Assembly (NCBI GenBank): GCA_024279945.1
Contig: JAJRRA010000039.1
Coordinates: 1 to 64,000 of the forward strand
Direction: 5' to 3'
Source of the DNA: Gammaproteobacteria bacterium
Lineage (GTDB): Bacteria; Pseudomonadota; Gammaproteobacteria; Xanthomonadales; SZUA-36
DNA: 64,000 nt
Numbering within the stretch: the stretch's first letter is position 1; each line of letters opens with the position of its first letter. The translations under genes were made by a program, and so were the position numbers. Below the pieces are notes generated by a model that was not told where the DNA came from, searched no databases, and saw nothing but the letters and a program-made list of their open reading frames with translations. Below are positions 1 to 64,000 of this stretch, one piece after another.

Positions 1-48
1 AGCGGGCAGTGACAGGCCTGGTTGAAATTGAACACGATTCATTGCCAT
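1..48 (-). mobile_element. IS1595-family transposase, N-terminal fragment at window edge
   Basis: An ATG at 48 on the minus strand opens a frame that stays open to the left edge. The 16 visible residues are MAMNRVQFQPGLSLPA, which I recognise as the usual opening of IS1595-family DDE transposases (a VQFQ-GLSL motif before the zinc-ribbon region). A purine-rich stretch just upstream (aaaagaggc on the coding strand) can serve as ribosome binding site. The rest of the gene and the far end of the element lie outside the window, and I could not identify a terminal inverted repeat in 49-164. The identification rests on a short peptide and is therefore moderate. Confidence 0.5.
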
Positions 49-164
49 GATAATGCCTCTTTTCATAAAATGAGACTTGAACATACGCGCTCTGATTCTC
101 AAATCTTGAGACCGGCTGAGATACAGCGCTAATCAGGAAAAATTATAGGCGCCGGGAAAAGGGG

Positions 165-983
165 TCAGGCCAACAGGTCATCATATTCAGGCATCCGCTT
201 TTCTGCCTGAGCCCGTAAACCTTCTTTCAGATCTCCGGTCAGTATCATCGCCGCGTTCCAGGTTGCGATGAAATTCAGTCCATCCGCCACCGTGTGGTCG
301 CGGGCATAGTCGAGCATTTTTTTGGAACCCACAACCGCAAGCGGTGAACGGGCAGCAATTTCACCTGCGATTTTCATCATGCCGGCTGTCATGGCGTCGT
401 GATCTGGAAAAATACGGGTTACAAAACCGGTAGCCTGTGCTTCTTCTGCTTTGAGTTTGCGACCGGTATAGGCAAGTTCACGGGCCAGGCCGGAAGGGAC
501 AAGGTGTTGCAGTCTTTGCAGCGTGCCGAGATCCGCGGTCATCCCGATTTTGATTTCCTGTATTGCGAAAAAGGCATCCTCGGTGCAATAGCGTGTGTCA
601 GCGGTACACAGCATATCAACAGCACCACCAATGGCCGCCCCATGAACTCCAATCAGGACAGGCACATTACACCGTGCAATGGCATTGAAACTCTCTTGAA
701 AATCCAGTATGTTCCGCCGCAGTTGCTCTCTCTGCCTGCCCGGATCACCGGTAGCTGATGGATTAATAGTGGAAAAAAAGGCGAGATCCATACCCGCACT
801 GAAATGCTTGCCGGTAGATGTCACAACGACCACCCGGACTTCCGGGTTCTTTGAAATACCTGTGAATATTTCCCGGCACTCCGGCCAGAATGCCTTGCCC
901 ATGGAATTCATTGACTCAGGTCGATTCATAATAATGTGTGCAATGCCGTTTTTGATCTCAACTCTAAATGCTTCATAACTCAT
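165..983 (-). CDS. Enoyl-CoA hydratase/isomerase family protein, probable delta(3,5)-delta(2,4)-dienoyl-CoA isomerase
   Basis: A 272-residue crotonase-fold enzyme. The oxyanion-hole motifs are visible as GKHFSAGMD (59-66) and HGAAIGGAVD (114-123). D123, E143 and D151 show the spacing of the three catalytic carboxylates of mammalian dienoyl-CoA isomerase ECH1 (20 then 8 residues apart), and the surrounding DTRYCTEDAFFAIQEIKIG and TADLGTLQRL stretches match that subfamily. It would move double bonds in 3,5-dienoyl-CoA intermediates of unsaturated fatty-acid beta-oxidation in the cytoplasm. It is the last gene of a minus-strand group behind a small unknown gene and PaaZ, so a role with ring-cleavage acyl-CoAs is also possible. 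The fold is certain; the exact reaction is inferred from active-site residues. Confidence 0.85.
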   Translation of the reverse strand: MSYEAFRVEIKNGIAHIIMNRPESMNSMGKAFWPECREIFTGISKNPEVRVVVVTSTGKHFSAGMDLAFFSTINPSATGDPGRQREQLRRNILDFQESFNAIARCNVPVLIGVHGAAIGGAVDMLCTADTRYCTEDAFFAIQEIKIGMTADLGTLQRLQHLVPSGLARELAYTGRKLKAEEAQATGFVTRIFPDHDAMTAGMMKIAGEIAARSPLAVVGSKKMLDYARDHTVADGLNFIATWNAAMILTGDLKEGLRAQAEKRMPEYDDLLA

Positions 984-1025
984 GATTTTCGAACTCCATC
1001 AGGTTTTGGTTTTTCAGGCTATTAC

Positions 1026-1409
1026 TTATATTTCGGATGATTGTCGATCCTTCTTCTTTAGCAGCAGCATTTCCGCGTCCGTGCTGCTGGTCATGAAACG
1101 TACCAGGTTGGTGATCGAAATGTCGTTCTTGAGGAACAGTTTGCAGAAGGCATTTATACAGGTTTCCGGGGCAGCCTCGGGAAATCTGGTTTCGAATTCC
1201 TGGCGAAACACGCGGTATTCCGCGTAGGCAAACACTTTGCCGTGATTGAAATTATTGCTTGCCTTGATGGCCCCCTGAATTCGCGGAGACTGGAGTAGTC
1301 GCTTGTATTCGCCGGGCGCTGCTTTATAGACAATCGTCACCAGTTCCCGGGCGTGGTCCATCACATCGGCTGGCTGCTCTGAAGCCTTGCAGGTCAGGTC
1401 CCGTTTCAT
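1026..1409 (-). CDS. Conserved-looking small protein of unknown function
   Basis: A 127-residue soluble, charged protein (start MKRDLTCKASEQPADVM) that I do not recognise. It has no signal peptide or membrane helix and looks largely alpha-helical, with four cysteines. It begins 27 bp after the PaaZ stop codon and ends about 40 bp before the ECH1-like isomerase, so co-transcription with both is likely. It might be an accessory or regulatory protein of the acyl-CoA pathway, but nothing in the sequence shows this. Codon use looks like that of its neighbours, which argues that it is a real gene. Confidence 0.6.
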   Translation of the reverse strand: MKRDLTCKASEQPADVMDHARELVTIVYKAAPGEYKRLLQSPRIQGAIKASNNFNHGKVFAYAEYRVFRQEFETRFPEAAPETCINAFCKLFLKNDISITNLVRFMTSSTDAEMLLLKKKDRQSSEI

Positions 1410-1436
1410 GTTTTCGCCGCAGCCGTTGACGGCTGC

Positions 1437-3485
1437 TCAGCCCTCCCGCCGTTCCACCAGCGTCAGGATGTTGTAGACCGCAACCGGGTCGTCGTTCTGG
1501 TTGCTGACCTCTACATCCCACACGACGATGCCGGTGGCTTTGTCCTCATCGGGACGTTTTTCTTTGTGAATTTTTTGTTTGGCAGTCAGGCGCACCCGAA
1601 TGGTGTCGCCGATGCCGACCGGTTCGATAAAGCGCAGATTTTCCAGACCGTAGTTGGCCAGCACCGGGCCGGGCGCGGGGTCAACGAACATGCCGGCGGC
1701 GGCCGAAATCACGAAATAGCCATGCGCAACGCGCTTGCCGAACAGGGAATCTTTGGCTGCAATATCATCGAAGTGTGCGTAAAAATGGTCACCGGAGATG
1801 CAGCCGAAATTGACGATGTCCGCCTCGGTGACGGTGCGTCGGTGGGTGATTAGTGTTTCGCCGATCTGCAGATCCTCAAAGTATTTTCGGAAGGGGTGAA
1901 CCGGCTCGATGATGGGCCTGGATCCCACCGTGTACTGGTGGGTAATGGCGGTCAGCGTGGTGGGTGAGCCCTGAATGGCGGTGCGCTGCATGTAGTGCTT
2001 GATCGCCCGGCTGCCGCCGAGTTCCTCGCCACCACCGGCGCGGCCGGGACCGCCGTGTACCAGTGGCGCCAGCGGGGATCCGTGACCGGTGGATTCGGCT
2101 GCACAATCGTTGTTCAGCACCAGGATACGGCCATGGTAAGCGGCGGTGCCCAGTACGATGCGGGCGGCTTCTTCATCATCGGCAGTGACCAGTGAACCCA
2201 CCAGGCTGCCACGGCCGAGTTTGGCTAACTCGATCGCTTCTTCAGTATTGTCATAGGGCATCAGGGTGCTGACCGGGCCGAAGGCCTCCACACTGTGCGG
2301 CGCTTCACTGACCAATGGGTGGTCGCAGTAGAGCAGGGTGGCGGGGAAGAAAGCACCTTTTTGTGGATCCGCGCCGACCACATCAAACTCCCGGCTGCCG
2401 CCGTGGATAATGTCGCAGGACCGGGCCAGCTTTTCCACACTCTCCCACACGTCGGCGCACTGGTCTTTGCCCACCAGGGAGCCCATGCGCACGCCCTTGA
2501 CGGCCGGATCACCCATAACCGCTTTATCCAGACGGGCTTTCAGGGCCGCTGCAACTGCGTCAATCTGGTTCCTGGGAACGATGGCGCGTCGAATGGCGGT
2601 GCACTTCTGGCCGGCTTTGACGGTCATTTCCTGCGCCACACCCTTGATGAACAGATCGAATTCCGCCATGTCGGGCGTGACTTCCGCACCCAGGATGGAA
2701 CAGTTCAACGAATCCGCTTCCATATTGAAGGGGATACTGTTTTGCAGGATCTTGGGGTGTGATTTGAGCATTCTGCCGGTGGAGGCAGAGCCGGTGAAGG
2801 TAACTGCATCCTGTTCGGTGAGGTATTCAAAAAGATCGCCAACGCTGCCACAGATCAACTGAACCGATCCCTCGGGCAGAATAGCCGAATCAATTATTTC
2901 CCTGACCATGGCTTCGGTGAGATAGGCCGATACGGTGGCCGGTTTCACCACCACCGGCATGCCGGCAATCAGGCTGGGTGCGATCTTTTCCAGCATTCCC
3001 CAGCAGGGTAAGTTAAAGGCATTGATGTGGACCGAAACGCCCTCTTTGGGCACCAGGATGTGGCGACCGACAAAAGTGCCCTGCGCCGACAGCCGCTCCA
3101 CTTCGCCCTCAACACAGAAAGACTCATTGGGCAGTTCACGCCGCGCAATGCCGGAATAGGCGAATACGGTGCCGATTCCGCCCTCGATATCCACCCAGCT
3201 GTCACCCCGGGTGGCGCCGGTCATGGCCGAGATTTGGTAGAATTTTTCCTTTTTCTCCAGTAGGTGTTTGGCCAGGGCTTTGAGCCTGTTAGCCCGTTCG
3301 TGGATGGTCAGGGCGCGAAGTGCCTTGCCACCGGCCTCGCGGCCGTGTCTGAGCACTCCCGCAAAATCAATTCCGCTGCTGTCGACGGTGCCGATAGGGT
3401 CGCCGCTGATGGCATTGCGGACTTCCACACCTTCACCCTGGCCGGGTGTCCATACGCCGTTTACATAACTCTCAATTTTCATCAA
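1437..3485 (-). CDS. paaZ: Bifunctional PaaZ: oxepin-CoA hydrolase / 3-oxo-5,6-dehydrosuberyl-CoA semialdehyde dehydrogenase
   Basis: A 682-residue fusion of an NAD(P)-dependent aldehyde dehydrogenase (about 1-520) and a MaoC-like (R)-hydratase domain (about 530-682), the architecture and length of PaaZ. In phenylacetate degradation PaaZ opens the oxepin-CoA ring with its hydratase domain and oxidises the resulting semialdehyde. The dehydrogenase catalytic cysteine is C295 ([10 protein letters not shown]) and the general base is E256 (FNMEADS), the same numbers as in E. coli PaaZ. The hydratase dyad lies in [10 protein letters not shown]. The gene begins at ATG 3485, divergent from alanine racemase. 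No other paa genes (paaABCDE, paaK, paaG) occur in the window, so either the rest of the pathway is elsewhere or this is a paralogue acting on another ring-derived acyl-CoA. Confidence 0.9.
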
Positions 3486-3596
3486 ACTCTCCGTTTTTGT
3501 CGGGCTGGTTTATTGTGTGGAGCAATATCATACAAAAATTCGTGACCCAATCGATCATCTGTATACTTAGAGTCTGTTTTCAGGCTCTCAAATAAT
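3486..3596. promoter_or_regulatory. Divergent intergenic region between paaZ and alr
   Basis: This 111-bp gap must hold the start signals of paaZ (minus) and alr (plus). A TATACT hexamer at 3562-3567 is a plausible -10 box for alr, but no good -35 box is found 16-18 bp upstream, so the promoter call is weak. No operator-like palindrome was seen. Confidence 0.25.
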
Positions 3597-4679
3597 ATGC
3601 GTCCGACATCAGCAACCGTCCGGTTGAATGCCATCACGGAGAACTTCAAGACCGCCTGCGCTCTTGCGCCCGGTTCGCAGAATGTGGCCGTGATCAAAGC
3701 CAATGCCTATGGCCACGGGGCGGTGGAAGTGGCGCGGGCGTTGCAGGATGAGGTGCCGGCATTCGCGGTGGCATTTTTTGAAGAGGCGGTGCAGTTGCGC
3801 GATGCGGGCATTACAAAACCCGTCCTGGTTCTTCAGGGGATCTTTAGCAATGAAGAAATTGATGAAGCAGCAGCCCGAAACTTCTGGCTCATGGTGAACA
3901 ATCGCCGACAAATTGACCTCGTCGTGTCGGCAAAAAATAGTCAGCCGCTCAGAGTGTGGCTCAAAGTGGAAACGGGCATGCACCGGCTTGGACTGGAAGC
4001 TGAAGTAATTGAGAACGCCTGCGAGATCCTTTCTTCGTCCGGCAAGATTGAGCCGAATCTGGTCCTGTGCACCCAACTGGCCTGCGCCGATGATCCTGGC
4101 AATCCGATGACGAAACTGCAACTCAGCAAACTCAGAACCTTTGCTGCACACAACGGGCTTCCCCTGAGTATTGCAAATTCTGCAGCCATCATGGCCTGGA
4201 CGGAAACCCATGCGCAATGGAACCGGCCCGGCTACATGCTGTATGGCAACAGTCCATTTAATTCGCCCCACGTCAATGCGCAAGGCTTGCTTCCGGCCAT
4301 GACCCTGAGTTCAGAAATCATTGCCGTTCGCGATGTAGCAGCAGGCGAAGGAGTCGGCTACGGCCTTGACTGGGTAGCCCAAAGGCCGTCAAGGGTGGGG
4401 ATTGTCGCAATCGGCTATGGTGACGGTTATCCCCGGCACGCACCCAGTGGCGCCCCGGTACTGGTTAAAGGCGCGCGCGTTCCACTGGCGGGGCGGGTAT
4501 CCATGGACATGGTTTCAGTAGATCTGACGGACCTTCCCGGGGCCCGAGTCGGTGATTCCGTTGAACTGTGGGGTGAGAACTTGAGCGTCAACGAGGTGGC
4601 ATCCAGTGCCGGTACCATCGCTTATGAGTTACTGGCTGGTTTGACCGCGCGCCTGCGCCGGGTGTATCAACAGGAGTGA
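3597..4679 (+). CDS. alr: Alanine racemase
   Basis: A 360-residue PLP-dependent fold-type III enzyme interconverting L- and D-alanine, the D-isomer being needed for peptidoglycan. The PLP-binding lysine is K34 in VAVIKANAYGHG. The C-terminal half contains the GYGDGYPRHAP and GRVSMDMVSVDL motifs typical of Alr. The start is set by the family signature MRPTSATVRLNAI; the ribosome binding site upstream is weak. It lies head-to-head with paaZ and is followed after 19 bp by a lipoprotein gene, with D-glutamate catabolic genes nearby. A second, constitutive or catabolic racemase elsewhere cannot be excluded, so alr versus dadX is undecided. Confidence 0.92.
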   Translation: MRPTSATVRLNAITENFKTACALAPGSQNVAVIKANAYGHGAVEVARALQDEVPAFAVAFFEEAVQLRDAGITKPVLVLQGIFSNEEIDEAAARNFWLMVNNRRQIDLVVSAKNSQPLRVWLKVETGMHRLGLEAEVIENACEILSSSGKIEPNLVLCTQLACADDPGNPMTKLQLSKLRTFAAHNGLPLSIANSAAIMAWTETHAQWNRPGYMLYGNSPFNSPHVNAQGLLPAMTLSSEIIAVRDVAAGEGVGYGLDWVAQRPSRVGIVAIGYGDGYPRHAPSGAPVLVKGARVPLAGRVSMDMVSVDLTDLPGARVGDSVELWGENLSVNEVASSAGTIAYELLAGLTARLRRVYQQE

Positions 4680-4698
4680 AAATGAATTATGGAGCGGG

Positions 4699-6645
4699 AT
4701 GACAATTGACAAAAAAGTAGATATGAGACGCCTGAGCATACTCGGCAGTGGCCTGGCGCTGTTGTTTGTCTTGTTATTGTTATCCGCTTGTGCCGGCACT
4801 GCGAAAGGGAAAAAGGCTTCAGTTTTCAGCTACGATCAGACTCTGACGGTTGCAGATGACAGCAAATCTCCTGCTGACGCCATGGTGATTATCCGTTATC
4901 CGGCGATCCTGGATGAAGATGCGGTGGGGGCCTATTACCGGGCCTTTGAGCAGAACGCCATCGGTGCGGCCTTCCAGTCGGATACTCAGACACAAGGTGA
5001 TACTGACCTGATCGCCCAGTCCGTCATCGCCAAATCCAACTACTTTGCCATGTCTCTGTTCAGACAGTTAAAGCAGGAGCTTCCGGCAAATTCAGTTCTT
5101 TTGTCCCCACACCTGGTGACGCTGGATGACAAGGATCAATTGAGTAGCCGCCCGCTACTGGCCACCGAAGAAATTCCCAGCGTAATCACCATTGATTTCA
5201 ACGTGTATTCGCATCCTGATCCCTCCAAAATTATGGATGCAGAGCCACTGACCCTGGGCGATATCGTCACCCCCTTGTTCGTGATACATGCCAACCACTG
5301 GCTGAGGCCATCGACGTATGGTTTGTTGCTGTCCAGCACTCCTTTGTTGAATTCAGCCTGGAATCAGTCAGAAAAAGAGGTGGAAGCGGAGTTTGCCGGT
5401 AACCTGGAGGAATCTATTCAGGAGTATCAAAGGCCGTTGGATTTTATCGGTTTCCTGCAGCAGGGTCCGACGAAAATTCCGGGCATCCCATTGAAAAGTA
5501 TGGATTTGGTACGTCGTGAAGTGATCGCGGTCGAGCAATATCCCGTGGAAAAAATCCAGATGGATGGAACTATGGTGGCCAATCTCGCCAGCGACCGTTC
5601 CGTCGATCCCTTTGCCGAGGATTTCGTCAAAGGTGCCTCGACCCGCATCGTGACCGCACTCAATCGGGCCAACCATGACCGTGCGACCTTTTTTCCCCGC
5701 CAGCAGGCCCTGGCGCGGTTTGATCCCGAGTTGGCTACTGCCTTTCTGACCCGGTCCCGGGATGAGAGCATAAGCGCCCGTTTACGGATGGCGGAAACGC
5801 TGTTGGAAGCCGAACGGAAATTTATAGGGGCGCAATCTGACAACCTTTATCAGGGAGTTTATGAAGGTGTCTATGGTGATCAAATGCGGCAGATGATTTC
5901 TGCAGAGTATCGCCTGCTGGAGAAAAGGCGCAGCCTGGCCCGGACCCAGAATATGAGCACTGCTCTTGCGATTCTGGCCATGGCCGGGTCGGTCTATGCC
6001 GGATCAAACAGTGACAGCGGTAATTTTTTTCGTTCAAATACGATGAGTAATATCATGTTGCTGTCCTCGTTGTGGGCGATGAATTCAGCCATGAATGCCC
6101 GTGCCGAATCCAAAATTATTGGCGAAAATTTCCTGATGCAGATGGCGCCGGCCATTAACCGGCAGGTTTCAGTGCAGCTGGAGTGGCTGGATTCGCGGCA
6201 GGAAATCACCGCGCATGACTTTTCTGAATTCCGCAACAAGACCCTGGCGCTGTACCAAAGCAGCATACGCTCGCTGGAGCAAGACACGTTCCGGCAATGT
6301 GAATTCTCTCATCCGGACATGGCTGCGCGGGGACGTTGGTATGGCGGCTGTTTTGGTGGTCTCGCCTCGGGTAGTGGCTATGGACTTATACTCGATGAAG
6401 ATGGAAAAACCATCGAATATGTTGGGTCGGCCGAGTCCGGCATGGCTTCCGGGACCGGTGCGATGATCGTTCGGGACCCACAGGAAATCGGTGCCAGATA
6501 TTACGAAGGCGATTTCAAGCAAGGTCGGCCGGACGGTGTTATTTGGCTTGAGGAGCCTGGCAGAAAACCCCGGATCAGGGAGTTCCGGGCCGGGGTTGAT
6601 GACGGTGCAGGGGAAGAAAGCCGCTTACAGCGCTTGCGCTTCTGA
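4699..6645 (+). CDS. Outer-envelope lipoprotein with C-terminal MORN-like repeats (paralogue A)
   Basis: A 648-residue predicted lipoprotein of unknown function. The signal peptide ends in the lipobox LLSAC with the lipidated cysteine at C31. The start at 4699 is supported by GGAG 8-10 bp upstream. The large middle part is mixed alpha/beta and contains two weakly hydrophobic segments near 425-470. The last 110 residues carry glycine/tyrosine-rich MORN-like repeats (RWYGGCFGG, GSGYGL, YYEGDFKQGRPDG). The protein at 11639-13564 is a clear paralogue with the same lipobox sequel (ACAGTA/RG.K), the same DAMVIIRYPAI segment and the same tail. MORN repeats often bind lipid or protein surfaces, but the role here is unknown. 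Confidence 0.8.
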   Translation: MTIDKKVDMRRLSILGSGLALLFVLLLLSACAGTAKGKKASVFSYDQTLTVADDSKSPADAMVIIRYPAILDEDAVGAYYRAFEQNAIGAAFQSDTQTQGDTDLIAQSVIAKSNYFAMSLFRQLKQELPANSVLLSPHLVTLDDKDQLSSRPLLATEEIPSVITIDFNVYSHPDPSKIMDAEPLTLGDIVTPLFVIHANHWLRPSTYGLLLSSTPLLNSAWNQSEKEVEAEFAGNLEESIQEYQRPLDFIGFLQQGPTKIPGIPLKSMDLVRREVIAVEQYPVEKIQMDGTMVANLASDRSVDPFAEDFVKGASTRIVTALNRANHDRATFFPRQQALARFDPELATAFLTRSRDESISARLRMAETLLEAERKFIGAQSDNLYQGVYEGVYGDQMRQMISAEYRLLEKRRSLARTQNMSTALAILAMAGSVYAGSNSDSGNFFRSNTMSNIMLLSSLWAMNSAMNARAESKIIGENFLMQMAPAINRQVSVQLEWLDSRQEITAHDFSEFRNKTLALYQSSIRSLEQDTFRQCEFSHPDMAARGRWYGGCFGGLASGSGYGLILDEDGKTIEYVGSAESGMASGTGAMIVRDPQEIGARYYEGDFKQGRPDGVIWLEEPGRKPRIREFRAGVDDGAGEESRLQRLRF

Positions 6646-6697
6646 TTCTTTGCTGAAGAAACAGACTTTCCCACGGCAGGGACGTGAATACATCCGT
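6563..6697 (+). repeat. Diverged direct repeat, copy A: convergent lipoprotein/epimerase junction
   Basis: The last ~85 bp of lipoprotein A and ~50 bp beyond its stop codon recur at 7307-7437. Shared blocks include agttccggg, gaaagccgctt, tctttgctgaa and aaacag. Downstream of the stop, copy A also resembles, on the minus strand, the last codons of the epimerase gene that ends at 7407 (the VDVFDPRLWG region), now broken. It therefore preserves an old tail-to-tail junction of the two genes. Confidence 0.65.
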
Positions 6698-6711
6698 CAT
6701 GCTTGCATAAT

Positions 6712-7281
6712 TCAGTTACCTAAATGGATTGGAAATCTCTCATTAATCAACATGATGGGTTTTCTACCAACGATAATTCGATAAGTACGACTAAGGAAAT
6801 CTTTACCGGTAAATTTACATATATCTGCCGCAAGATCTGCGACGTGTTCATTTCCATACCAAAGTATTTCCCGGCGCTCTTCAATCTCACTGTTCAACAA
6901 TATTCGCCCAAGCCCGCCACTTTCGACCTGCAATTCCTGCTTCACCTCAAGCGGTAAGCGTTCAGGAAGAAGCAATGACGTGGCATAAGCATAAATTTTA
7001 GAACTGTTCTGTCCGCGCAACAGAACCTGACGAGCAATAACTTCTGTTTTTGCAGGTACTTCCAGCCAAATATGTTCAGTAGGTAACTTTTGGGTTTCTT
7101 GCTCAAGGAGAACAATTTTTATGGGCTCCAGATTGTAAGCTTCAAGAAACTTTGTAACCGTGCCATCATTTACCAGCAAGGTGCGCTGAAAGGGTGTCAA
7201 AGCTTGTATATCTACGGCAGACAGGTGAGTAGGCTTAGATGCCTGCTTTAAGAAGAAATCACTGAATGGATCAAATGTCAT
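6712..7281 (-). CDS. DUF98 / chorismate pyruvate-lyase-like protein
   Basis: A 189-residue protein of the chorismate-lyase superfamily (Pfam DUF98, the Rv2949c type). The family signature LTPFQRTLLVNDGTVTKFLEAYNLEPI is present, followed by RQVLLRG and a C-terminal RTYRIIVGRKPIMLINERFP. Members cleave chorismate to 4-hydroxybenzoate plus pyruvate, feeding ubiquinone or specialised phenolic products. I place the start at ATG 7281; a TTG at 7296 would add five residues. The gene is conspicuously AT-rich compared with its neighbours and is bracketed by the two copies of a duplicated junction (6563-6697 and 7307-7437), which points to recent acquisition. It has no partner genes (no ubiA) nearby, so its pathway is unknown. 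Confidence 0.75.
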   Translation of the reverse strand: MTFDPFSDFFLKQASKPTHLSAVDIQALTPFQRTLLVNDGTVTKFLEAYNLEPIKIVLLEQETQKLPTEHIWLEVPAKTEVIARQVLLRGQNSSKIYAYATSLLLPERLPLEVKQELQVESGGLGRILLNSEIEERREILWYGNEHVADLAADICKFTGKDFLSRTYRIIVGRKPIMLINERFPIHLGN

Positions 7282-7306
7282 ATGGCTTAATCTCAACTAA
7301 TTCCTC

Positions 7307-7437
7307 AAAGCCAGGGTCAGGCAGTTCCGGGCTGGGTTCGACATCGGTGAAGCTCAGGAAAGCCGCTTGCAGCACCGCCTTCGGAGTCTTTGCTGAAAAA
7401 ACAGGCTTATCCCCAAAGCCGGGGATCAAACACATCC
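7307..7437 (+). pseudogene. Remnant of a lipoprotein C-terminus (junction repeat, copy B)
   Basis: Read on the plus strand, 7307-7396 encodes KARVRQFRAGFDIGEAQESRL and a few more residues before a stop. This matches the extreme C-terminus of lipoprotein A (KPRIREFRAGVDDGAGEESRL) and of its paralogue B (KSRVREFRAGVDVG). No start codon or upstream part of such a gene remains. The right end overlaps the intact 3' end of the epimerase gene. It is either the partner copy left by a local duplication or the last trace of a third lipoprotein paralogue. Confidence 0.65.
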
Positions 7438-8384
7438 ACCACCCCTTTGTTGTACTTGAGTCCCAGGGGTTGGTCGTATTTCAGTATTAAAGGCCCGTCG
7501 ATATCGACAAAATCACACAGTTGAGCCACCACAAAAGAAGGCGCCATGCTCAGCGATGTCCCCATCATATTACCAATCATTAATTGGCAGCCTTTTTCCT
7601 TTGCTGCCTTAGCCAGTCGCAATCCTTCGGTCAGTCCGCCGGTTTTGTCCAGCTTGATGTTGATCATGCTGTAACGTCGGGCTGCGGTTTCCAGTTCACC
7701 GGTGTGCAGGCAAGACTCATCCGCAGCCAGCGTGATGGGGGATTCAAAACCTTCCAGCATTTCATCGTCGCCGCGTGCCAGTGGCTGCTCAATCATGTCC
7801 AGCTTTAAATCGACACATTGGGGCAACACTTCTTTCAATAACTCAAAGCTCCAGCCCTGATTAGCGTCTACGACTAATTTGGCATCCGGGCGGGCGGCAC
7901 GGATTGCGGCCAGTTTCTCGTAGGGCATATGGCCGTCAAGTTTTATTTTAAGTATCGGGGCGTCGGTGGCTGCTGCGGCCTTGGCGGCCATGGCCTCGGG
8001 TGTATCTTCCAGTCCGATGGTGTAAACAGTGGTGACCGGTTTCGGATCGATGCCGGTCAGTTGCCAGATGGTTTTGCCGGACTTTTTGCACTCCAGGTCC
8101 CACAAGGCACAGTCGATGGCGTTGCGTGCGCCACCGGCGGGCAGGAGTTGCTGAAGTTCCTCCCGAGAAATTCCATTACGGATTTCTCCGGCAACCGCCT
8201 GTGCCTGCTCCAGGATGCTTTCGGCCGTTTCATCCAGGTAAAAAATACCCTGGGCTTCGCCACGACCAAGGTATCCGTCTTCGACCAGTTGCACAACCAG
8301 GCAAGGTGAGTGGGTCCACTCGGCGTTGGTAATACGAAACGGTTCGGTCAATTCCCAGGTTGCAATGTGCAGGCTGAAATCCAT
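7407..8384 (-). CDS. dgcA: Enolase-superfamily dipeptide epimerase / N-acetyl-D-glutamate racemase
   Basis: A 325-residue enolase-superfamily enzyme of the L-Ala-D/L-Glu epimerase group. The catalytic features are the K-x-K pair in ILKIKLDG, metal ligands in VVDANQGW, MIEQPL and AADES, and the second lysine in INIKLDKTGG. I chose ATG 8384 because it follows GGAGAG and lies 4 bp after the stop of the upstream DUF1611 gene; a longer frame to 8444 would overlap that gene. Pairing with DUF1611 is the arrangement of dgcN-dgcA, in which DgcN N-acetylates D-glutamate and DgcA racemises N-acetyl-D-glutamate. If that assignment is wrong, a muropeptide Ala-Glu epimerase is the alternative. Confidence 0.85.
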   Translation of the reverse strand: MDFSLHIATWELTEPFRITNAEWTHSPCLVVQLVEDGYLGRGEAQGIFYLDETAESILEQAQAVAGEIRNGISREELQQLLPAGGARNAIDCALWDLECKKSGKTIWQLTGIDPKPVTTVYTIGLEDTPEAMAAKAAAATDAPILKIKLDGHMPYEKLAAIRAARPDAKLVVDANQGWSFELLKEVLPQCVDLKLDMIEQPLARGDDEMLEGFESPITLAADESCLHTGELETAARRYSMINIKLDKTGGLTEGLRLAKAAKEKGCQLMIGNMMGTSLSMAPSFVVAQLCDFVDIDGPLILKYDQPLGLKYNKGVVDVFDPRLWG

Positions 8385-8388
8385 GGTC

Positions 8389-9423
8389 CTATTTCTCTCC
8401 GTATAGTTGCTTGATGTGGTCAACAATGGCGCCGCAGCCGTCAATCAAGGGATCAACGCAGGGCAGGCCGGTTTCTTCGCTCAGGGTTGCAAGGTATTCA
8501 ATCCGTTTATCTGCGGGTAACTTTGATGTATTCACACTGATACCGACGCAGCGGATATCCGGATTGGTCCGACTGCCCATCAACAGGTGCTGGTCGATGG
8601 CATCGCGGATAGAAGGCAGGTCGTAGTGTTCCCAGCCGGAAATAACCTTGCGGGTCGCATCGTGGCACAGCACCAGTGCATCCGGTTGTGAGCCGTGTAG
8701 CAGTCCGAGACTTACTCCCGAATATCCGGGGTGGAAAAGCGAACCCTGGCCCTCAATAACGTCCCAGTGGTCCTCGTCGTTATCCGGTGAAATCAATTCC
8801 GCAGCACCGGATATGAAATCAGCTACTACGGCGTCAATGGGCAGGCCTTCACCGGCCAGCATAATGCCGGTTTGCCCGGTGGCGCGAAATGTCGATTTCA
8901 TACCGGCCTCTTGCATGGCCTGACTCAGAGCCAGGGCAGAATATTTTTTGCCAATGGCGCAGTCGGTGCCAACCATCAATACACGCTTGCCGGAGCGCTT
9001 TATGCCCGTGCCTACCGGCAGATTTGGAGGTGGATTACGGACGTCGATCAGGCGTGCACCCGAGGCTTCGGCTGCTGCCACAAGCCGTGGGAAATCGGCC
9101 AGTTTGAAGTGCAGGCCACAGACAATATCCAAACCGGCGCGGGCGGCTTCTTCAATGGAATCCCACCAACTGTCCGGCACCACGCCACCGATTGGCGCAA
9201 CGCCGATCAGCAGGCTTTTTACACCGGCGCTTGCTGCCTCCGCGACACTCATGTCGGGCACGCCCATATCCACCTGACTGCCGGCAAAGCGTAGCTGCCC
9301 GGCAACCAGGTCAGGCCGCCAGTCAACAATGCCCAGCCCGGTCTTGGCATAGGTCGGGTCACCCAGGTCACCGATCAGGATCAGGTAGGGCGCTCTGAGT
9401 TTAACTGTGGTTAGTTTTGTCAT
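8389..9423 (-). CDS. dgcN: DUF1611 P-loop protein, probable D-glutamate N-acetyltransferase
   Basis: A 344-residue DUF1611 protein. A Walker-A-like loop GTDCAIGKKYS lies at 152-162 in the C-terminal domain; the N-terminal domain (about 10-130) holds the conserved GIVDWRPDLVAGQLR segment. The family contains DgcN, which acetylates D-glutamate as the first step of D-glutamate catabolism, and the immediate downstream neighbour is the matching racemase. The start at ATG 9423 is preferred over an upstream codon at 9642 because the 73 extra residues are basic, unlike the family, and run through a palindromic repeat. A promoter must lie within 9424-9635. Confidence 0.85.
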   Translation of the reverse strand: MTKLTTVKLRAPYLILIGDLGDPTYAKTGLGIVDWRPDLVAGQLRFAGSQVDMGVPDMSVAEAASAGVKSLLIGVAPIGGVVPDSWWDSIEEAARAGLDIVCGLHFKLADFPRLVAAAEASGARLIDVRNPPPNLPVGTGIKRSGKRVLMVGTDCAIGKKYSALALSQAMQEAGMKSTFRATGQTGIMLAGEGLPIDAVVADFISGAAELISPDNDEDHWDVIEGQGSLFHPGYSGVSLGLLHGSQPDALVLCHDATRKVISGWEHYDLPSIRDAIDQHLLMGSRTNPDIRCVGISVNTSKLPADKRIEYLATLSEETGLPCVDPLIDGCGAIVDHIKQLYGEK

Positions 9424-9496
9424 GGGTATCAGATTTGATGATGATAACTTCGATTCTAATGGGTTTGGTTGTAGCCTGCACCGGTTTCGAAGGGAA

Positions 9497-9548
9497 AAAA
9501 TAGGGTCAGGTTGAAGTGAGCGAAAATTATTCACCCTGACCCTATTTT
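9497..9548. repeat. Perfect 14-bp inverted repeat with 24-nt loop (REP/MITE-like)
   Basis: The arms aaaatagggtcagg (9497-9510) and cctgaccctatttt (9535-9548) are perfectly complementary. The element sits between two divergently transcribed genes, so it is not a normal terminator, although a T-rich run follows on the plus strand. The core GGGTCAGG/CCTGACCC recurs at 161-168 and 23785-23792, suggesting a dispersed repeat. Confidence 0.7.
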
Positions 9549-9635
9549 GCCTTTTGCCTTTTTTGCCATTGACGACCGTTTGCATGGTCTGAGAAGATGC
9601 CAATCTTGTCCCTCCGAACCCTGGAAACGAACTCG

Positions 9636-11492
9636 ATGTCAACAGACAATATTACCTATCAGGATTCATCTACGGTCTCTGGCGGTACGCTAGACGACAT
9701 TAAACCGGAGCAGCGTGATGCTGCGCTGAAGGGGGCGCAGATCCTGGCAAAGAGCCTGCAGCACGAGGGTGTTGGTGTGGTGTTCGGATACCCAGGCGGC
9801 GCCAATCTGGAAATATTCGATGTTTTACGTGATTTCGGTATTCACTGCGTGCGCGTGGAACATGAGCAGGGTGCGGCCCATGCGGCCCAGGGCTTCGCCC
9901 GTTCTACCGGGAAAGTGGGTGTTTGCCTGGCAACTTCCGGTCCCGGTGCGACCAATCTCGTGACCGGTATTGCCGATGCCAATAGTGATTCAACACCGAT
10001 CGTAGCAATCACGGGCAATGTACCCTCGCAACTGCTGGGCAGGAATGCCTTTCAGGAAGTGGATATTGTCTCAATCGTCAAACCAGTTACCAAGCGTGCG
10101 TACCTGGTCGATCGGGTGAGTCAGATTCCGGAGGTCGTACGCGAGGCTTTTGTTCTGGCTGGCGGCAACCGTCCAGGCCCGGTGTTGATCGATATTCCAA
10201 AGGATATTCAGCAGCATTATCCCCGCGACCCGGAAGGCAACTACGTATTGCCGCGTATTCCCGCGGTCATAGATGTGCCGGAACCCGCTATCGGTGGACT
10301 GTCAGCAAACCAGCTACAGGAATGCATGCGTCTGATCGCCGAGGCGAAGCGGCCGGTGCTTTATGTTGGTGGTGGAATTGTCTCATCTGCGGCAGAAGCT
10401 GAACTGTTGGCCCTGGCAGAGCATTTGGGAATTCCGGTGACGACGACCATCATGGGTCTGGGTTCATTTCCGCCTGCTCATCCGCTTGCCCTGGATGTAC
10501 TGGGCATGCACGGCGCCAGATATGCCAACATCGCCGTAAACGAGGCCGATCTGGTGTTGGCTCTTGGCGTGCGCTTTGATGATCGGGTAACGGGCATGGT
10601 CAGCGAATTTATCAAGCACGGAAAAATTATCCACATTGATATAGACCGTACTGAACTGAACAAGAATAAGACCGTTACTTTGCCAATATGTGCTGATATC
10701 AAGCTGGCTTTGCAGCAATTGATTGCAGCAGAACCTGAGGACTGCGCTGACTGGCGAAAATACTGCGCTGGTTTGAAAAGAAAATTCCCGTTTCCGCTCG
10801 AAGAAAAGCACGGTATCACTCCACAGCAGGCTATTGCCTTGCTCAGCGAAATGACGGGTGGCGAAGCGATCGTCAGTCTCGGTGTAGGGCAGCATCAGAT
10901 GTGGGCCATGCAGCACTACAAAGTAGTCAACAAGCGCTCGTTCCTGTCCAGTTCCGGATTCGGCACCATGGGTTATGGCCTGCCTGCCGCCATTGGCGCC
11001 AAGGTGGCGCACCCTGAAAGAATGGTCATTGACATTGATGGTGACGGCAGCCTGAATATGACGGTGCACGAACTCAGCACCTGCTATCGATACGGCATCG
11101 GTGTGAAAGTTGTTGTCATCAATAATCAGTGGCTGGGCATGGTGCGTCAATGGCAGGACATGATCTATGACGGCCACCGTTCCTGTTCGGACCTGTCTGA
11201 CCCTGGTTCACCGCTTCAAGGTGAAGATGGGGAAGGTGTTTATCCGGATTTCGTGACGATTGCAAAGGGGTATCGAATCCAAGCGGAACGAATTTCCAGG
11301 CCTGATCAATTGAAAGCCGCCTTCGTGCGCTTACTGGCGGATACGGATACCCCCTATTTGCTCGATGTCATCGTGGAGCGAGAAGAAAATGTTTATCCCA
11401 TGATCCCGGCCGGCGCGACGTATCGGGATATCCTGATGGGTGACGAGGACATCAAAAGCGTATCCGGTGAGTCGCCAGGCTCAAATATTTAG
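9636..11492 (+). CDS. Acetolactate synthase large subunit-like ThDP enzyme
   Basis: About 618 residues from ATG 9636 (an ATG at 9597 would add 13). The ThDP-enzyme plan is complete: the N-terminal pyrimidine-binding domain with the catalytic glutamate in RVEHEQGAAHAAQGFAR, a central FAD-type domain, and the C-terminal pyrophosphate domain with GDGSLNMTVHEL and NNQWLGMVRQWQD. That NNQ-LGMVRQWQ stretch is typical of anabolic acetohydroxyacid synthases, which condense pyruvate to acetolactate for valine and leucine synthesis. There is no ilvN-type regulatory subunit or ilvC beside it, and the N-terminus carries about 35 extra residues. A specialised 2-oxo-acid carboligase is therefore possible. 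It is divergent from dgcN. Confidence 0.85.
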   Translation: MSTDNITYQDSSTVSGGTLDDIKPEQRDAALKGAQILAKSLQHEGVGVVFGYPGGANLEIFDVLRDFGIHCVRVEHEQGAAHAAQGFARSTGKVGVCLATSGPGATNLVTGIADANSDSTPIVAITGNVPSQLLGRNAFQEVDIVSIVKPVTKRAYLVDRVSQIPEVVREAFVLAGGNRPGPVLIDIPKDIQQHYPRDPEGNYVLPRIPAVIDVPEPAIGGLSANQLQECMRLIAEAKRPVLYVGGGIVSSAAEAELLALAEHLGIPVTTTIMGLGSFPPAHPLALDVLGMHGARYANIAVNEADLVLALGVRFDDRVTGMVSEFIKHGKIIHIDIDRTELNKNKTVTLPICADIKLALQQLIAAEPEDCADWRKYCAGLKRKFPFPLEEKHGITPQQAIALLSEMTGGEAIVSLGVGQHQMWAMQHYKVVNKRSFLSSSGFGTMGYGLPAAIGAKVAHPERMVIDIDGDGSLNMTVHELSTCYRYGIGVKVVVINNQWLGMVRQWQDMIYDGHRSCSDLSDPGSPLQGEDGEGVYPDFVTIAKGYRIQAERISRPDQLKAAFVRLLADTDTPYLLDVIVEREENVYPMIPAGATYRDILMGDEDIKSVSGESPGSNI

Positions 11493-11638
11493 CAAGGCAC
11501 ACTGGAAAGTTTGGCCAAGCCATCCAGGGCACCGCTTGATATCCCTGAATTTCCGGAAATCTTCTCTTTATCCTTTCTATATGCTCCTGAATGCGGAATA
11601 ATCCTCAGTTTTGAATACCTTGGTCTGAGCCAGGAGTA

Positions 11639-13564
11639 ATGGTGGACTCTCCGTTCCATTTCAAAACTTGGATTGTTCTGTTGTTGGCGACCGTGCTGAT
11701 CTCGGCGTGCGCGGGTACGGCGCGTGGAACAAAAACATCGGTGTACCAGCATGAGAAAAATGTTTCAGTGGAGGATTTTAGCCTGTCGAAAGCAGATGCG
11801 ATGGTCATTATTCGTTACCCTGCCATTATTCATGCCGATGCCGAACAATCCTATTTCCATGCTTTTTCCATCAACGCGATCGGGGGTGAAGTGCCGCCGG
11901 CCAACCGCACCAAGAAGGCCACCACCCGAATTGCGAAATCCGTTATCGCCAAGTCCAGTTACTACGTGATGACTTTGTATCGGGAGTTACAGAAGGAACT
12001 GCCGCCAAATACGGTTCTGTTATCGCCCCACATCATCATGTGGGACCGGGAAAAGGGGCTCTATAGCCGTCCCATCCTGGCAACTGAGCAGATTCCGAGC
12101 GTGGTCACGATAGATTTCAATGTCTATTCCTATCCGGATACGGATGAGATGATGGATTCGCCACCGGTCACATTCGGCGATCTGGTGACACCCTTGTTCG
12201 TGGTGCACAGTAACCGGTGGACCAGGCCTCCGACCAATGGCCTGTGGCTTTCCAGCGATCCCCTGGTGCAGTCCGCCTGGACGCAGTCCGCCTTGCAAGC
12301 GCGTAGTGAGGTTGAGAGAAAAGTGGATCAGGCCGGGCCGAACTATCAAAGGCCACTGGATTTCATTGCATTTCTGAATTCCCGGTCCAGGACTCGTCAG
12401 GCTCTTCCGGTCAAAAGCGCTCGCGGTGACCATAGCGACATCAATGCGGTGGAAGATTATCCGGTTGAAAAAATCATGATGGACGGAACCCTGCTGGAAA
12501 ACCTGGCTGAAGACTGGACGCAGGATCCGTTTGCGGAGAGCTTTGTTAAAGGTGCTGCCAACCGTGTCAAGCAAACATTGAACTCGGTAAATCACGACCG
12601 GGCAACCTTTTTCGCCCGGCAGATCGCACTGGCGAGGTTTGATCCGGAACTGGCCATCGCTTTTCTCGCTCAGTCCGGTGGTGAAAGTGTTCGTGCACGT
12701 CTCCAGTTGGCTGAAGCATTGATCGAAGCTGAGAGGAAATTCCTGGCATCCCAGTCTGCGGGCCTGTATGAGGGCACTTATGCAGGCGATTACGGCATGC
12801 AGATGCGCCAGATGATCGAGGGTGAATATAAATTGCTTGAAAAAAGACGAGTCCAGGCCCGCAAGCAGAATGTCACCACGGCTGTGGCTGCGCTAGCCCT
12901 GGTTACTTCTGTTTATGGAGCGACGGCTACCGGTGCGGCCGGTGCTGCGTTTTTGCAGAATTTTGCCGGTGTATTTATGCTGGGGTCTTTGTGGGCTATG
13001 AGTTCGACCTTCAAAACACAAGCAGATTCTGCCGAGATGTCCGAACACTTCCTGACTTTGATCGCTCCGGCACTGGAGCGGCAAATGTCGGTGCAGATGG
13101 AGTGGTTGGAATCCAAAGAAAAGATTACGGCTATCGGGTTTGCAGAGTTCAGGAACAAGACCCTGTCACTCTACCAGGCAAGAGTTCGTTCCCTGCAGGC
13201 CGATGTCACCGACCGTTGTGTGTTCAAACAGCCGTCCTTCAGTAAGCCTGGGCGATGGTATGGAGGCTGCAGAGGTGGGGCGGCTTCCGATCGTGGCTAT
13301 GGTGTGGTCGAGGACCCTTCAGGTAATTATGTGGAATATCTTGGTGCAGCGAAGGACGGAATGGCATCAGGAACGGGGGCAATGATTGTTCGCAAGGCCA
13401 ACCGGGTTGGCGCCGTTTATTATGAGGGAACCTTCCGCAAGGGTCTGCCCGATGGGACGGTGAAAGTAGAAGAACCCAGCCAGAAATCACGGGTCAGGGA
13501 ATTCAGGGCTGGTGTTGATGTCGGAAAAGGGAGTGTAAGCAAGTTGCATTCACTGACATTCTGA
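11639..13564 (+). CDS. Outer-envelope lipoprotein with C-terminal MORN-like repeats (paralogue B)
   Basis: A 641-residue lipoprotein whose lipobox is ISAC with the modified cysteine at C24. AGGAG five bases upstream supports ATG 11639. It aligns end to end with the protein at 4699-6645: SKADAMVIIRYPAIIHADAE, YPVEKIMMDGTLLENLA, NHDRATFFARQIALARFDPEL and the MORN-like tail (RWYGGCRGG, YYEGTFRKGLPDG, REFRAGVDVG). The two copies differ at many positions, so the duplication is not recent. It is followed after 19 bp by a secreted protein gene on the same strand. Function unknown; both copies probably sit at the inner face of the outer membrane. Confidence 0.8.
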   Translation: MVDSPFHFKTWIVLLLATVLISACAGTARGTKTSVYQHEKNVSVEDFSLSKADAMVIIRYPAIIHADAEQSYFHAFSINAIGGEVPPANRTKKATTRIAKSVIAKSSYYVMTLYRELQKELPPNTVLLSPHIIMWDREKGLYSRPILATEQIPSVVTIDFNVYSYPDTDEMMDSPPVTFGDLVTPLFVVHSNRWTRPPTNGLWLSSDPLVQSAWTQSALQARSEVERKVDQAGPNYQRPLDFIAFLNSRSRTRQALPVKSARGDHSDINAVEDYPVEKIMMDGTLLENLAEDWTQDPFAESFVKGAANRVKQTLNSVNHDRATFFARQIALARFDPELAIAFLAQSGGESVRARLQLAEALIEAERKFLASQSAGLYEGTYAGDYGMQMRQMIEGEYKLLEKRRVQARKQNVTTAVAALALVTSVYGATATGAAGAAFLQNFAGVFMLGSLWAMSSTFKTQADSAEMSEHFLTLIAPALERQMSVQMEWLESKEKITAIGFAEFRNKTLSLYQARVRSLQADVTDRCVFKQPSFSKPGRWYGGCRGGAASDRGYGVVEDPSGNYVEYLGAAKDGMASGTGAMIVRKANRVGAVYYEGTFRKGLPDGTVKVEEPSQKSRVREFRAGVDVGKGSVSKLHSLTF

Positions 13565-13583
13565 GAATTTTGCGAGCATATGG

Positions 13584-14381
13584 ATGAAAAACTGGCTTCA
13601 TACAGGGTTGTTGATCGTGGGCTTGTTGACGGCCTGGCCATCGGCAGCTGTTGCGGGCGTTAATCTCGAATCCATTGCTGATTTGCCTCCCGGTGAAAAA
13701 TTTCGCCAATTGAGTCTCCTGCTACTGGTATCCGGTGGTGTGGAACCCGGGCTACTGGAGTTGATTCAGACCGCAGGCAATGTCGGCAAGGAGGGAACAG
13801 ATTCCGGACCGGCCGGATTTGCGTTGCAGTTGGATGATTTCCAGACACCATTGGCACGTATCGTGGATCAGGAAACCATGCTGGCTGGCGCCATGCAAAT
13901 GTTCGTGTATACAGGTGATCACAGCCAGGAAATTCAGCTCGAACTGGCGGAAATAACCCGGACTAACCCCATTCTGATCAGCATGGTGGATGTGAACGAA
14001 ATTGCTGAAAATGCAATCATCATTCGCAATGCGATAGCCGATGCGATTGCGTACTCGTCGGCAGTGCAACAAGAGCAGGCCATGGCGCAATTACAAACCT
14101 TTCGAAATCAGACCGTCCACCTGAGAAACATGATGGAATTCAATATATTTGAGGAAGAACTGGCTAAGATTACCGATCGTGCCATCGTCGATCTGGGTGG
14201 CCGGCTGGATGCCTATCAACGCATGTTTGACGATGAAATTGACTCGGAACTGGTTCAGCGGAGGGTCGATTCAGCAGAAATCATGAATGCTCAGACAGGC
14301 GCCAACTTTGATGACCAGGCTCAAATGCGCACCAACGAAATTCTGATGATGCTGATCCTGATGGAGAGCCAGGTCCACTGA
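13584..14381 (+). CDS. Secreted helical protein of unknown function
   Basis: A 265-residue protein with a clear signal peptide (MKNWLHTGLLIVGLLTAWP..., cleavage near SAAVA-GVN). The mature part is acidic and mostly alpha-helical, with no cysteine pairs, lipobox or recognisable domain. It lies 19 bp downstream of lipoprotein paralogue B and is probably co-transcribed with it, which suggests a periplasmic partner. It is convergent, after 15 bp, with the acidic secreted protein gene at 14397. I do not recognise the family. Confidence 0.7.
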   Translation: MKNWLHTGLLIVGLLTAWPSAAVAGVNLESIADLPPGEKFRQLSLLLLVSGGVEPGLLELIQTAGNVGKEGTDSGPAGFALQLDDFQTPLARIVDQETMLAGAMQMFVYTGDHSQEIQLELAEITRTNPILISMVDVNEIAENAIIIRNAIADAIAYSSAVQQEQAMAQLQTFRNQTVHLRNMMEFNIFEEELAKITDRAIVDLGGRLDAYQRMFDDEIDSELVQRRVDSAEIMNAQTGANFDDQAQMRTNEILMMLILMESQVH

Positions 14382-14396
14382 CGTGGTGGCGGGCTC

Positions 14397-15404
14397 TTAT
14401 GGTGGGTTTGAATTGTTTTCTTTTGGCTCCGTCAGACCTTCCAGTTTGTCCAGATCTTCAATCGCAATTGTGCCGGGAATGATGACTTCAGATGCTGACT
14501 GCTGCTGGCTATCCAGACTGCTTTGCAGTGCTGATGCGTCTGAGTTTTTCGCCGCATTTTCCGCGGTCTGACTGAGTGCATCGGATGGCTCCATGGCCTG
14601 TTCCGGGCTTGCTTGCGGGCCGCTACTGGAGGAACCCGGCTGTTGCCTGGCCTTCAGGAAGTCCAATGCGCTCTCAGAGACACCTGCGGTACTGATTTCA
14701 TCGCTGTCATCGTTTTGCTGGGGCTGGTAGGGCTCGTAGGAGGACACCGAACCGGCGCTGGTGCTGCCCTGGGAACCCTCTTGCCCCGCTTCGCCCTGAG
14801 ATTCACCCTCCTTACCCTGATTTTCTCCCTGCTGCTCCCCTTCGCCTTCAGATTTTTCCATTTCGCCTTGCTCTCCGCCTGACTGAGCTCCCTGGGCCTT
14901 GGCACCGGAGTTTTCACCATCCTGCTGAGCGTTACTGTCCGGCATGGAGGGCCTGCTGGCCCCATAGGCATTAGCTTCCCGCTGATTGTATTTTTCCACC
15001 TGCTCGTCCCAGGCTTCTTCTTCACGCTCACGCAGGCCAGGATCGGTTTGAGCCGCTTCACTAGGCTCATAAGGGTATTCCCGCAATGCGTCAAAGGGTT
15101 CCCATTGTCCATTCTCGATAATGATGTCGGTTAACTGGTCCCTGATGTTTTCTCGCGACTCTTTGGGTAGCTTATCAATTTTTTCCTGCTTGGCCTGGGT
15201 GGAGTAGGTGGTGTTGGAAAAGGTGTCGTGGTCGCGTGATCCTTCCAGCTCCATCTGTTTGCGATAGGCATCCTCACGTGCTTCGGCCTGCTCGCTGGAC
15301 GTGTCCTGATCACTCGTACCGCCGTTGTCCTGGGCCTGGACCAGGCCGGTGAACAGGGTGGTGCTGATGATCAGCATGAAAAATTTGTTGATGATATTGA
15401 TCAT
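14397..15404 (-). CDS. Secreted acidic low-complexity protein (Glu/Gln/Gly/Ser-rich)
   Basis: About 335 residues from ATG 15404, chosen because it begins a good signal peptide (MINIINKFFMLIISTTLFTGLVQAQD); a frame to 15560 would add a non-signal extension. After an ordered N-terminal part (a KIDKLPKESRENIRDQLTDIIIENGQWEPFDA region) the protein becomes a disordered tract rich in E, Q, G and S at about 165-240, then further S/Q/A-rich segments. It lies 155 bp downstream of the kinase-FGE gene on the same strand and may be the last gene of that operon. Such tracts suit a flexible periplasmic spacer or a phosphorylation or interaction scaffold, but no function can be assigned. Confidence 0.65.
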   Translation of the reverse strand: MINIINKFFMLIISTTLFTGLVQAQDNGGTSDQDTSSEQAEAREDAYRKQMELEGSRDHDTFSNTTYSTQAKQEKIDKLPKESRENIRDQLTDIIIENGQWEPFDALREYPYEPSEAAQTDPGLREREEEAWDEQVEKYNQREANAYGASRPSMPDSNAQQDGENSGAKAQGAQSGGEQGEMEKSEGEGEQQGENQGKEGESQGEAGQEGSQGSTSAGSVSSYEPYQPQQNDDSDEISTAGVSESALDFLKARQQPGSSSSGPQASPEQAMEPSDALSQTAENAAKNSDASALQSSLDSQQQSASEVIIPGTIAIEDLDKLEGLTEPKENNSNPP

Positions 15405-15559
15405 GACATGATTATGACAGTTTTGGCTGAACCGGAACTGAAGCCCGGCGGGACGGGTGCCATTTTGCCCACTGCCGCGTCTCTCCTCACTCAAGTATAT
15501 GGAATACGTTACGCTTGCCGTTCCTTGCATTGAACAAAATGGACTCCCGTCACAGTACA

Positions 15560-17986
15560 CTAGTCATCTATTATCCTCACGACCCGAAAACCGGTAAAGT
15601 CGTTGCGGTCGCCGGTTTTCAGATTGAAACGTGCAGGCAGCCTGATTTCTTTGGTCCCGGTGAACCAGGAGCCACCACGGGTCATCCGGGAACTGCAAAT
15701 TCCCCGGTTCCAGGCGCTGCCGTCCGCCGGTCCGTCGAGGTAGGAAAGATTCATGCAATCCAGCGTCCATTCCGCCACGTTGCCGATGACGTCAAAAAGT
15801 CCGAATTGATTGCTTCTGAATGAGCCCACGGGCAGGGTTTCCATCACCGCCGTATCTTCGCAGGACTCGTGTTGCCAGCGGAACCCCGTTTCGCTGCCGG
15901 CGATGTTGCCAAACTCACAGACGCGGGAAGGATCGCCGCCAAGCCAATCACTTTCCTCGCCGGCCCGCGCGAAATATTCCCATTCACTTTCACTCGGCAG
16001 GCGGTAGGACTGCCCGGTTTTTTTGCTCAGCCAGGTGACATACTCCTGTGCATCGTTCCAGGACACCATGATGACCGGCCGGGAAGCTCTCCCCCAGCCA
16101 TTGTCCCGCGGGCGGGTGGTACAGCCGCCGGCTTCTACGCATTGATCCCACTGCTGCAGCGTTATTTCAAAAACTCCTACCGCAAACGGTTCCGCGATGG
16201 TGACCATTCTGCGGGGTTTTTCCTTTTTCAGCGCCAGCGGTTCAGATTCTTCCGAACCCTGCCAGAAGGAACCGGCAGGCACCACCATCATGGTCGGACA
16301 GTCCGCGCAGTCCCGGAATGTCTTGCCGGGTCGTAGCGTTAGCTGGTCGATGGCCTCCATTGCCGAGGCGACTTTTCGTCCGCTCGGAAAGGCGCTGATA
16401 TAGGTCTGGTACGCTTCGATGGTGTTTAGCCTGGTAGCAGATTCAAAGCTACGCAGATCGTTGATCTCGTCATTCAGGCGGCGACGCAGCTTGTGAGCCT
16501 CTTCAGCATGCAGCCCGCCCGGCCGGTTCGACAGGTATTCGTCCATGGCGTCAATGGTTCTTGTTTTCCGGGCAGCTTCCCATGCCTGGTCATCCTGGCG
16601 CCTGTTTTTCTGTTCTTGCCGTTCTGCTTCTTTCCGGGCGAGTTCAAGCTCATTTTGCAAAATCCGGGCGTCGGTCTTGTGCAAGCCTCCGGGGAATTGC
16701 TCCAGGTGGGCCTCAATAGCGGATTCGGTCCCATCCGCTTTGGCCGCTTGCCAGGCTTTTTCGTCCAGTGCATCCAGTAGCGTTCTGGCCTGTGCCTGGT
16801 GGAACGACTGTGGGAAATCCTGCAGGAATAACTGGTAGGCATAGGCTGTATCCGCCTCCAGCGCGGCCTGCCAGCGTATCCGCTCCTGCGGCGATACTTC
16901 GGCTTCTTGAGTCAGTGCAGACTCCGATGATAAACCCTTTTTTCCGCTTGTATCGCCGGTTCCATCGTCGCTAAGCAGGTAGATGGCAGCGGTAGTGATA
17001 AGTACCAGGAAAATACCCAGCAGAATGATCGGAAGCCACTCTCTTCCTTCCTGCTCAATCCCCGCCGGGAGCCCCGCAGTCGTGGATACCTGGCCTGGTA
17101 TTGTCCTGTCGAACGAGGAACGCCATTGAGACACGCTTTGCGGACGTGATTCCGGGTTTACCGCCAGGCCTTGGCCAAGCGCATCCAGCAGTCCGCCAAA
17201 TTCCCGTTCTGAAACCAGACTGGTGAGTGGCTGAAGCGGATCCGGATCCCCTTGTGAAAGCGCCCGTTGCCGCTGGGTGGCTGCCACCGGGACCTGGCCG
17301 GTGATGGATCGGTACAGCGTGGCCGCGAGGCCGTAAATATCCGTCCAGGGACCGATTTGGCCGTTGTCGTCAGATTGCTCCACCGCTGCGTAGCCTTCAC
17401 TGCCCAATTTCCAGCGATTGGCGGGGCCGCTGCCCAGCCTTTGTCCTGCTGCACCAAAATCCAGCAGGATAGGGGAACCGTTGTCGGTAATGTAAATGTT
17501 GGCCGGCTTGATGTCCTGGTGCGTCACTCCCTGCTGGTGGATATATTCAAGTGCATCCAACAGGGGTGGAATAAGTGCACGGGCTTCGTCAGATGTCAAT
17601 GTACCGCTTCGCCGCAGCAGCGTATGTAGTGCCTCTCCCCGGTAGTAAGGCATCAGCAGGTAGGCAGTACCGTTGGCTTCGAAACACCTGAACACCTTGA
17701 CGACGTTGGGATGGTCCAGTGGCGCCACAGTGCGCCCCTCAGTGAGAAAATGTCTCAGGCCCGCGGTGAAGCGTGCTGAGGAGGTTTCACTGGCGGCTTG
17801 CAGGCTGCCGTCTTCCCGGCGCACGGCATGTTCACGGGGCAAGTATTCCTTGAGCGCAAAAGACTGTCCCAGCACCTCGTCGGTCACAAGATAGGTGATA
17901 CCGAATGCACCTTGCCCCAGCACCCGGTCGATCCGCAGTTTGTCCACCATAGTGCCAGGGGGCAGTGGCAGTGATATTTCGCTCAT
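15560..17986 (-). CDS. Membrane Ser/Thr protein kinase with helical repeats and C-terminal FGE/SUMF1-like domain
   Basis: 808 residues. A Hanks-type kinase domain (1-295) has the glycine loop GQGAFG (24-29), ATP lysine K46, catalytic loop HQDIKPAN (156-163) with D158 and N163, and DFG at 176-178. The usual HRD arginine is Q157, so this is a non-RD kinase. A transmembrane helix lies at about 318-338. Outside it are four ~40-residue repeats of the form W-A...A-YL..FPGG.H...A (about 390-550), then an FGE-sulfatase/SUMF1 domain (556-806). That domain keeps RLPSESEWEYFARAG, GNVAEW, RGGSW and GFRVVR but lacks the cysteine pair after RGGSW that real formylglycine-generating enzymes need. It is probably a ligand-binding rather than catalytic ectodomain. 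It overlaps the upstream FHA gene by 4 bp. Confidence 0.88.
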   Translation of the reverse strand: MSEISLPLPPGTMVDKLRIDRVLGQGAFGITYLVTDEVLGQSFALKEYLPREHAVRREDGSLQAASETSSARFTAGLRHFLTEGRTVAPLDHPNVVKVFRCFEANGTAYLLMPYYRGEALHTLLRRSGTLTSDEARALIPPLLDALEYIHQQGVTHQDIKPANIYITDNGSPILLDFGAAGQRLGSGPANRWKLGSEGYAAVEQSDDNGQIGPWTDIYGLAATLYRSITGQVPVAATQRQRALSQGDPDPLQPLTSLVSEREFGGLLDALGQGLAVNPESRPQSVSQWRSSFDRTIPGQVSTTAGLPAGIEQEGREWLPIILLGIFLVLITTAAIYLLSDDGTGDTSGKKGLSSESALTQEAEVSPQERIRWQAALEADTAYAYQLFLQDFPQSFHQAQARTLLDALDEKAWQAAKADGTESAIEAHLEQFPGGLHKTDARILQNELELARKEAERQEQKNRRQDDQAWEAARKTRTIDAMDEYLSNRPGGLHAEEAHKLRRRLNDEINDLRSFESATRLNTIEAYQTYISAFPSGRKVASAMEAIDQLTLRPGKTFRDCADCPTMMVVPAGSFWQGSEESEPLALKKEKPRRMVTIAEPFAVGVFEITLQQWDQCVEAGGCTTRPRDNGWGRASRPVIMVSWNDAQEYVTWLSKKTGQSYRLPSESEWEYFARAGEESDWLGGDPSRVCEFGNIAGSETGFRWQHESCEDTAVMETLPVGSFRSNQFGLFDVIGNVAEWTLDCMNLSYLDGPADGSAWNRGICSSRMTRGGSWFTGTKEIRLPARFNLKTGDRNDFTGFRVVRIIDD

Positions 17987-19464
17987 CTGTTGTCAGCCGG
18001 GATGATGCTGTAGCTGAAGCGGGCATTTCCCAGGATGATGACATCACCCGCTTCGATATACATGGTTTCGTCTTCGAGGCAGGGAATGCCGTTAATCGAG
18101 GTACCGTTGCTTGATCCCAGGTCGGTAATCGTCAGCATTTCACCGGTCCCATTCAGGCGGACATGTTGTCTGCTGACTGCGGCGCTATCAATATTGATAT
18201 CAGAATTTCCTCTGCCGAGCACGATATTGATGGCGTTTCGGCTGACTTCGCAGCTTTGTCTGAAGGTTGTCCCGTCCGTCAGGATTCCCTCGATCACCAG
18301 CAGGCTGTCCAGTCCCGGGACCTGATAATCCTCGTCTGTGTTGATGTCCCTGGCCGGGGAAGGCGGAGCCTGTTTTTTCGTTGCCGTGTGCGTTGCATTC
18401 AGGTTTCTGTTGTTGCGGATCCAGTACAGCGCAAAGGCAGAACCCAGCAGGAGGATAGCCGCCAGTAACCAGGCCCAGACCGGTACGCCACTGTCTTCCT
18501 GCGCACTTCCTGTTTTCGTATCTTCGGGTGTGTGAGATTCTTCCGGCGGTGGCGGCACCTCGAGCTCAGGCAGAGCTTCCTCTTCCAGGTCAGGCTCAGC
18601 GACTGTTGGGTTTTCTTCCGTGTTGGTTTCTTCATCCAGTGCTGCCTCCGGTTCAGGTGGTGCTACTTCTTGTTCCGGCGGTGCGGGCTCTGGCTGGGGT
18701 TCTTGCTTTGGCTCATCCATCGTTTCGGCAGCGATTTCCGGTTCGGTTTCCACTGCAGCGGGTAATGGTTCGCAGGGTGTCTCGGTGACATCGATCTGCA
18801 TCTGGTTCAGGATCGCCAGCAAACTCTTCTTCCAGTGGTAGCGGGGCGCTTGCGAGACAGACATGCTTTGAACGCCATCAGCCGAACTGTATCCGGTCAG
18901 GTTGCCGCATACATCCACGATCGGACCGCTGACATTGGGTAGAGGTGTATCACTGGAAAGGACAAATTTATCATTTTCCGGAAGGATGGACACGGTGGCT
19001 GTGACATCCAGTGGGGGGGCACCCTGTTCGATCTGTTCTGCCGGCGGGAAAGCTCGCAAGCGTATGGACTTGCCGTCCGCCAACTTGTCTACTGAAAAGC
19101 GGGCAGCATTTCGTTTTAGTGACTTGACCGAAAGAACCATCAAACCCTGCTCCGGAAACCGCTGCTCAATTCGGGCTGGCCTGCCGTTACGGATGATGTC
19201 TGTGCCGCCGTCCAGTACGATGATTTCATCATCTGCTGAAGCAAAATTATCTGTCACCAGCACCAGGCCTGTGTCCGAAATCACCACGCCTGTCGTGGGT
19301 TCAACCAGGGACGCTGAAACCAGCTTGAGTACCGGTACGATCCATGCTGGCATTGAATCGGCATGAGACAGTGTTGTCGGAGCCGGATTTTGGCTGTAAC
19401 ACAAGCCTGAACCCGCAGCCAGGCAGCCACAGCAAATGGAAATGATGAAATATTTAATCCTCAT
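17983..19464 (-). CDS. Membrane protein: degenerate trypsin-like ectodomain, Pro/Glu linker, TM helix, cytoplasmic FHA domain
   Basis: About 493 residues from ATG 19464 (a TTG at 19476 would add four). A signal peptide is followed by a trypsin-like fold (about 40-215) recognisable from GVVISDTGLVLVTDNFA and NVSGPIVDVCGNLTGYS. The histidine position is F74 and the serine position is V178, so it should be proteolytically dead. A Pro/Glu-rich linker (about 230-320), a TM helix (328-348) and an FHA domain (about 405-485; GRGNSD, SRQH, SSNGT) follow. FHA domains read phosphothreonine, so the cytoplasmic end can dock a substrate of the adjacent kinase, whose start overlaps this stop by 4 bp. I infer a sensor or adaptor bridging periplasm and cytoplasm. 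Confidence 0.82.
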   Translation of the reverse strand: MRIKYFIISICCGCLAAGSGLCYSQNPAPTTLSHADSMPAWIVPVLKLVSASLVEPTTGVVISDTGLVLVTDNFASADDEIIVLDGGTDIIRNGRPARIEQRFPEQGLMVLSVKSLKRNAARFSVDKLADGKSIRLRAFPPAEQIEQGAPPLDVTATVSILPENDKFVLSSDTPLPNVSGPIVDVCGNLTGYSSADGVQSMSVSQAPRYHWKKSLLAILNQMQIDVTETPCEPLPAAVETEPEIAAETMDEPKQEPQPEPAPPEQEVAPPEPEAALDEETNTEENPTVAEPDLEEEALPELEVPPPPEESHTPEDTKTGSAQEDSGVPVWAWLLAAILLLGSAFALYWIRNNRNLNATHTATKKQAPPSPARDINTDEDYQVPGLDSLLVIEGILTDGTTFRQSCEVSRNAINIVLGRGNSDINIDSAAVSRQHVRLNGTGEMLTITDLGSSNGTSINGIPCLEDETMYIEAGDVIILGNARFSYSIIPADNR

Positions 19465-19499
19465 CGTGTCAGCCAAACCCGGTTTTTTTACAGTAATTG

Positions 19500-20243
19500 C
19501 TAGGGTGCATAAAGACGGTTTATCAGGTTATCCAGGCAGTACTGACCGGCTCTGTTCAGTGCATTTTCTTCTCTGCCCTGTACCAGATTCTGGATAAAAA
19601 CCAGGATAGCCGCCATTACCAGGGCCAGCAGGGTCGTGCTGAAGGCCACCCCCAGTCGCTCTGTAACCTGGTAAAGCATGTCAGGGCTTTCCACGTTGGC
19701 GCGGTTGCCGGCATAGTTAAGCGCCATCATGATGCCGATTACCGTGCCGATGAAACCCAGCGTTGGAATCAGCCAGGTGATATATCGAATGATGTTGTAG
19801 CGCAGGTCAATTTCATGCAGGTACAACTCCAGGCTCGAGTTAAGCAGTGAGTTGGTCTGGTCTGCGGAGTGGCTCAGGTTGAACCCGAGCACACAGCGCT
19901 CGATCAGGCGTGGTACAAAACAGACTTCGCGGTATTTGCTGTTACGAACCTTCTGGTAAATGGGCGTAATGTCATCACCCGGACGAAGAACGGTTTCCTC
20001 GTCTTCGGGAAGGTAATTCCGGTCGAGTTGACTTTCCTCCAGACGGCCCGCACGCCAGCGAATGGAAAGTTCGCCCAGGCCGACAAAAAACGCCAGCCAC
20101 AGGATATTCTGAATGGTGAATGGCCAGCTTGAGCGCTTGATATCCAGCATGATGGCAGCAGCGTCTGGCGGCAGGATTCGGGCCAGTAAGGCGATTACGA
20201 TGATGGCGCTTATCAGGCTGACAGCAAGAGTGATGTTTCGCAT
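19500..20243 (-). CDS. MotA/TolQ/ExbB-family proton-channel subunit
   Basis: 247 residues with four likely membrane helices (about 5-23, 44-61, 150-173, 189-212). The family core appears as IPTLGFIGTVIGIMMALNYAG and AFSTTLLALVMAAILVF. Proteins of this family form pentameric inner-membrane channels around a dimer of an ExbD/MotB-type subunit and use the proton gradient to do mechanical work. No classical ExbD follows. The nearest candidates are the two VWA proteins at 21616-23480, which begin with an ExbD-like helix. It is preceded by an FHA gene (32-bp gap) and followed by the FHA/pseudo-trypsin gene (35-bp gap), so phospho-dependent control of the channel is plausible. Confidence 0.82.
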   Translation of the reverse strand: MRNITLAVSLISAIIVIALLARILPPDAAAIMLDIKRSSWPFTIQNILWLAFFVGLGELSIRWRAGRLEESQLDRNYLPEDEETVLRPGDDITPIYQKVRNSKYREVCFVPRLIERCVLGFNLSHSADQTNSLLNSSLELYLHEIDLRYNIIRYITWLIPTLGFIGTVIGIMMALNYAGNRANVESPDMLYQVTERLGVAFSTTLLALVMAAILVFIQNLVQGREENALNRAGQYCLDNLINRLYAP

Positions 20244-20275
20244 GGATCAGGGCTTCCTCAATCTGTAGTCGTGCA

Positions 20276-20809
20276 CTATCTGTTTTCTTCAATTTTTCCG
20301 GTGACCGGATTACGCCTTGGATTCTTCAGCACGGTTTTTTGCCTGGGTATCCCGGCAAATGTCTGATTGAATACCAGGGGTTTGCCGCGGACGGACCAGC
20401 CTTCCCGCAGGCGCACACGCACTTTGTTACCAAAGGCTTCAATCAAGCGGTCGAGCGGTACTTCTATGGCGCCAAACCGAATACGGTCCCGGGTTCCCAG
20501 GCCCACCTTCCGAATCCGGATCCAGCGTTCATTCCGATGCAGGAAAGTTCCATTGGCGGAGTTATTGTCGTGTATGGCCAGATAGCCTTCTTCTGTGACA
20601 TGAATGCTGGCATGCATGCGTGAAACCGAGGCATGATCCAGCGTGATATCACACTCACTGCTACGACCAATGGTTTTTGTTTTCATCAACTGCTGTGCCA
20701 TGTACTTCGGGGTATTTGCATAGATCCGTGGTGAGCTTGAATTTGCTTGTTCAGGGGCACTGATTTCATGCAGCATTGTTATCCGGTTTTGACAGACTCT
20801 ATGATACAT
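20276..20809 (-). CDS. Cytoplasmic FHA-domain protein
   Basis: 177 residues, no signal peptide. An FHA domain spans about 45-125 with the phosphothreonine-binding set GRSSECD, SRMHA and NNSANGTF. The C-terminal ~50 residues are basic and unassigned (RVRLREGW..., PRRNPVTGKIEENR). The start at ATG 20809 is backed by AAGGTG about 8 bp upstream; an ATG at 20776 is possible. It is the first gene of the group FHA, proton channel, pseudo-trypsin-FHA, kinase, and is divergent from another FHA gene after 16 bp. It is probably a phosphopeptide reader for the kinase encoded three genes on. Confidence 0.8.
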   Translation of the reverse strand: MYHRVCQNRITMLHEISAPEQANSSSPRIYANTPKYMAQQLMKTKTIGRSSECDITLDHASVSRMHASIHVTEEGYLAIHDNNSANGTFLHRNERWIRIRKVGLGTRDRIRFGAIEVPLDRLIEAFGNKVRVRLREGWSVRGKPLVFNQTFAGIPRQKTVLKNPRRNPVTGKIEENR

Positions 20810-20825
20810 TGTTACACCTTAACGG

Positions 20826-21491
20826 ATGGTTAAGCCGCCGTATGGGATCAGGACCCGTTTAAAGACGATGGTATTTCATCGAAAAAAATCTTCTTCAGGA
20901 ACCTCGCCAGGCCTGCCTCGTTCGCGAAGCCGGGAAAAATCCGGAAAAACTTCGGCTAGTGCGGACTCTGCACTTGAAAATCCGCTGGCACGCCGCTTCC
21001 AGGCAGATGAAGAACCAGATACTTCAGACCTGGAGCCCGCAGACGGGTTCCATGATACGGCAGGCCAGCAGCAGGACGTGCCCACAACGCGAATCCTTTC
21101 CACTGACAGTGGAGATGAAACCCTGCCTGAAAGGCAGGTGATCAAGGATCCGGTATCCGGTTTTCTTGTCGTCATTTCCGGACCGGGGCGAGGCAGCGTA
21201 TCCATGCTCCGCTACGGCAAAAATTCAATCGGCCGTGATGTTTCACAAGCCATTGCACTGGATTACGGCGACAGCCGGATATCCCGCGAGCGCCATTGCA
21301 CTATTACCTATGATCCGGTTACCCGGAAATTTTATCTGCAAGCGGGTGAAGGAGTAAACCTCACCTATCTCGACGGTCAGCCCGTACTCGCTGTTACCCA
21401 ACTGATTGCGGGAAGCCATATCCGGGTGGGTGATACGGAACTGCGTTTCGTCGCCCTGTGCGGTAAAGACTTCGACTGGACGGAAGACTAA
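20826..21491 (+). CDS. FHA-domain protein with disordered N-terminus
   Basis: 221 residues. The first ~115 residues are polar and disordered, rich in S, R, D and E. The C-terminal part is a divergent FHA domain (about 125-212): SIGRDVSQAI, SRISRERHCTI and a VNLTYLDG segment keep the key Arg, Ser-x-x-His and Asn positions. The start could be ATG 20826 or ATG 20868; neither has a strong ribosome binding site. It is the only plus-strand gene inside the minus-strand kinase/VWA block, divergent from the other FHA gene and convergent with the VWA genes. Its Ser/Thr-rich N-terminus could itself be a kinase target. Confidence 0.72.
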   Translation: MVKPPYGIRTRLKTMVFHRKKSSSGTSPGLPRSRSREKSGKTSASADSALENPLARRFQADEEPDTSDLEPADGFHDTAGQQQDVPTTRILSTDSGDETLPERQVIKDPVSGFLVVISGPGRGSVSMLRYGKNSIGRDVSQAIALDYGDSRISRERHCTITYDPVTRKFYLQAGEGVNLTYLDGQPVLAVTQLIAGSHIRVGDTELRFVALCGKDFDWTED

Positions 21492-21615
21492 AGTGAATTC
21501 CGGCAAGCACAGTCACTCTTTCCGGCTATTCAGAGTTCTGCAAACAGCCTCCTTACTTCGGAGCGGCGCCCCTGACCAAGAAAGCCAACGCGAACAAGCC
21601 CGCTGGAATTCGGAG

Positions 21616-22554
21616 TTAATCGGCAAGAGCCATGAATCCACCGGAGTTGGCTCGGGCCAGTGATTCCATGAACTCTACAGTGCCACGGTATTTAAAGTAG
21701 TCACCCACGGTGACCGAATGAATCTCGACAGCTTTGGAGTTGGATACTGTAATACTGCGTATCAGCCGACCGGGTGAAAGGCCGTTATTGAAAGCCGGGT
21801 TGGGTAAACCATCGCTGATCAGAATAATAGCTTCAGCAGGGCTGGAAAAGGCTTGGGCAAAAGCATTGAGTAGGGAGGATGAACCTTTGAATTTGCCGGA
21901 AAGGCTTTGCAGGAAGCCCACCGCTTCAGAGCGGCTTCGGTCTGTCATTCTGGCCAGCTTGCCCCCAACCGGCCAGCGATAGTACTTCGGTCCGGAATCC
22001 AGTTGCTGGAAACCAAGGATGCCAAATTCATAGCCAGCTTGCAGTGAATCCATCGCCCGGATAACGGTACGCCTTACCAGGGCCTCATGACCTGCCAGGT
22101 AGCTGTTCATGTCCACCAGGAACAGGATTCGTTTCTTGTTGGTCTTCAGACCCAGGAACCGGAACGTGACCTGGTTACTGCCGGCCTTGTCCGGAGTGAC
22201 AATCGGGCTGGGCGGTGGCGGCGGGGCCTGGTCATTTCTGGCCTGTTGTTCGGCTTTGAGGGTTTCCAGCTCGCTGGAGACGATCTCCTGCTCGGCCTGC
22301 ATTTCTTCCTGCCGGGTCTGGGCCGCTTGCAATGCTTCAAGAATGTCCTTCTCGCCCTGTGCGGTCTCATTGAGCAGGGCTTGTGTCTTGCCGGCAAGCT
22401 GTTCGAGAAACGCCAGGTCACCCTCGGAGCGAACTTCCTTCTGGTAATCCGGCATGAGGATGATCGTGATGATGATGAATGCACCCATGGCGGATGCGAA
22501 CAGGTCAACCGCCGACAGGGAATAGATTTCAAAATTACGCGTACGCGACCTCAC
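21616..22554 (-). CDS. ExbD-like membrane-anchored VWA protein with degenerate MIDAS
   Basis: 312 residues. A single N-terminal helix (about 14-36, SAVDLFASAMGAFIIITIIL) carries an acidic residue, D17, at its start, as ExbD/MotB proteins do. A coiled coil (about 45-105) and a Pro-rich linker follow. The VWA fold (about 130-312) keeps ILFLVDMN and LISDGLPN. The metal-site motif DxSxS has become D148-M-N150-S-Y152, so metal-dependent binding is probably lost or altered. It overlaps the upstream, intact VWA gene by 4 bp and shares its layout throughout, so the pair arose by duplication and may form a heterodimer. Confidence 0.8.
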   Translation of the reverse strand: MRSRTRNFEIYSLSAVDLFASAMGAFIIITIILMPDYQKEVRSEGDLAFLEQLAGKTQALLNETAQGEKDILEALQAAQTRQEEMQAEQEIVSSELETLKAEQQARNDQAPPPPPSPIVTPDKAGSNQVTFRFLGLKTNKKRILFLVDMNSYLAGHEALVRRTVIRAMDSLQAGYEFGILGFQQLDSGPKYYRWPVGGKLARMTDRSRSEAVGFLQSLSGKFKGSSSLLNAFAQAFSSPAEAIILISDGLPNPAFNNGLSPGRLIRSITVSNSKAVEIHSVTVGDYFKYRGTVEFMESLARANSGGFMALAD

Positions 22555-23480
22555 CGGGACACTCCGACGAAGTCTCCGCCGTTCTGTTTTGCAAGTTCCT
22601 GCAGAAACATGACCAGTCCACGGTTTTGCGTGTAGTCGCCAATGGCGACCGTATGAATTTCCTTGCCTTCAAAGCGATTGAGACTTGCAATATCCTGGAT
22701 GATGAACCCCGGAGAATTGTCCGGTTCACCGTCACTCATCAGAATGATGGACTTAGCGGGGTATTGCATGGCGGACAGCAGAGCATAATGTGTGGGTGTT
22801 GAACCGGAGAAGCGACGCGCAAGGGATTCAGTGAATGCCCTGGCGACTTCCAGGTTTTCGGGTGTCGCCTGCACCAGACTTCTGCCGTCCGGATAATTCC
22901 ACAGCACCGGGGAAGGGTTTCCCTGGTATCCAATAATGGCGAATTCGTTAGACTCATCCAGTGGTTTGAGTATCTCCAGCACGGATTTGATCATCAGGGA
23001 AGCATAGGAGAGCATGCTGCCGGACATGTCAATGACTATGACGAATGACTTGGCTTCTGTTGCCAGCCCGAGGATGGAAAACTCAACCCCTGCGGTTAAG
23101 GCCTCCGGCTCAGGTTCTTCGATAATTTCCTCAACCGGTTCGGGGGCAGGAACGGGTACTTCCGCGAGTTGGGTCTTGATATCGGCCATTTGGTTCCGGA
23201 TGCGTGATATCCGGGCCTCGATGCCCTGGTTCACCATGTTGAGTTCCTGCAGTTCACTTTGTGCAACACGCTGGTTGGCAAGCAAGTCTTCGATTTTCCC
23301 GGCCGCCAGCCGGCGCTGTTGCATAATGTCCTCAGTTTTTGAATAGGCGGCGTCACTGCCGGCGTTTTGATAATAGGGAAAGAGCAACATCACCAGTAAA
23401 ATGAAAGCACCCAGAGCCGAAGCAAACAGATCGATTGCGGATGTGCTGAAAACTGCAGTATTTCGGTCAGGAGTTCGCAT
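22551..23480 (-). CDS. ExbD-like membrane-anchored VWA protein with intact MIDAS
   Basis: 309 residues. The N-terminal helix SAIDLFASALGAFILLVMLLF (14-34) has D17 at the position of the protonatable Asp of ExbD/MotB helices. Then come a coiled coil (about 50-105), an acidic Pro/Glu linker (108-127) and a VWA domain (about 130-309). The metal-site motif is complete: D151-M-S153-G-S155, a threonine in STPTHYALL, and LMSDGEPD. The domain should be periplasmic if the helix is oriented as in ExbD. It is the first gene of a two-gene operon and is divergent from the CHAT-like gene across 416 bp. Other VWA/channel pairs exist in bacteria, but I cannot name a characterised homologue. Confidence 0.82.
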   Translation of the reverse strand: MRTPDRNTAVFSTSAIDLFASALGAFILLVMLLFPYYQNAGSDAAYSKTEDIMQQRRLAAGKIEDLLANQRVAQSELQELNMVNQGIEARISRIRNQMADIKTQLAEVPVPAPEPVEEIIEEPEPEALTAGVEFSILGLATEAKSFVIVIDMSGSMLSYASLMIKSVLEILKPLDESNEFAIIGYQGNPSPVLWNYPDGRSLVQATPENLEVARAFTESLARRFSGSTPTHYALLSAMQYPAKSIILMSDGEPDNSPGFIIQDIASLNRFEGKEIHTVAIGDYTQNRGLVMFLQELAKQNGGDFVGVSR

Positions 23481-23896
23481 GGATCAATCAGGCGGCCAGC
23501 CGCTATAGGTTAGTGCAAGCTATCAAAAAGTGCGCGGAGGGGCAACGGGGCTGAGTAACCCCGAACCGGGGCCAGACTACTTTATTCCGGGAATAGCCTC
23601 TAATTGCAGCAAGGCCAGCCTGGAAAATATGCTCTGACCCCAGTCCGAAGCGCGAAGCGATATCAGTCTGGTTCATCACCAAATACCGTCAAGCATTTCA
23701 ATCACGTAGCCCGCTTCGCCAGTTTGATGACGGCGTTGGTAACAGAGCCCGCTCCGCCCGTTCGAACGGGGCCAGGGTCGAGAACCTGACCCCGGCCCTG
23801 GAAACATATAATATTTATCGTCTTTTACGGAAAATTGTTTCAGCTTATGATAGTGCATGAAGTATGTGGGCTTGCTAATAAGAAGCCAGGGATACC
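23481..23896. other. 416-bp divergent intergenic region with palindromic repeat remnants
   Basis: No gene is supported here. The region separates the VWA operon (minus) from the CHAT-like gene (plus) and must hold both promoters. It contains an imperfect palindrome at 23768-23801 (outer arms CCAGGG/CCCTGG, inner CCTGACCCC) and short GC-rich hairpin-like pieces near 23545-23575. The CCTGACCC core is shared with the inverted repeat at 9497-9548. The last ~90 bp before the plus-strand gene are AT-rich and promoter-like, without a convincing -35/-10 pair. Confidence 0.5.
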
Positions 23897-26800
23897 ATGA
23901 CCATAATTAATAACAGGCCACGCACAGCTCAGAGGATTCTATACCGAATTTCCGGGATGGTGCTTATCGCTCTGCTGGGGTTGCTGTTCTTCTCAGGCAT
24001 GGTGTTTGCAGCACCACCGGTCGAAGTATCTCCCGACAAGCCTGCAGAATATATGATCTATCAGTACCCGGATGTTGCATTGCTGATCCGGATTGATGCA
24101 GATGGACTTGAATTTGAGTCCCGGGTGTTTGGGCCGGAACAGACGTTGGTGATAGCGTCCGGCATTCCGGGCAGGCGCATAGGGCCGGTCTATCAATTGA
24201 TAGAAGCAGTCGATGAGCCACGCCAGTTGATCGTGCAGGTAAAGCCGCAGGAGACCAGCGATCGGTCGCGAATCAGCATGGAACTGGTTCAATTGACGGG
24301 GAAAGACAGAAATAACAATATCCTTCTCGCGGCGTTTCGCCTGCTTTCCCGTGCCGGTGAATTGACCCGGGCCAACGATACCTCAACCTGGGCAATGAAG
24401 GTTTACACGCTGAAACAGGCGGCACAGGCATTCGCGCAACTGGGCTGGGAAGAACTGCGTTTGTGGTCGGAATATTACGCAGCCCATCTGGTATTCTTCA
24501 AATTGCACGATAATCTTTCTGCCATGGAATTTGCCGCGCAGGTGGAGACGGCAGCGCGCAAGGCCGGAGTGCAGGTGGTGGAACTGGCAGCGCTGCAATT
24601 GCAAGGTGCTGTGCTAATGGATTCTGCCGCCGCGGATTCGACTGCCGGCTTTGATGATATTCATCAGGTTTATCAGCGCGTTGCGCAGATGGCGGATGAA
24701 CTGGGCCTGCAGTCGGAAAGGAGTTGGGCGCTATTCAATGACGGTCTTACGTGGGAGCGGCAGGAAAATCTTGCACAGGCACTCAAGCAATACGAACTGG
24801 CATTACGTATTGCGGAGGAAGAAAGAAATAATGAGCTTGCAACCCTGGCACGGAACAAGGCCGCGTTTGTCTATGAAAAGCAGGGAAGTATTACCGGCGC
24901 CCTGGAAATGCTGGGCCAGGTCAGTGATGAGGCTGGAGATCAGTTGGAAAACCTGCGTCAGGCAGAAAGTCTTTTTGAGCAAGGTCGCCTGTTGGTTGAT
25001 GCCGGATATTTTCCACAAGCGATTGAGGTGTTGACGCAATCTTTGCAGTTACAGCGGGCAGCAGGTTCCCGGAGCAGGGATGGGCCAGCCGGTTTGCTGC
25101 TCGGGCAATCCTATTATGGCATGGGGGACATGGAACAGGCGGAGACGGTGCTTCGGGAACTTGTCGAAAAAACGCCAGCTAACGGTAATGCTTCATTGCT
25201 GGGCAATGCATTCAATATCCTGGCGGGCATTGACCGATTTCAGGGTGATATCGAACGTATGGCCGGGGATAGGGATCAGCAGGCAGCTTTTATCGTTTCC
25301 GCACATGACCGGGTAAAATTAGATTTTGAACAGGCACTTGACGCCCTGAGCACCCATTCCACCCAGACCGTAAAGGCTTTGTCCCTGTTCAAACAAAGCC
25401 TTCAGCAGGCGATCAAGGCTGGAAACAGGCTTCTGCAGCATCGCTCCAGGCTCTATTTGTGCTCACTGGCGTCATCGGCTGAGGCTGGGAGGGGGCAGGT
25501 TTGTTCCCGTGAGGCAGTTCGTCAGTCCGTCGATTACCTGGCGACTGCAGGAATTCCAGCCCTGGCCCTGGAGGCTAATTGGTTATGGTCAAAAAATCTG
25601 CGCACTGAAGGTCGGCTTTCCCAGGCGATTCAGCAGATGGCGCAATTGGCCGAAGATATGCGGTTTTATCGATCGGTCCTCCCAGGCGTTCTGGGTGCGT
25701 GGTACTGGCAGAACCGGGAACAGGTTTACCGGGACTTCATGTCAATGGTACTGAAGCGCTCAGGCGCAAATCAACGGGAGTTCACAGATGGGCGGCAAAC
25801 CTTAATCGCGCTAGCCAGTCTGAGCGCAATTGAACGGCCAGGTGGGTCTGCAACAGGCCCGGACGGGCAGGAGAGCAGCGGTCAGATACGGTCTCTCCTG
25901 GCGAAAAACCGACAGGCCCGGGAGCACGCCGTCTCGACTGCGGAGTTGTCGAAAATCAGTAAGCGGCTGCAGGTAGCGGCAAAACGTTTTGCCGCAAGTG
26001 ATAAGACGCTCGATATGGATGGCCTGGACAGGCTGCTTAAACGAATGAGTGCAGGTTCAGCGCTGCTGAGCTACTACTTTGCCGGCAACAAGGGGTATGT
26101 CCTGGTCGGCGGGAATGATGGTGTTCGCTTGCTGGAGTTACCGGTTCCGGGAGACATCCAATCACAACTGAACGAAGTTCGCGTATCGATGGGCAAACAG
26201 GATGGCTTTTCCCTGAATCCCCGTCTCGAATTATTCGGCAAGCTCCTGGTTGCGCCGATTGAATCTCTATTACCCGAAATCGTTTACCTGATGCCAACAG
26301 GACCGTTGAGCGGATTTCCATTTGACCTGTTGCGCCGTAAAGGAAACTACCTGGCGGCGACGTACCGGATCGTCAATATTTTGTCGCCAGCCGCACTTGA
26401 TCATCCGGTCGTGCGCTTCAATTCCGCAGACCTCAAGCTGTTCTTTCTGGCGGGTAAACCGGATATCAGACGGGATATATTTGATTATGAGCAAAAACCT
26501 TCTGCCGAGATTAAGGCAATTACAGATATATTTGTCGGGCCATCCCTTCATATTGTCCAGGGATCTGCCCTGGGGCGCGATGAATTCCAGGATGGGCGAT
26601 TTGAGCAGGCGGATATCATTCACCTGGCGCTTCCAGGCACAATCAAACTGGATTTTCCAGATCGGTCACGGTTGATGCTGTCGGGAACGACACAGCGGCC
26701 GGTCAGTGAGTTCCTGGGGCCAGCAGATATCCGTCAAAGCAAATTCAAGGCAAGACTGGTCGTGCTCAGCAGCATCAATTTTGAAGGCACAGAGCGATTC

Positions 26801-27043
26801 AAGCTGGACCCTGATCCGGGTTTCGTTTCAGACTTCCTGACATCGGGTGCAGCAGTTGTCATTTCCAGCCTGTGGCGGATTCCGGATGCAGAGCGCGCGC
26901 AGTTTTTTTCAGAGTTTTACCGGAACCTGGAAAACAATCCAGATATTGCTGCGGCACTAAGCACCAGCAAAAGAACTTTCCTGACGACAGGAGTCGCGGC
27001 AGATTACATTCGATGGGGCGGCTTTCAGCTTTATCTCAACTGA
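23897..27043 (+). CDS. Exported TPR protein with catalytically degenerate CHAT domain
   Basis: 1048 residues with a hydrophobic export signal (about 20-38, cleavage near VFA-APP). A beta-rich N-terminal domain is followed by TPR-like helical repeats (about 140-460) and further helical repeats to about 600. The C-terminal ~330 residues have the CHAT (caspase-HetF) fold: LMPTGPLSGFPFDLLRR, ADIIHLALPG, LVVLSSINFEG, VISSLWRIPD and FYRNL. In active CHAT proteases the catalytic His sits in HG and the Cys in LSAC. Here those positions are P913 and I960, so it should be inactive. It is divergent from the VWA operon and ends 11 bp from the convergent TPR gene of the TonB cluster. I infer a periplasmic scaffold. 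Confidence 0.82.
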   Translation: MTIINNRPRTAQRILYRISGMVLIALLGLLFFSGMVFAAPPVEVSPDKPAEYMIYQYPDVALLIRIDADGLEFESRVFGPEQTLVIASGIPGRRIGPVYQLIEAVDEPRQLIVQVKPQETSDRSRISMELVQLTGKDRNNNILLAAFRLLSRAGELTRANDTSTWAMKVYTLKQAAQAFAQLGWEELRLWSEYYAAHLVFFKLHDNLSAMEFAAQVETAARKAGVQVVELAALQLQGAVLMDSAAADSTAGFDDIHQVYQRVAQMADELGLQSERSWALFNDGLTWERQENLAQALKQYELALRIAEEERNNELATLARNKAAFVYEKQGSITGALEMLGQVSDEAGDQLENLRQAESLFEQGRLLVDAGYFPQAIEVLTQSLQLQRAAGSRSRDGPAGLLLGQSYYGMGDMEQAETVLRELVEKTPANGNASLLGNAFNILAGIDRFQGDIERMAGDRDQQAAFIVSAHDRVKLDFEQALDALSTHSTQTVKALSLFKQSLQQAIKAGNRLLQHRSRLYLCSLASSAEAGRGQVCSREAVRQSVDYLATAGIPALALEANWLWSKNLRTEGRLSQAIQQMAQLAEDMRFYRSVLPGVLGAWYWQNREQVYRDFMSMVLKRSGANQREFTDGRQTLIALASLSAIERPGGSATGPDGQESSGQIRSLLAKNRQAREHAVSTAELSKISKRLQVAAKRFAASDKTLDMDGLDRLLKRMSAGSALLSYYFAGNKGYVLVGGNDGVRLLELPVPGDIQSQLNEVRVSMGKQDGFSLNPRLELFGKLLVAPIESLLPEIVYLMPTGPLSGFPFDLLRRKGNYLAATYRIVNILSPAALDHPVVRFNSADLKLFFLAGKPDIRRDIFDYEQKPSAEIKAITDIFVGPSLHIVQGSALGRDEFQDGRFEQADIIHLALPGTIKLDFPDRSRLMLSGTTQRPVSEFLGPADIRQSKFKARLVVLSSINFEGTERFKLDPDPGFVSDFLTSGAAVVISSLWRIPDAERAQFFSEFYRNLENNPDIAAALSTSKRTFLTTGVAADYIRWGGFQLYLN

Positions 27044-27054
27044 TGGCTAAAAAT

Positions 27055-28386
27055 TTACCCCTCGGACAGGACGTCTTCCAACTCGTCGCGTACGCGTTTT
27101 TTGAATTCGGGCTTATCCTGTTTCATCAATGCAGCACGCTTGATTTCGCTGTCAACGTACTGGATCCACTGGCTGGCCGTTCTGGCGGAACGTTTGTCTT
27201 TGGTGGCGCGTTCAAATGCCCTGCGGGCCTGAGTGAGGCGTTTCTGGTTAAATAAGGCCATACCAAGCATGATATTGGCCTGATCACTTCTTTTCAGACC
27301 ACCCATTTTCAGCGCCTTATTGATGGAATCAGCAGCATCTTTCCACTGCTCCATGTTGATTTGGGCCTGGGCGAGACGAACGTATAATTCGCCGTCATCG
27401 GACATTCCTGCTGCAATCTTCAATGGCGGGATAGCTTTCTGGTCTTCTCTGGCCTGGTACCAGGACTGGGACAGCAGCCTCAGGTTCCGTTCATTGGCTT
27501 CAACCACCTTGTTATCCATCTCTTTCTGCAGCAGAACGGCAGCTTTGTAAGGCAGACCGTGCATCAGGTAGAGGTTGGCCAGGTTGGTTATGTTTGAGGC
27601 AGAGTTCAGCATACCTTTTTCATACAGAACTTCGGTCAGAGCCAGTTGTTTTTTGGTGTCACCCTGCTCGCTGTAGATGCCGGCGAGCGTGAGGACGTAA
27701 GTGTCTTTCGGGTAATAGAGGAGCAGTTCCTTTACCACTTTAAGCATGTTGTCGTAATCATTTCTCTCGAAATAGATTACCCGTAGCAGAAGCAGCCAGT
27801 TTTCCTTCGGCGGGCGCCCCTGGTCGCGATACATGTCAATGGCGATTTTGATCGGACCCAGGGCTTCGTCATATCGTTCCATCTGGAACAACGCCTGGCC
27901 TTTCAGCATGAAAATATCGGCGCTGGGTTCGTCTACTGATTTCATCAATCGGTTGATGGTTACCAAAGCTCCCTTGTAATCCTCCTGGGTAAACTGGAGT
28001 TGCGCCATGGTCTTGAGTGTACTGAGCACCAGGGCTTCCGGCAGTTCGGGCTGGGCCAGTACTCTTTCATAGGACTTGATGGCGTCTCCGTAGCGTTCCT
28101 GCAGATAGTAAGAATACCCCTCAAGGTTATATATCTGGGCTCGTTCATAAGCACTCAACTTGGATTTTCCCGTGCTCATTTCGTTGATCAGCCGATGTGC
28201 ATTGGCATAGTTTTTGGCTTCGACCAGTTCCTGGATCTCAGTCAGTTTTTCGTACACCTTCTGACTCATCGCGACCGTTTGCTTGGTTTTCTTTCCCTTA
28301 CCCTGGGCAAATGCGTGGTCGGAAACGCCAGCCAGGCAGATGCTCAGGAAGATTGCGACAATCAGATTCATTGTAAATTTATTCAT
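27055..28386 (-). CDS. Periplasmic tetratricopeptide-repeat protein of the TonB cluster
   Basis: 443 residues with a signal peptide (MNKFTMNLIVAIFLSICLAGVSDHAFAQ). About nine TPR units follow, for example YAQIYNLEGYSYYLQERYGDAIKSYERVL-type and MLKGQALFQMERYDEALGPIKIAID-type helices. A TPR protein is the usual last gene of TtpC-type TonB systems and supports TonB-dependent transport from the periplasm. It lies 16 bp downstream of tonB on the same strand, so it is almost certainly co-transcribed. Confidence 0.85.
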   Translation of the reverse strand: MNKFTMNLIVAIFLSICLAGVSDHAFAQGKGKKTKQTVAMSQKVYEKLTEIQELVEAKNYANAHRLINEMSTGKSKLSAYERAQIYNLEGYSYYLQERYGDAIKSYERVLAQPELPEALVLSTLKTMAQLQFTQEDYKGALVTINRLMKSVDEPSADIFMLKGQALFQMERYDEALGPIKIAIDMYRDQGRPPKENWLLLLRVIYFERNDYDNMLKVVKELLLYYPKDTYVLTLAGIYSEQGDTKKQLALTEVLYEKGMLNSASNITNLANLYLMHGLPYKAAVLLQKEMDNKVVEANERNLRLLSQSWYQAREDQKAIPPLKIAAGMSDDGELYVRLAQAQINMEQWKDAADSINKALKMGGLKRSDQANIMLGMALFNQKRLTQARRAFERATKDKRSARTASQWIQYVDSEIKRAALMKQDKPEFKKRVRDELEDVLSEG

Positions 28387-28402
28387 GCTGTGTAATTAAC
28401 CA

Positions 28403-29059
28403 CTATTCTATAATTTCATAGGTGAACTTGTTTTGCACACCAGGCACTTCCACAGCCTGACCGTCAATCACCCGGGGCTTGTACTTGAATTTCAGTGCTG
28501 CCTGGACCGATGCACGATAGAACAGGGAACTGGTGCACTGATCCTCGACAACCACCGGATCCCGAATGGTTCCAAGGCTGGTTACCGTGTATTCGACAAC
28601 ACAGAATCCTTCGAGGCCACGCTGAAGTGCGCGGGCCGGATAAATGGGCGCCACTTTGACGATAGGCAGATAATCACCTTCGCCAACACCCAGGCTGAAG
28701 CCTCCGGACATCTCGATGTCGGTCTCAACCGGCACTGCAGAGATGGCGATCTTCTCAGCAGAAGGATTCAATTCCTCCAGCTTCGGTGTGGGGGGTTGCG
28801 GTGGCGGTGCATCAGGCGGTGGCGGCTTTTTGGGTTTGAGCTGCCTGCGCTGAATGGATTCGTCCCGCTTGAGTCGAACGAAATCGACCAGATTCCCGGA
28901 CTTGCCTTCTTCCAGTCCCCGGTCTGCTGTTACGATCAGGTACTGCATCATCCAGAACAGGCCTGCTGTAACCGCCAGTCCGAGAGTCAGGCCAATGACA
29001 AGCCGGAGAACGTCCCCGGACTTGTTAAGCGATAGTGATTCAAGAATTGTGGCAGACAT
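28403..29059 (-). CDS. tonB: Energy transducer TonB
   Basis: 218 residues. One N-terminal membrane helix (about 20-43, LRLVIGLTLGLAVTAGLFWMMQYLIV) is followed by a short Lys/Pro-rich spacer (KPKKPPPPDAPPPQPPTPK) and the TonB C-terminal domain (about 130-215; YPARALQRGLEGFCVVEYTV, RASVQAALKFKYKPR). It spans the periplasm and opens TonB-dependent receptors, two of which are encoded in this window. The spacer is short, like that of TonB2-type proteins. It sits directly downstream of exbD (11 bp). Confidence 0.93.
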   Translation of the reverse strand: MSATILESLSLNKSGDVLRLVIGLTLGLAVTAGLFWMMQYLIVTADRGLEEGKSGNLVDFVRLKRDESIQRRQLKPKKPPPPDAPPPQPPTPKLEELNPSAEKIAISAVPVETDIEMSGGFSLGVGEGDYLPIVKVAPIYPARALQRGLEGFCVVEYTVTSLGTIRDPVVVEDQCTSSLFYRASVQAALKFKYKPRVIDGQAVEVPGVQNKFTYEIIE

Positions 29060-29070
29060 GCATCTTCTCT

Positions 29071-29478
29071 TTAGGGTTCATTGGCCGCGATCGAGACATT
29101 GAATACGCCCGCCTGACGCGCAGCATCCATGACCTGAATCAGGGTGTCTGTTTTGGATTCTTTGTCTGCCTGGATGACCACGGACCCTTGCGGGTTCTCG
29201 GCGTGCAGGCGCTCAATATTTGGCCGGACCGAGCGGATATCAATTTGGCGCCGGTCGATCCAGATATCATTATTTGGACCAATGGCTACCAGGATATTGG
29301 CTTTTTCCGCTTTGACCGCAGTAGCGGCATCAGGGCGGTTAACCTCAATGCCGGCTTCCTTGACAAAAGTCGCTGTTACGATGAAGAAAATGAGCATAAT
29401 GAACACAACATCCAGCATGGGCGTGATGTTAATTTCCGACTCTTCTTCTTCAATTTCCTGGGCTAAATGCTGCCGCAT
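29071..29478 (-). CDS. exbD: Biopolymer transport protein ExbD
   Basis: 135 residues. The single membrane helix with the essential aspartate is TPMLDVVFIMLIFFIVTATF (about 19-38). The periplasmic domain ends in VVIQADKESKTDTLIQVMDAARQAGV, the standard ExbD C-terminus. It forms the proton-conducting dimer inside the ExbB ring. It lies 39 bp downstream of exbB and 11 bp upstream of tonB. Confidence 0.95.
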   Translation of the reverse strand: MRQHLAQEIEEEESEINITPMLDVVFIMLIFFIVTATFVKEAGIEVNRPDAATAVKAEKANILVAIGPNNDIWIDRRQIDIRSVRPNIERLHAENPQGSVVIQADKESKTDTLIQVMDAARQAGVFNVSIAANEP

Positions 29479-29517
29479 ATTTATTTCTCCTTCAAAAGCA
29501 TGCCGGACCGGCGATGA

Positions 29518-30057
29518 TCAACCATGCTCGATAAACAGTTCGTCTGCGATAAAGTCCCGTTCACGCCGGGCCTTGGTTTCCAGGTAAGTACTCATGGCAA
29601 CACCGGACAATGCCGCAACCATGCCCGCCATCGTCGGCACAGTGGCCTTTGATACCCCGGATGCCATCGATCGTGGATTACCTGAGCCGGCAATGGCCAT
29701 CACCTCAAATACCTCGATCATGCCGGTCACGGTACCCAGCAAGCCCAACAGCGGGCAGAGTGCAACGCAGGTCTTGATCAGTGCGAGGTTGCGTTCGGAA
29801 TTGGCGGATACCAGTGAAATAATCCGTGCCCGAATCGCATGCGCGTTCCACGAGGAGTAATCGGTTCGTGCATCCCACACTTTATGGTCATTTCTGACCA
29901 GGTGCTTGTGGCCGGTGCGCATATAGATGATACGTTCAATAATCAGTATCCACATGAACAGCGTGACGACACCGATGACCCGGAGTACCGGGCCACCGAG
30001 TTCGATGAAGTCCCGGATAGTTTCCAGGAACGGCAGATAGTAATAAATAACATCCAT
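29518..30057 (-). CDS. exbB: Biopolymer transport protein ExbB (short)
   Basis: 179 residues with three membrane helices. The channel-forming motif is LCPLLGLLGTVTGMIEVFEVMAIAGSG, followed by SKATVPTMAGMVAALSGVAMSTYL. It forms the pentameric ring around ExbD. The short size and the position behind a longer ExbB homologue are typical of TonB2 systems with TtpC. It is separated by 12 bp from the TtpC-like gene. Confidence 0.93.
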   Translation of the reverse strand: MDVIYYYLPFLETIRDFIELGGPVLRVIGVVTLFMWILIIERIIYMRTGHKHLVRNDHKVWDARTDYSSWNAHAIRARIISLVSANSERNLALIKTCVALCPLLGLLGTVTGMIEVFEVMAIAGSGNPRSMASGVSKATVPTMAGMVAALSGVAMSTYLETKARRERDFIADELFIEHG

Positions 30058-30069
30058 TGTCTGCTAATC

Positions 30070-31464
30070 TCAGGCGCGCTTACTTTCAGCCCTTTCGGAC
30101 AACATGCCAGCCGCTTCTTCCTGCAGAATCTGGGTCAGACGCTTGGAACGGCTCTGGACCAGTGTGTGCAGGAATACCATCGGGATGGCGACTACCAGGC
30201 CAAGCACCGTTGTGACCAGCGCGGTTGAAATACCACCGGCCATCAACTTGGGATCACCCGCACCATATAGCGTAATGGCCTGGAAGGTGACGATCATGCC
30301 GGTAACGGTACCCAGCAGTCCCAGCAGGGGTGCTACTACGGACGTAATCTTCAGGAACGACAGCCAGGCATAGAACTTGGGTGTTTCCTTCAGGATGGCT
30401 TCACCCAGCTTGAGTTCCAGGCCTTCCACATCCACATCCGGACTGTCATGCACGACCTTGATGACGCGACCGAGCGGGTTGTTGCCCGGCTGCTCCAGGT
30501 TCTTCATCTGGCGATTAACTTTGGCACTGATCGCAGACAGGGCAAGCATTCTCCACAGGGCGATAAGCAAACCAATGATACCAATAACGATGATTACGTA
30601 GCCGACGACTTTACCCTGGGCGATTCGTTCCATCAGGCTGGGTGACTGCACCAGCAGACTAAGCAACTGCCCACGGGTTGGATCGATGCCAAACGGATGC
30701 AAACCGCTGCTAGCCTCTTCAAGGTCTTCCGCACGGCTGGTGTAACGGCTTTGCGGCTGACGCTGTAATTCGATCAGACGTCCGGTCTCAGGAATAAACT
30801 CAAGGTACTTGCCGTCCGCAACGACATTGAACAGGCCGACACGAATCACATCCATTTGTTCTTCCTGACCACTGGCGTTAATAACCGTGGTTGGGATGCG
30901 AAGCACCTTGCCGGACTCAGTCATTTCGCGCTGCAGTTCAAACCAGATCCTCTCGATTTCTTCCATTGTCGGCATGCGGGTTGTCTGGCCCATTTTCTGT
31001 GCAAATGAGGTCAGCCATTCCGTGCGCTCCGGAAACTGAATCTGAGTCAATGAAACTTCAAAATTACCCCGGGCATCACCTGCGGCCTGTTGCAATACAC
31101 CAAACAGTTCCTTCAGATCGCCGAGGCGTTCCAACAGGGCACGCTCCAAATCAATGATTTGGACATCATTGGCTTCAAAGGTGTCTTCCAGTTGCTTGGA
31201 ACGCTGTTCCTGCCGGCGCTGTTCCGCCTTCATGTCCGCTACCAACTGCTTTTGCCTGGCGCGGTCGCGCTTGAATTCCTCGATACGCTTCTGGTTCTCG
31301 GCCGCATCCTTGACCCGGCCCTGCTTGACCTGCTGCAGCAGGTCGTCCATGGAAACAGCCTGTACCGCGAAGGCGCTGTTGGCAAAACCGAGGGTCAGGC
31401 CAAAAACCAGGCATGCAACAAATGCTGCCTTTCCTGCCTTGCTGAAAGTTAAACGGGTTCTCAT
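30070..31464 (-). CDS. TtpC-like ExbB homologue with periplasmic N-terminal extension
   Basis: 464 residues. A signal peptide (cleavage near SAFA-VQA) is followed by a coiled coil (about 55-95) and a periplasmic domain to about 285. The C-terminal third is a MotA/TolQ/ExbB channel domain (APLLGLLGTVTGMIVTFQAITLYGAG, STALVTTVLGLVVAIPMVFLHTLV). This is the architecture of TtpC, an additional ExbB-like protein required by Vibrio-type TonB2 systems. It overlaps the DUF3450 gene by 4 bp and is followed by exbB after 12 bp. Confidence 0.9.
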   Translation of the reverse strand: MRTRLTFSKAGKAAFVACLVFGLTLGFANSAFAVQAVSMDDLLQQVKQGRVKDAAENQKRIEEFKRDRARQKQLVADMKAEQRRQEQRSKQLEDTFEANDVQIIDLERALLERLGDLKELFGVLQQAAGDARGNFEVSLTQIQFPERTEWLTSFAQKMGQTTRMPTMEEIERIWFELQREMTESGKVLRIPTTVINASGQEEQMDVIRVGLFNVVADGKYLEFIPETGRLIELQRQPQSRYTSRAEDLEEASSGLHPFGIDPTRGQLLSLLVQSPSLMERIAQGKVVGYVIIVIGIIGLLIALWRMLALSAISAKVNRQMKNLEQPGNNPLGRVIKVVHDSPDVDVEGLELKLGEAILKETPKFYAWLSFLKITSVVAPLLGLLGTVTGMIVTFQAITLYGAGDPKLMAGGISTALVTTVLGLVVAIPMVFLHTLVQSRSKRLTQILQEEAAGMLSERAESKRA

Positions 31465-32258
31465 AATGATTCCTCCGTAGCAGCAATCACAGGAATGATC
31501 AGCAGATCAGGCGCAACCTGTTTGCGTGCGACCCTGATTCCATGCGCTACCTGTGATTTGTATTTTTCCGGAGGCAGTTCGACCCATGTTTCAGTCTCTG
31601 TATCCCATGCGCCCGTATGCTGCCCGCCTACGGACTGATAGGTCAGTGATATGCGGCCGATACGCAGGAAATCCACTTCCTGCTGATTACCACCGATATC
31701 CACTGAGCCCCGGTAGGCTTCAATCGTTCGACCGTAGTCATTCTCGATTTGATAAGCTTCAATGACGCGCCGGAATTTCTCGGCGGCGGTAACATCTGAC
31801 CGCTCCATCATGCCCCGCAAACGCACCAGCCGACTGCGCCGTTCATCCATAAGGAACGGTGTATCCAATTCTATGAACTGTTCCAGGGAGTCGATCATAC
31901 GAGTCATCATCGGAATGATTTGACGTTCGATCAGCGCCACGTTATCCATGGATGTGGCCAGATCCGTTTTTTCTCGTTCCTGATTATCGATTTGCCGTTG
32001 CAGGAGACTGTTATAAACCAGTAAGCCGTCAACTACTTTAGTAACGGTCTTGTAGTCGGTAAGCAACTTGTCAGTCTGATTGGCGATTTGCTCAATGCGT
32101 TGCTGCTCAGCCGCACCCGCATCGGCGCGTTTTTCGCCTTCCTGAGTGACTTGGTCCACGGTGGTTTGGGCAAACATGGATACTGAGAAACCAATGGAAA
32201 TTAGCGCGGTAATCAGTGTATTCAATGTAAGCTTTCTATTCGTTCGATTGATTAACAT
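31461..32258 (-). CDS. DUF3450 periplasmic protein of the TonB2/TtpC cluster
   Basis: 265 residues with a signal peptide (cleavage near SVSMFA-QTT), a long coiled coil (about 40-115) and a C-terminal domain with WVELPPEKYKSQVAHGIRVARKQVAPDLLIIPV. DUF3450 proteins are the standard first gene of TtpC-type TonB operons; the coiled coil suggests interaction with TtpC, whose gene overlaps it by 4 bp. The promoter must lie in 32259-32478. Confidence 0.88.
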   Translation of the reverse strand: MLINRTNRKLTLNTLITALISIGFSVSMFAQTTVDQVTQEGEKRADAGAAEQQRIEQIANQTDKLLTDYKTVTKVVDGLLVYNSLLQRQIDNQEREKTDLATSMDNVALIERQIIPMMTRMIDSLEQFIELDTPFLMDERRSRLVRLRGMMERSDVTAAEKFRRVIEAYQIENDYGRTIEAYRGSVDIGGNQQEVDFLRIGRISLTYQSVGGQHTGAWDTETETWVELPPEKYKSQVAHGIRVARKQVAPDLLIIPVIAATEESL

Positions 32259-32443
32259 TACTGAATCTCGGTTTAGGAAATGGGTAAAAGTTTTTTCGTG
32301 CGTGGTTCAGAATCGACAACTTTATAGCTGTGTATCATGTCAGTCAATTATTTATCTGCAAATTTCAAAACAATTTGTAACAACTAACAGAATTTTCACA
32401 TTGCCAGTTCCCCTAAGCCGCTGATCCGTTCCGATTTCCCCTG

Positions 32444-32449
32444 TATAAT
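32444..32449 (+). promoter_or_regulatory. Probable -10 box for the retropepsin/7TM/ATP-grasp operon
   Basis: A consensus TATAAT preceded directly by TG lies 30 bp before the start of the downstream gene, in the 220-bp gap between two divergent operons. A strong Shine-Dalgarno sequence, GAGGAG, follows at 32471-32476. No clear -35 box was found, so this is a tentative extended -10-like promoter. The left part of the gap is AT-rich and likely holds the promoter of the TonB operon. Confidence 0.45.
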
Positions 32450-32478
32450 CCGACGTTTGACTATTCTTAAGAGGAGAA

Positions 32479-33006
32479 GTGGCCGTTTTGCCAGTTAATT
32501 CATTCCAATCAGTCTTTAATGGTTTAGTCCTTATTCTTTTACTGCTTTCGTCTCTTCAATGCCACGCTGATGCGCGTGATCTGGAGATTGTAGGCTGGGT
32601 TGAAAATACAATTCTGGTCGGTCCCGGTATCAGCATCAAGGCCAAACTCGATACGGGAGCGGAGACCTCGTCCCTGGATGCTGAGATCATCAAGAAGTTT
32701 CGCAAGGATGGAAAACGCTGGGTGCGGTTCCGGATAAGCGATCGTCGAACCAAACAGGAATACATCGTTGTCCGGGAGCGGATCCGCACCATAAAGGTTG
32801 TCCAGCATGACGGAAATGCACAGACCCGTCCGGTCGTCTTGATGAAAGTGTGCGTTGCCGGCCGTTTGCTTGGCACGGAGGTCAGTTTGATCGATCGCAG
32901 TAAATTCAACTATCCTCTTTTGCTGGGGCGCAATACACTCAAATCGTTTGCGTTGATTGATCCCGGCAACACGTTTCTCAGTAGTCCGAACTGTAGCGGG
33001 TCTTGA
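32479..33006 (+). CDS. Retropepsin-like aspartic protease (Zn_protease / RimB-like family), exported
   Basis: About 175 residues. A hydrophobic N-terminal signal (NGLVLILLLLSSLQCHADA) is followed by a single retropepsin-like domain with the catalytic loop KLDTGAETSSLDA. The family (PF05618) was once called ATP-dependent zinc protease. The start is GTG 32479 or TTG 32488; GAGGAG at 32471 is better spaced for TTG. It is the first gene of a three-gene operon with a 7TM inactive transglutaminase and an ATP-grasp ligase, coupled by TTGA and ATGA overlaps. The set is a known but biochemically uncharacterised association, proposed in comparative genomics to make or trim peptides. Confidence 0.82.
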   Translation: MAVLPVNSFQSVFNGLVLILLLLSSLQCHADARDLEIVGWVENTILVGPGISIKAKLDTGAETSSLDAEIIKKFRKDGKRWVRFRISDRRTKQEYIVVRERIRTIKVVQHDGNAQTRPVVLMKVCVAGRLLGTEVSLIDRSKFNYPLLLGRNTLKSFALIDPGNTFLSSPNCSGS

Positions 33007-34532
33007 GCAAGCTCCGCCAGTGGATTGTTCTTTCCCTGCTGCTGTTGTTGCTGGGCGGGCTGATTGTTTCGTACAAAGTGATCTGGCTGGGCTATCCGTT
33101 GATGCCCGACACCAGCAGCGAAGTCTGGACGGTGCAGGTGAGTCTTAGGATCCAACCTGAAGATGGTCCGGTGCGCGCTGAACTGCAGTTGCCCAGCCGT
33201 TCCAGGGGTTTCACCCTCAGCAGGGAAAATTTTATTTCCCGTGGTTTTGGCCTGACCCTGGACGAGGAAACGTTCAGGCGTCAGGCACAATGGGCCGTGC
33301 GCGAACTACACGAAGCCAGGACTCTGTATTACCGGGCGACGGTCATACCTGAAACAAGGCAACGAAGGTTCGCCCGGCGGCCCGAAAAACCGCAACGACC
33401 GCAATTGGAAGAACCCTTTGCTACCGCACTGGCAGATATCGTGGCTGAAGTGAGAGAGGAGTCGGCGGATCCGGAATCGTTTGCTGCTTCGATTCTGTTC
33501 AGCCTGAATAACGCTGCCAGCGATGAAAACATCAAGCTGTTTTTGTCAGAAATGGAGAACCAGCGTGAACGTGTCGGGCTTGCCCGGATGCTGCTGGCTG
33601 AGGCCGGGATTCCAAGCCTGCAAATCCACGGCATACTGCTGCAAAATGAAGTTCAAAGAGCAGCAGTGAAAACACTGCTGGCGGTCTACGATGGTGACGA
33701 CTGGTTGCTGTTTGATCCCGGCACAGGTCACCGGGGTCTGCCTGAAGGCTTTATGATCTGGTGGCGGGGTGATGAGCCACTTGCCAAGGTGAGCGGAGCC
33801 CAGTTGAAGGATGTACAGATTTCCATCAGGCAGAATGTGGAGAGCGCGCTTGAACTCGCTTTCGACCGGGTCGGGCTGAGTAATTCGAGTATTGGCAGGA
33901 TTTCAATACTGCAATTACCCGTTCATATTCAGTCGGTTTATGAAGTGCTTCTGTTGGTGCCGTTTGGCATCCTGGTGATTGTGTTCCTCAGGAATTTTGT
34001 CGGCTTCAGTTCCTTTGGAACTTTTGCCCCGGTGCTGATTGCGTTGGCCTTCCGTGAGACTGAGCTACTCAAGGGCATTCTTTTGTTCATTCTGATCGTC
34101 TCCCTGGGGCTTTTCTTCCGCTTCTATCTTGAGCGTTTGCGACTGCTTCTTGTTCCGCGCTTGGCAGCCGTAGTGACCATCGTTGTTCTCCTGATGACAA
34201 CGATCAGCATCATCAGCTACCAACTGGGTGCTGAAACGGGTTTGTCCATATCCCTCTTTCCGATGGTCATTATCTCCATGGTCATTGAGCGGATGTCCAT
34301 TGTCTGGGAAGAGCGCGGCGCGCTGACATCCATCAGGGAAGGGTTCGGCAGCCTGATGATGGCGGCACTGGCGTTCATGGTGATGTCACTGGATATCCTG
34401 GCGTACTGGGTAACCGTATTCCCGGAAATTAACCTGATCGTGCTGGGTATCATTGTCGCCTCAGGGCGCTATACCGGGTTCCGCATAACGGAATTGTTTC
34501 GTTTTCGACAACTGTCTGACGGGAATCCATGA
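33003..34532 (+). CDS. Inactive transglutaminase fused to seven transmembrane helices
   Basis: 509 residues. TTG 33003 overlaps the TGA of the preceding gene. One N-terminal helix (about 6-28) precedes a periplasmic transglutaminase-like domain (about 30-285); the segment DGDDWLLFDPGTGHRGLPEGF fits that fold, but I see no Cys-His-Asp triad. Seven hydrophobic helices follow (about 305-500). The two-part architecture is the UUP1/7TM family (PF14400, PF14402). It probably anchors or delivers the product of the ATP-grasp ligase encoded next, whose start overlaps its stop by 4 bp. Function is not experimentally known to me. Confidence 0.85.
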   Translation: MSKLRQWIVLSLLLLLLGGLIVSYKVIWLGYPLMPDTSSEVWTVQVSLRIQPEDGPVRAELQLPSRSRGFTLSRENFISRGFGLTLDEETFRRQAQWAVRELHEARTLYYRATVIPETRQRRFARRPEKPQRPQLEEPFATALADIVAEVREESADPESFAASILFSLNNAASDENIKLFLSEMENQRERVGLARMLLAEAGIPSLQIHGILLQNEVQRAAVKTLLAVYDGDDWLLFDPGTGHRGLPEGFMIWWRGDEPLAKVSGAQLKDVQISIRQNVESALELAFDRVGLSNSSIGRISILQLPVHIQSVYEVLLLVPFGILVIVFLRNFVGFSSFGTFAPVLIALAFRETELLKGILLFILIVSLGLFFRFYLERLRLLLVPRLAAVVTIVVLLMTTISIISYQLGAETGLSISLFPMVIISMVIERMSIVWEERGALTSIREGFGSLMMAALAFMVMSLDILAYWVTVFPEINLIVLGIIVASGRYTGFRITELFRFRQLSDGNP

Positions 34533-35542
34533 TGATGGTCACAGGCCGTATCAGGCAGTTGAAGCGTTCGGGTGTTTTGGGAATGAACTGCCGTAACGGC
34601 AAGTACATAATGCCATTCAACCGGCGGCACTTCTATCCGCTGGTGGACGACAAATTGCTGTGTAAAAAGCGCCTGCAGGAGCAAGGACTTGCAGTGCCGG
34701 GGTTGATCGGGGTCGCCCGCTGGATGCGCCAGGCTGCGCAAATCGATCAATTACTCAGTGGCCACAATGAGTTTGTTATTAAGCCGGCTCACGGCAGCGG
34801 GGGTGATGGTATTCTGGTTATTACCGACCGGAAGTCGGATTATTTCGTCACTTCGGATGGCATGTTGGTACAGCATGCAGATCTGGAACACCACCTGACC
34901 AATGTGATTGGCGGGCTCTATTCACTGGGCGGACAACCTGATGTGGCGATGATCGAATCCCTGGTTCATTTTGATCCGGCATTTTCTGATTTGACCTATC
35001 ACGGGGTACCGGACATACGGGTCATCGTATACCGGGGCTACCCCGTGATGGCCATGACCCGCCTGCCGACACGGCAGTCTCACGGCAAAGCCAACCTCCA
35101 TCGAGGTGCGATTGGTGTCGGCATCGACCTGTGCAGCGGTATTACCGTGGGCGGAGTTTCCGGTAATGATCCCATATCAAAGCATCCGGATACCGGAGCG
35201 GCTGTTGCGGGATTCCAGATTCCGCACTGGAGCCGGATTGTCTCAATGGCCGCCAGTTGCTTCGAGGCGGTTGCCCTGGGCTACCTGGGAGTCGATATCG
35301 TTTTAGACCGGGATCTGGGCCCACTGATACTCGAGTTGAACGCACGACCAGGCCTCAATATCCAGATAGCAAACCGCCGGGGTTTATGCAGTCGCCTGGA
35401 TGCCGTTGATGAACTGGATGACTGGGACCAGTCTTCCGAAAAACGGGTCGAGTGGGCCTGCAGGACATTCGGAGAGCCTGGATCAGATCTGTTGACCCAG
35501 GCCCCGGGAGCCCTTGATTTGGAACAACTGGAGTCGGAGTAA
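34529..35542 (+). CDS. Alpha-L-glutamate ligase-like ATP-grasp protein
   Basis: 337 residues, RimK-related ATP-grasp fold. ATP-binding parts are visible as FVIKPAHGSGGDGILVI (about 86-102) and the C-terminal metal/phosphate loop LILELNARPGLNIQIAN. RimK-type enzymes ligate glutamate or other amino acids to a carboxylate through an acylphosphate. The ATG overlaps the 7TM gene stop (ATGA). A substrate cannot be named from sequence; a small peptide or a protein C-terminus is the likely acceptor by analogy. Confidence 0.87.
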   Translation: MMMVTGRIRQLKRSGVLGMNCRNGKYIMPFNRRHFYPLVDDKLLCKKRLQEQGLAVPGLIGVARWMRQAAQIDQLLSGHNEFVIKPAHGSGGDGILVITDRKSDYFVTSDGMLVQHADLEHHLTNVIGGLYSLGGQPDVAMIESLVHFDPAFSDLTYHGVPDIRVIVYRGYPVMAMTRLPTRQSHGKANLHRGAIGVGIDLCSGITVGGVSGNDPISKHPDTGAAVAGFQIPHWSRIVSMAASCFEAVALGYLGVDIVLDRDLGPLILELNARPGLNIQIANRRGLCSRLDAVDELDDWDQSSEKRVEWACRTFGEPGSDLLTQAPGALDLEQLESE

Positions 35543-35553
35543 GTTACTCCGAC
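35533..35553 (+). terminator. 10-bp perfect hairpin across the ATP-grasp stop codon
   Basis: The sequence gtcggagtaa-g-ttactccgac is a perfect inverted repeat that includes the TAA stop at 35540-35542. It lies in the 36-bp gap between convergent genes. There is no U-tract after it, so it may be a 3'-end stabilising or weak terminator structure only. Confidence 0.4.
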
Positions 35554-35578
35554 CCCGGATGCGCGACCCCGGCGATGC

Positions 35579-36121
35579 TTAGGCATTATGTATTGAATTG
35601 AGTTCATGAAAATGCTGGTGAGCTTCGCGGAACTGCTTCAGCGCCCGGTCCAGGTAGAGATTGACCTCATCCACGTAACCATCGGTCGAAGCGGACCAGA
35701 TACGGTTAATGTAACGCTCGCCGGCGGCAAAGTTGCTCATCACATCAGCATAATTCTGCATCCCGAATACATGCACCATACTCTCTCTGGCGTTGGCAAA
35801 ATTATTCAGTTCCTCGCGAAACAGGCGATCGATTTCGAAACGGGCTTCGTACGTGGGCAGTTCATCTTTGTTGCTGTTGATGAATTCCAGCCGGGCCAGG
35901 ATGTTGTTCAGGCTTTTACTCAGCACATCCATGTTTCCAGCCAGTTTGTTTCCGGCGTGTGCCTCCTCGTGACGCACCTTGCGGGACAGCCACAGTCCGA
36001 CGATGCCGACCAGCAACGCCGGCACCAGCCAGGACCAGTTGACTTCGCGCGGATCGAGTACAGAAACGAATGCGCCGGCAAGAAATGACCCGAATACCAG
36101 TAGTAATGCGATTGTTTTCAT
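35579..36121 (-). CDS. Small inner-membrane protein with cytoplasmic coiled region
   Basis: 180 residues. Two N-terminal membrane helices (about 3-21 and 28-46) are followed by a long soluble helical part with heptad-like stretches (MDVLSKSLNNILARLEFI, EIDRLFREELNNFANAR). I do not recognise the family. It starts 2 bp after the stop of the OPT transporter gene, so it is co-transcribed and may be an accessory protein of that transporter. Confidence 0.65.
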   Translation of the reverse strand: MKTIALLLVFGSFLAGAFVSVLDPREVNWSWLVPALLVGIVGLWLSRKVRHEEAHAGNKLAGNMDVLSKSLNNILARLEFINSNKDELPTYEARFEIDRLFREELNNFANARESMVHVFGMQNYADVMSNFAAGERYINRIWSASTDGYVDEVNLYLDRALKQFREAHQHFHELNSIHNA

Positions 36122-36123
36122 GC

Positions 36124-37860
36124 TTACACCGCCTTCAGGATCATGGAGATTGCAAAACCTACACCCACCAGGGCTTCTCCGACAATGAGACCTGCCGCAA
36201 CCGGAATACCGACACTTTCAGAAAAACTTTGCCCCATCTTGCGGTCGCTGATGACCCGCAAAAGTGTGCCGATACTGTAGGTCAGTACAATATTGAAGGG
36301 CAGGTAGAATCCCAGACCCACCGTAATTCCAAGGCCCGGTTGGAAAATGCTCAGCATGGCGCCCAAACCGGCGCCTGCCAGATACTTGGCGCTTGGAACA
36401 TCACCACCCATGATGCCGTTGACCATGCTGGCCAGCGCCTGGCCTTGCGGTGCCGGCAGTTTTTCGCTGCCCAGCACATAGGCCTCGTTTAGTACAAAAA
36501 TCAGCATCATCACCACGATCGGTCCCAGCCACGCACCAATGAACTGCCCCAATTGCTGTTGCCTGGGCGTTGCGCCGACCAGATAACCGGTCTTGAGGTC
36601 CAGCATCAGATCGGTTGCCTGCGACATGGCAACACAGGCCGCAGTACCTACCATGATGGCTGAAACAATGGCTCCCCTGGTGTCGCCCAGTCCGCTGGAT
36701 ATAAAGATCAGCAGGGTCACGGCGATCAGCGTCATACCGGACAGGGGTGACCAGTTGGTTCGGCCGATGGATTCACTGAGAATGACCCCTGCAATCCACA
36801 CCCACAGCGTTCCGACAGCGGCCATCGCCAGGCCGCGGCCGAGGCCCATTTTTTCGGTGGACATAACCGCCATGATCGCCAGCAATATGGCCGCGCCGAC
36901 AATGGCAACGTAAAGCAGTTTGATCGGCATCTCATCCTGTGACATAGCGGCCTCGGATTGGGCCGCGTTCTGCATGCTGCGAACAGCGCTGACGATCATT
37001 GGGAAAGCCAGAGCCACACCCGCGACAGCGCCACCGATGAGCATGCCGATGCCGACCGGTCGGAACAGTAACAGGCGCAAGGCATTAGGTTCACTGGTCA
37101 CTTCATGGCTGAGCGGATCCAGCGGAAACATATCGAGACCGGAAAGCATGGGCGCCAGAAACCAGTAACATACATAGCCGCCGATAATGAAGGCCACACC
37201 ACCTTTGCCCGCGATATAGCCCACACCAATGGTCAGCAGGGAGAGATACCAGATGCCGTTCATGTATTCCGGCACACCGATCAGGGCGCCAAGATTCCAG
37301 TTATCCACGCCGCTGGCCTGGCTGACAGCATGCAGGCCGCCGCTGACCAGTGCACCCCCGATCAACAACATGGCCTTGTGAATACCCGCGCCGGGTGATT
37401 TCAGAATAGTCGCCACGGCCACGCCGCCGGGGTAGGTCAGCCGTTCGTAGTCAATCATCTGTTTACGCAGCGGAATAATGAAACCGATGCCGAGGAATGC
37501 CCCGGCAATCGCGCCGAAAGTCAACAGTACCGGGTTGAAGTCCGTGCCGTAACCGAGGATGAAGATGGCTGGTACCGAGAACATCATGCCGGCAGAGGCG
37601 CCGTTTACCGCGCTGGCCACCGTCTGCACGATGTTGTTTTCAATAATACTGTTGCGTCGCAGGATGCCGCGAAGTATGCCGAAACCCAGGATTGCCGCCA
37701 ATTCAGAACCCTCGATGGAGAAACCGAGGATCAGGGACGCATAGCCAATACTGATCGCGATCAGGGTGCCGAGGAAATAGCCGATCAGGATCGCTGCCCA
37801 GGTCAGTTCGGGGTAGGGCCCCCTGCGGATTACAGCAGCTTGAGAAGAAACCGTGCTCAT
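36124..37860 (-). CDS. OPT-family oligopeptide/metal-chelate transporter
   Basis: 578 residues with about 14-16 membrane helices. OPT-family features include the PYPELTWAAILIGYFLGTLIA opening, QRLTYPGGVAVATIL-like segments, and GLGFYLPFNIVLTYSIGTLLRV near the C-terminus. OPT proteins import oligopeptides or metal-chelating peptides with protons. The gene is monocistronic with the small membrane protein behind it; REP-like repeats separate it from the upstream SLC13 permease. The substrate is unknown. Confidence 0.88.
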   Translation of the reverse strand: MSTVSSQAAVIRRGPYPELTWAAILIGYFLGTLIAISIGYASLILGFSIEGSELAAILGFGILRGILRRNSIIENNIVQTVASAVNGASAGMMFSVPAIFILGYGTDFNPVLLTFGAIAGAFLGIGFIIPLRKQMIDYERLTYPGGVAVATILKSPGAGIHKAMLLIGGALVSGGLHAVSQASGVDNWNLGALIGVPEYMNGIWYLSLLTIGVGYIAGKGGVAFIIGGYVCYWFLAPMLSGLDMFPLDPLSHEVTSEPNALRLLLFRPVGIGMLIGGAVAGVALAFPMIVSAVRSMQNAAQSEAAMSQDEMPIKLLYVAIVGAAILLAIMAVMSTEKMGLGRGLAMAAVGTLWVWIAGVILSESIGRTNWSPLSGMTLIAVTLLIFISSGLGDTRGAIVSAIMVGTAACVAMSQATDLMLDLKTGYLVGATPRQQQLGQFIGAWLGPIVVMMLIFVLNEAYVLGSEKLPAPQGQALASMVNGIMGGDVPSAKYLAGAGLGAMLSIFQPGLGITVGLGFYLPFNIVLTYSIGTLLRVISDRKMGQSFSESVGIPVAAGLIVGEALVGVGFAISMILKAV

Positions 37861-37896
37861 ATTTTTTTATTTACCTGTATCTGATTCAACAAATCT

Positions 37897-38010
37897 GTAA
37901 GAGTGCGCTTGCGCGCGATTCGGCCCCAAGGGGCCTCTTACATTCAACGATCTTACAAGCCAAGAGCGCGCTTGCGCGCGATTCGGCCCCAGGGGGGCTC
38001 TTACATTCGG
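37897..38010. repeat. Two tandem REP-like palindromes
   Basis: Two ~49-bp copies (37897-37945 and 37961-38010, period 63 bp) share gcgcttgcgcgcgattcggcccc and a ctcttacattc end. Each folds as two nested hairpins (GCGCGCTTGCGCGC, and GGCCCC...GGGGCC). The head GTAAGAG-(N)-GCTTGCG is the same as in the array at 42041-42175. They lie in the 155-bp gap between two minus-strand transporter genes. Confidence 0.8.
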
Positions 38011-38015
38011 CCATC

Positions 38016-39845
38016 CTACATTCCGTAAGCCCACACCAGCACCAGGGTCAATATGACCCACAGACCAATCGCCAGGGGCAGGCCAGCACGCACAAAATCA
38101 CTAAACTTGTAGCCGCCGGCATTCATCAGCAGGATATTGGTCTGGTAGGCCATTGGTGTGACGAAGCTGAGGTTGGCGCCGAACAGTACCGCCAGCACAA
38201 AGGGTTCCAGTGGCATACCCAGCCGTTGGGCAATACCGATAGCAATGGGTGTTCCGATGACAGCGGCGGCGTTGTTAGAAACGATATTGGTCAGGATGCC
38301 CATCATCAGCATCAGCCCCCCCAGCACGACAGAGGGCGGTGCACCAAACGTAATGTAGACAAACAACTTCGCCAGGTAGTCAGCGCCGCCGGTCTTGAGC
38401 AAAGCAGCGCCCATGGCCAGCGATGAGACAATGATCAGTATCACCTGAGAACTGAGCGCGTTCATGGCGTCTTTCCAGTTCAGACAGCCGGTTACCATCA
38501 GCACCAGGAAACCCAGAATGGCGCTCACTTCAATAGGCATCACGTCCAGGGCTGCCAGCAGTACCACGCCCAGGACGGTAGCCAGGGCAATCGGGGCTTT
38601 TCGGGTGCTTGGCAACTGGATACTGCCGTCCAGCACCAGGAAATCGGCGGTTTCCTTGAGTTCGGTCAGGTTTTCCGGCGTCGACTGTACCAGCAACACA
38701 TCACCTGACCTCAACTGAACCTCATCCAGTCCCGGGGATTTGCGTTCCTGCGAGCCTTCAAAACGGTTGAATGCAAGCAAGCGGAGGCCGTAGCGGGAGC
38801 GCAAGCGGGCGTCGCCGATGCGCACCCCGCTGAGTCGCGATGCAGGCGTGATCACGACTTCGGCAATCTGCTGCCCTTCGTTGCTGAGAGGATGCGCCGC
38901 ATCGACCGCATGATCGCCGGAAAACAAAGTGCCACCAAGAATTCTCGCGAACTCCCGCAAGTTACTTTGAGTATCGCTGGTGGTGATGCGATCGCCGGCT
39001 TTGAGTACTACGTCGGGCAGTGGATTAATGAATACGCCGTGTCCGCGCTGGATGGTTTCAACCCGGATACCTTCCCCGGCTCGCAGGATTGCCTCGGCCA
39101 GTGATTTGCCAACCAGGGGACTGTCTTGATTCAGCCGGATCTGGGCGGTGTAAACACGGGAAACCTTGCCCCCCATCGGAGGCTGGCGTTCCGGGATCAG
39201 ACGAGGTGCGACCAGCCACAGGTAAATGACTGCAAAGAAGCCGGCAATGACGGCGGGGCCAAGGAAATCAAACATGCTGAACTCATCCATGCCCATGTCG
39301 GCCGCCACGTTGACCACCAGCAGGTTGGTTGATGTGCCGATGGTCGTTGCCATGCCACCCATAATGCTGGCAAACCCCATCGGTATCAGCGTCCCGGAAG
39401 GTGAAGCGCCGGTGCGCATCGAAACACCGATTAATATGGGGAGCATCAGCACAACGATAGGTGTATTGTTGATGAAGGCGCTCAGGATTGCGGTAATGAG
39501 AATGGTAAATAACAGGGAAACGGCCGGAGCCCTGCGCCACAGTCGGGCCAGGAAGCGACCGACCGGTTCAAGCGCCCCGGTGCGAATCAGGCCCTGTCCA
39601 ACCAGCATCAGTCCACAAACCGCAACCAGGGCCTTGTTGCCAAAGCCCAGAAAGAAATCACTGGCCTGCAGCACCTTGCCGTCTGTCTCGAACGGAAACA
39701 GCGTAAAGCCGACGGTAATGGCAACCAGAACGACCAGGCTGGTGGTCTGCAAAGGAATGGTTTCACGGGTGAACAGAACCAGGGCCCCGATGATCAGGAT
39801 CATCACGGCCAGTGCATGGGGGTTGGGAAGTGTGAGTTCCAGCAT
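38016..39845 (-). CDS. SLC13/DASS-type permease with two RCK_C (TrkA-C) domains
   Basis: 609 residues. Two membrane halves (about 5-200 and 410-608) flank a soluble region with two TrkA-C-like domains (LVGKSLAEAILRAGEGIRVETIQRG and LSGVRIGDARLRSRYGLRLLAFNR). Transport signatures include the SASIMGGMATTIGTSTNLLV-type NT motif (positions about 165-190) and ILTNIVSNNAAAVIGTPIAIG. Family members carry dicarboxylates, sulfate or other anions with sodium. The substrate cannot be read from sequence. It begins 2 bp after the stop of the YyaL-like gene and so is likely co-transcribed with it. Confidence 0.88.
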   Translation of the reverse strand: MLELTLPNPHALAVMILIIGALVLFTRETIPLQTTSLVVLVAITVGFTLFPFETDGKVLQASDFFLGFGNKALVAVCGLMLVGQGLIRTGALEPVGRFLARLWRRAPAVSLLFTILITAILSAFINNTPIVVLMLPILIGVSMRTGASPSGTLIPMGFASIMGGMATTIGTSTNLLVVNVAADMGMDEFSMFDFLGPAVIAGFFAVIYLWLVAPRLIPERQPPMGGKVSRVYTAQIRLNQDSPLVGKSLAEAILRAGEGIRVETIQRGHGVFINPLPDVVLKAGDRITTSDTQSNLREFARILGGTLFSGDHAVDAAHPLSNEGQQIAEVVITPASRLSGVRIGDARLRSRYGLRLLAFNRFEGSQERKSPGLDEVQLRSGDVLLVQSTPENLTELKETADFLVLDGSIQLPSTRKAPIALATVLGVVLLAALDVMPIEVSAILGFLVLMVTGCLNWKDAMNALSSQVILIIVSSLAMGAALLKTGGADYLAKLFVYITFGAPPSVVLGGLMLMMGILTNIVSNNAAAVIGTPIAIGIAQRLGMPLEPFVLAVLFGANLSFVTPMAYQTNILLMNAGGYKFSDFVRAGLPLAIGLWVILTLVLVWAYGM

Positions 39846-39847
39846 AT

Positions 39848-41968
39848 TTATCCCGGCAGTATTATCCCTTCAGTTCGTTTGTGTCCCATGTTGCGGTCGG
39901 CGGCTGCCCGCAGGGCCTCTAATTGTAGTTCTAGCGCTTCACGCGACTCTGATGGTGGCATACACTGCATTCCCTGGCAGACCCAGGCGCTTGTAGCAGC
40001 GCTGGAACGGTATTCTGACAGAATGCCGGGCAAGGAGTCTTTTGCCTGGTCAATCACATAGCAGTCTACCCGATATGTGGTGTTTAACCAGTGCTTCAAA
40101 TCTTCGCATTGCCTGGCATTGGTTCCCGCAACAATGATGTGGGGCGGTGGGTTGACGGACTCCTGCAATACCGGCAGCGAGCTGGTGCAGGCCAGGGGGT
40201 TTTGTCCAAGCAGGTCCATACTGCGGGCGAGGCATCGCTGCGCAGCCTCGGTGTAACGCATCTCTCCGGTCAGAGCGCCCAGTTTTTGCAGCGCACGGAT
40301 GGCAATGGCATTTCCCGCCGGTGTTGCGTCGTCCTGGAAGATCATGCTCCTGGAAATGGGGGTATCCACGGCTGCATCACTAAAAAAGAAACCACCGTGA
40401 TCCGGATCCTGAAAACGGGAGAGCAGGGCATCGGCTATCCTGGTTGCGAAGTTAAGGTGTTTGTCTTTCCATCTGGCCTGCAGGAAATACATGAGAGCAT
40501 TGAGTAACCAGGCGTAATCATCCAGATAAGCCGCAATTTTGGCCTCACCCGCGTTGTAGACTGCAAACAGGCGCTCACCGTCCCAGGCCTCCCGGTGGAT
40601 GAACTGAATGATTTGTTCCGCTGCCTGCAAACAATCATCCCGGTCAAGTGCAAGCCCGGCGCGTACCAGGCCTTCCGCCAACAAAGCATTCCATGAGGTG
40701 AGTCGCTTGTCATCCAGTGTTGGATGAACCCGTTTTTCACGGGCCGAAGCGAGTATCGACCGGGCCTCTTCCAGTGTCTGTTCGATGGCTTGTTCAGATT
40801 GGCAGAAAGAGCTTGCAAGCTCTCCTGCAGACTGCCGTCTGATCAGGTGCCATGCTTTGTCTTCAAAATTTGCGGCCTGGTCCAGGCCGTAGCTTGCGCA
40901 AAACAGTTGCCTTGAAGGTTGCGGTAGTAACTCCTCGATTTCATCCCGCTGCCAGACATGGAAGCTTCCTTCCTCGCCACCGGCATCGGCGTCGATGCTG
41001 GCTGAATACCCTCCGTTCTCATGGTGCATGGATGTTTGCAACCAGTTTAAGATGCCCTCTGCGGCTTGCTTCATTACGGCACTGTCCCAGCGCCTGGCGC
41101 CTTCGGCATACAGGGGCAACAACATGGCGTTGTCATAAAGCATTTTTTCAAAATGCGGGATGGTCCATGTGGTGTCGACACAGTAGCGGAAAAACCCACC
41201 GTCGAGGTGGTCCCTGAGGCCGCTGAGGGCCATGTTTTCCAGGGTAAATTCCAGGCTCCTGGACAGCAGTGCGCCGCCGGTCCCGACGGCAGTACAGCTC
41301 AGGGCATTTACCGCGCTGAGTAGCGGCCCCTGGGGGAATTTGGGCGCACCGCCATAACCGCCGTTGACGGGGTCATGCCGGGACAGCAGTTGTTGAGCGG
41401 CCGTTTCGAGAATGACCGTTTCACGATTCTTGTCTGGTGCCGGGCCTGTTGTGGTCACGGGCCGGTTGATGGCGGAAATGGCCTCACGCAACTTGTTGTT
41501 CTGTTGCTTGACTTGGTCCGGGTTCTGATCGTACCACTGGCGGACGCGGACGAGGATATCCCGGAACGAGGGCATGCCATGTCGAACTTCCGGGGGGAAG
41601 TATGTGCCCGCGAAAAATGGAATATGCCCAAGCGGGTCGAGGAATACGGTCAGCGGCCAGCCGCCACCGCGCCCGGTCAGCAACTGGTGTGACAACTGAT
41701 AGATACGATCCAGGTCCGGTCGTTCCTCACGATCTACCTTGATATTGATGAACAATTCATTCATCAGGTGGGCAGTCGGTTCGTGTTCGAACGACTCATG
41801 GGCCATTACATGACACCAGTGGCAGGCACTGTAGCCAATGGACAGCAGGATCGGGCGGTTTTGCTGCCTGGCAGCATCCAGTGCGGTATCACACCATGGA
41901 TACCAGTGCACCGGGTTGCTTGCATGTTGGCGCAAATAAAGACTGCTTTCCTTGTTCAGTTGGTTCAT
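39848..41968 (-). CDS. YyaL/DUF255 thioredoxin-domain protein
   Basis: 706 residues, full length for the family. The N-terminal thioredoxin-like domain (DUF255, about 1-160) has SIGYSACHWCHVMAHESFE with a CxxC pair and the WPLTVFLDP loop. A long alpha/alpha-barrel domain follows, as in N-acylglucosamine 2-epimerase-like proteins (EKMLYDNAMLLPLYAEGARRW, LTSWNALLAEGLVRAG). The function is not established; the human relative is SPATA20. It starts 266 bp from lgt, divergently, across a REP array. Confidence 0.9.
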   Translation of the reverse strand: MNQLNKESSLYLRQHASNPVHWYPWCDTALDAARQQNRPILLSIGYSACHWCHVMAHESFEHEPTAHLMNELFINIKVDREERPDLDRIYQLSHQLLTGRGGGWPLTVFLDPLGHIPFFAGTYFPPEVRHGMPSFRDILVRVRQWYDQNPDQVKQQNNKLREAISAINRPVTTTGPAPDKNRETVILETAAQQLLSRHDPVNGGYGGAPKFPQGPLLSAVNALSCTAVGTGGALLSRSLEFTLENMALSGLRDHLDGGFFRYCVDTTWTIPHFEKMLYDNAMLLPLYAEGARRWDSAVMKQAAEGILNWLQTSMHHENGGYSASIDADAGGEEGSFHVWQRDEIEELLPQPSRQLFCASYGLDQAANFEDKAWHLIRRQSAGELASSFCQSEQAIEQTLEEARSILASAREKRVHPTLDDKRLTSWNALLAEGLVRAGLALDRDDCLQAAEQIIQFIHREAWDGERLFAVYNAGEAKIAAYLDDYAWLLNALMYFLQARWKDKHLNFATRIADALLSRFQDPDHGGFFFSDAAVDTPISRSMIFQDDATPAGNAIAIRALQKLGALTGEMRYTEAAQRCLARSMDLLGQNPLACTSSLPVLQESVNPPPHIIVAGTNARQCEDLKHWLNTTYRVDCYVIDQAKDSLPGILSEYRSSAATSAWVCQGMQCMPPSESREALELQLEALRAAADRNMGHKRTEGIILPG

Positions 41969-42040
41969 TGAATTTCCATGATTTTATTGGAATTTGGATG
42001 TCGGCAATCGTTGCGGTATATATCAACTTCAAAGAGGTTC

Positions 42041-42175
42041 CTGGTTTCGCTCGCAAGCGAGCTCTTACGTTCGGGTTTGCTACTCCTGGTTTCGCTCGCA
42101 AGCGAGCTCTTACGTTCGGGCTTGCTACTCCTGGCTTCGCTCGTGAGCGAGTTCTTACATTTGAGCTTGCGCCCC
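42041..42175. repeat. Array of three 45-bp REP-like palindromic units
   Basis: Units at 42041-42085, 42086-42130 and 42131-42175 are exact-period tandem copies; the first two are nearly identical and the third has diverged. Each contains the palindrome TCGCTCGCAAGCGA followed by gctcttacgttcg. On the other strand this reads GTAAGAGCTCGCTTGCGAGCGA, very like REP heads of pseudomonads. The array fills most of the 266-bp gap between the divergent yyaL-like and lgt genes. Confidence 0.85.
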
Positions 42176-42234
42176 TTGAGTCGCTGTCTTATGCTTCCAG
42201 GGCCTTTCAAAGAAACTGATTTTACACGTCACTG

Positions 42235-43110
42235 ATGCAGTCCAGATACCCCTTTATCGCCATTGACCCGGTTGTGTTTTCACTGGGACCTTTCCAGGTG
42301 CACTGGTACGGGATCATGTATTTACTGGCTTTCCTGTTTTTCTGGGCAGCCGGGAACTGGGTGGCTAAAAACCGAAGTTGGTGGGGCTGGAGCCCGGAAG
42401 ACGTGGGCGATATCTTGTTCTACGGCATGGTTGGAGTGGTGTTGGGCGGCCGCATTGGTTACGTATTTTTCTATGCCCTGGACAGCTTCCTGGCGGATCC
42501 CCTGTTTCTTTTCAAGATCACACAGGGTGGCATGTCTTTTCATGGCGGCCTGATCGGGGTCATTATTGCCATGTGGTGGTTTGGCCGAAAAACGGGAAGA
42601 ACTTTCTGGCAAGTGGCGGACTTTGTCGCACCGCTGGTGCCGGTTGGTCTTGGCCTGGGCCGCATCGGCAATTTTATCGGGGGTGAACTGTGGGGGCGAA
42701 TCAGCGATGTGCCCTGGGCCATGATATTTCCCAACTCAATTCAGGCGGGTGGCTGGCAATCTGAAGCACTCCGTGCAGCCTGGGCCAATGGTTCACTGGA
42801 TCACCTTGCACGTCACCCCAGCCAGTTGTACCAGGCGCTGGGTGAGGGTTTGCTGCTTTTCCTGCTGCTGGCGTTTTACTCCAGGAAACCACGTCCTGCA
42901 GCCGCCGTTTCAGGCTTGTTCCTGGTTGGCTACGGTTGTTTCCGCTTCGTAGCAGAATTTTTCCGGGAGCCCGATGGACATATCGGATACATCATGGGTG
43001 GCTGGTTGACCATGGGCATGATTTTATCCTTACCGATGATTGCAGTTGGCTGTATTATCATGGTGTTCGCATATCGTAAAGCCAGCTTCGGAACCATAGA
43101 TCAGGGCTGA
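42235..43110 (+). CDS. lgt: Prolipoprotein diacylglyceryl transferase
   Basis: 291 residues with about seven membrane helices. Transfers diacylglycerol from phosphatidylglycerol to the lipobox cysteine of prolipoproteins. Signature parts are YGIMYLLAF, the histidine in [25 protein letters not shown] (the essential arginine region) and [12 protein letters not shown]. It lies 38 bp upstream of thyA, a pairing conserved across gammaproteobacteria. Its substrates would include the two MORN lipoproteins in this window. Confidence 0.96.
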
Positions 43111-43148
43111 TTACCTTTGGATATCTGGCCGGTAAACTTAATAATAAA

Positions 43149-43982
43149 ATGCAAAATTACCTCAATCTCCTACGGGATATTCTCGATCAGGGAACGCGCA
43201 AATCTGACCGCACAGGTACCGGAACCATCAGCCTGTTCGGTTACCAGATGCGCTTTGATCTCAGCGAGGGATTTCCTGCGGTGACAACCAAGAAACTGCA
43301 TTTAAAATCCATTATTCACGAACTACTCTGGTTTCTGAGAGGCGATACCAATACCCACTATCTGAACGACCATGGCGTCACGATTTGGGATGAGTGGGCG
43401 ACTGACGAGGGTGAGCTCGGGCCCGTATATGGCTCCCAGTGGAGAAACTGGATCGCTCCGGATGGCCGGCACATCGACCAGGTCAGGCAGTTGCTTGAAG
43501 ATTTGCAAGTTCGGCCGGATTCGCGCCGGCATATCATTTCAGCATGGAACCCGGCTGTGTTGCCGGACGAGTCCCGCAGTCCGCAGGAAAATGCCGCCGC
43601 CGGCTTACAGGCCTTGCCTCCCTGTCACACGATGTTTCAGTTCCATGTGGCCAACGGACGCTTGAGTTGTCAAATGTATCAGCGCAGTGCCGATGTTTTC
43701 CTGGGTGTGCCATTCAACATTGCGTCTTACGCTCTGCTGACCCTGATGATCGCGCAGGTATCCGGACTGGAGCCAGGTGATTTTGTGCACACCTTTGGCG
43801 ATGTGCACATTTACCTGAATCATTTGGAGCAGGTACAAACCCAGTTAAGCCGTCAGCCTTTTCCCTTGCCGGTGATGCGACTGAACCCGCACCGGCAAGA
43901 CCTGTTCGATTTTCGTTTCGAGGATTTTGAACTGGTCAACTATCAACATCACCCCGCGATCAGGGCGCCGATATCGGTGTAA
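43149..43982 (+). CDS. thyA: Thymidylate synthase
   Basis: 277 residues. Methylates dUMP to dTMP with methylenetetrahydrofolate. The catalytic cysteine is C159 in [22 protein letters not shown] and the C-terminal PISV are present. It has a ~13-residue insertion just before the active-site loop ([17 protein letters not shown]) compared with the 264-residue E. coli enzyme; insertions here occur in other ThyA proteins. A strong hairpin follows 7 bp after the stop. Confidence 0.96.
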
Positions 43983-43989
43983 AAGCGAA

Positions 43990-44015
43990 CTCCCGCCCCT
44001 GAGCAGGGGCGGGAG
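43990..44015. terminator. Convergent terminator hairpin between thyA and TonB receptor 1
   Basis: A perfect 10-bp GC-rich stem (ctcccgcccc / ggggcgggag) with a 6-nt loop lies in the 41-bp gap between convergent genes. On the minus strand it is followed by ttcgctttta, which has a short T-run; on the plus strand the following sequence is not T-rich. It is probably bidirectional, with the better terminator facing the receptor gene. Confidence 0.75.
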
Positions 44016-44023
44016 AACGAGTT

Positions 44024-46375
44024 TCAGTATTTCCAGCTCAGCCGTAAACCCAGCGTACGTGGGCGAATCGAAACGACAGCCGCCGGATCCTGGAAGGTTC
44101 CTATTCCATCAACGACCCCGACTTCATTGGTCAGGTTTTTCGCGTAGGCGCCAACACTGAAGTTCTGATTGATCTCCAGGTTCGCAAACAAGTCAAGCTG
44201 TGTATAGGAGCCAATCTTGATATTGAACGGGTTGTTGGGCCGGAACTCGGTATTGGTTGAACCGCGATAGGTTACATCACCGATCAGTGAGAGCAGCATA
44301 CCGCCTACGGGCCGGTCGTATTGAAGAGAAACGTAGAACTGGGTATCGGGTACGTTGGGAATACTGTCTCCCTTCAGGCCCGTGATAACGAAGGGGGATG
44401 CCCCGGGCAATACCGGCTGATCGCTGGTCAATTCGCTCTTGAAGAACAGCGTACCGGTAAAATTCAAGCGCAAACTGTCGCTCAAAAGTGAAGTCAAGCC
44501 CCATTCCACGCCATTGATTTCAGCCGATCCACCATTGACGGTGAACGGAATGTTGCCGGCCGGATCACGAGGCTCTACCTGAATATCGCTCCAGTTGATA
44601 TGGAACAGGGTTGCATTGAGCTGCAGACGCCGGTCCATTAACTGAGACTTGAAACCCAGTTCGTAGTTTTTTAAAGAGTCCGACTTATAGACCGGAGGAA
44701 TACCTGATGCAAAGGGCTGATTGGAGTTATTGACACCACCGGTGCGGAAACCTTCGGAGTACAGGGCAAACAACATGACATCATCGTTTGCCTGATAGGA
44801 CAGAGCGGCCATTGGATTGACGCTGTCTTCGCTGCCCTTGATTCGTCCGACCTTATTGCCATTGACCGTTTCGCCGATGATTTCTCCGGCAGGGGTATTT
44901 GCTCCGCCGAAGAAATTATGTGTGTTGCCCTGGATCGACACCAGGTCGATGTTGAACCAGCGCAGGCCCCCTTTGATCTGCCAGCGGTCAGCAAAATCGT
45001 AGGTTGCTTCACCAAAAAGTGCCGTCTGTTCGATTTCATCTGCACGGAAGCGCCCAAAAATAGCGGTGCCGCCGGCAAAAAAGTCATTTGCATCCAGCGG
45101 ATCCCATGGCACATTGCCGCCGTTTCCGTCGGTGGAAGTCACATGAACTGCAAAATCCTGTTTTTCTTTCTGGTAATACGCGCCGGCGACAAAATTAAAG
45201 GCGCCACTGAAACTGGATGAAAACCGGCCCTCAAGCATTTTGATGTTGTATGACTGTGGCTGGTTGGTAATACCTACTGCGGGCACACCGAAAAATAACA
45301 GGATCGGCGTGCTGTCAAAGGTGTAGTCGATATCGTGATCGTAGTTGCTTCCGGAAAGCACGAAACTGCCGGCACCGGTATCGAAAGTGAAAGTCCCGCC
45401 AAGTAGCTCAACATCATCTTCCCTTGGTGAGGTTGTGACATCGGTATTGATGTAGTCATCAGCCGGGGTCAGGGCAACCAAACCCGGTAAGGGTGCATAC
45501 CCGGGACGGTTAGGCCAGGAAGCAACACCTTTGGCGGTGTAACGGGATACTCCGCCAATATCTGACTGCTGGTTGACATAAAGCAGATCAAAAGTCATGT
45601 CGTCGGTGAGTTCCCATACCACACTGACACGCGCACCATTGGTTTCTTCACTGTTGATGTCTTTGTCATTGGCATCATAGGAAACAACACCACCCACGGT
45701 CTGTTCGCGCCGGGGCTGGTCGATCCAGCCATCCGTATCGGTTCGGTAGGCAACCAGCCTGACGGCCAGGCTGTCGGCGATGAATGGCATATTGATGCCG
45801 CCGGAGATCGTATAGCCTTCTCCACCAGAACTGATGGAAGAGAAATCGAGATCGCCGAAAGCATCGAAAGCCGAGGTATCTGCTTTGCGTGGAATATAGC
45901 GAACGTTGCCGGCCATGGAGTTTGCGCCGTACAGGGGTCCCTGGGGCCCGTTCAGAACTTCGACGCGCTCCATGTCGATGAGCTTGATGGGCGCATTTTT
46001 GCCACCGCCGTCCTGTTGATCACTCGCGGTGATTACGTACTCGCCGAAGTAACTACCGACTACGGCCGGCCCGTTACCGTTCACACCACGAATAATGAAT
46101 TCCATGTCGCCAGGGCCAAGATCCTGAAACGTCAGTCCGGGAACGGCAGTTGCAATCGCCCTGAAATCAAAATGCGACCTGTCTTCCAAAGCGGCTCCGC
46201 CGACCGCGTAAATGGACGCTGGAATAGACTGGATGTCTACATCACCACGTTTGGTGGCGGTTACAATGACCTCCTCAAGGGTGTTCTCTGTTGCGAAGGT
46301 AGTCGAACAAAAAGATAAAAGTACTGCGCAGCTAATTAGCCTGCGGGTGTCTATTGGTACCATGCCTTTCTCCAT
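44024..46375 (-). CDS. TonB-dependent receptor 1
   Basis: 783 residues. A signal peptide (about 1-28) is followed by a TonB-box-like EEVIVTATKR, the plug domain (GLTFQDLGPGDMEFIIRGVNG; VEVLNGPQGPLYGANSMAGNVRYIPRKAD) and a 22-strand barrel ending in RPRTLGLRLSWKY. It resembles the iron-complex/FecA-like class of receptors used by marine bacteria for varied substrates. The promoter at 46412-46440 has -35 TTGCCA, a 17-bp spacer and -10 TATAGT, with an 18-bp palindrome over the spacer and -10. The Shine-Dalgarno GGAGAAAGG precedes ATG 46375. It lies directly downstream of a MarR gene. Confidence 0.93.
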   Translation of the reverse strand: MEKGMVPIDTRRLISCAVLLSFCSTTFATENTLEEVIVTATKRGDVDIQSIPASIYAVGGAALEDRSHFDFRAIATAVPGLTFQDLGPGDMEFIIRGVNGNGPAVVGSYFGEYVITASDQQDGGGKNAPIKLIDMERVEVLNGPQGPLYGANSMAGNVRYIPRKADTSAFDAFGDLDFSSISSGGEGYTISGGINMPFIADSLAVRLVAYRTDTDGWIDQPRREQTVGGVVSYDANDKDINSEETNGARVSVVWELTDDMTFDLLYVNQQSDIGGVSRYTAKGVASWPNRPGYAPLPGLVALTPADDYINTDVTTSPREDDVELLGGTFTFDTGAGSFVLSGSNYDHDIDYTFDSTPILLFFGVPAVGITNQPQSYNIKMLEGRFSSSFSGAFNFVAGAYYQKEKQDFAVHVTSTDGNGGNVPWDPLDANDFFAGGTAIFGRFRADEIEQTALFGEATYDFADRWQIKGGLRWFNIDLVSIQGNTHNFFGGANTPAGEIIGETVNGNKVGRIKGSEDSVNPMAALSYQANDDVMLFALYSEGFRTGGVNNSNQPFASGIPPVYKSDSLKNYELGFKSQLMDRRLQLNATLFHINWSDIQVEPRDPAGNIPFTVNGGSAEINGVEWGLTSLLSDSLRLNFTGTLFFKSELTSDQPVLPGASPFVITGLKGDSIPNVPDTQFYVSLQYDRPVGGMLLSLIGDVTYRGSTNTEFRPNNPFNIKIGSYTQLDLFANLEINQNFSVGAYAKNLTNEVGVVDGIGTFQDPAAVVSIRPRTLGLRLSWKY

Positions 46376-46411
46376 TATCGATGCTGGATTATTTACTGTT
46401 TACCAGGGCAA

Positions 46412-46440
46412 ACTATATGCTGAATCATATACGATGGCAA
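46412..46440 (-). promoter_or_regulatory. Promoter of TonB receptor 1 with embedded operator (site A)
   Basis: Minus strand: -35 TTGCCA (46435-46440), 17-bp spacer, -10 TATAGT (46412-46417), leaving a 36-nt leader to ATG 46375. The palindrome TATATG-CTGAAT-CATATA (46414-46431, plus-strand reading) covers the spacer and most of the -10 box. A bound protein would block RNA polymerase. Confidence 0.75.
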
Positions 46441-46467
46441 ACAAAGTTGCCGTAGTTTTGATGGTCT

Positions 46468-46920
46468 TTATTGATCTGTTTGAATATTGTTCTGAATTCG
46501 TTCAAGAAAACTGATCAGGGCCTTTATTTCCCCGGGGGAAAATCCTTGCAGAGCCTGTTCCTGATGTCTGGTGGCCGTTGGGTAAATATCTACAAAGGCT
46601 TGTTCGCCAGCCTCGGTCAGCCTGACCTGTACAAACCGTGAATCCTGGTCACAGGTTTCCCGGCATGCCAGGCCTTCGCGCTCCAACTGGTCAACGATTC
46701 GGCTTACGGTTGGCTGTTCAATGATCGTGCGTTCCACGATCTGGCTCATATTCATCCGGCCGTGGTCTTTCAGAACGGCCAGCACTCGCCAGCGAGCAAT
46801 ATTAATTCCGGAGCGTCTTAGTCTTAAACGCAGGTTCCGGTTAAGCTGGTTGGTGATCCGGTAGATGAGATACGGAACAAACTTTCCCAGCCAGTGGTCC
46901 CCATTTTTGTCAGCGATCAT
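46468..46920 (-). CDS. MarR-family transcriptional regulator
   Basis: 150 residues. The winged helix-turn-helix is visible as INIARWRVLAVLKDHGRMNMSQIVERTIIEQPTVSRIVDQLEREGL, with the wing around CDQDSRFVQVRLTEAGEQAF. MarR dimers bind 16-20 bp palindromes overlapping promoters and are released by small ligands. The gene lies between the Asp-box protein and TonB receptor 1. The palindrome TATATG-N6-CATATA found at three nearby promoters is a fitting target. I find no copy before this gene itself, so autoregulation is not evident. Confidence 0.9.
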   Translation of the reverse strand: MIADKNGDHWLGKFVPYLIYRITNQLNRNLRLRLRRSGINIARWRVLAVLKDHGRMNMSQIVERTIIEQPTVSRIVDQLEREGLACRETCDQDSRFVQVRLTEAGEQAFVDIYPTATRHQEQALQGFSPGEIKALISFLERIQNNIQTDQ

Positions 46921-46980
46921 TCAAAAATTCCCTCGGTTAATAATTAATTCGCTATATTGCCTGAGTCTGTGCCGAATCTC

Positions 46981-47004
46981 CCAGAGCCTGTTAACAGGCC
47001 CTGG
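46981..47004 (-). terminator. Hairpin directly after the Asp-box protein gene
   Basis: ccagagcctg-ttaa-caggccctgg forms a 10-bp stem with one mismatch, one base beyond the TAA stop at 47006-47008. No T-run follows on the minus strand, so termination may be partial, letting some transcription reach the marR gene. Confidence 0.5.
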
Positions 47005-47005
47005 C

Positions 47006-50000
47006 TTAATCTAAATATCGTTCTGCTTGACCAGTCGGTACAATAATGTGTGGCACGTGGTCCTCACGGAGAAGTTTGTTCAATCCTTGCAGTTCATTGT
47101 CAAGAATATTTTGCATATCTGCCTTGATCTGCATCCACTGGTTGTTTAATTCCTGAGCCCGCAGTTCACTCCCTAGGCTAATGGGGGGGTCCTGATCGAT
47201 CACCTTCATCAAATGCAGAACCTGGGTGCTCAACAGTCGGCTTGGGAACGCGATGCGATCTTGCACATTATCAGGCAGCGGCGGTTGTGGCACATGGATT
47301 TCCCAGGCCGCAATTTTGTCGATGAGTGCCTGGCCTTGCTCCTTGATCATGGCGCTTTGCTGGTTTGATTCGGTCATCGCCAGCACCTGTTGCGTTTGTG
47401 CTGAGACTGCCCGCATGCGGGTTGTCGAGCTATGGATATCGTTCACCAGCGCGGCCATCTCGCTGAGCAGTTGCTGCTGATGGGCCCAGGCCGTAGCGGA
47501 TAAGGGTTCACGCCTGGGATCCGGCACTACCCGAAACGATTCTGTGACACTTTGACCGTTGAAGCTTAGCCGCGCCTGATAGGTGCCGGGTGCGACGCGA
47601 TACGGGCGCATACTCACATAGCGGATCGTATCTGAGACCGACTGGTAAGGCGTGTGGCGAAGATTCCAGACATAGCGGTTCATGCCACGCCGCGTTTCAA
47701 GCGGCGGGGCAGGTGGTTCCGTGATGACACCTTTTACCAGACTGCCCGGTTCCACCGCTGCTTCGCGATTGCTGAATTGGCGTATGATCTTTCCATCGCT
47801 GCTCAGGATTTCAAGGGTGACTCTACCCGATCTGTCATCGATGGCCTGGTTGATCGTATAGTCGAAAATGGCGCCATCAGGTGGGTTTTTCGCTTGCTGG
47901 TGATACCAGGAATTGCCATCGAGGCGGTAGGCATCTGCGGGGTGAAACAAGTATATGGCCTGCGACTCGGCACGATCATTCATCTGCTGCAAGGCCGTGA
48001 TGTTATCCAGGATCCAGAAAGCCCGTCCCTGGGTAGAGGCGATCAGGTCATTGTCGTGCACACGCAAGTCGGTAATCGGAACGGTGGGAAGATTCAGTTG
48101 TAATGGTTGCCATTGCCGACCGTCGTTGAAAGAGACATAGACGCCCGATTCGGTTCCTGCGTACAGCAAGCCTTTTCGCTGCGGATCTTCGCGCACCACG
48201 CGGGCGAAGGCTTGTGGAGCGATGCCTCTGATTATGGAGGTCCAGCTTCGTCCGTAATCGCTGGTTTTGTAGATCATTGGAGTGAAATCGTTGAACTTGT
48301 AGCGGGTAACGGCAAGGTATGCTGTCGCCGGATCATGCGGCGATACCTCTATTGCATTAATCTGCGCCTCGGGCATTCCGCGTGGCGTGACGTTCTTCCA
48401 ATAGGTACCGCCATCCCGTGTAAGGAATACAAGACCGTCATCAGATCCCGTCCAGATTGTATCAGCTTCATGCGGCGATTCAGCGATATACATAATGGTG
48501 CCGTAATGCTCGCCACCGGCTCCTTCAATCATGATCGGGCCGCCGATTGTCCCCTGCTTCGTTTTCTCATTCCGGGTGAGATCGGGACTGATCTCTGTCC
48601 AGCGTAGCCCCCGATCTGTCGATTTCAGCACCAGTTGAGCACCGTGATACAACACGCTGGGATCGTGGCTTGAAACGATGACAGGAGCGTTCCAGTTGAA
48701 ACGGTATCTCAATTCCCGGCCCGGCCGGAATCCCGCAAAGTAGGGATACGGTTCGATACTGCGGTATTCTCCGGTTTGGATATTGAGTTCTGTAATTGCA
48801 CCCAGCAGGCTGGTGCCGTATATCAGCACCGGGTCATTCGGGTCGAGCGCAATCTGGGCGCTTTCCCCCCCCGCAACCGCGCGGAAGTGGCGTGAGCTAA
48901 TGCCGTTTTCCAGGGTGCGGCTCGGGATGCGGACCGAAGAGTTGTCCTGCTGTCCGCCGTACAGACGATAAGGGAATGCATTATCCACGATCAGTCGATA
49001 TATCTGACCGGTCGGTTGATTGGATTGAGTTGACCAGCTTTGTCCCTGGTCGAATGAAACGTTTGCTCCGCCGTCATTACCCTGAACCATCCACTGATTG
49101 TTTTCGGGGTTGATCCAGAGATCGTGATTGTCACCATGAGGTGTTTGGACTGCCTCAAAAGTAACCCCACCATCAATTGACTTCACCATGGAGGCAGCCA
49201 GCACATAGACCGTGTTTTCATCCTGTGGGTCGGCAAAAATGTGGCTGTAATACCATCCGCGATCACGGATACCCGGATCGTCATTAACATGTTTCCAGGT
49301 TTTCCCGGCATCGTCCGAGCGGAAGACGCCGCCATCGACAGCCTCGACCATTGCCCAAACACGGTCAGGATTGGCAGGTGAGACACTGATACCGGAATTA
49401 CCCATCAATCCGGGTAGGCCATGCTCCAGTTTCTTCCAGCTTTCGCCACCGTCGGTGGTTTTATACAGACCACTGCCGGGGCCGCCGCTACGTACATTCC
49501 AGGGCTCACGGCGATGGTCCCACAGGGCGGCATAAATCACCTTTGGATTGCTGACGTCCATGCTCAGAAAACTGACACCGGTATCCTGGTTAACAAATAG
49601 CACTCTATCCCAGCTGACACCGCCATCGCTCGACCGGTAGACTCCCCGTTCCTCAGTTGCGGCCCAGGGGCTGCCCTGTGCACCCACGTATACGATGTCA
49701 GGATTCACCGGATCCACTACGATTTTCGATATATGGCGTGTTTTTTCCAGACCAAGGTGTACCCAGGTTCGGCCTGCGTCAGTCGATTTGTAGACACCAT
49801 CACCATGTGATGTGGAGACGCCACGAACGGGTGATTCACCGGTGCCGACGTAGATAATATTCGGATCCGATTGTGCAAGCGCAATCGCACCGATGGTACC
49901 GGTGTTGAAGAAACCATCAGATATATTGGACCAACTTACTCCACCATTTGTGGTCTTCCACACCCCCCCGCCGGTAGCGCCCATGTAGTAGGTGAATGGG

Positions 50001-50197
50001 CGGTCGGGGCGCCCCGCCACAGCCGTTACCCGGCCGCCTCTGAATGGTCCGATATTGCGCCATTCAAGGGCCTGAAATTGAGCGGGATCGACCTCGTACC
50101 CGGTTCTGTTCTGCGCCATGCTGCTGCCCGGCGCCACCGTCACAAGCAGGATGGTGGCCAGACCGGTTGCGGCCAGTTTCAACAGCTTTACACTCAT
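47006..50197 (-). CDS. Exported Asp-box (BNR/VPS10-type) beta-propeller protein
   Basis: 1063 residues with a signal peptide (cleavage near SSMA-QNRT). About ten Asp-box motifs (KTTNGGVSW, KSTDAGRTW, RSSDGGVSW, KTTDGGESW, RSDDAGKTW, KSTDRGLRW, LTRDGGTYW, KTSDYGRSW) indicate one or two large propellers, as in sortilin-like and WD40/YVTN/BNR proteins. The C-terminal ~330 residues include a beta-sandwich (TLEILSSDGKIIRQF, GTYQARLSFNGQS) and a helical end. Such proteins are often annotated as glycosyl hydrolases, but no catalytic residues can be assigned. The position among peptide and amine catabolic genes suggests a periplasmic binding or processing role. Confidence 0.85.
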   Translation of the reverse strand: MSVKLLKLAATGLATILLVTVAPGSSMAQNRTGYEVDPAQFQALEWRNIGPFRGGRVTAVAGRPDRPFTYYMGATGGGVWKTTNGGVSWSNISDGFFNTGTIGAIALAQSDPNIIYVGTGESPVRGVSTSHGDGVYKSTDAGRTWVHLGLEKTRHISKIVVDPVNPDIVYVGAQGSPWAATEERGVYRSSDGGVSWDRVLFVNQDTGVSFLSMDVSNPKVIYAALWDHRREPWNVRSGGPGSGLYKTTDGGESWKKLEHGLPGLMGNSGISVSPANPDRVWAMVEAVDGGVFRSDDAGKTWKHVNDDPGIRDRGWYYSHIFADPQDENTVYVLAASMVKSIDGGVTFEAVQTPHGDNHDLWINPENNQWMVQGNDGGANVSFDQGQSWSTQSNQPTGQIYRLIVDNAFPYRLYGGQQDNSSVRIPSRTLENGISSRHFRAVAGGESAQIALDPNDPVLIYGTSLLGAITELNIQTGEYRSIEPYPYFAGFRPGRELRYRFNWNAPVIVSSHDPSVLYHGAQLVLKSTDRGLRWTEISPDLTRNEKTKQGTIGGPIMIEGAGGEHYGTIMYIAESPHEADTIWTGSDDGLVFLTRDGGTYWKNVTPRGMPEAQINAIEVSPHDPATAYLAVTRYKFNDFTPMIYKTSDYGRSWTSIIRGIAPQAFARVVREDPQRKGLLYAGTESGVYVSFNDGRQWQPLQLNLPTVPITDLRVHDNDLIASTQGRAFWILDNITALQQMNDRAESQAIYLFHPADAYRLDGNSWYHQQAKNPPDGAIFDYTINQAIDDRSGRVTLEILSSDGKIIRQFSNREAAVEPGSLVKGVITEPPAPPLETRRGMNRYVWNLRHTPYQSVSDTIRYVSMRPYRVAPGTYQARLSFNGQSVTESFRVVPDPRREPLSATAWAHQQQLLSEMAALVNDIHSSTTRMRAVSAQTQQVLAMTESNQQSAMIKEQGQALIDKIAAWEIHVPQPPLPDNVQDRIAFPSRLLSTQVLHLMKVIDQDPPISLGSELRAQELNNQWMQIKADMQNILDNELQGLNKLLREDHVPHIIVPTGQAERYLD

Positions 50198-50273
50198 TAG
50201 GGTTCTCCAAAATGGAATTACAGCGCAACAAAACAGGCGGTAGCTCAGAAATCCTGAATCAACACAACCGAAA

Positions 50274-51458
50274 TCAGGCTATGGGCCGGGTCAACTTGTC
50301 AAAATACGCCTGTAAGCGGTCCATGGCCTTTTCGATAACTTCGTAAGGTTCCGCGCCGAAGCAAATACGTAAATGCCCTTCGCCTGCAGGCCCATAGAAG
50401 GTACCTTCCTCGGTAACTACATAAGTCTCCGCCAATATTTCCTCCGCCAATTGCAATGCCGGCTTGCCGAATGCGCTGACATCGGGAAAAGCATAAATAC
50501 TTCCCTGTGGTGAGGGGCAGACGATACCCTCTATTTCATTCAGGCGGCGGCACACCAGTTCTCTGCGCCGGTCATCTTCCCGCACCATTTCAACGAGACA
50601 GTCCTGTGGGCCGGTAAGGGCAGCATGCGCGCCATACTGAATAAACACGTTGACGTGAGCAACGTCATTGACCGTGATCTTCAGCAATGCAGGCATGAAT
50701 TCCTTCTTGCAGGTCACATACCCCAGTCGCCAGCCGTCCATCGCAAATGCCTTGGTGTAGGCAAACATACTGATTGTGCGCTCCCACATTCCCGGCAGGG
50801 AAGCGATGCTGATATGTTGATGACCGTCGTAAGTAATCTGCTCATATACTTCATCGCTGACCACCAGCAGGTCATGCTCAATAGCCAGGTCTGCAATGAT
50901 GTTCAATTCATCACGACGGTAAACGCGGCCGGTTGGGTTCGCCGGGTTAACGATACAGATTATTTTGGTCTTATCAGTGATACGCGCTTCAATTGCCGCT
51001 CGATCTATCTGAAAATTATTCGCCCGGTCCAGCGGCGCAGTGACCACTTTGCCGCCCGCCAATTCGATCTTGTTGATATGCTGGGGATAGTAGGGCTCGA
51101 GTAAAATGACTTCATCCCCTTCATCCAGGGCCGCCATAAATACCGCATAAGCTGCATGAGTAAGTCCGTTGGTTACCAGGATTTCATCGGGTGAAGCGTT
51201 AAATTTATTAAATGACTTGAGTTTGTCCGAGATTGCCTGGCGCAGCATCAGCTCTCCGGCAAAATCTCCGTAATGTACGATCCCGTCATCAAGTGCTTGC
51301 TTGGCGGCCTCTTTGATATGCAATGGCGTATCAAAATTTGGCCGGCCGACCTCCAGATGAATAACGTCCTTGCCCTGGGCCATGAGTGGCATGGCTTTTT
51401 CGTACATGCCGAAGCTCTTGGGTGAACTCTGGGTAATTCTATTTGCTGGCCACTTCAT
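50274..51458 (-). CDS. Class I/II PLP-dependent aminotransferase
   Basis: 394 residues, fold-type I. The PLP lysine lies in FAYTKAFAMDGWRLGY; other marks are NPANPTGRVY and the substrate-carboxylate arginine in HLRICFG. It is similar to aspartate/aromatic-type aminotransferases of subgroup I-gamma. The ribosome binding site AGGAGG is very strong. It lies 43 bp downstream of the GlcD-like gene and upstream of the propeller gene on the same strand. It probably deaminates an amino acid taken up by this locus; the substrate is not readable. Confidence 0.9.
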   Translation of the reverse strand: MKWPANRITQSSPKSFGMYEKAMPLMAQGKDVIHLEVGRPNFDTPLHIKEAAKQALDDGIVHYGDFAGELMLRQAISDKLKSFNKFNASPDEILVTNGLTHAAYAVFMAALDEGDEVILLEPYYPQHINKIELAGGKVVTAPLDRANNFQIDRAAIEARITDKTKIICIVNPANPTGRVYRRDELNIIADLAIEHDLLVVSDEVYEQITYDGHQHISIASLPGMWERTISMFAYTKAFAMDGWRLGYVTCKKEFMPALLKITVNDVAHVNVFIQYGAHAALTGPQDCLVEMVREDDRRRELVCRRLNEIEGIVCPSPQGSIYAFPDVSAFGKPALQLAEEILAETYVVTEEGTFYGPAGEGHLRICFGAEPYEVIEKAMDRLQAYFDKLTRPIA

Positions 51459-51501
51459 AATACCTCCTTGTAATGATCTGCTTTTTAAACAGGTTTGAAT
51501 A

Positions 51502-52914
51502 TTAAATGTGTATTAGCCGGGTGCCGAGCGGCACCAGTTTGCCGGGATTCATCAGGTTATGAGGGTCCATCGCTAACTTCAACGTGCGCATCAACTCAAG
51601 CCCTGCTGTCCCATATTCCAACTGTAAGTACTTCTGCTTGCCCAATCCGATGCCATGCTCGCCGGTGCAGGTTCCGCCCATGCGAATCGCCCGCTGCACC
51701 ATTCGCTCACTCAATTGCAGCACTTGTTCAAGCTCAGCTGGATTATCGGGATCAACCAGGAAAACATAGTGAAAGTTTCCGTCGCCGATATGACCAAGCA
51801 GGAAGGTTGTCACATGGGTGCTGTTATCAACATCTTCCTGGGTCTCACGGATGCACTTTGCCAGATTCGATATGGGTACGCAGACATCCGTTGCATATGC
51901 CTTTGCAGCAGGTTTAACAGCCATGGCGGCATAAGCGGCTGAGTGACGGGCGGCCCACATTGCGTTGCGTTGTTCTTCATAAGCGGTCCATTCAAACCCG
52001 GACCCTCCATGACTTGTGCAGATTTCACCAACGGTTTCCGCTTGTTCCCGTACCGATGTACTGCTGCCGTGAAACTCGAGAAACAGTGTTATTTTTTCCG
52101 CATAGCTGGTTCTGGAATACCGGTTAATCGCGCTCATTTGTGCGGCATCAAGAAGCTCCACCCGCGCGATAGGGACTCCGCATTGAATGGTCTGAATCGC
52201 GGTATTTACCGCACCATCGATATCATCGAAGCAGATCCTTGCGGCGGAAATTGCCTCGGGTCTTCCGTGCAGGCGCAAGGTCAGTTCAACAATGATTCCC
52301 AGAGTACCTTCTGAGCCGATAAAGAGATGCGTAAGGTCATATCCTGCCGCTGACTTTCTTGCACGATGACCGGTGGTGACGATACTGCCGTTCGCCATGA
52401 CGACCTTGAGCGACAACACATTTTCCCGCATGGTCCCGTAACGCACGGCGTTGGTGCCCGACGCACGTGTAGCAGCCATTCCGCCAAGAGAGGCGTCAGC
52501 GCCAGGATCAACCGGGAAAAACAGACCCCTCTCGCGCAGGAAACGGTTGAGTTGCTTGCGCGTGACGCCTGGTGGCACGATGCAGTCCATGTCTTCTGCA
52601 TTCACCTTGATAATGGAACTCATATTCGAAATATCGATACAAACGCCGCCCCTGTGAGCGACAGTGCCACCCTCCAGGCCGGTACCGGCGCCAAAGGGAA
52701 CGACCGGGGTTTTGTTTTTGCTGCATATTTCCATCGCCCGGGACACTTCGTCTGCGCTGTTTACAAAGCATACAGCGTCGGGAAGTTGCTTCTGATGCCA
52801 TGATTCATCGCCTGAGTGATGGCCACGCACTGTTTTGTTGGTGCTCAGTCTGTCACCGAAGAGTCTGCTTAACTCGGTGAGTGTTTTTTCCATATTGTGC
52901 GATTTTCGGTTCAT
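51502..52914 (-). CDS. GlcD-type FAD-linked oxidase (2-hydroxy-acid dehydrogenase family)
   Basis: 470 residues. The PP-loop FAD-binding motif is VVPFGAGTGLEGGTVAHRGGVCIDIS with GMAATRASGTNAVRYGTMRENVL; the C-terminal domain ends with GTCTGEHGIGLGKQKYL. These are the signatures of D-lactate/glycolate/2-hydroxyglutarate dehydrogenases. M8 (ATG 52893) is an alternative start. It is divergent from the NRAMP-like transporter. In this locus it may oxidise a 2-hydroxy acid derived from the keto product of the neighbouring aminotransferase. Confidence 0.9.
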   Translation of the reverse strand: MNRKSHNMEKTLTELSRLFGDRLSTNKTVRGHHSGDESWHQKQLPDAVCFVNSADEVSRAMEICSKNKTPVVPFGAGTGLEGGTVAHRGGVCIDISNMSSIIKVNAEDMDCIVPPGVTRKQLNRFLRERGLFFPVDPGADASLGGMAATRASGTNAVRYGTMRENVLSLKVVMANGSIVTTGHRARKSAAGYDLTHLFIGSEGTLGIIVELTLRLHGRPEAISAARICFDDIDGAVNTAIQTIQCGVPIARVELLDAAQMSAINRYSRTSYAEKITLFLEFHGSSTSVREQAETVGEICTSHGGSGFEWTAYEEQRNAMWAARHSAAYAAMAVKPAAKAYATDVCVPISNLAKCIRETQEDVDNSTHVTTFLLGHIGDGNFHYVFLVDPDNPAELEQVLQLSERMVQRAIRMGGTCTGEHGIGLGKQKYLQLEYGTAGLELMRTLKLAMDPHNLMNPGKLVPLGTRLIHI

Positions 52915-52999
52915 CTGGTTCGGGCTAACATGTAGTAGAGATCCGTGCTCTTTGTTATCGTATGTGAATAGAAGAAGCGGTGGTCAGGGAATACAATTT

Positions 53000-54274
53000 A
53001 TGCTGGGCAAACCTACAGGAATACTGAAAGCGATTGGGCCAGGTGTCCTGTTTGCGGCAACCGCGGTCGGCGCCTCGCACCTGGTGCAGTCGACACGAGC
53101 GGGTGCAAGATATGGCCTGGCCCTGGTCCTGCTGATCCTGCTCACTTATGTTGCAAAATACCCGGCATTCCGGTTTGGCGCTCAATATGCCAGCGCCACC
53201 GGGAATTCCCTTCTTCACGGGTACAGAAACCAGGGTAAGTGGGCCGTTTCGATCTATATTGTCATTGCGCTGGGTACGATGTTTGCAGCCGTTCCGGCCG
53301 TTACGCTGATTACGGCTGGCCTGGCAAAGGTCGCGTTTGGCTTGCAGATGAGTACGCTGAGTATTTCGGTGGCCATCCTGGCCATTTGCACGGCAATTCT
53401 GGTCATTGGTGGTTATCACTTGCTGGACCGCCTGGTCAAAGTCCTGATGGTCGTGCTTGTCATCGCCACGCTGGTTGCCACCGCACTGGTTATTCCGAAA
53501 ATAGACTGGGCTGTATCCGCAATGATCATGCCGAGGGGGATTGACAACGCAGATGTGTTCTTTATTGTCGCGTTGCTCGGCATGATGCCTTCCTCGGTTG
53601 ATATATCGGTCTGGCATTCTTTGTGGTCTGTGGCCAAGGCCCGGGACAGTGGTCATCGGCCGACATTGAGTGAATCTCTGCTTGATTTTCATATTGGTTA
53701 TATAGGCGCCTTTGTGCTGGCCCTGTGCTTTGTGTTGCTGGGCGCGGGAGTCATGCACAAATCAGGCATACAATTCGAATCGAGTGCGGCCGGTTTTGCT
53801 GCCCAATTGATTGACCTGTACAAGCAATCTCTGGGTGAATGGAGCGGCCCGCTAATTGGGATTGTGGCCGTTGCAGTGATGTTTTCAACCGTGTTGGCGG
53901 GCCTGGATGGATATCCGCGCGCGGCGGTAAGTTTGCTGAAAATATATACCGGTCGGAAGTCGCCGGCAGCCAAATCAAAAACATCGCCTGACAGTAAAAC
54001 TGTGTATGTATCTACCTTGATCGCTCTGGTGCTGGGCTCAATACTTATTTTGTACTTTTTTGTGACATCACTGAAACTTGTCATCGACATTGCATCTACC
54101 ATTCTGTTCCTGTTCGCTCCGCTTATTGCGTGGTTGAATCATCGCACCATGACCAGTTCGCAATTCCCGTTAAATGCCCGGCCCGGTCGGGGCTTGCTGG
54201 CATTGAGCGCCATTGGCGTAATCTGGATGGCTGCTTTTTCCGCCTATTTCCTGTACTTGAAAATGTTTAGTTGA
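53000..54274 (+). CDS. NRAMP-like divalent-metal or solute transporter
   Basis: About 424 residues from ATG 53000, which follows cAGGGAA and begins MLGKPTGILKAIGPGVLFAATAVGASHLVQSTRAG; a frame from 52835 would add an unlikely extension. Eleven to twelve membrane helices are expected. The NRAMP helix-1 metal motif DPGN is not present; the corresponding stretch reads AVGASHL. That change, found in NRAMP-related proteins, makes Mn/Fe transport doubtful and another substrate possible. It ends 1 bp before the convergent amidohydrolase gene. Confidence 0.82.
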   Translation: MLGKPTGILKAIGPGVLFAATAVGASHLVQSTRAGARYGLALVLLILLTYVAKYPAFRFGAQYASATGNSLLHGYRNQGKWAVSIYIVIALGTMFAAVPAVTLITAGLAKVAFGLQMSTLSISVAILAICTAILVIGGYHLLDRLVKVLMVVLVIATLVATALVIPKIDWAVSAMIMPRGIDNADVFFIVALLGMMPSSVDISVWHSLWSVAKARDSGHRPTLSESLLDFHIGYIGAFVLALCFVLLGAGVMHKSGIQFESSAAGFAAQLIDLYKQSLGEWSGPLIGIVAVAVMFSTVLAGLDGYPRAAVSLLKIYTGRKSPAAKSKTSPDSKTVYVSTLIALVLGSILILYFFVTSLKLVIDIASTILFLFAPLIAWLNHRTMTSSQFPLNARPGRGLLALSAIGVIWMAAFSAYFLYLKMFS

Positions 54275-54275
54275 A

Positions 54276-55634
54276 TCACTCGTTGACCGGCAGATCCAGC
54301 TTCGAGCGATCAACTATTTGTCCTCCCTTGATGACCTGGACGATTTGTTTGGCATTATTGATGTCCGTCGTAGGGTCAGCCGCCAGCAGCACGAGGTCGG
54401 CAATTTTACCTTCCTCGATTGAGCCCAGATCTCTTTCTTTGCCCAGAAAAATTGCCCCGTTCAGGGTCGCAATACGGATGATGTCAGACGGGGGAATCCC
54501 GGCATCAGCCAACAACTCCAGTTCGCGGTGTAAAGCAGGTCCTGTTGTCTGATCGGTGCCTGCCACCAGAATACCGCCAGCTTCATGTATTTTGCGGACA
54601 TTATCCTGTGCGATCGTGGTCATGATTTTCATCCACCAGGTCCATTTTCGTTCCTGATATTCCTTACGTTTGTCTGTTTTTAGGGTCTTTATTTCCGCGG
54701 CGGTCAGTGTTGCCCGGTATAGGGGTTCGTCCAGATACTCCGGGTGCTCAGCCAGGCGGCTGTAGTTCTCACCAATCGTCAGGGTCGTCACCATCGGGAT
54801 TTTCTTGGCGCCCATCAGTCGTGCGAAGTCATCCGTGACCGGCCCCTGAATAACCGGATGGGTCAGGGTGTCAATGCCGGCGAATATTGCCTGTCGCGCC
54901 CGGTATTCGCTTGAAGTATGAACGGTGGTGCGGATACCACGATCATTGTAGTACTGGATGATACGTTGCATCAGGTCTACGGACAGCTTGGGGATCATTG
55001 GCCGCGCCCCCCAACCACGCTCTTCAAAGGTGAGCTTCAGAATATCAGGGCCGCGCTTGATGTGCGCATCCAGGGCGGGGATAGCCTCCGGCCAGCTATC
55101 GACCAGCGTGCTGAAACTGCTGCTGCCGTGACTGCCTGGATAAGTCACGATCCCGCCGGCGGCAAAGATACGTGGGCTCATCAATTTGCCACTACGCTCG
55201 TCTTCTCTGAGTGACAGAATGTAATCCGGTACGTTGCCCGCATCGTAGATTGATGTAACGCCCGCATACAGATAACTGTGCAGTGCACGTATGCCCCTGG
55301 ATTTACCAGCATCTGCTGCTACCAGGCCTTCAGGAGTAACTTTGACACCGCCCTGCAGATGGATGTGCAAATCCATCAGACCCGGAATGAGATACTTGCC
55401 CGTGCCGTCAATGCGTCTCGTTTTCGTGGGTGGATTAATCGAATCGCGTGAGATCAGACGGATTCGATCATTGTCGACCAATACCCAGGCTCCGGCAACC
55501 GGTGGACGCCCGGTGCCGTCGATCAGAGTCACATTTTCGATCAACAGTGTGTCCGCATCTGCAGTGGACACGCAAATATACGCAGCGGCAGCAACAATGA
55601 TACTGAGAATTCGGGTGAGGTTGCCGATATTCAT
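54276..55634 (-). CDS. Exported amidohydrolase 1 (imidazolonepropionase-like family)
   Basis: About 452 residues from ATG 55634, which follows AGGAAAT and opens a signal peptide (MNIGNLTRILSIIVAAAAYICVSTADA); a frame to 55682 lacks these. The metal-binding HxH is in GLMDLHIHLQGG. Later features are a carboxylated-lysine region (DILKLTFEERGWG), TVHTSSE and a final metal aspartate in VAGTDQTTG. Exported members often hydrolyse dipeptides or cyclic amides. It starts 16 bp behind amidohydrolase 2 on the same strand. Confidence 0.87.
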   Translation of the reverse strand: MNIGNLTRILSIIVAAAAYICVSTADADTLLIENVTLIDGTGRPPVAGAWVLVDNDRIRLISRDSINPPTKTRRIDGTGKYLIPGLMDLHIHLQGGVKVTPEGLVAADAGKSRGIRALHSYLYAGVTSIYDAGNVPDYILSLREDERSGKLMSPRIFAAGGIVTYPGSHGSSSFSTLVDSWPEAIPALDAHIKRGPDILKLTFEERGWGARPMIPKLSVDLMQRIIQYYNDRGIRTTVHTSSEYRARQAIFAGIDTLTHPVIQGPVTDDFARLMGAKKIPMVTTLTIGENYSRLAEHPEYLDEPLYRATLTAAEIKTLKTDKRKEYQERKWTWWMKIMTTIAQDNVRKIHEAGGILVAGTDQTTGPALHRELELLADAGIPPSDIIRIATLNGAIFLGKERDLGSIEEGKIADLVLLAADPTTDINNAKQIVQVIKGGQIVDRSKLDLPVNE

Positions 55635-55650
55635 AACTGATATTTCCTGT

Positions 55651-57033
55651 TTAATCCGTTGGCATGAAAATGACGCCGTCACGCATGATGAATCGCACCC
55701 TCAGGACCGCAGCTATATCTTCGAGCGGGCTTTCCGCCAGCGCTACGATATCGGCCGCCTTGCCCGGCTCAATTGAACCCACCCGGTCGAAGATACCACC
55801 AGCCTCTGCTGCGTTGACCGTGCCCGCCATCAGAGCCTCCATCTCTGACATTCCAATATTGACGTATTCGATAAATTCATTGGCATTCTCACCGTGGGGA
55901 GAGACACCGGAGTCGGTGCCCAGCGCAATCTTGACATCCATGTTATAGGCAAGGCGGGTCATGTCCTTGGGCTGCCTGCCGAGTCGCAACAGTTTCGCCA
56001 TAATCGGCGGCGGCATATTCCTGAATGGTCCCTGTTTCATTTTTTCGGGTGTATCACCGACGGCGGTGATCGGATAGACCGTGGGAATCAGCCATGCACC
56101 GGTCTCCCTGAAGAGCTTCATCGTATCTTTATCGGCCCACATGGCGTGTTCAATCGAGTCGAAACCCGCGCGCAGCGCTGATTCTATACCGGCTTTTTCG
56201 TGGGCATGAGCGGTCACTTTGCGGCCGAGCGCGTGAGCAGTATCGGCAATCGCACGCAACTCCTCATCGGTGAACTGCTGGCCGGTTCCGGCTGCAGTTT
56301 CGCTCAACACGCCACCCGTCGCTGTAACCTTGATGACATCTGCGCCACGCTTGACCTGTCGGCGTACGGCAGCGCGGCAGCTATCGGCGCCATCACAAAC
56401 ACCGGTCGAGGGCAAGGCATCCAGCACCTCCTGGCGGAAACCGTGGATATCTGCGTGTCCGCCAGTCGGTGTAATGGCGTCACCGCAGACCAGAATCTTT
56501 GGTCCGGCAACTTTGCCGGCTTTGATGGCGTCGCGGAGCGCGAAGATTGCATCTCCCCGGGAGCCCAGATCGCGCACTGTGGTAAATCCTCCCAGCAAGG
56601 TTCGCTGCGCGTACATCTGGGCGGTCAATGCAGTGTCTGCATCGGTCATGGTTACTGCATCCAACTTAGAGCTGCTGCCGGCCTGGCCCGAAAGGTGTAC
56701 ATGAAGATCAATAAAGCCCGGCATGACAAATTTATCAGACAGGTCGATGATCCGAACTTCCCCCTCGGCCTGAATGTCGGACGCTTGAATGTAGCCGCTT
56801 CGAATCTCCACAATTCGGCCATTCTGAACGACGATACTCTGCCTTGTGTCCGGCGTTTCGCCCGGTATGGCCAGCAACACACCTGTATGGATGATGCTGA
56901 TGCCCGTGGGAACAGAATATTCAGGAGCCTTGTCGTAATCTGCGGCCCATGTGTCGATGCCAGTCAGGCAGGCAAGAAATATCGTGACAGCAGCGAGAAA
57001 ATGTAGCTGACTCCGGTTTTCTGATTGAGGCAT
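55651..57033 (-). CDS. Exported amidohydrolase 2 (Xaa-Pro/Xaa-Arg dipeptidase-like family)
   Basis: 460 residues with a signal peptide (cleavage near TWA-ADYDK). Metal ligands appear in order: GFIDLHVHLSG, the lysine in DVIKVTATGG (probably carboxylated), TAHAHEKAG and LGTDSGVSPHG. The sequence GDAITPTGGHADIHG is typical of peptidase-like members of this family. It is the first gene of the two-gene amidohydrolase operon. Two exported hydrolases next to TonB receptors suggest cleavage of imported peptides or amides in the periplasm. Confidence 0.88.
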   Translation of the reverse strand: MPQSENRSQLHFLAAVTIFLACLTGIDTWAADYDKAPEYSVPTGISIIHTGVLLAIPGETPDTRQSIVVQNGRIVEIRSGYIQASDIQAEGEVRIIDLSDKFVMPGFIDLHVHLSGQAGSSSKLDAVTMTDADTALTAQMYAQRTLLGGFTTVRDLGSRGDAIFALRDAIKAGKVAGPKILVCGDAITPTGGHADIHGFRQEVLDALPSTGVCDGADSCRAAVRRQVKRGADVIKVTATGGVLSETAAGTGQQFTDEELRAIADTAHALGRKVTAHAHEKAGIESALRAGFDSIEHAMWADKDTMKLFRETGAWLIPTVYPITAVGDTPEKMKQGPFRNMPPPIMAKLLRLGRQPKDMTRLAYNMDVKIALGTDSGVSPHGENANEFIEYVNIGMSEMEALMAGTVNAAEAGGIFDRVGSIEPGKAADIVALAESPLEDIAAVLRVRFIMRDGVIFMPTD

Positions 57034-57165
57034 GTTGATGTTCCTGTTAAAGGTGTGATTGGCCTTGCATCTCCTGCTTCTCAGGGTAGGCCAGTGCGAA
57101 GCAATTCAATGAGCTGCAATTAAATATCAGTTCCGACAGGATACAGAGGAAGATTTTTCGGGTAG

Positions 57166-57196
57166 AGGACAGTCACCTTGTAAAGGTGACTGTCCT
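57166..57196. repeat. Perfect 14-bp hairpin (terminator or repeat)
   Basis: aggacagtcacctt / aaggtgactgtcct with a 3-nt loop, inside the 214-bp gap between TonB receptor 2 and amidohydrolase 2 (both minus). It lies 51 bp beyond the receptor-side stop on the upstream side of that gene's 3' end, so it is not in the transcript end of the amidohydrolases' promoter. No T-run follows on either strand, so a dispersed palindrome is as likely as a terminator. Confidence 0.6.
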
Positions 57197-57247
57197 GCTC
57201 TGCATCATTTACCTGCGGTGGGTTGATGCACCCTGAGCCTGTCGTTT

Positions 57248-59779
57248 TTAACGACCGAAGCCTTTGGTGACCTGGACACCAACGGTTCGTGGGCGATTGG
57301 TGATTTTACTGGTTGGTTGTCCTCCGGAACCACCGCCAATAAACACGTCGCCCCGTTTGTCGAACATGTTTTCAATAAACAGTGTCAAGTCCAGGTCCAT
57401 ATCGTCATTGTGGAAGTTGGCCCGCGCATTAAAGATCGAATAGGATCCCTGATAACGATAGCGCGATGCGGTGGGGCGGAGTTCAGTGTAGGAGTCGTCG
57501 GTGTAGCTTCCTTCAAATCGCAGGGCGCCCTCCCAACTATCCACCGGCAGTTGGTAGCTATATTGGGCAGTGAAAGCGGCAGTGTATTTCGGTACCCGCG
57601 GGAGCTGATCACCTTTCAGACCAGGCGCTATAATTTGGTCTGATATCTGATCTTCGGTCAGCTCTTTCTTACCGAGATAGGTGATTTGACCGGTGGCATA
57701 GAACCGGTTGGTAACGGCTGCATTGAGTTCGACTTCCAGGCCCTGAATTTCAGCTTTACCGGCGTTGCCAATAAATCCAAAGGCACCGGTCAGGTCCTCA
57801 CCTGCGACCTGCAGGTTGTCCCATTCCATAAAAAAGGCAGATGCGTTAAGGGTAACCCGCCGGTCCGCAAGTTGGGTTTTGATTCCGAGTTCGTAATTGA
57901 CCAATTCATCGGATTGGAAAGTCTCGGGAATGAAGATTGCTCCAATACCACGATTGTTGGTGCCACCCAGTCGGAAGCCATTGGCGCGGAGGCCGTACAA
58001 GGTAATGTCGTCCGAGGCATGCCAGGCGAGGGCGACTTTCCATGGCGTCTCGTTATCGCTCAGTTTGTTGACACTGGGCGGAGTGGCGCCGTCCGGTGTG
58101 CTGGGGTCGGGCGGGTTGGGTGCGAAAGCCGCAAACTGGAACTTGGTTGATCCGGTCTCTTTTTGGTCGACATTAAACCAGCGCACGCCCACGTTCAAAT
58201 CAAGGGCATCGGTAATGGACCAGCTGATCTCGCCAAAAAATGCGATTTCTTCAATTGCTTTGTCATCGGTGCGGGCAAATACACAGGGATGACAGCCCGG
58301 AATGCCTGCGCCGATGTCACTGGTGGGCGGGACAGTGGGAGGTGTCGCGGGGCTGAACACAACTCCCTCAGCATTGATCACGGGTACAAAACTCTGAAAG
58401 GTGCTGTCCCGTTTCCGGTAGAAGCCTCCGGCAACCCACTGGACTGAAGAGTCCGGGTTCTTCGAGTTAAAGCGGAATTCAAATGCGTTTTGTGCAAGAT
58501 CCTGTCTCTGGTCGGTAAGTGCATAGAGCAAATCTGCCCGCAAACAGTTATTTGCGTCAACGCCGGGTTCGCTACATGCGGGCAGGCCCGCTTCCAGGTC
58601 GCCCTGAAGCAAGAAGGTGATGATCCAGGTGGAGTCGAACTTGTAGTCGAAGTTACGCTCGTAGCGCGATGCCGTTGCCGTCAGATCCGCAAAGGGTAAC
58701 TCGAATTCACCGGTCAGGCTGAATATGGTCTGCTCATCAGGTTTGGGCGTCAGGGCGTAGTCCCCACTCTTGAATTCACCCTCCTCGAAATAGGTAAATG
58801 CTGCGACAGAATCCGCGTGACCGGCATAGACCGGGTCCGTTGGGTTCGGGTTGTAGGCGTCAAAGGGGTGATAACGCGCATCGCCGCCGGTTTGGCGGTC
58901 TTGCCACCAGAACTGCGCTTTTATGGTTGCCTTTTCGCTTGCCTCCCACAGGAAGTTTGCGCGCAAGCCGGTGGTGTTCGTCCAGTTGTAATCCTGCTGG
59001 TTCAGGCAGGTAAGCTGGGTGTTAGGAAGCCGTGGATCTTCTGCAGGATTAGTGGCGCGGCATCTGGTGTTATCGATGTAGCCGGCATCTTCGCCATCAT
59101 AAATGAGAACACGAGTGGCAAAATTCTTACCGAGCGGCAGGTTGGCGACGGCCTGGTAATTCCAATTGTTATCGGCGGAGGGATTCGTCTGGGACATCTC
59201 GGCACTGACATAAGCCTCCCACTCGCCCAGAACGGGTTGAGTAGTTATAAAGCGTACCGTGCCGCCCTGTGAGTTGGCGCCGAAAACGGTACCCTGTGGA
59301 CCACGCAACACTTCGACTCGCTCCATGTCGTAGAGTTTCAGGTCTGTAGTCTGTCCACCGCTGTCCGAAGTTGAACTTTGTACACCTGGCAGGGGTACTT
59401 CGTCGTAATAAACAGCAACCTGTTGCTGTCCCGCAGACTGGACACCGCGGATGACGTAACGCCGTTCGCCGGGACTGGTATCAAGAAAGGTCAGGCCAGG
59501 AACCTGGCGGGCGAAATCTTCGAAATCGACCACCATCATTTCATCGAGAGCCTTTCTATCCAATGCGCTGATTGCGGCTGGAATATACTGTAAATTTTCT
59601 GCCCCAAGCTTGCGGGACGTCACGATAACTTCCTCTATTACTGCATCGTTTTCACTTGCATTGTCATCGGTGTCGCTTGTTTGCGCGACCGTCAGGCCAC
59701 TTACGGCCAGAAGCAGTGTCACCATTGACACTTGTATGAATACGGCTATTTGGAAACGCCTCATAAGTCCCTCCTGCAA
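57248..59779 (-). CDS. TonB-dependent receptor 2
   Basis: 843 residues. Signal peptide (about 1-33), TonB-box-like VIEEVIVTSRK, plug (RQVPGLTFLDTSPGERRYVIRGVQ; MERVEVLRGPQGTVFGANSQGGTVRFITTQP) and a barrel ending in TNRPRTVGVQVTKGFGR. It is related to receptor 1 in layout and plug motifs but clearly diverged. The promoter on the minus strand has -35 TTGACT (59885-59890), 16 bp, -10 TATACT (59863-59868), with one palindromic operator over the spacer/-10 and a second near the start of transcription. Followed, after a gap, by the amidohydrolase operon on the same strand. Confidence 0.93.
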   Translation of the reverse strand: MQEGLMRRFQIAVFIQVSMVTLLLAVSGLTVAQTSDTDDNASENDAVIEEVIVTSRKLGAENLQYIPAAISALDRKALDEMMVVDFEDFARQVPGLTFLDTSPGERRYVIRGVQSAGQQQVAVYYDEVPLPGVQSSTSDSGGQTTDLKLYDMERVEVLRGPQGTVFGANSQGGTVRFITTQPVLGEWEAYVSAEMSQTNPSADNNWNYQAVANLPLGKNFATRVLIYDGEDAGYIDNTRCRATNPAEDPRLPNTQLTCLNQQDYNWTNTTGLRANFLWEASEKATIKAQFWWQDRQTGGDARYHPFDAYNPNPTDPVYAGHADSVAAFTYFEEGEFKSGDYALTPKPDEQTIFSLTGEFELPFADLTATASRYERNFDYKFDSTWIITFLLQGDLEAGLPACSEPGVDANNCLRADLLYALTDQRQDLAQNAFEFRFNSKNPDSSVQWVAGGFYRKRDSTFQSFVPVINAEGVVFSPATPPTVPPTSDIGAGIPGCHPCVFARTDDKAIEEIAFFGEISWSITDALDLNVGVRWFNVDQKETGSTKFQFAAFAPNPPDPSTPDGATPPSVNKLSDNETPWKVALAWHASDDITLYGLRANGFRLGGTNNRGIGAIFIPETFQSDELVNYELGIKTQLADRRVTLNASAFFMEWDNLQVAGEDLTGAFGFIGNAGKAEIQGLEVELNAAVTNRFYATGQITYLGKKELTEDQISDQIIAPGLKGDQLPRVPKYTAAFTAQYSYQLPVDSWEGALRFEGSYTDDSYTELRPTASRYRYQGSYSIFNARANFHNDDMDLDLTLFIENMFDKRGDVFIGGGSGGQPTSKITNRPRTVGVQVTKGFGR

Positions 59780-59837
59780 AAAGATTTGATTACCATCTGT
59801 CCCCGGATTATCAACTCAGTAGTTAAGTTAATGTTAA

Positions 59838-59855
59838 TATATGCTAAATCATATA
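59838..59855. promoter_or_regulatory. Operator site B (TATATG-N6-CATATA)
   Basis: TATATG-CTAAAT-CATATA, a perfect palindrome with the same half-sites as sites A and C. It lies just downstream of the -10 box of receptor 2, over the expected first transcribed bases. Its centre is 27 bp from that of site C. Confidence 0.75.
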
Positions 59856-59862
59856 CTGTTTT

Positions 59863-59890
59863 AGTATATGTTAAATCATATAGTAGTCAA
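59863..59890 (-). promoter_or_regulatory. Promoter of TonB receptor 2 with embedded operator (site C)
   Basis: Minus strand: -35 TTGACT (59885-59890), 16-bp spacer, -10 TATACT (59863-59868). The palindrome TATATG-TTAAAT-CATATA (59865-59882) fills the spacer and overlaps the -10 box, the same geometry as site A. Confidence 0.75.
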
Positions 59891-59918
59891 GTAAAAACTG
59901 GCAGGTCGCTTTTTTTAT

Positions 59919-59947
59919 TTGAAACTATATGCGTTGTCATGTATTTT
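59919..59947 (+). promoter_or_regulatory. Promoter of class V aminotransferase 1 with embedded operator (site D)
   Basis: Plus strand: -35 TTGAAA (59919-59924), 17-bp spacer, -10 TATTTT (59942-59947), about 100 bp before ATG 60053. TATATG-CGTTGT-CATGTA (59926-59943) fills the spacer; one half-site base differs from the other copies. Confidence 0.6.
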
Positions 59948-60052
59948 TAGCAACTGGCTATTCTCCCCGAACCCGTGGTTAGCGTGGGCGAGGTTGCGGG
60001 TTATTTAAACCCTGATCATCCGTGGGCTTTTGGCCCTTACAGGAATGAATGA

Positions 60053-61210
60053 ATGATCGATCAAATAACAGCACCGGACTGGCAGCAACTACGTTACCGC
60101 TTCCCGGTGTTGGAGAAAAAAACGTACTTGAACAGTTGCTCCTACGGTGCATTGGCGATCGAGGTTGAGGCCTCTTTGCAACGCTATCTTCGCGCTCGAG
60201 CGGATAATGGCGCAGATTGGGGCTACTGGGTGGGGCGCAATGAAGCGGTCAGAAAATCCATGGCAAGACTGCTTGGCGCTGAATCTGATGAAGTCGCGAT
60301 AACGGCTTCGGCCTCTGCGGGCATCAACTCTCTGGCCAGTGCCTTGAAATTTGACGGACCGCGCAACAAGGTTGTCATCACCGATTTTGAATTTCCCACC
60401 AATGCACAAATCTGGTATGCGCAGGAATTACGTGGCGCGCGGGTTGTGCGCCTGGCAGAAGAAGACGGCAGGATTCCGCTGGAAAAATATGAAGAAGCCA
60501 TTGATGAAGAAACTCTGATCGTCGCGACTGCACAGATAGCTTACCGGCATGGTGCAAAACAGGATATAGCGGCGATCGCCGAGATTGCCAGGCGCAAGGG
60601 CGCCCTGACCCTGGTGGACAGTTACCAGGCGCTTGGCACCATGCAGTTTGATGTCAAACAGGCTGGTGTCGATTTTGTCGTGGGCGGGATGCTGAAATAC
60701 CTGCTGGGAACTGCAGGAATTGCATTTCTTTACGTGCGTCAGGGGATTGTCGATTCCCTTACACCGACGGCAACAGGGTGGTTTGCACAGGAAGATATAA
60801 CGGCGATGGATATCACGCAGTATTCGCCTTCCCACAGTGCCCGGCGCTTCGAGGCGGGTACACCGGCGGTTCCCAACACCTATATGGCGGAGGCAGGGCT
60901 GGCGATATTACACGAGCTTGGGCTGGAGGCGATCGAGCAACGCATTGGTGAACTTACGACATTGATCAAGGATGCGGCCACTGATGCAGCTTACAGTCTT
61001 TCTTCTCCACTGAACCCATCCTGTCACGGCGCGATGATTACTCTTCGGTCCAGCGACGATAATCGCCTGGTGGCCAGCCTGGCTGAGGATAATATTGTGG
61101 TTTCCTGCCGTGATGGGAATCTGAGAATTGCACCTCACTTTTACAACAATCAAGCAGACATAGAGCATCTGTTTCACGCCCTGCACCAACGGCGTGAACT
61201 TCTTGTTTGA
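60053..61210 (+). CDS. Class V aminotransferase 1 (PLP)
   Basis: 385 residues, fold-type I. The PLP lysine is K215 in VVGGMLKYLLGTAG, with the cofactor aspartate/glutamine region LVDSYQALGTM before it. It belongs to the cysteine desulfurase/isopenicillin N epimerase/kynureninase-like group. AGGA precedes ATG 60053. It is divergent from TonB receptor 2, shares an operator-bearing intergenic region with it, and is followed by a second class V enzyme and an NSS transporter on the same strand. The substrate is unknown; a beta-lyase or transaminase acting on an imported amino compound is likely. Confidence 0.87.
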   Translation: MIDQITAPDWQQLRYRFPVLEKKTYLNSCSYGALAIEVEASLQRYLRARADNGADWGYWVGRNEAVRKSMARLLGAESDEVAITASASAGINSLASALKFDGPRNKVVITDFEFPTNAQIWYAQELRGARVVRLAEEDGRIPLEKYEEAIDEETLIVATAQIAYRHGAKQDIAAIAEIARRKGALTLVDSYQALGTMQFDVKQAGVDFVVGGMLKYLLGTAGIAFLYVRQGIVDSLTPTATGWFAQEDITAMDITQYSPSHSARRFEAGTPAVPNTYMAEAGLAILHELGLEAIEQRIGELTTLIKDAATDAAYSLSSPLNPSCHGAMITLRSSDDNRLVASLAEDNIVVSCRDGNLRIAPHFYNNQADIEHLFHALHQRRELLV

Positions 61211-61302
61211 GTTTCCTGCCGGCATCATTATCTGAATGATTAATGTTTCATAAGCCGGTAAACAGATAAAGACCGTATATTTACCATGGAGTGTGTTAAA
61301 CC

Positions 61303-62544
61303 GTGAGCAATAATTACATAGATAATCACATTGACGAGATTCGTCGGGAGTTCAAGTTACTTGATCACTGGATCTATTTGAACGCAGCAGATCAGATGAT
61401 CCCGGGGAATTACTGGTTGACGGCGGTGCGTGAGTGCTACAACTTTGTCGAGTATGGGCGTATGGAAGATACCCCGACCGCGGATATCGCCACCCACCCG
61501 TTTTTACTGGCTGCCTGGAATGAAAGTATTGAACGGGGTGCCCGTTTTATTAATGCAGACAAAGATGAAGTCACCAATACGTACCGCCCGGCCATTACTC
61601 CAAATCTTATTCTTTACAATATGTTCGAATGGCAGCCAGGCGAAAATGTTGTTATCACGGATCTGTCTTACCCCTCTATTCCCTATATTCTCCAGGATTT
61701 GAGGCGCCGTTACGGTATTGAAATCCGGGTGGTGCGCAATGTGAACGGCGAGATATTGATGGACGACCTTGAAGAAATGGTCGATGGTAATACCCGCATG
61801 GTCATCGTCGACCGGACCACGGCATTTTGTGGTTTTACCTTTGATATGAAGGAGGTTAGCCGCATTGCCCATGCGCAGGGGGCGCTGGTGCTCGATGATG
61901 CAATGCAAACACTTGGCGCAATGGACATAGACGTCAAGGATGACAACGTAGACATGCTTATTTCCGGTGCCTACAAGTGGCAATGCGGGCCGGAAGGCGC
62001 TGGAATATTTTATATCAAACGCTCCGTCATGGATCAGATTGACGCCCGGTTCCGGAACTATATCTGGGCGGATATTCCCGGAATGATCCCGTTTGCCGAC
62101 AAGGAGCACGATGTGCTTGAGAGCTGGACCTATCCACCGGTAAATAACGCTAATCAGTTCTCGCAGGACGTTACAATTGGACCGGCTCTGTTCGGCTGGA
62201 TCGCCACATTGAAATTCTATGAAAAAATCGGCATTAAAAATGTGGAACAGCGGGTTCGCCGCCTGGGGACCTATACCATCGAACGATTGCAGGAAATAGG
62301 CTGTCAGGTCACCAGCCCAACAGATCCCGCCAAACGCCATGGACTGATAACCTATACCAGCGGTGATTACGATAAGGACACGGCCTTCTTTCAGCGCTGT
62401 GCTGCGCCGGGCCGCTGTATGAAACCCATAAAGATTTCCATGCGGGCGCTGGGAGGAATCGGTAACCTGCGTATCAGTGCGCATTTTTTTAACACAGAAG
62501 ACGATATTGATTACCTGATCAATCTTCAAAAGAGCATGCTCTGA
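61303..62544 (+). CDS. Class V aminotransferase 2 (PLP)
   Basis: 413 residues from GTG 61303 (GGAG 11 bp upstream). The PLP lysine is K225 in SGAYKWQCGPEGAGIFYIKR, preceded by LVLDDAMQTLGAMDIDVKDD. The N-terminus LDHWIYLNAADQMIPGNY is also seen in isopenicillin N epimerase-like enzymes. It shares the fold but little close similarity with aminotransferase 1, 92 bp upstream, so the two probably act on different steps or form a heteromeric enzyme. It is followed after 49 bp by the NSS transporter. Confidence 0.87.
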   Translation: MSNNYIDNHIDEIRREFKLLDHWIYLNAADQMIPGNYWLTAVRECYNFVEYGRMEDTPTADIATHPFLLAAWNESIERGARFINADKDEVTNTYRPAITPNLILYNMFEWQPGENVVITDLSYPSIPYILQDLRRRYGIEIRVVRNVNGEILMDDLEEMVDGNTRMVIVDRTTAFCGFTFDMKEVSRIAHAQGALVLDDAMQTLGAMDIDVKDDNVDMLISGAYKWQCGPEGAGIFYIKRSVMDQIDARFRNYIWADIPGMIPFADKEHDVLESWTYPPVNNANQFSQDVTIGPALFGWIATLKFYEKIGIKNVEQRVRRLGTYTIERLQEIGCQVTSPTDPAKRHGLITYTSGDYDKDTAFFQRCAAPGRCMKPIKISMRALGGIGNLRISAHFFNTEDDIDYLINLQKSML

Positions 62545-62593
62545 GTCGACCCGTCTGATCAATTTTTCATTCAAGGCACAGCAGGAGAACCCT

Positions 62594-63964
62594 ATGGCGC
62601 AAACTTCCGTTCACGAATCCTGGTCATCGCAACCGGCGTTTATTCTCGCTGCAGTAGGTGCGGCGGTTGGACTGGGAAATATCTGGCGTTTCCCTTTTAT
62701 CGCGGGCCAGAACGGTGGCGGAGCATTCGTGTTGTTATACGTTGGTTTTGTCCTGCTGCTGGGTATTCCAATCATTACCGCAGAATTGGCCATGGGCCGG
62801 CGCGGTCACGAGAGCCCTGTGGCGACCATGATCAACCTGGCGCGTCAGGAAAACCGCAGCCAGGGCTGGCAGATTATCGGCTGGCTCAGCATCCTGATTC
62901 CGCTGCTGGGGCTTACTTATTACAGTGTCGTTGCCGCCTGGGCGATTGATTTCGTTTTTCAGTCCGCTGCCGGCAGTTTTCGGGGATTCGGAGCGAGTGA
63001 ATCCAGTGCCTTTTTCGCCGAGTTACTGGCTTCGCCGTGGCGTATGATTTTCTGGCATTTTGTGTTTATCAGTCTGACTGTTTTCGTCGTCGCCAGGGGG
63101 ATCAGGAAGGGCCTGGAGCGTTCGGTTAAGATCATGATGCCGGCCTTGTTTATTATCTTGTTGTTGATGGTTGCTTATGCGGTTATTGCCGCTGATTTCA
63201 AAGCAGGCGTTAAGTTTCTGTTTACACCTGATTTCTCCAAACTCACCGTGCCGGTCGTGCTGATGGCCCTTGGGCAGGCCTTGTTTTCCCTGGCGGTAGG
63301 TGTCGGGGCCATGATTACCTACGGCGCCTACTTGCCAAAAAATATTTCATTGCCCTGGGCCGGGGCAATCATTGGTATTGCCGATACGGTGGTGGCAATC
63401 CTCGCCGGACTGGCGATATTTCCCCTGGTGCTGGGTTACGGTTTGGACCCGGGTGAAGGCCCCGGTCTCATCTTTGTGACGCTTCCGGTAGCTTTCGGGC
63501 AGATGCCGGGCGGGGCCATTGTCGGTAGCATGTTCTTTGTGCTGCTGACATTTGCGGCACTCACTTCTTCCATAGGCATGCTGGAACCGGTCGTCTCGTG
63601 GCTTGAGGAGCATCGCGGATTCAAACGTCCGGTGATGGCGCTGTCGGCAGGATTTGTTGCCTGGCTGGTTGGTTTGTCTATTGTATTCTCCTTCAACATC
63701 TGGAGTGACGTCAGGCCTCTGGGAATGTTCAGGTTTTTCGAGAACAAAACCATATTTGATGTGATGGATTTCTTTGTTGCAAATATCATGCTGCCATTGA
63801 ATGCCCTGTTGATAGCGGTGTTCGCAGGCTGGATGATGTCGCGAAATTCCACCCTGGAAGAACTTGGCTGGTCGGATGGTTTGCGTTATTCATATTGGCG
63901 TTTTATCCTTAAATTTGTCGCTCCCATCGCGCTTGGGGCTATTTTTGTCAGCAGTTTGAAGTAG
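62594..63964 (+). CDS. Sodium-dependent amino-acid/amine transporter (NSS/SNF family)
   Basis: 456 residues with 11-12 helices. The family signature AAVGAAVGLGNIWRFPFIAGQNGGGAF contains the Na+-binding Gly/Asn positions of helix 1. Typical partners are amino acids or amines co-transported with sodium (LeuT, Tyt1, MhsT). GGAGAA precedes ATG 62594. It closes the plus-strand operon with two class V aminotransferases, making import of their substrate a natural role. The stop is at 63964, 36 bp from the window edge. Confidence 0.93.
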   Translation: MAQTSVHESWSSQPAFILAAVGAAVGLGNIWRFPFIAGQNGGGAFVLLYVGFVLLLGIPIITAELAMGRRGHESPVATMINLARQENRSQGWQIIGWLSILIPLLGLTYYSVVAAWAIDFVFQSAAGSFRGFGASESSAFFAELLASPWRMIFWHFVFISLTVFVVARGIRKGLERSVKIMMPALFIILLLMVAYAVIAADFKAGVKFLFTPDFSKLTVPVVLMALGQALFSLAVGVGAMITYGAYLPKNISLPWAGAIIGIADTVVAILAGLAIFPLVLGYGLDPGEGPGLIFVTLPVAFGQMPGGAIVGSMFFVLLTFAALTSSIGMLEPVVSWLEEHRGFKRPVMALSAGFVAWLVGLSIVFSFNIWSDVRPLGMFRFFENKTIFDVMDFFVANIMLPLNALLIAVFAGWMMSRNSTLEELGWSDGLRYSYWRFILKFVAPIALGAIFVSSLK

Positions 63965-64000
63965 CCCTTTGGCAGGGGGATTGAGCGGAGTGAAGTGATG

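Follow-up and report, generated by a model that had tools for sequence, protein, structure and literature searches.

A candidate phospho-linked 5:2 motor with VWA subunits encoded by a gammaproteobacterial gene cluster

Introduction

5:2 motors power flagella, Ton, Tol, gliding, the T9SS and Zorya, and in the T6SS the threonine-phosphorylation pathway PpkA-PppA-Fha applies a kinase-phosphatase-FHA logic to the control of an envelope machine. Closest to the locus described here are the TolQ-like/vWA motors predicted in the main text of PMC12204202 (Mol Biol Evol 2025), for which an Asp-Thr contact was modelled with AF3, and whose Asp-helix vWA genes usually occur in heterologous pairs without a TolR/ExbD partner; this main text makes no mention of a kinase or of phospho-regulation, and its section 8 describes no non-VWA heads. 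According to the accessible text of PMC3169522, AglRQS-Glt of Myxococcus combines one A subunit with two different B subunits and includes GltG, which has an FHA domain; that text names no kinase or PP2C for the system. ZorAB belongs to the same 5:2 motor family, with a peptidoglycan-binding domain on ZorB (PMC11890865, available text).

Results

The window, a stretch of 64,000 nucleotides from a Gammaproteobacteria bacterium (GCA_024279945.1, contig JAJRRA010000039.1), contains an operon of seven genes on the minus strand (23480-14397, ORF coordinates as in the initial annotation) and several neighbouring genes (Table 1). Coordinates and Pfam/NCBIfam domains agreed with that annotation for the ORFs, the kinase, the three FHA proteins, the ExbB-like protein and the two VWA proteins, and FHA matches were obtained in three proteins (3.9e-13, 9.7e-17 and 3.5e-8), one of which spans the membrane, as had been claimed. 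The absence of a classical ExbD partner holds for the operon itself, but an ExbD gene is present at 29071-29478 within a separate TonB2-type operon (27055-32258).

Table 1. Features of the motor cluster and its flanks, in window coordinates.
Feature	Position	Strand	Basis
VWA2 (B subunit, "axle")	22551..23480	-	model pLDDT 85.6; VWA_3 8e-12
VWA1 (paralogous B subunit)	21616..22554	-	VWA_3 1.1e-4, below Pfam cut-off
FHA3, cytosolic FHA protein	20826..21491	+	PF00498 3.5e-8
FHA2, small cytosolic FHA protein	20276..20809	-	PF00498 9.7e-17
ExbB/TolQ-like A subunit, 247 aa	19500..20243	-	PF01618 1.2e-13; model pLDDT 92.9
PepFHA (pseudo-trypsin/TM/FHA)	17983..19476	-	ORF, Pfam and motif check
Hanks-type Ser/Thr kinase with FGE/SUMF1-type C-terminal domain	15560..17986	-	PF00069 5.6e-34, PF03781 2.4e-50
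Exported Gln/Glu/Ser-rich protein, no assigned family; last operon gene	14397..15560	-	homologues in relatives
Exported TPR-CHAT protein, divergent from operon	23897..27043	+	CHAT 1.7e-27
Exported protein without assigned family	13584..14381	+	neighbour within clade, 7/14 family loci
Putative lipoprotein	11639..13564	+	8/14 family loci; no Pfam match at E <= 1

Both VWA genes adjoin the ExbB-like gene in all 14 family loci examined, as does the TPR-CHAT gene the cluster; the last operon gene has homologues in 10 of the 14 and in a Sphingomonadales MAG (locus L075). The C-terminus of the putative lipoprotein is presumably MORN-like. In an order-wide survey, an ExbB 77-89 % identical was present in 19 of 151 sampled genomes (own genome included, at 100 %). 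Given this occurrence and the constant VWA linkage, the composition of the cluster is more than chance. Our gene caller chose ORFs greedily by length, and at some loci (L058, L059, L077) genuine genes were masked by antisense ORFs.

The A subunit combines a PF01618 match with a TolQ/MotA-like fold and is thereby of the MotA/ExbB/TolQ type. Its model was most similar to TolQ (Z 15.0, rmsd 3.5, 204 residues aligned), followed by ExbB (Z 13.6) and ZorA (Z 11.0), with motor subunits as the top-ranked folds in a comparison whose rows did not include GldL and in which Z-scores near 10-13 can be common for helical bundles; Foldseek E-values were weak (best 2.7e-3). Thr167 (codon 19743-19745) and Thr204 (codon 19632-19634) are invariant in 56/56 relatives and align with T145 and T178 of TolQ, which we take to be channel-lining residues. 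A first tree of 52 rows chosen by us (26 of 56 A4, 7 of 14 type-B, 5 references and 14 control rows shorter than 330 aa) was reduced to 47 by removal of the long rows L123 and L127 and of three control rows on huge branches, which are probably mis-picked ORFs; in the rebuilt tree, a single clade unites the A subunits and is separate from TolQ/ExbB/ExbB2/TtpC/MotA (31 vs 16 rows, support 99/95). Compared with TolQR and ExbBD, with which it shares the fold and the aligned pore threonines, the system thus differs by a separate clade, by an extra N-terminal helix (residues 2-23) and by B subunits without PF02472. T84 was considered as a conserved cytosolic phospho-threonine and is not claimed, Thr being present in 31/56 rows; the 56 A-subunit rows gave no demonstrated phosphosite with a conserved Thr.

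VWA1 and VWA2 (32 % identical) each possess a single N-terminal TM helix with an aspartate at position 17 (codons 22504-22506 and 23430-23432, respectively). In VWA2, a Lys/Arg-containing N-terminus precedes the TM helix, which in the model is joined by a long helix to a head matching VWA/integrin I domains in structure comparison. The helix Asp is invariant in 86/86 partner proteins (84 of 88 axle references plus the two window proteins; L064 VWA2 and the truncated L067, L132 and L137 were left out, although the Asp motif is present in each of them), as found with an HMM that was trained on Asp helices and therefore selects for them. PF02472 gave no match in VWA1 or VWA2 at E <= 1, and MotB_plug none in the own genome at E <= 0.01, with matches in 4 of 14 controls. 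In hhalign comparisons of the axle helix with single E. coli MotB, TolR and ExbD sequences, E-values of 0.02 to 0.8 were not significant, although the axle Asp aligned with that of MotB.

The N-terminus is net positive in 132 of 150 axle rows, in which some genomes occur twice (e.g. L054 and L068), and in one locus, L120, this axle bears an OmpA domain as its head (1.8e-9), a sign of periplasmic location; both observations favour the periplasmic topology of the VWA domains that the initial annotation had assumed. On a tree of 47 of the 56 A4 rows, those with a head that could be labelled, the same axle helix bears a VWA domain, a sheet domain or, once, OmpA, and heads were exchanged repeatedly. 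An assignment of the sheet head to DUF2135 was not adopted and is kept as a lead, with E-values of 0.027 and 0.22 in two of six sheet heads scanned. The MIDAS motif is intact in VWA2 (DMSGS) and degenerate in VWA1 (DMNSY); in 21/21 two-axle loci of the window clade (four genomes counted twice) it is kept by one axle only. The retained copy in L064 reads NMSGS.

The kinase carries the K, HQD and DFG motifs, followed by a TM helix and repeats; its FGE/SUMF1-type C-terminal domain, which adds to the initial annotation, resembles GldK below the cut-off (NCBIfam 1.5e-21), the one resemblance to the GldLM/T9SS system that was noted. PepFHA consists of an N-terminal hydrophobic segment, a trypsin-like domain that would be periplasmic, a TM helix and a cytosolic FHA domain. 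The CHAT and pseudo-protease domains named at the outset are present, with the correction that both are without their usual active-site motifs: the trypsin-like part has neither the His nor the GNSGG motif in 22/22 rows of the window clade (rows scoring over 70 bits, taken from locus L050 onwards, three genomes twice), and CHAT is without the usual His/Cys in 20/20 aligned rows including the window (four genomes twice). We take these to be the active-site residues; judged by motif, the CHAT active site appears to be lost. Within loci L075-L123, the FHA2 family was present in 24/49 and the FHA3 family in 26/49, the latter being encoded on the opposite strand here and a core family in relatives.

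In the neighbourhood search set beforehand, the 46 relatives' loci with 5 kb on both sides (from the best 80 of at least 565 relatives; the other 34 of these 80 fell short of 5 kb on one flank) contained an Asp-helix partner in 41, FHA in 34, a kinase in 27 and PP2C in 21 cases, as counted with HMMs trained partly on the same loci. Each counted part was found in 0/19 control stretches around other MotA/ExbB-family genes, chosen by us from 53 PF01618 matches in 8 genomes after exclusion of matches of the system itself, unmatched for phylogeny and in three cases shorter than 11 kb; TonB was present in four of them and CHAT in one. Kinase and FHA genes are thus recurrently linked to the ExbB-like gene. 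The refuting outcomes named in advance, VWA and ExbB-like genes apart in other genomes or a VWA domain placed in the cytoplasm, do not hold as a rule; no axle was within reach in 5/46 loci. The kinase was not found in 19/46 and PP2C not in 25/46, which together with these five marks the phospho module as optional. The window cluster itself showed no linked PP2C, and the single PP2C_2 match of the genome is located in its T6SS locus. The relatives include Aliiglaciecola lipolytica, Alishewanella tabrizica, Marinobacter zhejiangensis and Nioella ostreopsis; as these are named cultured strains, knock-outs look feasible.

Invariant Asp, invariant pore Thr and tight linkage support the earlier proposal that the VWA proteins act as B subunit of an ExbB/TolQ-type motor. 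VWA proteins acting at the motor edge like TonB/TolA, with ExbD of the neighbouring TonB2 operon (5.6 kb from VWA2) as B subunit, would be a further arrangement; a first vWA family of that kind, with an SHLS motif, is described in PMC12204202. We regard this arrangement as hardly probable at all: the invariant Asp sits in the VWA helices themselves, and the TonB2/TtpC operon was rejected as partner on synteny, its parts being detected near the cluster in 4/14 family loci only (read to 6-20 kb).

It is very unlikely that the cluster is a Zorya-like anti-phage system, with the motor detecting a disturbed envelope and the kinase arm acting as effector. In PADLOC, ExbB matched ZorA2 weakly (8.6e-7) and the kinase matched the PD-T4-6 (4.6e-43) and MAD6 kinases, matches that we read as superfamily-level; the other eight of ten proteins scanned gave none at E <= 0.01, and cluster make-up is constant across the genomes of the family. 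Zorya membership was rejected, since the A subunit stops just after the last long helix in the model, without the long ZorA tail, and the heads are VWA domains in place of the peptidoglycan-binding domain of ZorB. PDLC00635 had no match in 185 genomes of the class, 14 controls included; being silent in the controls too, it is uninformative. In PMC12215075, none of six residue names was found.

Discussion

We consider it reasonably probable (about 0.65) that these genes specify a 5:2 motor of the inner membrane that is driven by ions, has VWA heads in the periplasm and is phospho-regulated by the kinase and FHA parts. This reading builds on observed gene content, conservation, linkage and Asp/Thr invariance, and on predicted monomer folds, from which we infer the 5:2 assembly, proton flow, force, phospho-gating and ligand. 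Five ExbB/TolQ-like subunits would encircle two VWA subunits at their Asp-bearing helices; in this cluster the pair is probably a VWA1:VWA2 heterodimer. When the helix Asp, facing the ring of pore threonines, is protonated, the axle and the pentamer would move against one another. The long helices would bring the heads into the periplasm, where VWA2, with its metal-binding MIDAS kept, may grip a ligand, with VWA1 as its degenerate counterpart. In the cytosol, the kinase may phosphorylate its own threonines or those of motor components, marks that the FHA proteins may bind in order to assemble or gate the motor; a linked PP2C phosphatase, in the many relatives that have one, could reset the switch. 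The periplasmic FGE-type and pseudo-trypsin domains may sense the envelope.

The same parts could form a sensor, the ExbB-like/VWA complex being a ligand-gated proton leak or mechanosensor read by kinase and FHA, with information passing inward and no work done outside. The kinase with an FGE-type domain beyond the TM helix and the membrane-spanning pseudo-protease-FHA protein do resemble receptors, and the heads vary in the manner of ligand-binding modules; yet the motor residues are invariant, a long helix links TM helix and head, and the best folds are motor subunits, so that we consider a sensor unlikely.

With the TPH-vWA/TolQ-like motors of PMC12204202, as its main text presents them, the phospho-regulated motor proposed here shares the TolQ-like gene, the paired TPH-Asp vWA genes and the lack of an adjacent TolR/ExbD. 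The motor itself was therefore already predicted and is less new than initially thought; what differs from that text is the kinase/PP2C/FHA/trypsin-FHA module, the head exchange and the one-sided MIDAS loss. What seems new is that the kinase module recurs and that the shaft takes different heads. The motor resembles AglRQS-Glt in having one A subunit, two different B subunits and an FHA protein, and differs from it in that AglQ/S are PF02472 proteins and the VWA proteins are not (PMC3169522, accessible text). The peptidoglycan-binding domain of ZorB has a counterpart in the OmpA head of L120, whereas the long cytoplasmic tail and any further Zorya match among the ten proteins are missing here (PMC11890865, available text). 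The kinase-phosphatase-FHA logic recalls T6SS PpkA-PppA-Fha, likewise tied to an envelope machine; no T6SS core genes were among the proteins scanned in 11639-27043, the FHA domains match TagH weakly and below the cut-off, and the T6SS cluster of the genome is on another contig (C68).

For the family as a whole, we give an even chance to a broadly distributed motor chassis in which a proton-driven pentamer surrounds a near-constant Asp axle and the periplasmic head of that axle was swapped during evolution (VWA, DUF2135-like sheet, OmpA, others). Its own Thr kinase, PP2C, FHA readers and a membrane trypsin-FHA receptor would run it as a phospho-gated rotary machine that can take different outputs. 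If this is true, a motor branch would be wired to eukaryote-type phospho-signalling and, with its swappable heads, the chassis would be a general adaptor that brings proton force to the envelope, and the orphan vWA motors would gain a testable regulatory logic.

Gene cluster and conservation within the order

The cluster, on a contig of a 3.92-Mb genome, is real and non-random, and was read mostly correctly in the initial annotation, whose domain assignments are backed by Pfam and NCBIfam. Seven consecutive minus-strand genes, with overlaps or short gaps except for the single VWA1-FHA2 interval, form the operon.

Coordinates of the cluster and of neighbouring features in the window
Feature	Position	Strand	Assignment
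VWA2	23480-22551	-	VWA domain by Pfam/NCBIfam
VWA1	22554-21616	-	VWA domain 1.1e-4, below Pfam cut-off; 32 % identical to VWA2
FHA3	20826-21491	+	inside VWA1-FHA2 interval
FHA2	20809-20276	-	domain backed by Pfam/NCBIfam
ExbB-like	20243-19500	-	domain backed by Pfam/NCBIfam
PepFHA	19476-17983	-	domains backed by Pfam/NCBIfam
Kinase-FGE	17986-15560	-	FGE/SUMF1-type C-terminal domain, 2.4e-50
p14397	15560-14397	-	exported protein without Pfam/NCBIfam family
TPR-CHAT	23897-27043	+	divergent from operon
TonB2-type operon	27055-32258		TPR protein, TonB, ExbD, ExbB2, TtpC-like protein; adjoins cluster
Lipoprotein	4699-6645		large, putative; no credible Pfam family
Lipoprotein	11639-13564		large, putative, similar to 4699-6645; no credible Pfam family

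Among 151 genomes searched in the order (E <= 1e-5), 30 had a match; 19 of these, own genome counted, contain an ExbB 77-89 % identical (own 100 %), which two of the 19 have split between contigs. Both VWA genes and ExbB occur in all 14 family loci, covered over 6-20 kb, accompanied by CHAT in 14, kinase in 13, PepFHA in 12, FHA2 in 11, p14397 in 10, the lipoprotein at 11639 in 8 and the gene p13584 in 7, absences being due partly to contig ends and a greedy gene caller. The TonB2-type operon, which has its own ExbD, was considered as part of the system and rejected: part or whole of it was detected near the cluster in 4 of the 14 (L050, L051, L052, L061), and it is therefore taken as a neighbour.

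Genomes of the same order also carry a distant second kind of locus (type B; ExbB 23-29 % identical), with two VWA axles in 17/17 loci and an FGE-domain protein in 16/17. In one of these, L045, a putative actin/Hsp70-like protein lies between ExbB and the axles, with no supporting Pfam match.

A subunit

The ExbB model, built from a 56-row alignment (pLDDT 92.9), was best aligned structurally to TolQ (Z 15.0), followed by ExbB (13.6), ZorA (11.0) and PomA (10.2), with weak Foldseek E-values (best 2.7e-3). Alignment to most of the TolQ/ExbB rows begins at residue 23-29 and leaves over an additional N-terminal helix (2-23). Pro160, Gly163, Gly166, Thr167, Gly170, Phe201 and Thr204 are invariant (56/56 rows). 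T167 and T204 align with T145 and T178 of TolQ, residues with a role in the TolQ channel. In the tree, the A subunits of the window kind (type A) and of type B lie on one side of a branch, with TolQ, ExbB, ExbB2, TtpC and MotA on the other (31 vs 16 rows, 99/95). PMC10666116 refers to a threonine ring that is conserved, and to an aspartate.

Axle subunits and their heads

Asp17 of the axle helix is invariant in 86/86 rows, and in 150/150 by HMM search and motif check, a count on which the HMM's selection for Asp helices bears. The N-terminus is net positive in 132/150 rows, with a mean of -1.3 over the 20 residues that follow the helix, so that by the positive-inside rule the head would lie in the periplasm; this points away from a cytoplasmic VWA domain, which the initial annotation had named as the topology speaking against its reading. 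The VWA2 model comprises a helix (11-40), a long helix (43-106), a low-confidence linker and a VWA fold (pLDDT 85.6), with inter-alpha-inhibitor and other VWA domains as top matches.

Heads of the 150 rows are VWA in 126, a sheet domain with a DxDLHV-like motif in 15, others in 6 and short in 3. Of six sheet heads scanned, two gave DUF2135 (E 0.027 and 0.22) and four did not; the axle of L120 (Halobacteriovoraceae) bears an OmpA head (1.8e-9). On a 47-row ExbB tree, on which the long branches L120, L123, L127 and L134 are placed poorly, the sheet label requires 10 changes, of which well-supported branches force at least 5; the three labels jointly require 11 against a minimum of 2 and an average of 17.4 for shuffled labels. 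Heads therefore tend to be inherited, with several exchanges within one motor lineage; whole-locus gene transfer may contribute to the pattern.

The MIDAS motif (N allowed for D, which matters in L064, where the kept copy is NMSGS) is kept by one axle only in 21/21 two-axle loci of the window clade (four genomes twice), and likewise in 8/8 complete two-axle loci whose titles are opitutal or verrucomicrobial. Both axles keep it in the 17 type B loci (L033-L049), L139, L142 and the five alphaproteobacterial pairs, and neither does in L113, which has non-VWA heads. The pattern suggests heterodimers with one ligand-binding arm in two lineages.

Kinase and protease-like parts

The FGE/SUMF1-type domain, an addition to the initial annotation, has PvdO and, more weakly, GldK as top NCBIfam models, both below cut-off. 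The pseudo-protease parts named there are now specified by motif loss: CHAT rows read H-L-[AVS]-x-P with a second motif lacking Cys (20/20, window included), and trypsin-like rows of the window clade have neither the His nor the GNSGG motif (22/22); in other lineages GNSGG is retained in 17/26 rows (some genomes counted twice). With active-site residues as we take them to be, both parts look dead by motif.

Three further proteins were noted. In L075 (Sphingomonadales MAG, 2238-4664) the kinase-FGE protein has, by eye, lost the catalytic motifs of its kinase part, and the motor genes are retained. At its N-terminus a type B TPR protein (L036, 4350-6590) shares 25 % identity with the window kinase over 162 residues; it shows no HRD/DFG motifs by eye and no Pfam kinase match, and is perhaps a pseudokinase. 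In L094 (Aliiglaciecola lipolytica, 17575-20133) a thermolysin-type M4 peptidase-TM-two FHA protein adjoins the motor genes.

Distribution and linkage

A profile scan of contigs with alignment A1 over 84,980 species (the database's own description) found 565 relatives, and the analysis below uses the best 80 of them. Record titles indicate Gamma- and Alphaproteobacteria, Latescibacterota, Rhodothermota, Acidobacteriota, Thermodesulfobacteriota, Binatota, Myxococcota, Bdellovibrionota, Bacteroidota, Verrucomicrobiota, Actinomycetota and Planctomycetota; the two planctomycete loci (L138, L141) showed no axle. The nearest named relatives among the best 80 (ExbB 93-78 %) are MAGs titled Lysobacterales, Xanthomonadales, Oceanospirillales, Chromatiales or Gammaproteobacteria. 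Whole-genome sampling (E <= 1e-30, own genome counted in both) gave 36/369 in the class and 14/299 in the phylum; the distribution is scattered, not universal.

The linkage predicted by the initial annotation recurs. Within ~8 kb around ExbB, in the 46 of the best 80 loci that extend 5 kb or more to each side, an axle lies in 41, FHA in 34, kinase in 27, and PP2C and trypsin-like proteins in 21 each, against 0/19 for all five around other PF01618 genes of eight genomes; as the HMMs derive partly from the same loci, absolute counts may favour the targets, and what is informative is the absence from the controls. Neighbour clustering over 49 loci (L075-L123, truncated ones included) gave ExbB 37, axle 30, PP2C 27, FHA3 26, FHA2 24, trypsin-FHA 23 and kinase 22, the next families reaching 6 loci. 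In L094, Pfam confirms kinase, PP2C, FHA, VWA and MotA_ExbB, with no match for the FHA3-type protein.

Proposed mechanism and relation to known motors

Anatomy, conservation, linkage and the predicted folds of two monomers were obtained directly; from these and the 5:2 motor family (PMC9389320) we infer the remainder. By analogy, an A-subunit pentamer would surround two axles, and proton binding at the axle Asp would drive relative rotation or force. The kinase would write phosphothreonine, FHA domains would read it and PP2C would erase it. The sole PP2C_2 match of the window genome, Stp1-like, lies on another contig (C68, 647-10306) in a T6SS cluster with TagH, TssJ, TssL, TssM and TagF, so a dedicated eraser for the window system is missing or shared.

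A prediction of the motor core has already been published: starting from an Idiomarina query, PMC12204202 (2025) proposes that TolQ-like pentamers of Proteobacteria and Verrucomicrobia have as their dimeric partner vWA proteins, in heterologous pairs, whose transpore helix bears a conserved Asp, a description that the window system matches. The main text of PMC12204202 has 0 occurrences of kinase and phospho; the neighbours in the Idiomarina locus L097 nevertheless include one kinase, two PP2C and four FHA proteins. In the full-text literature searched, mostly non-subscription papers other than bioRxiv preprints, no paper was recognised as describing an ExbB-VWA motor linked to kinase and FHA proteins. 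What goes beyond PMC12204202 is the frequent association with a phospho module, the exchange of heads and the MIDAS asymmetry.
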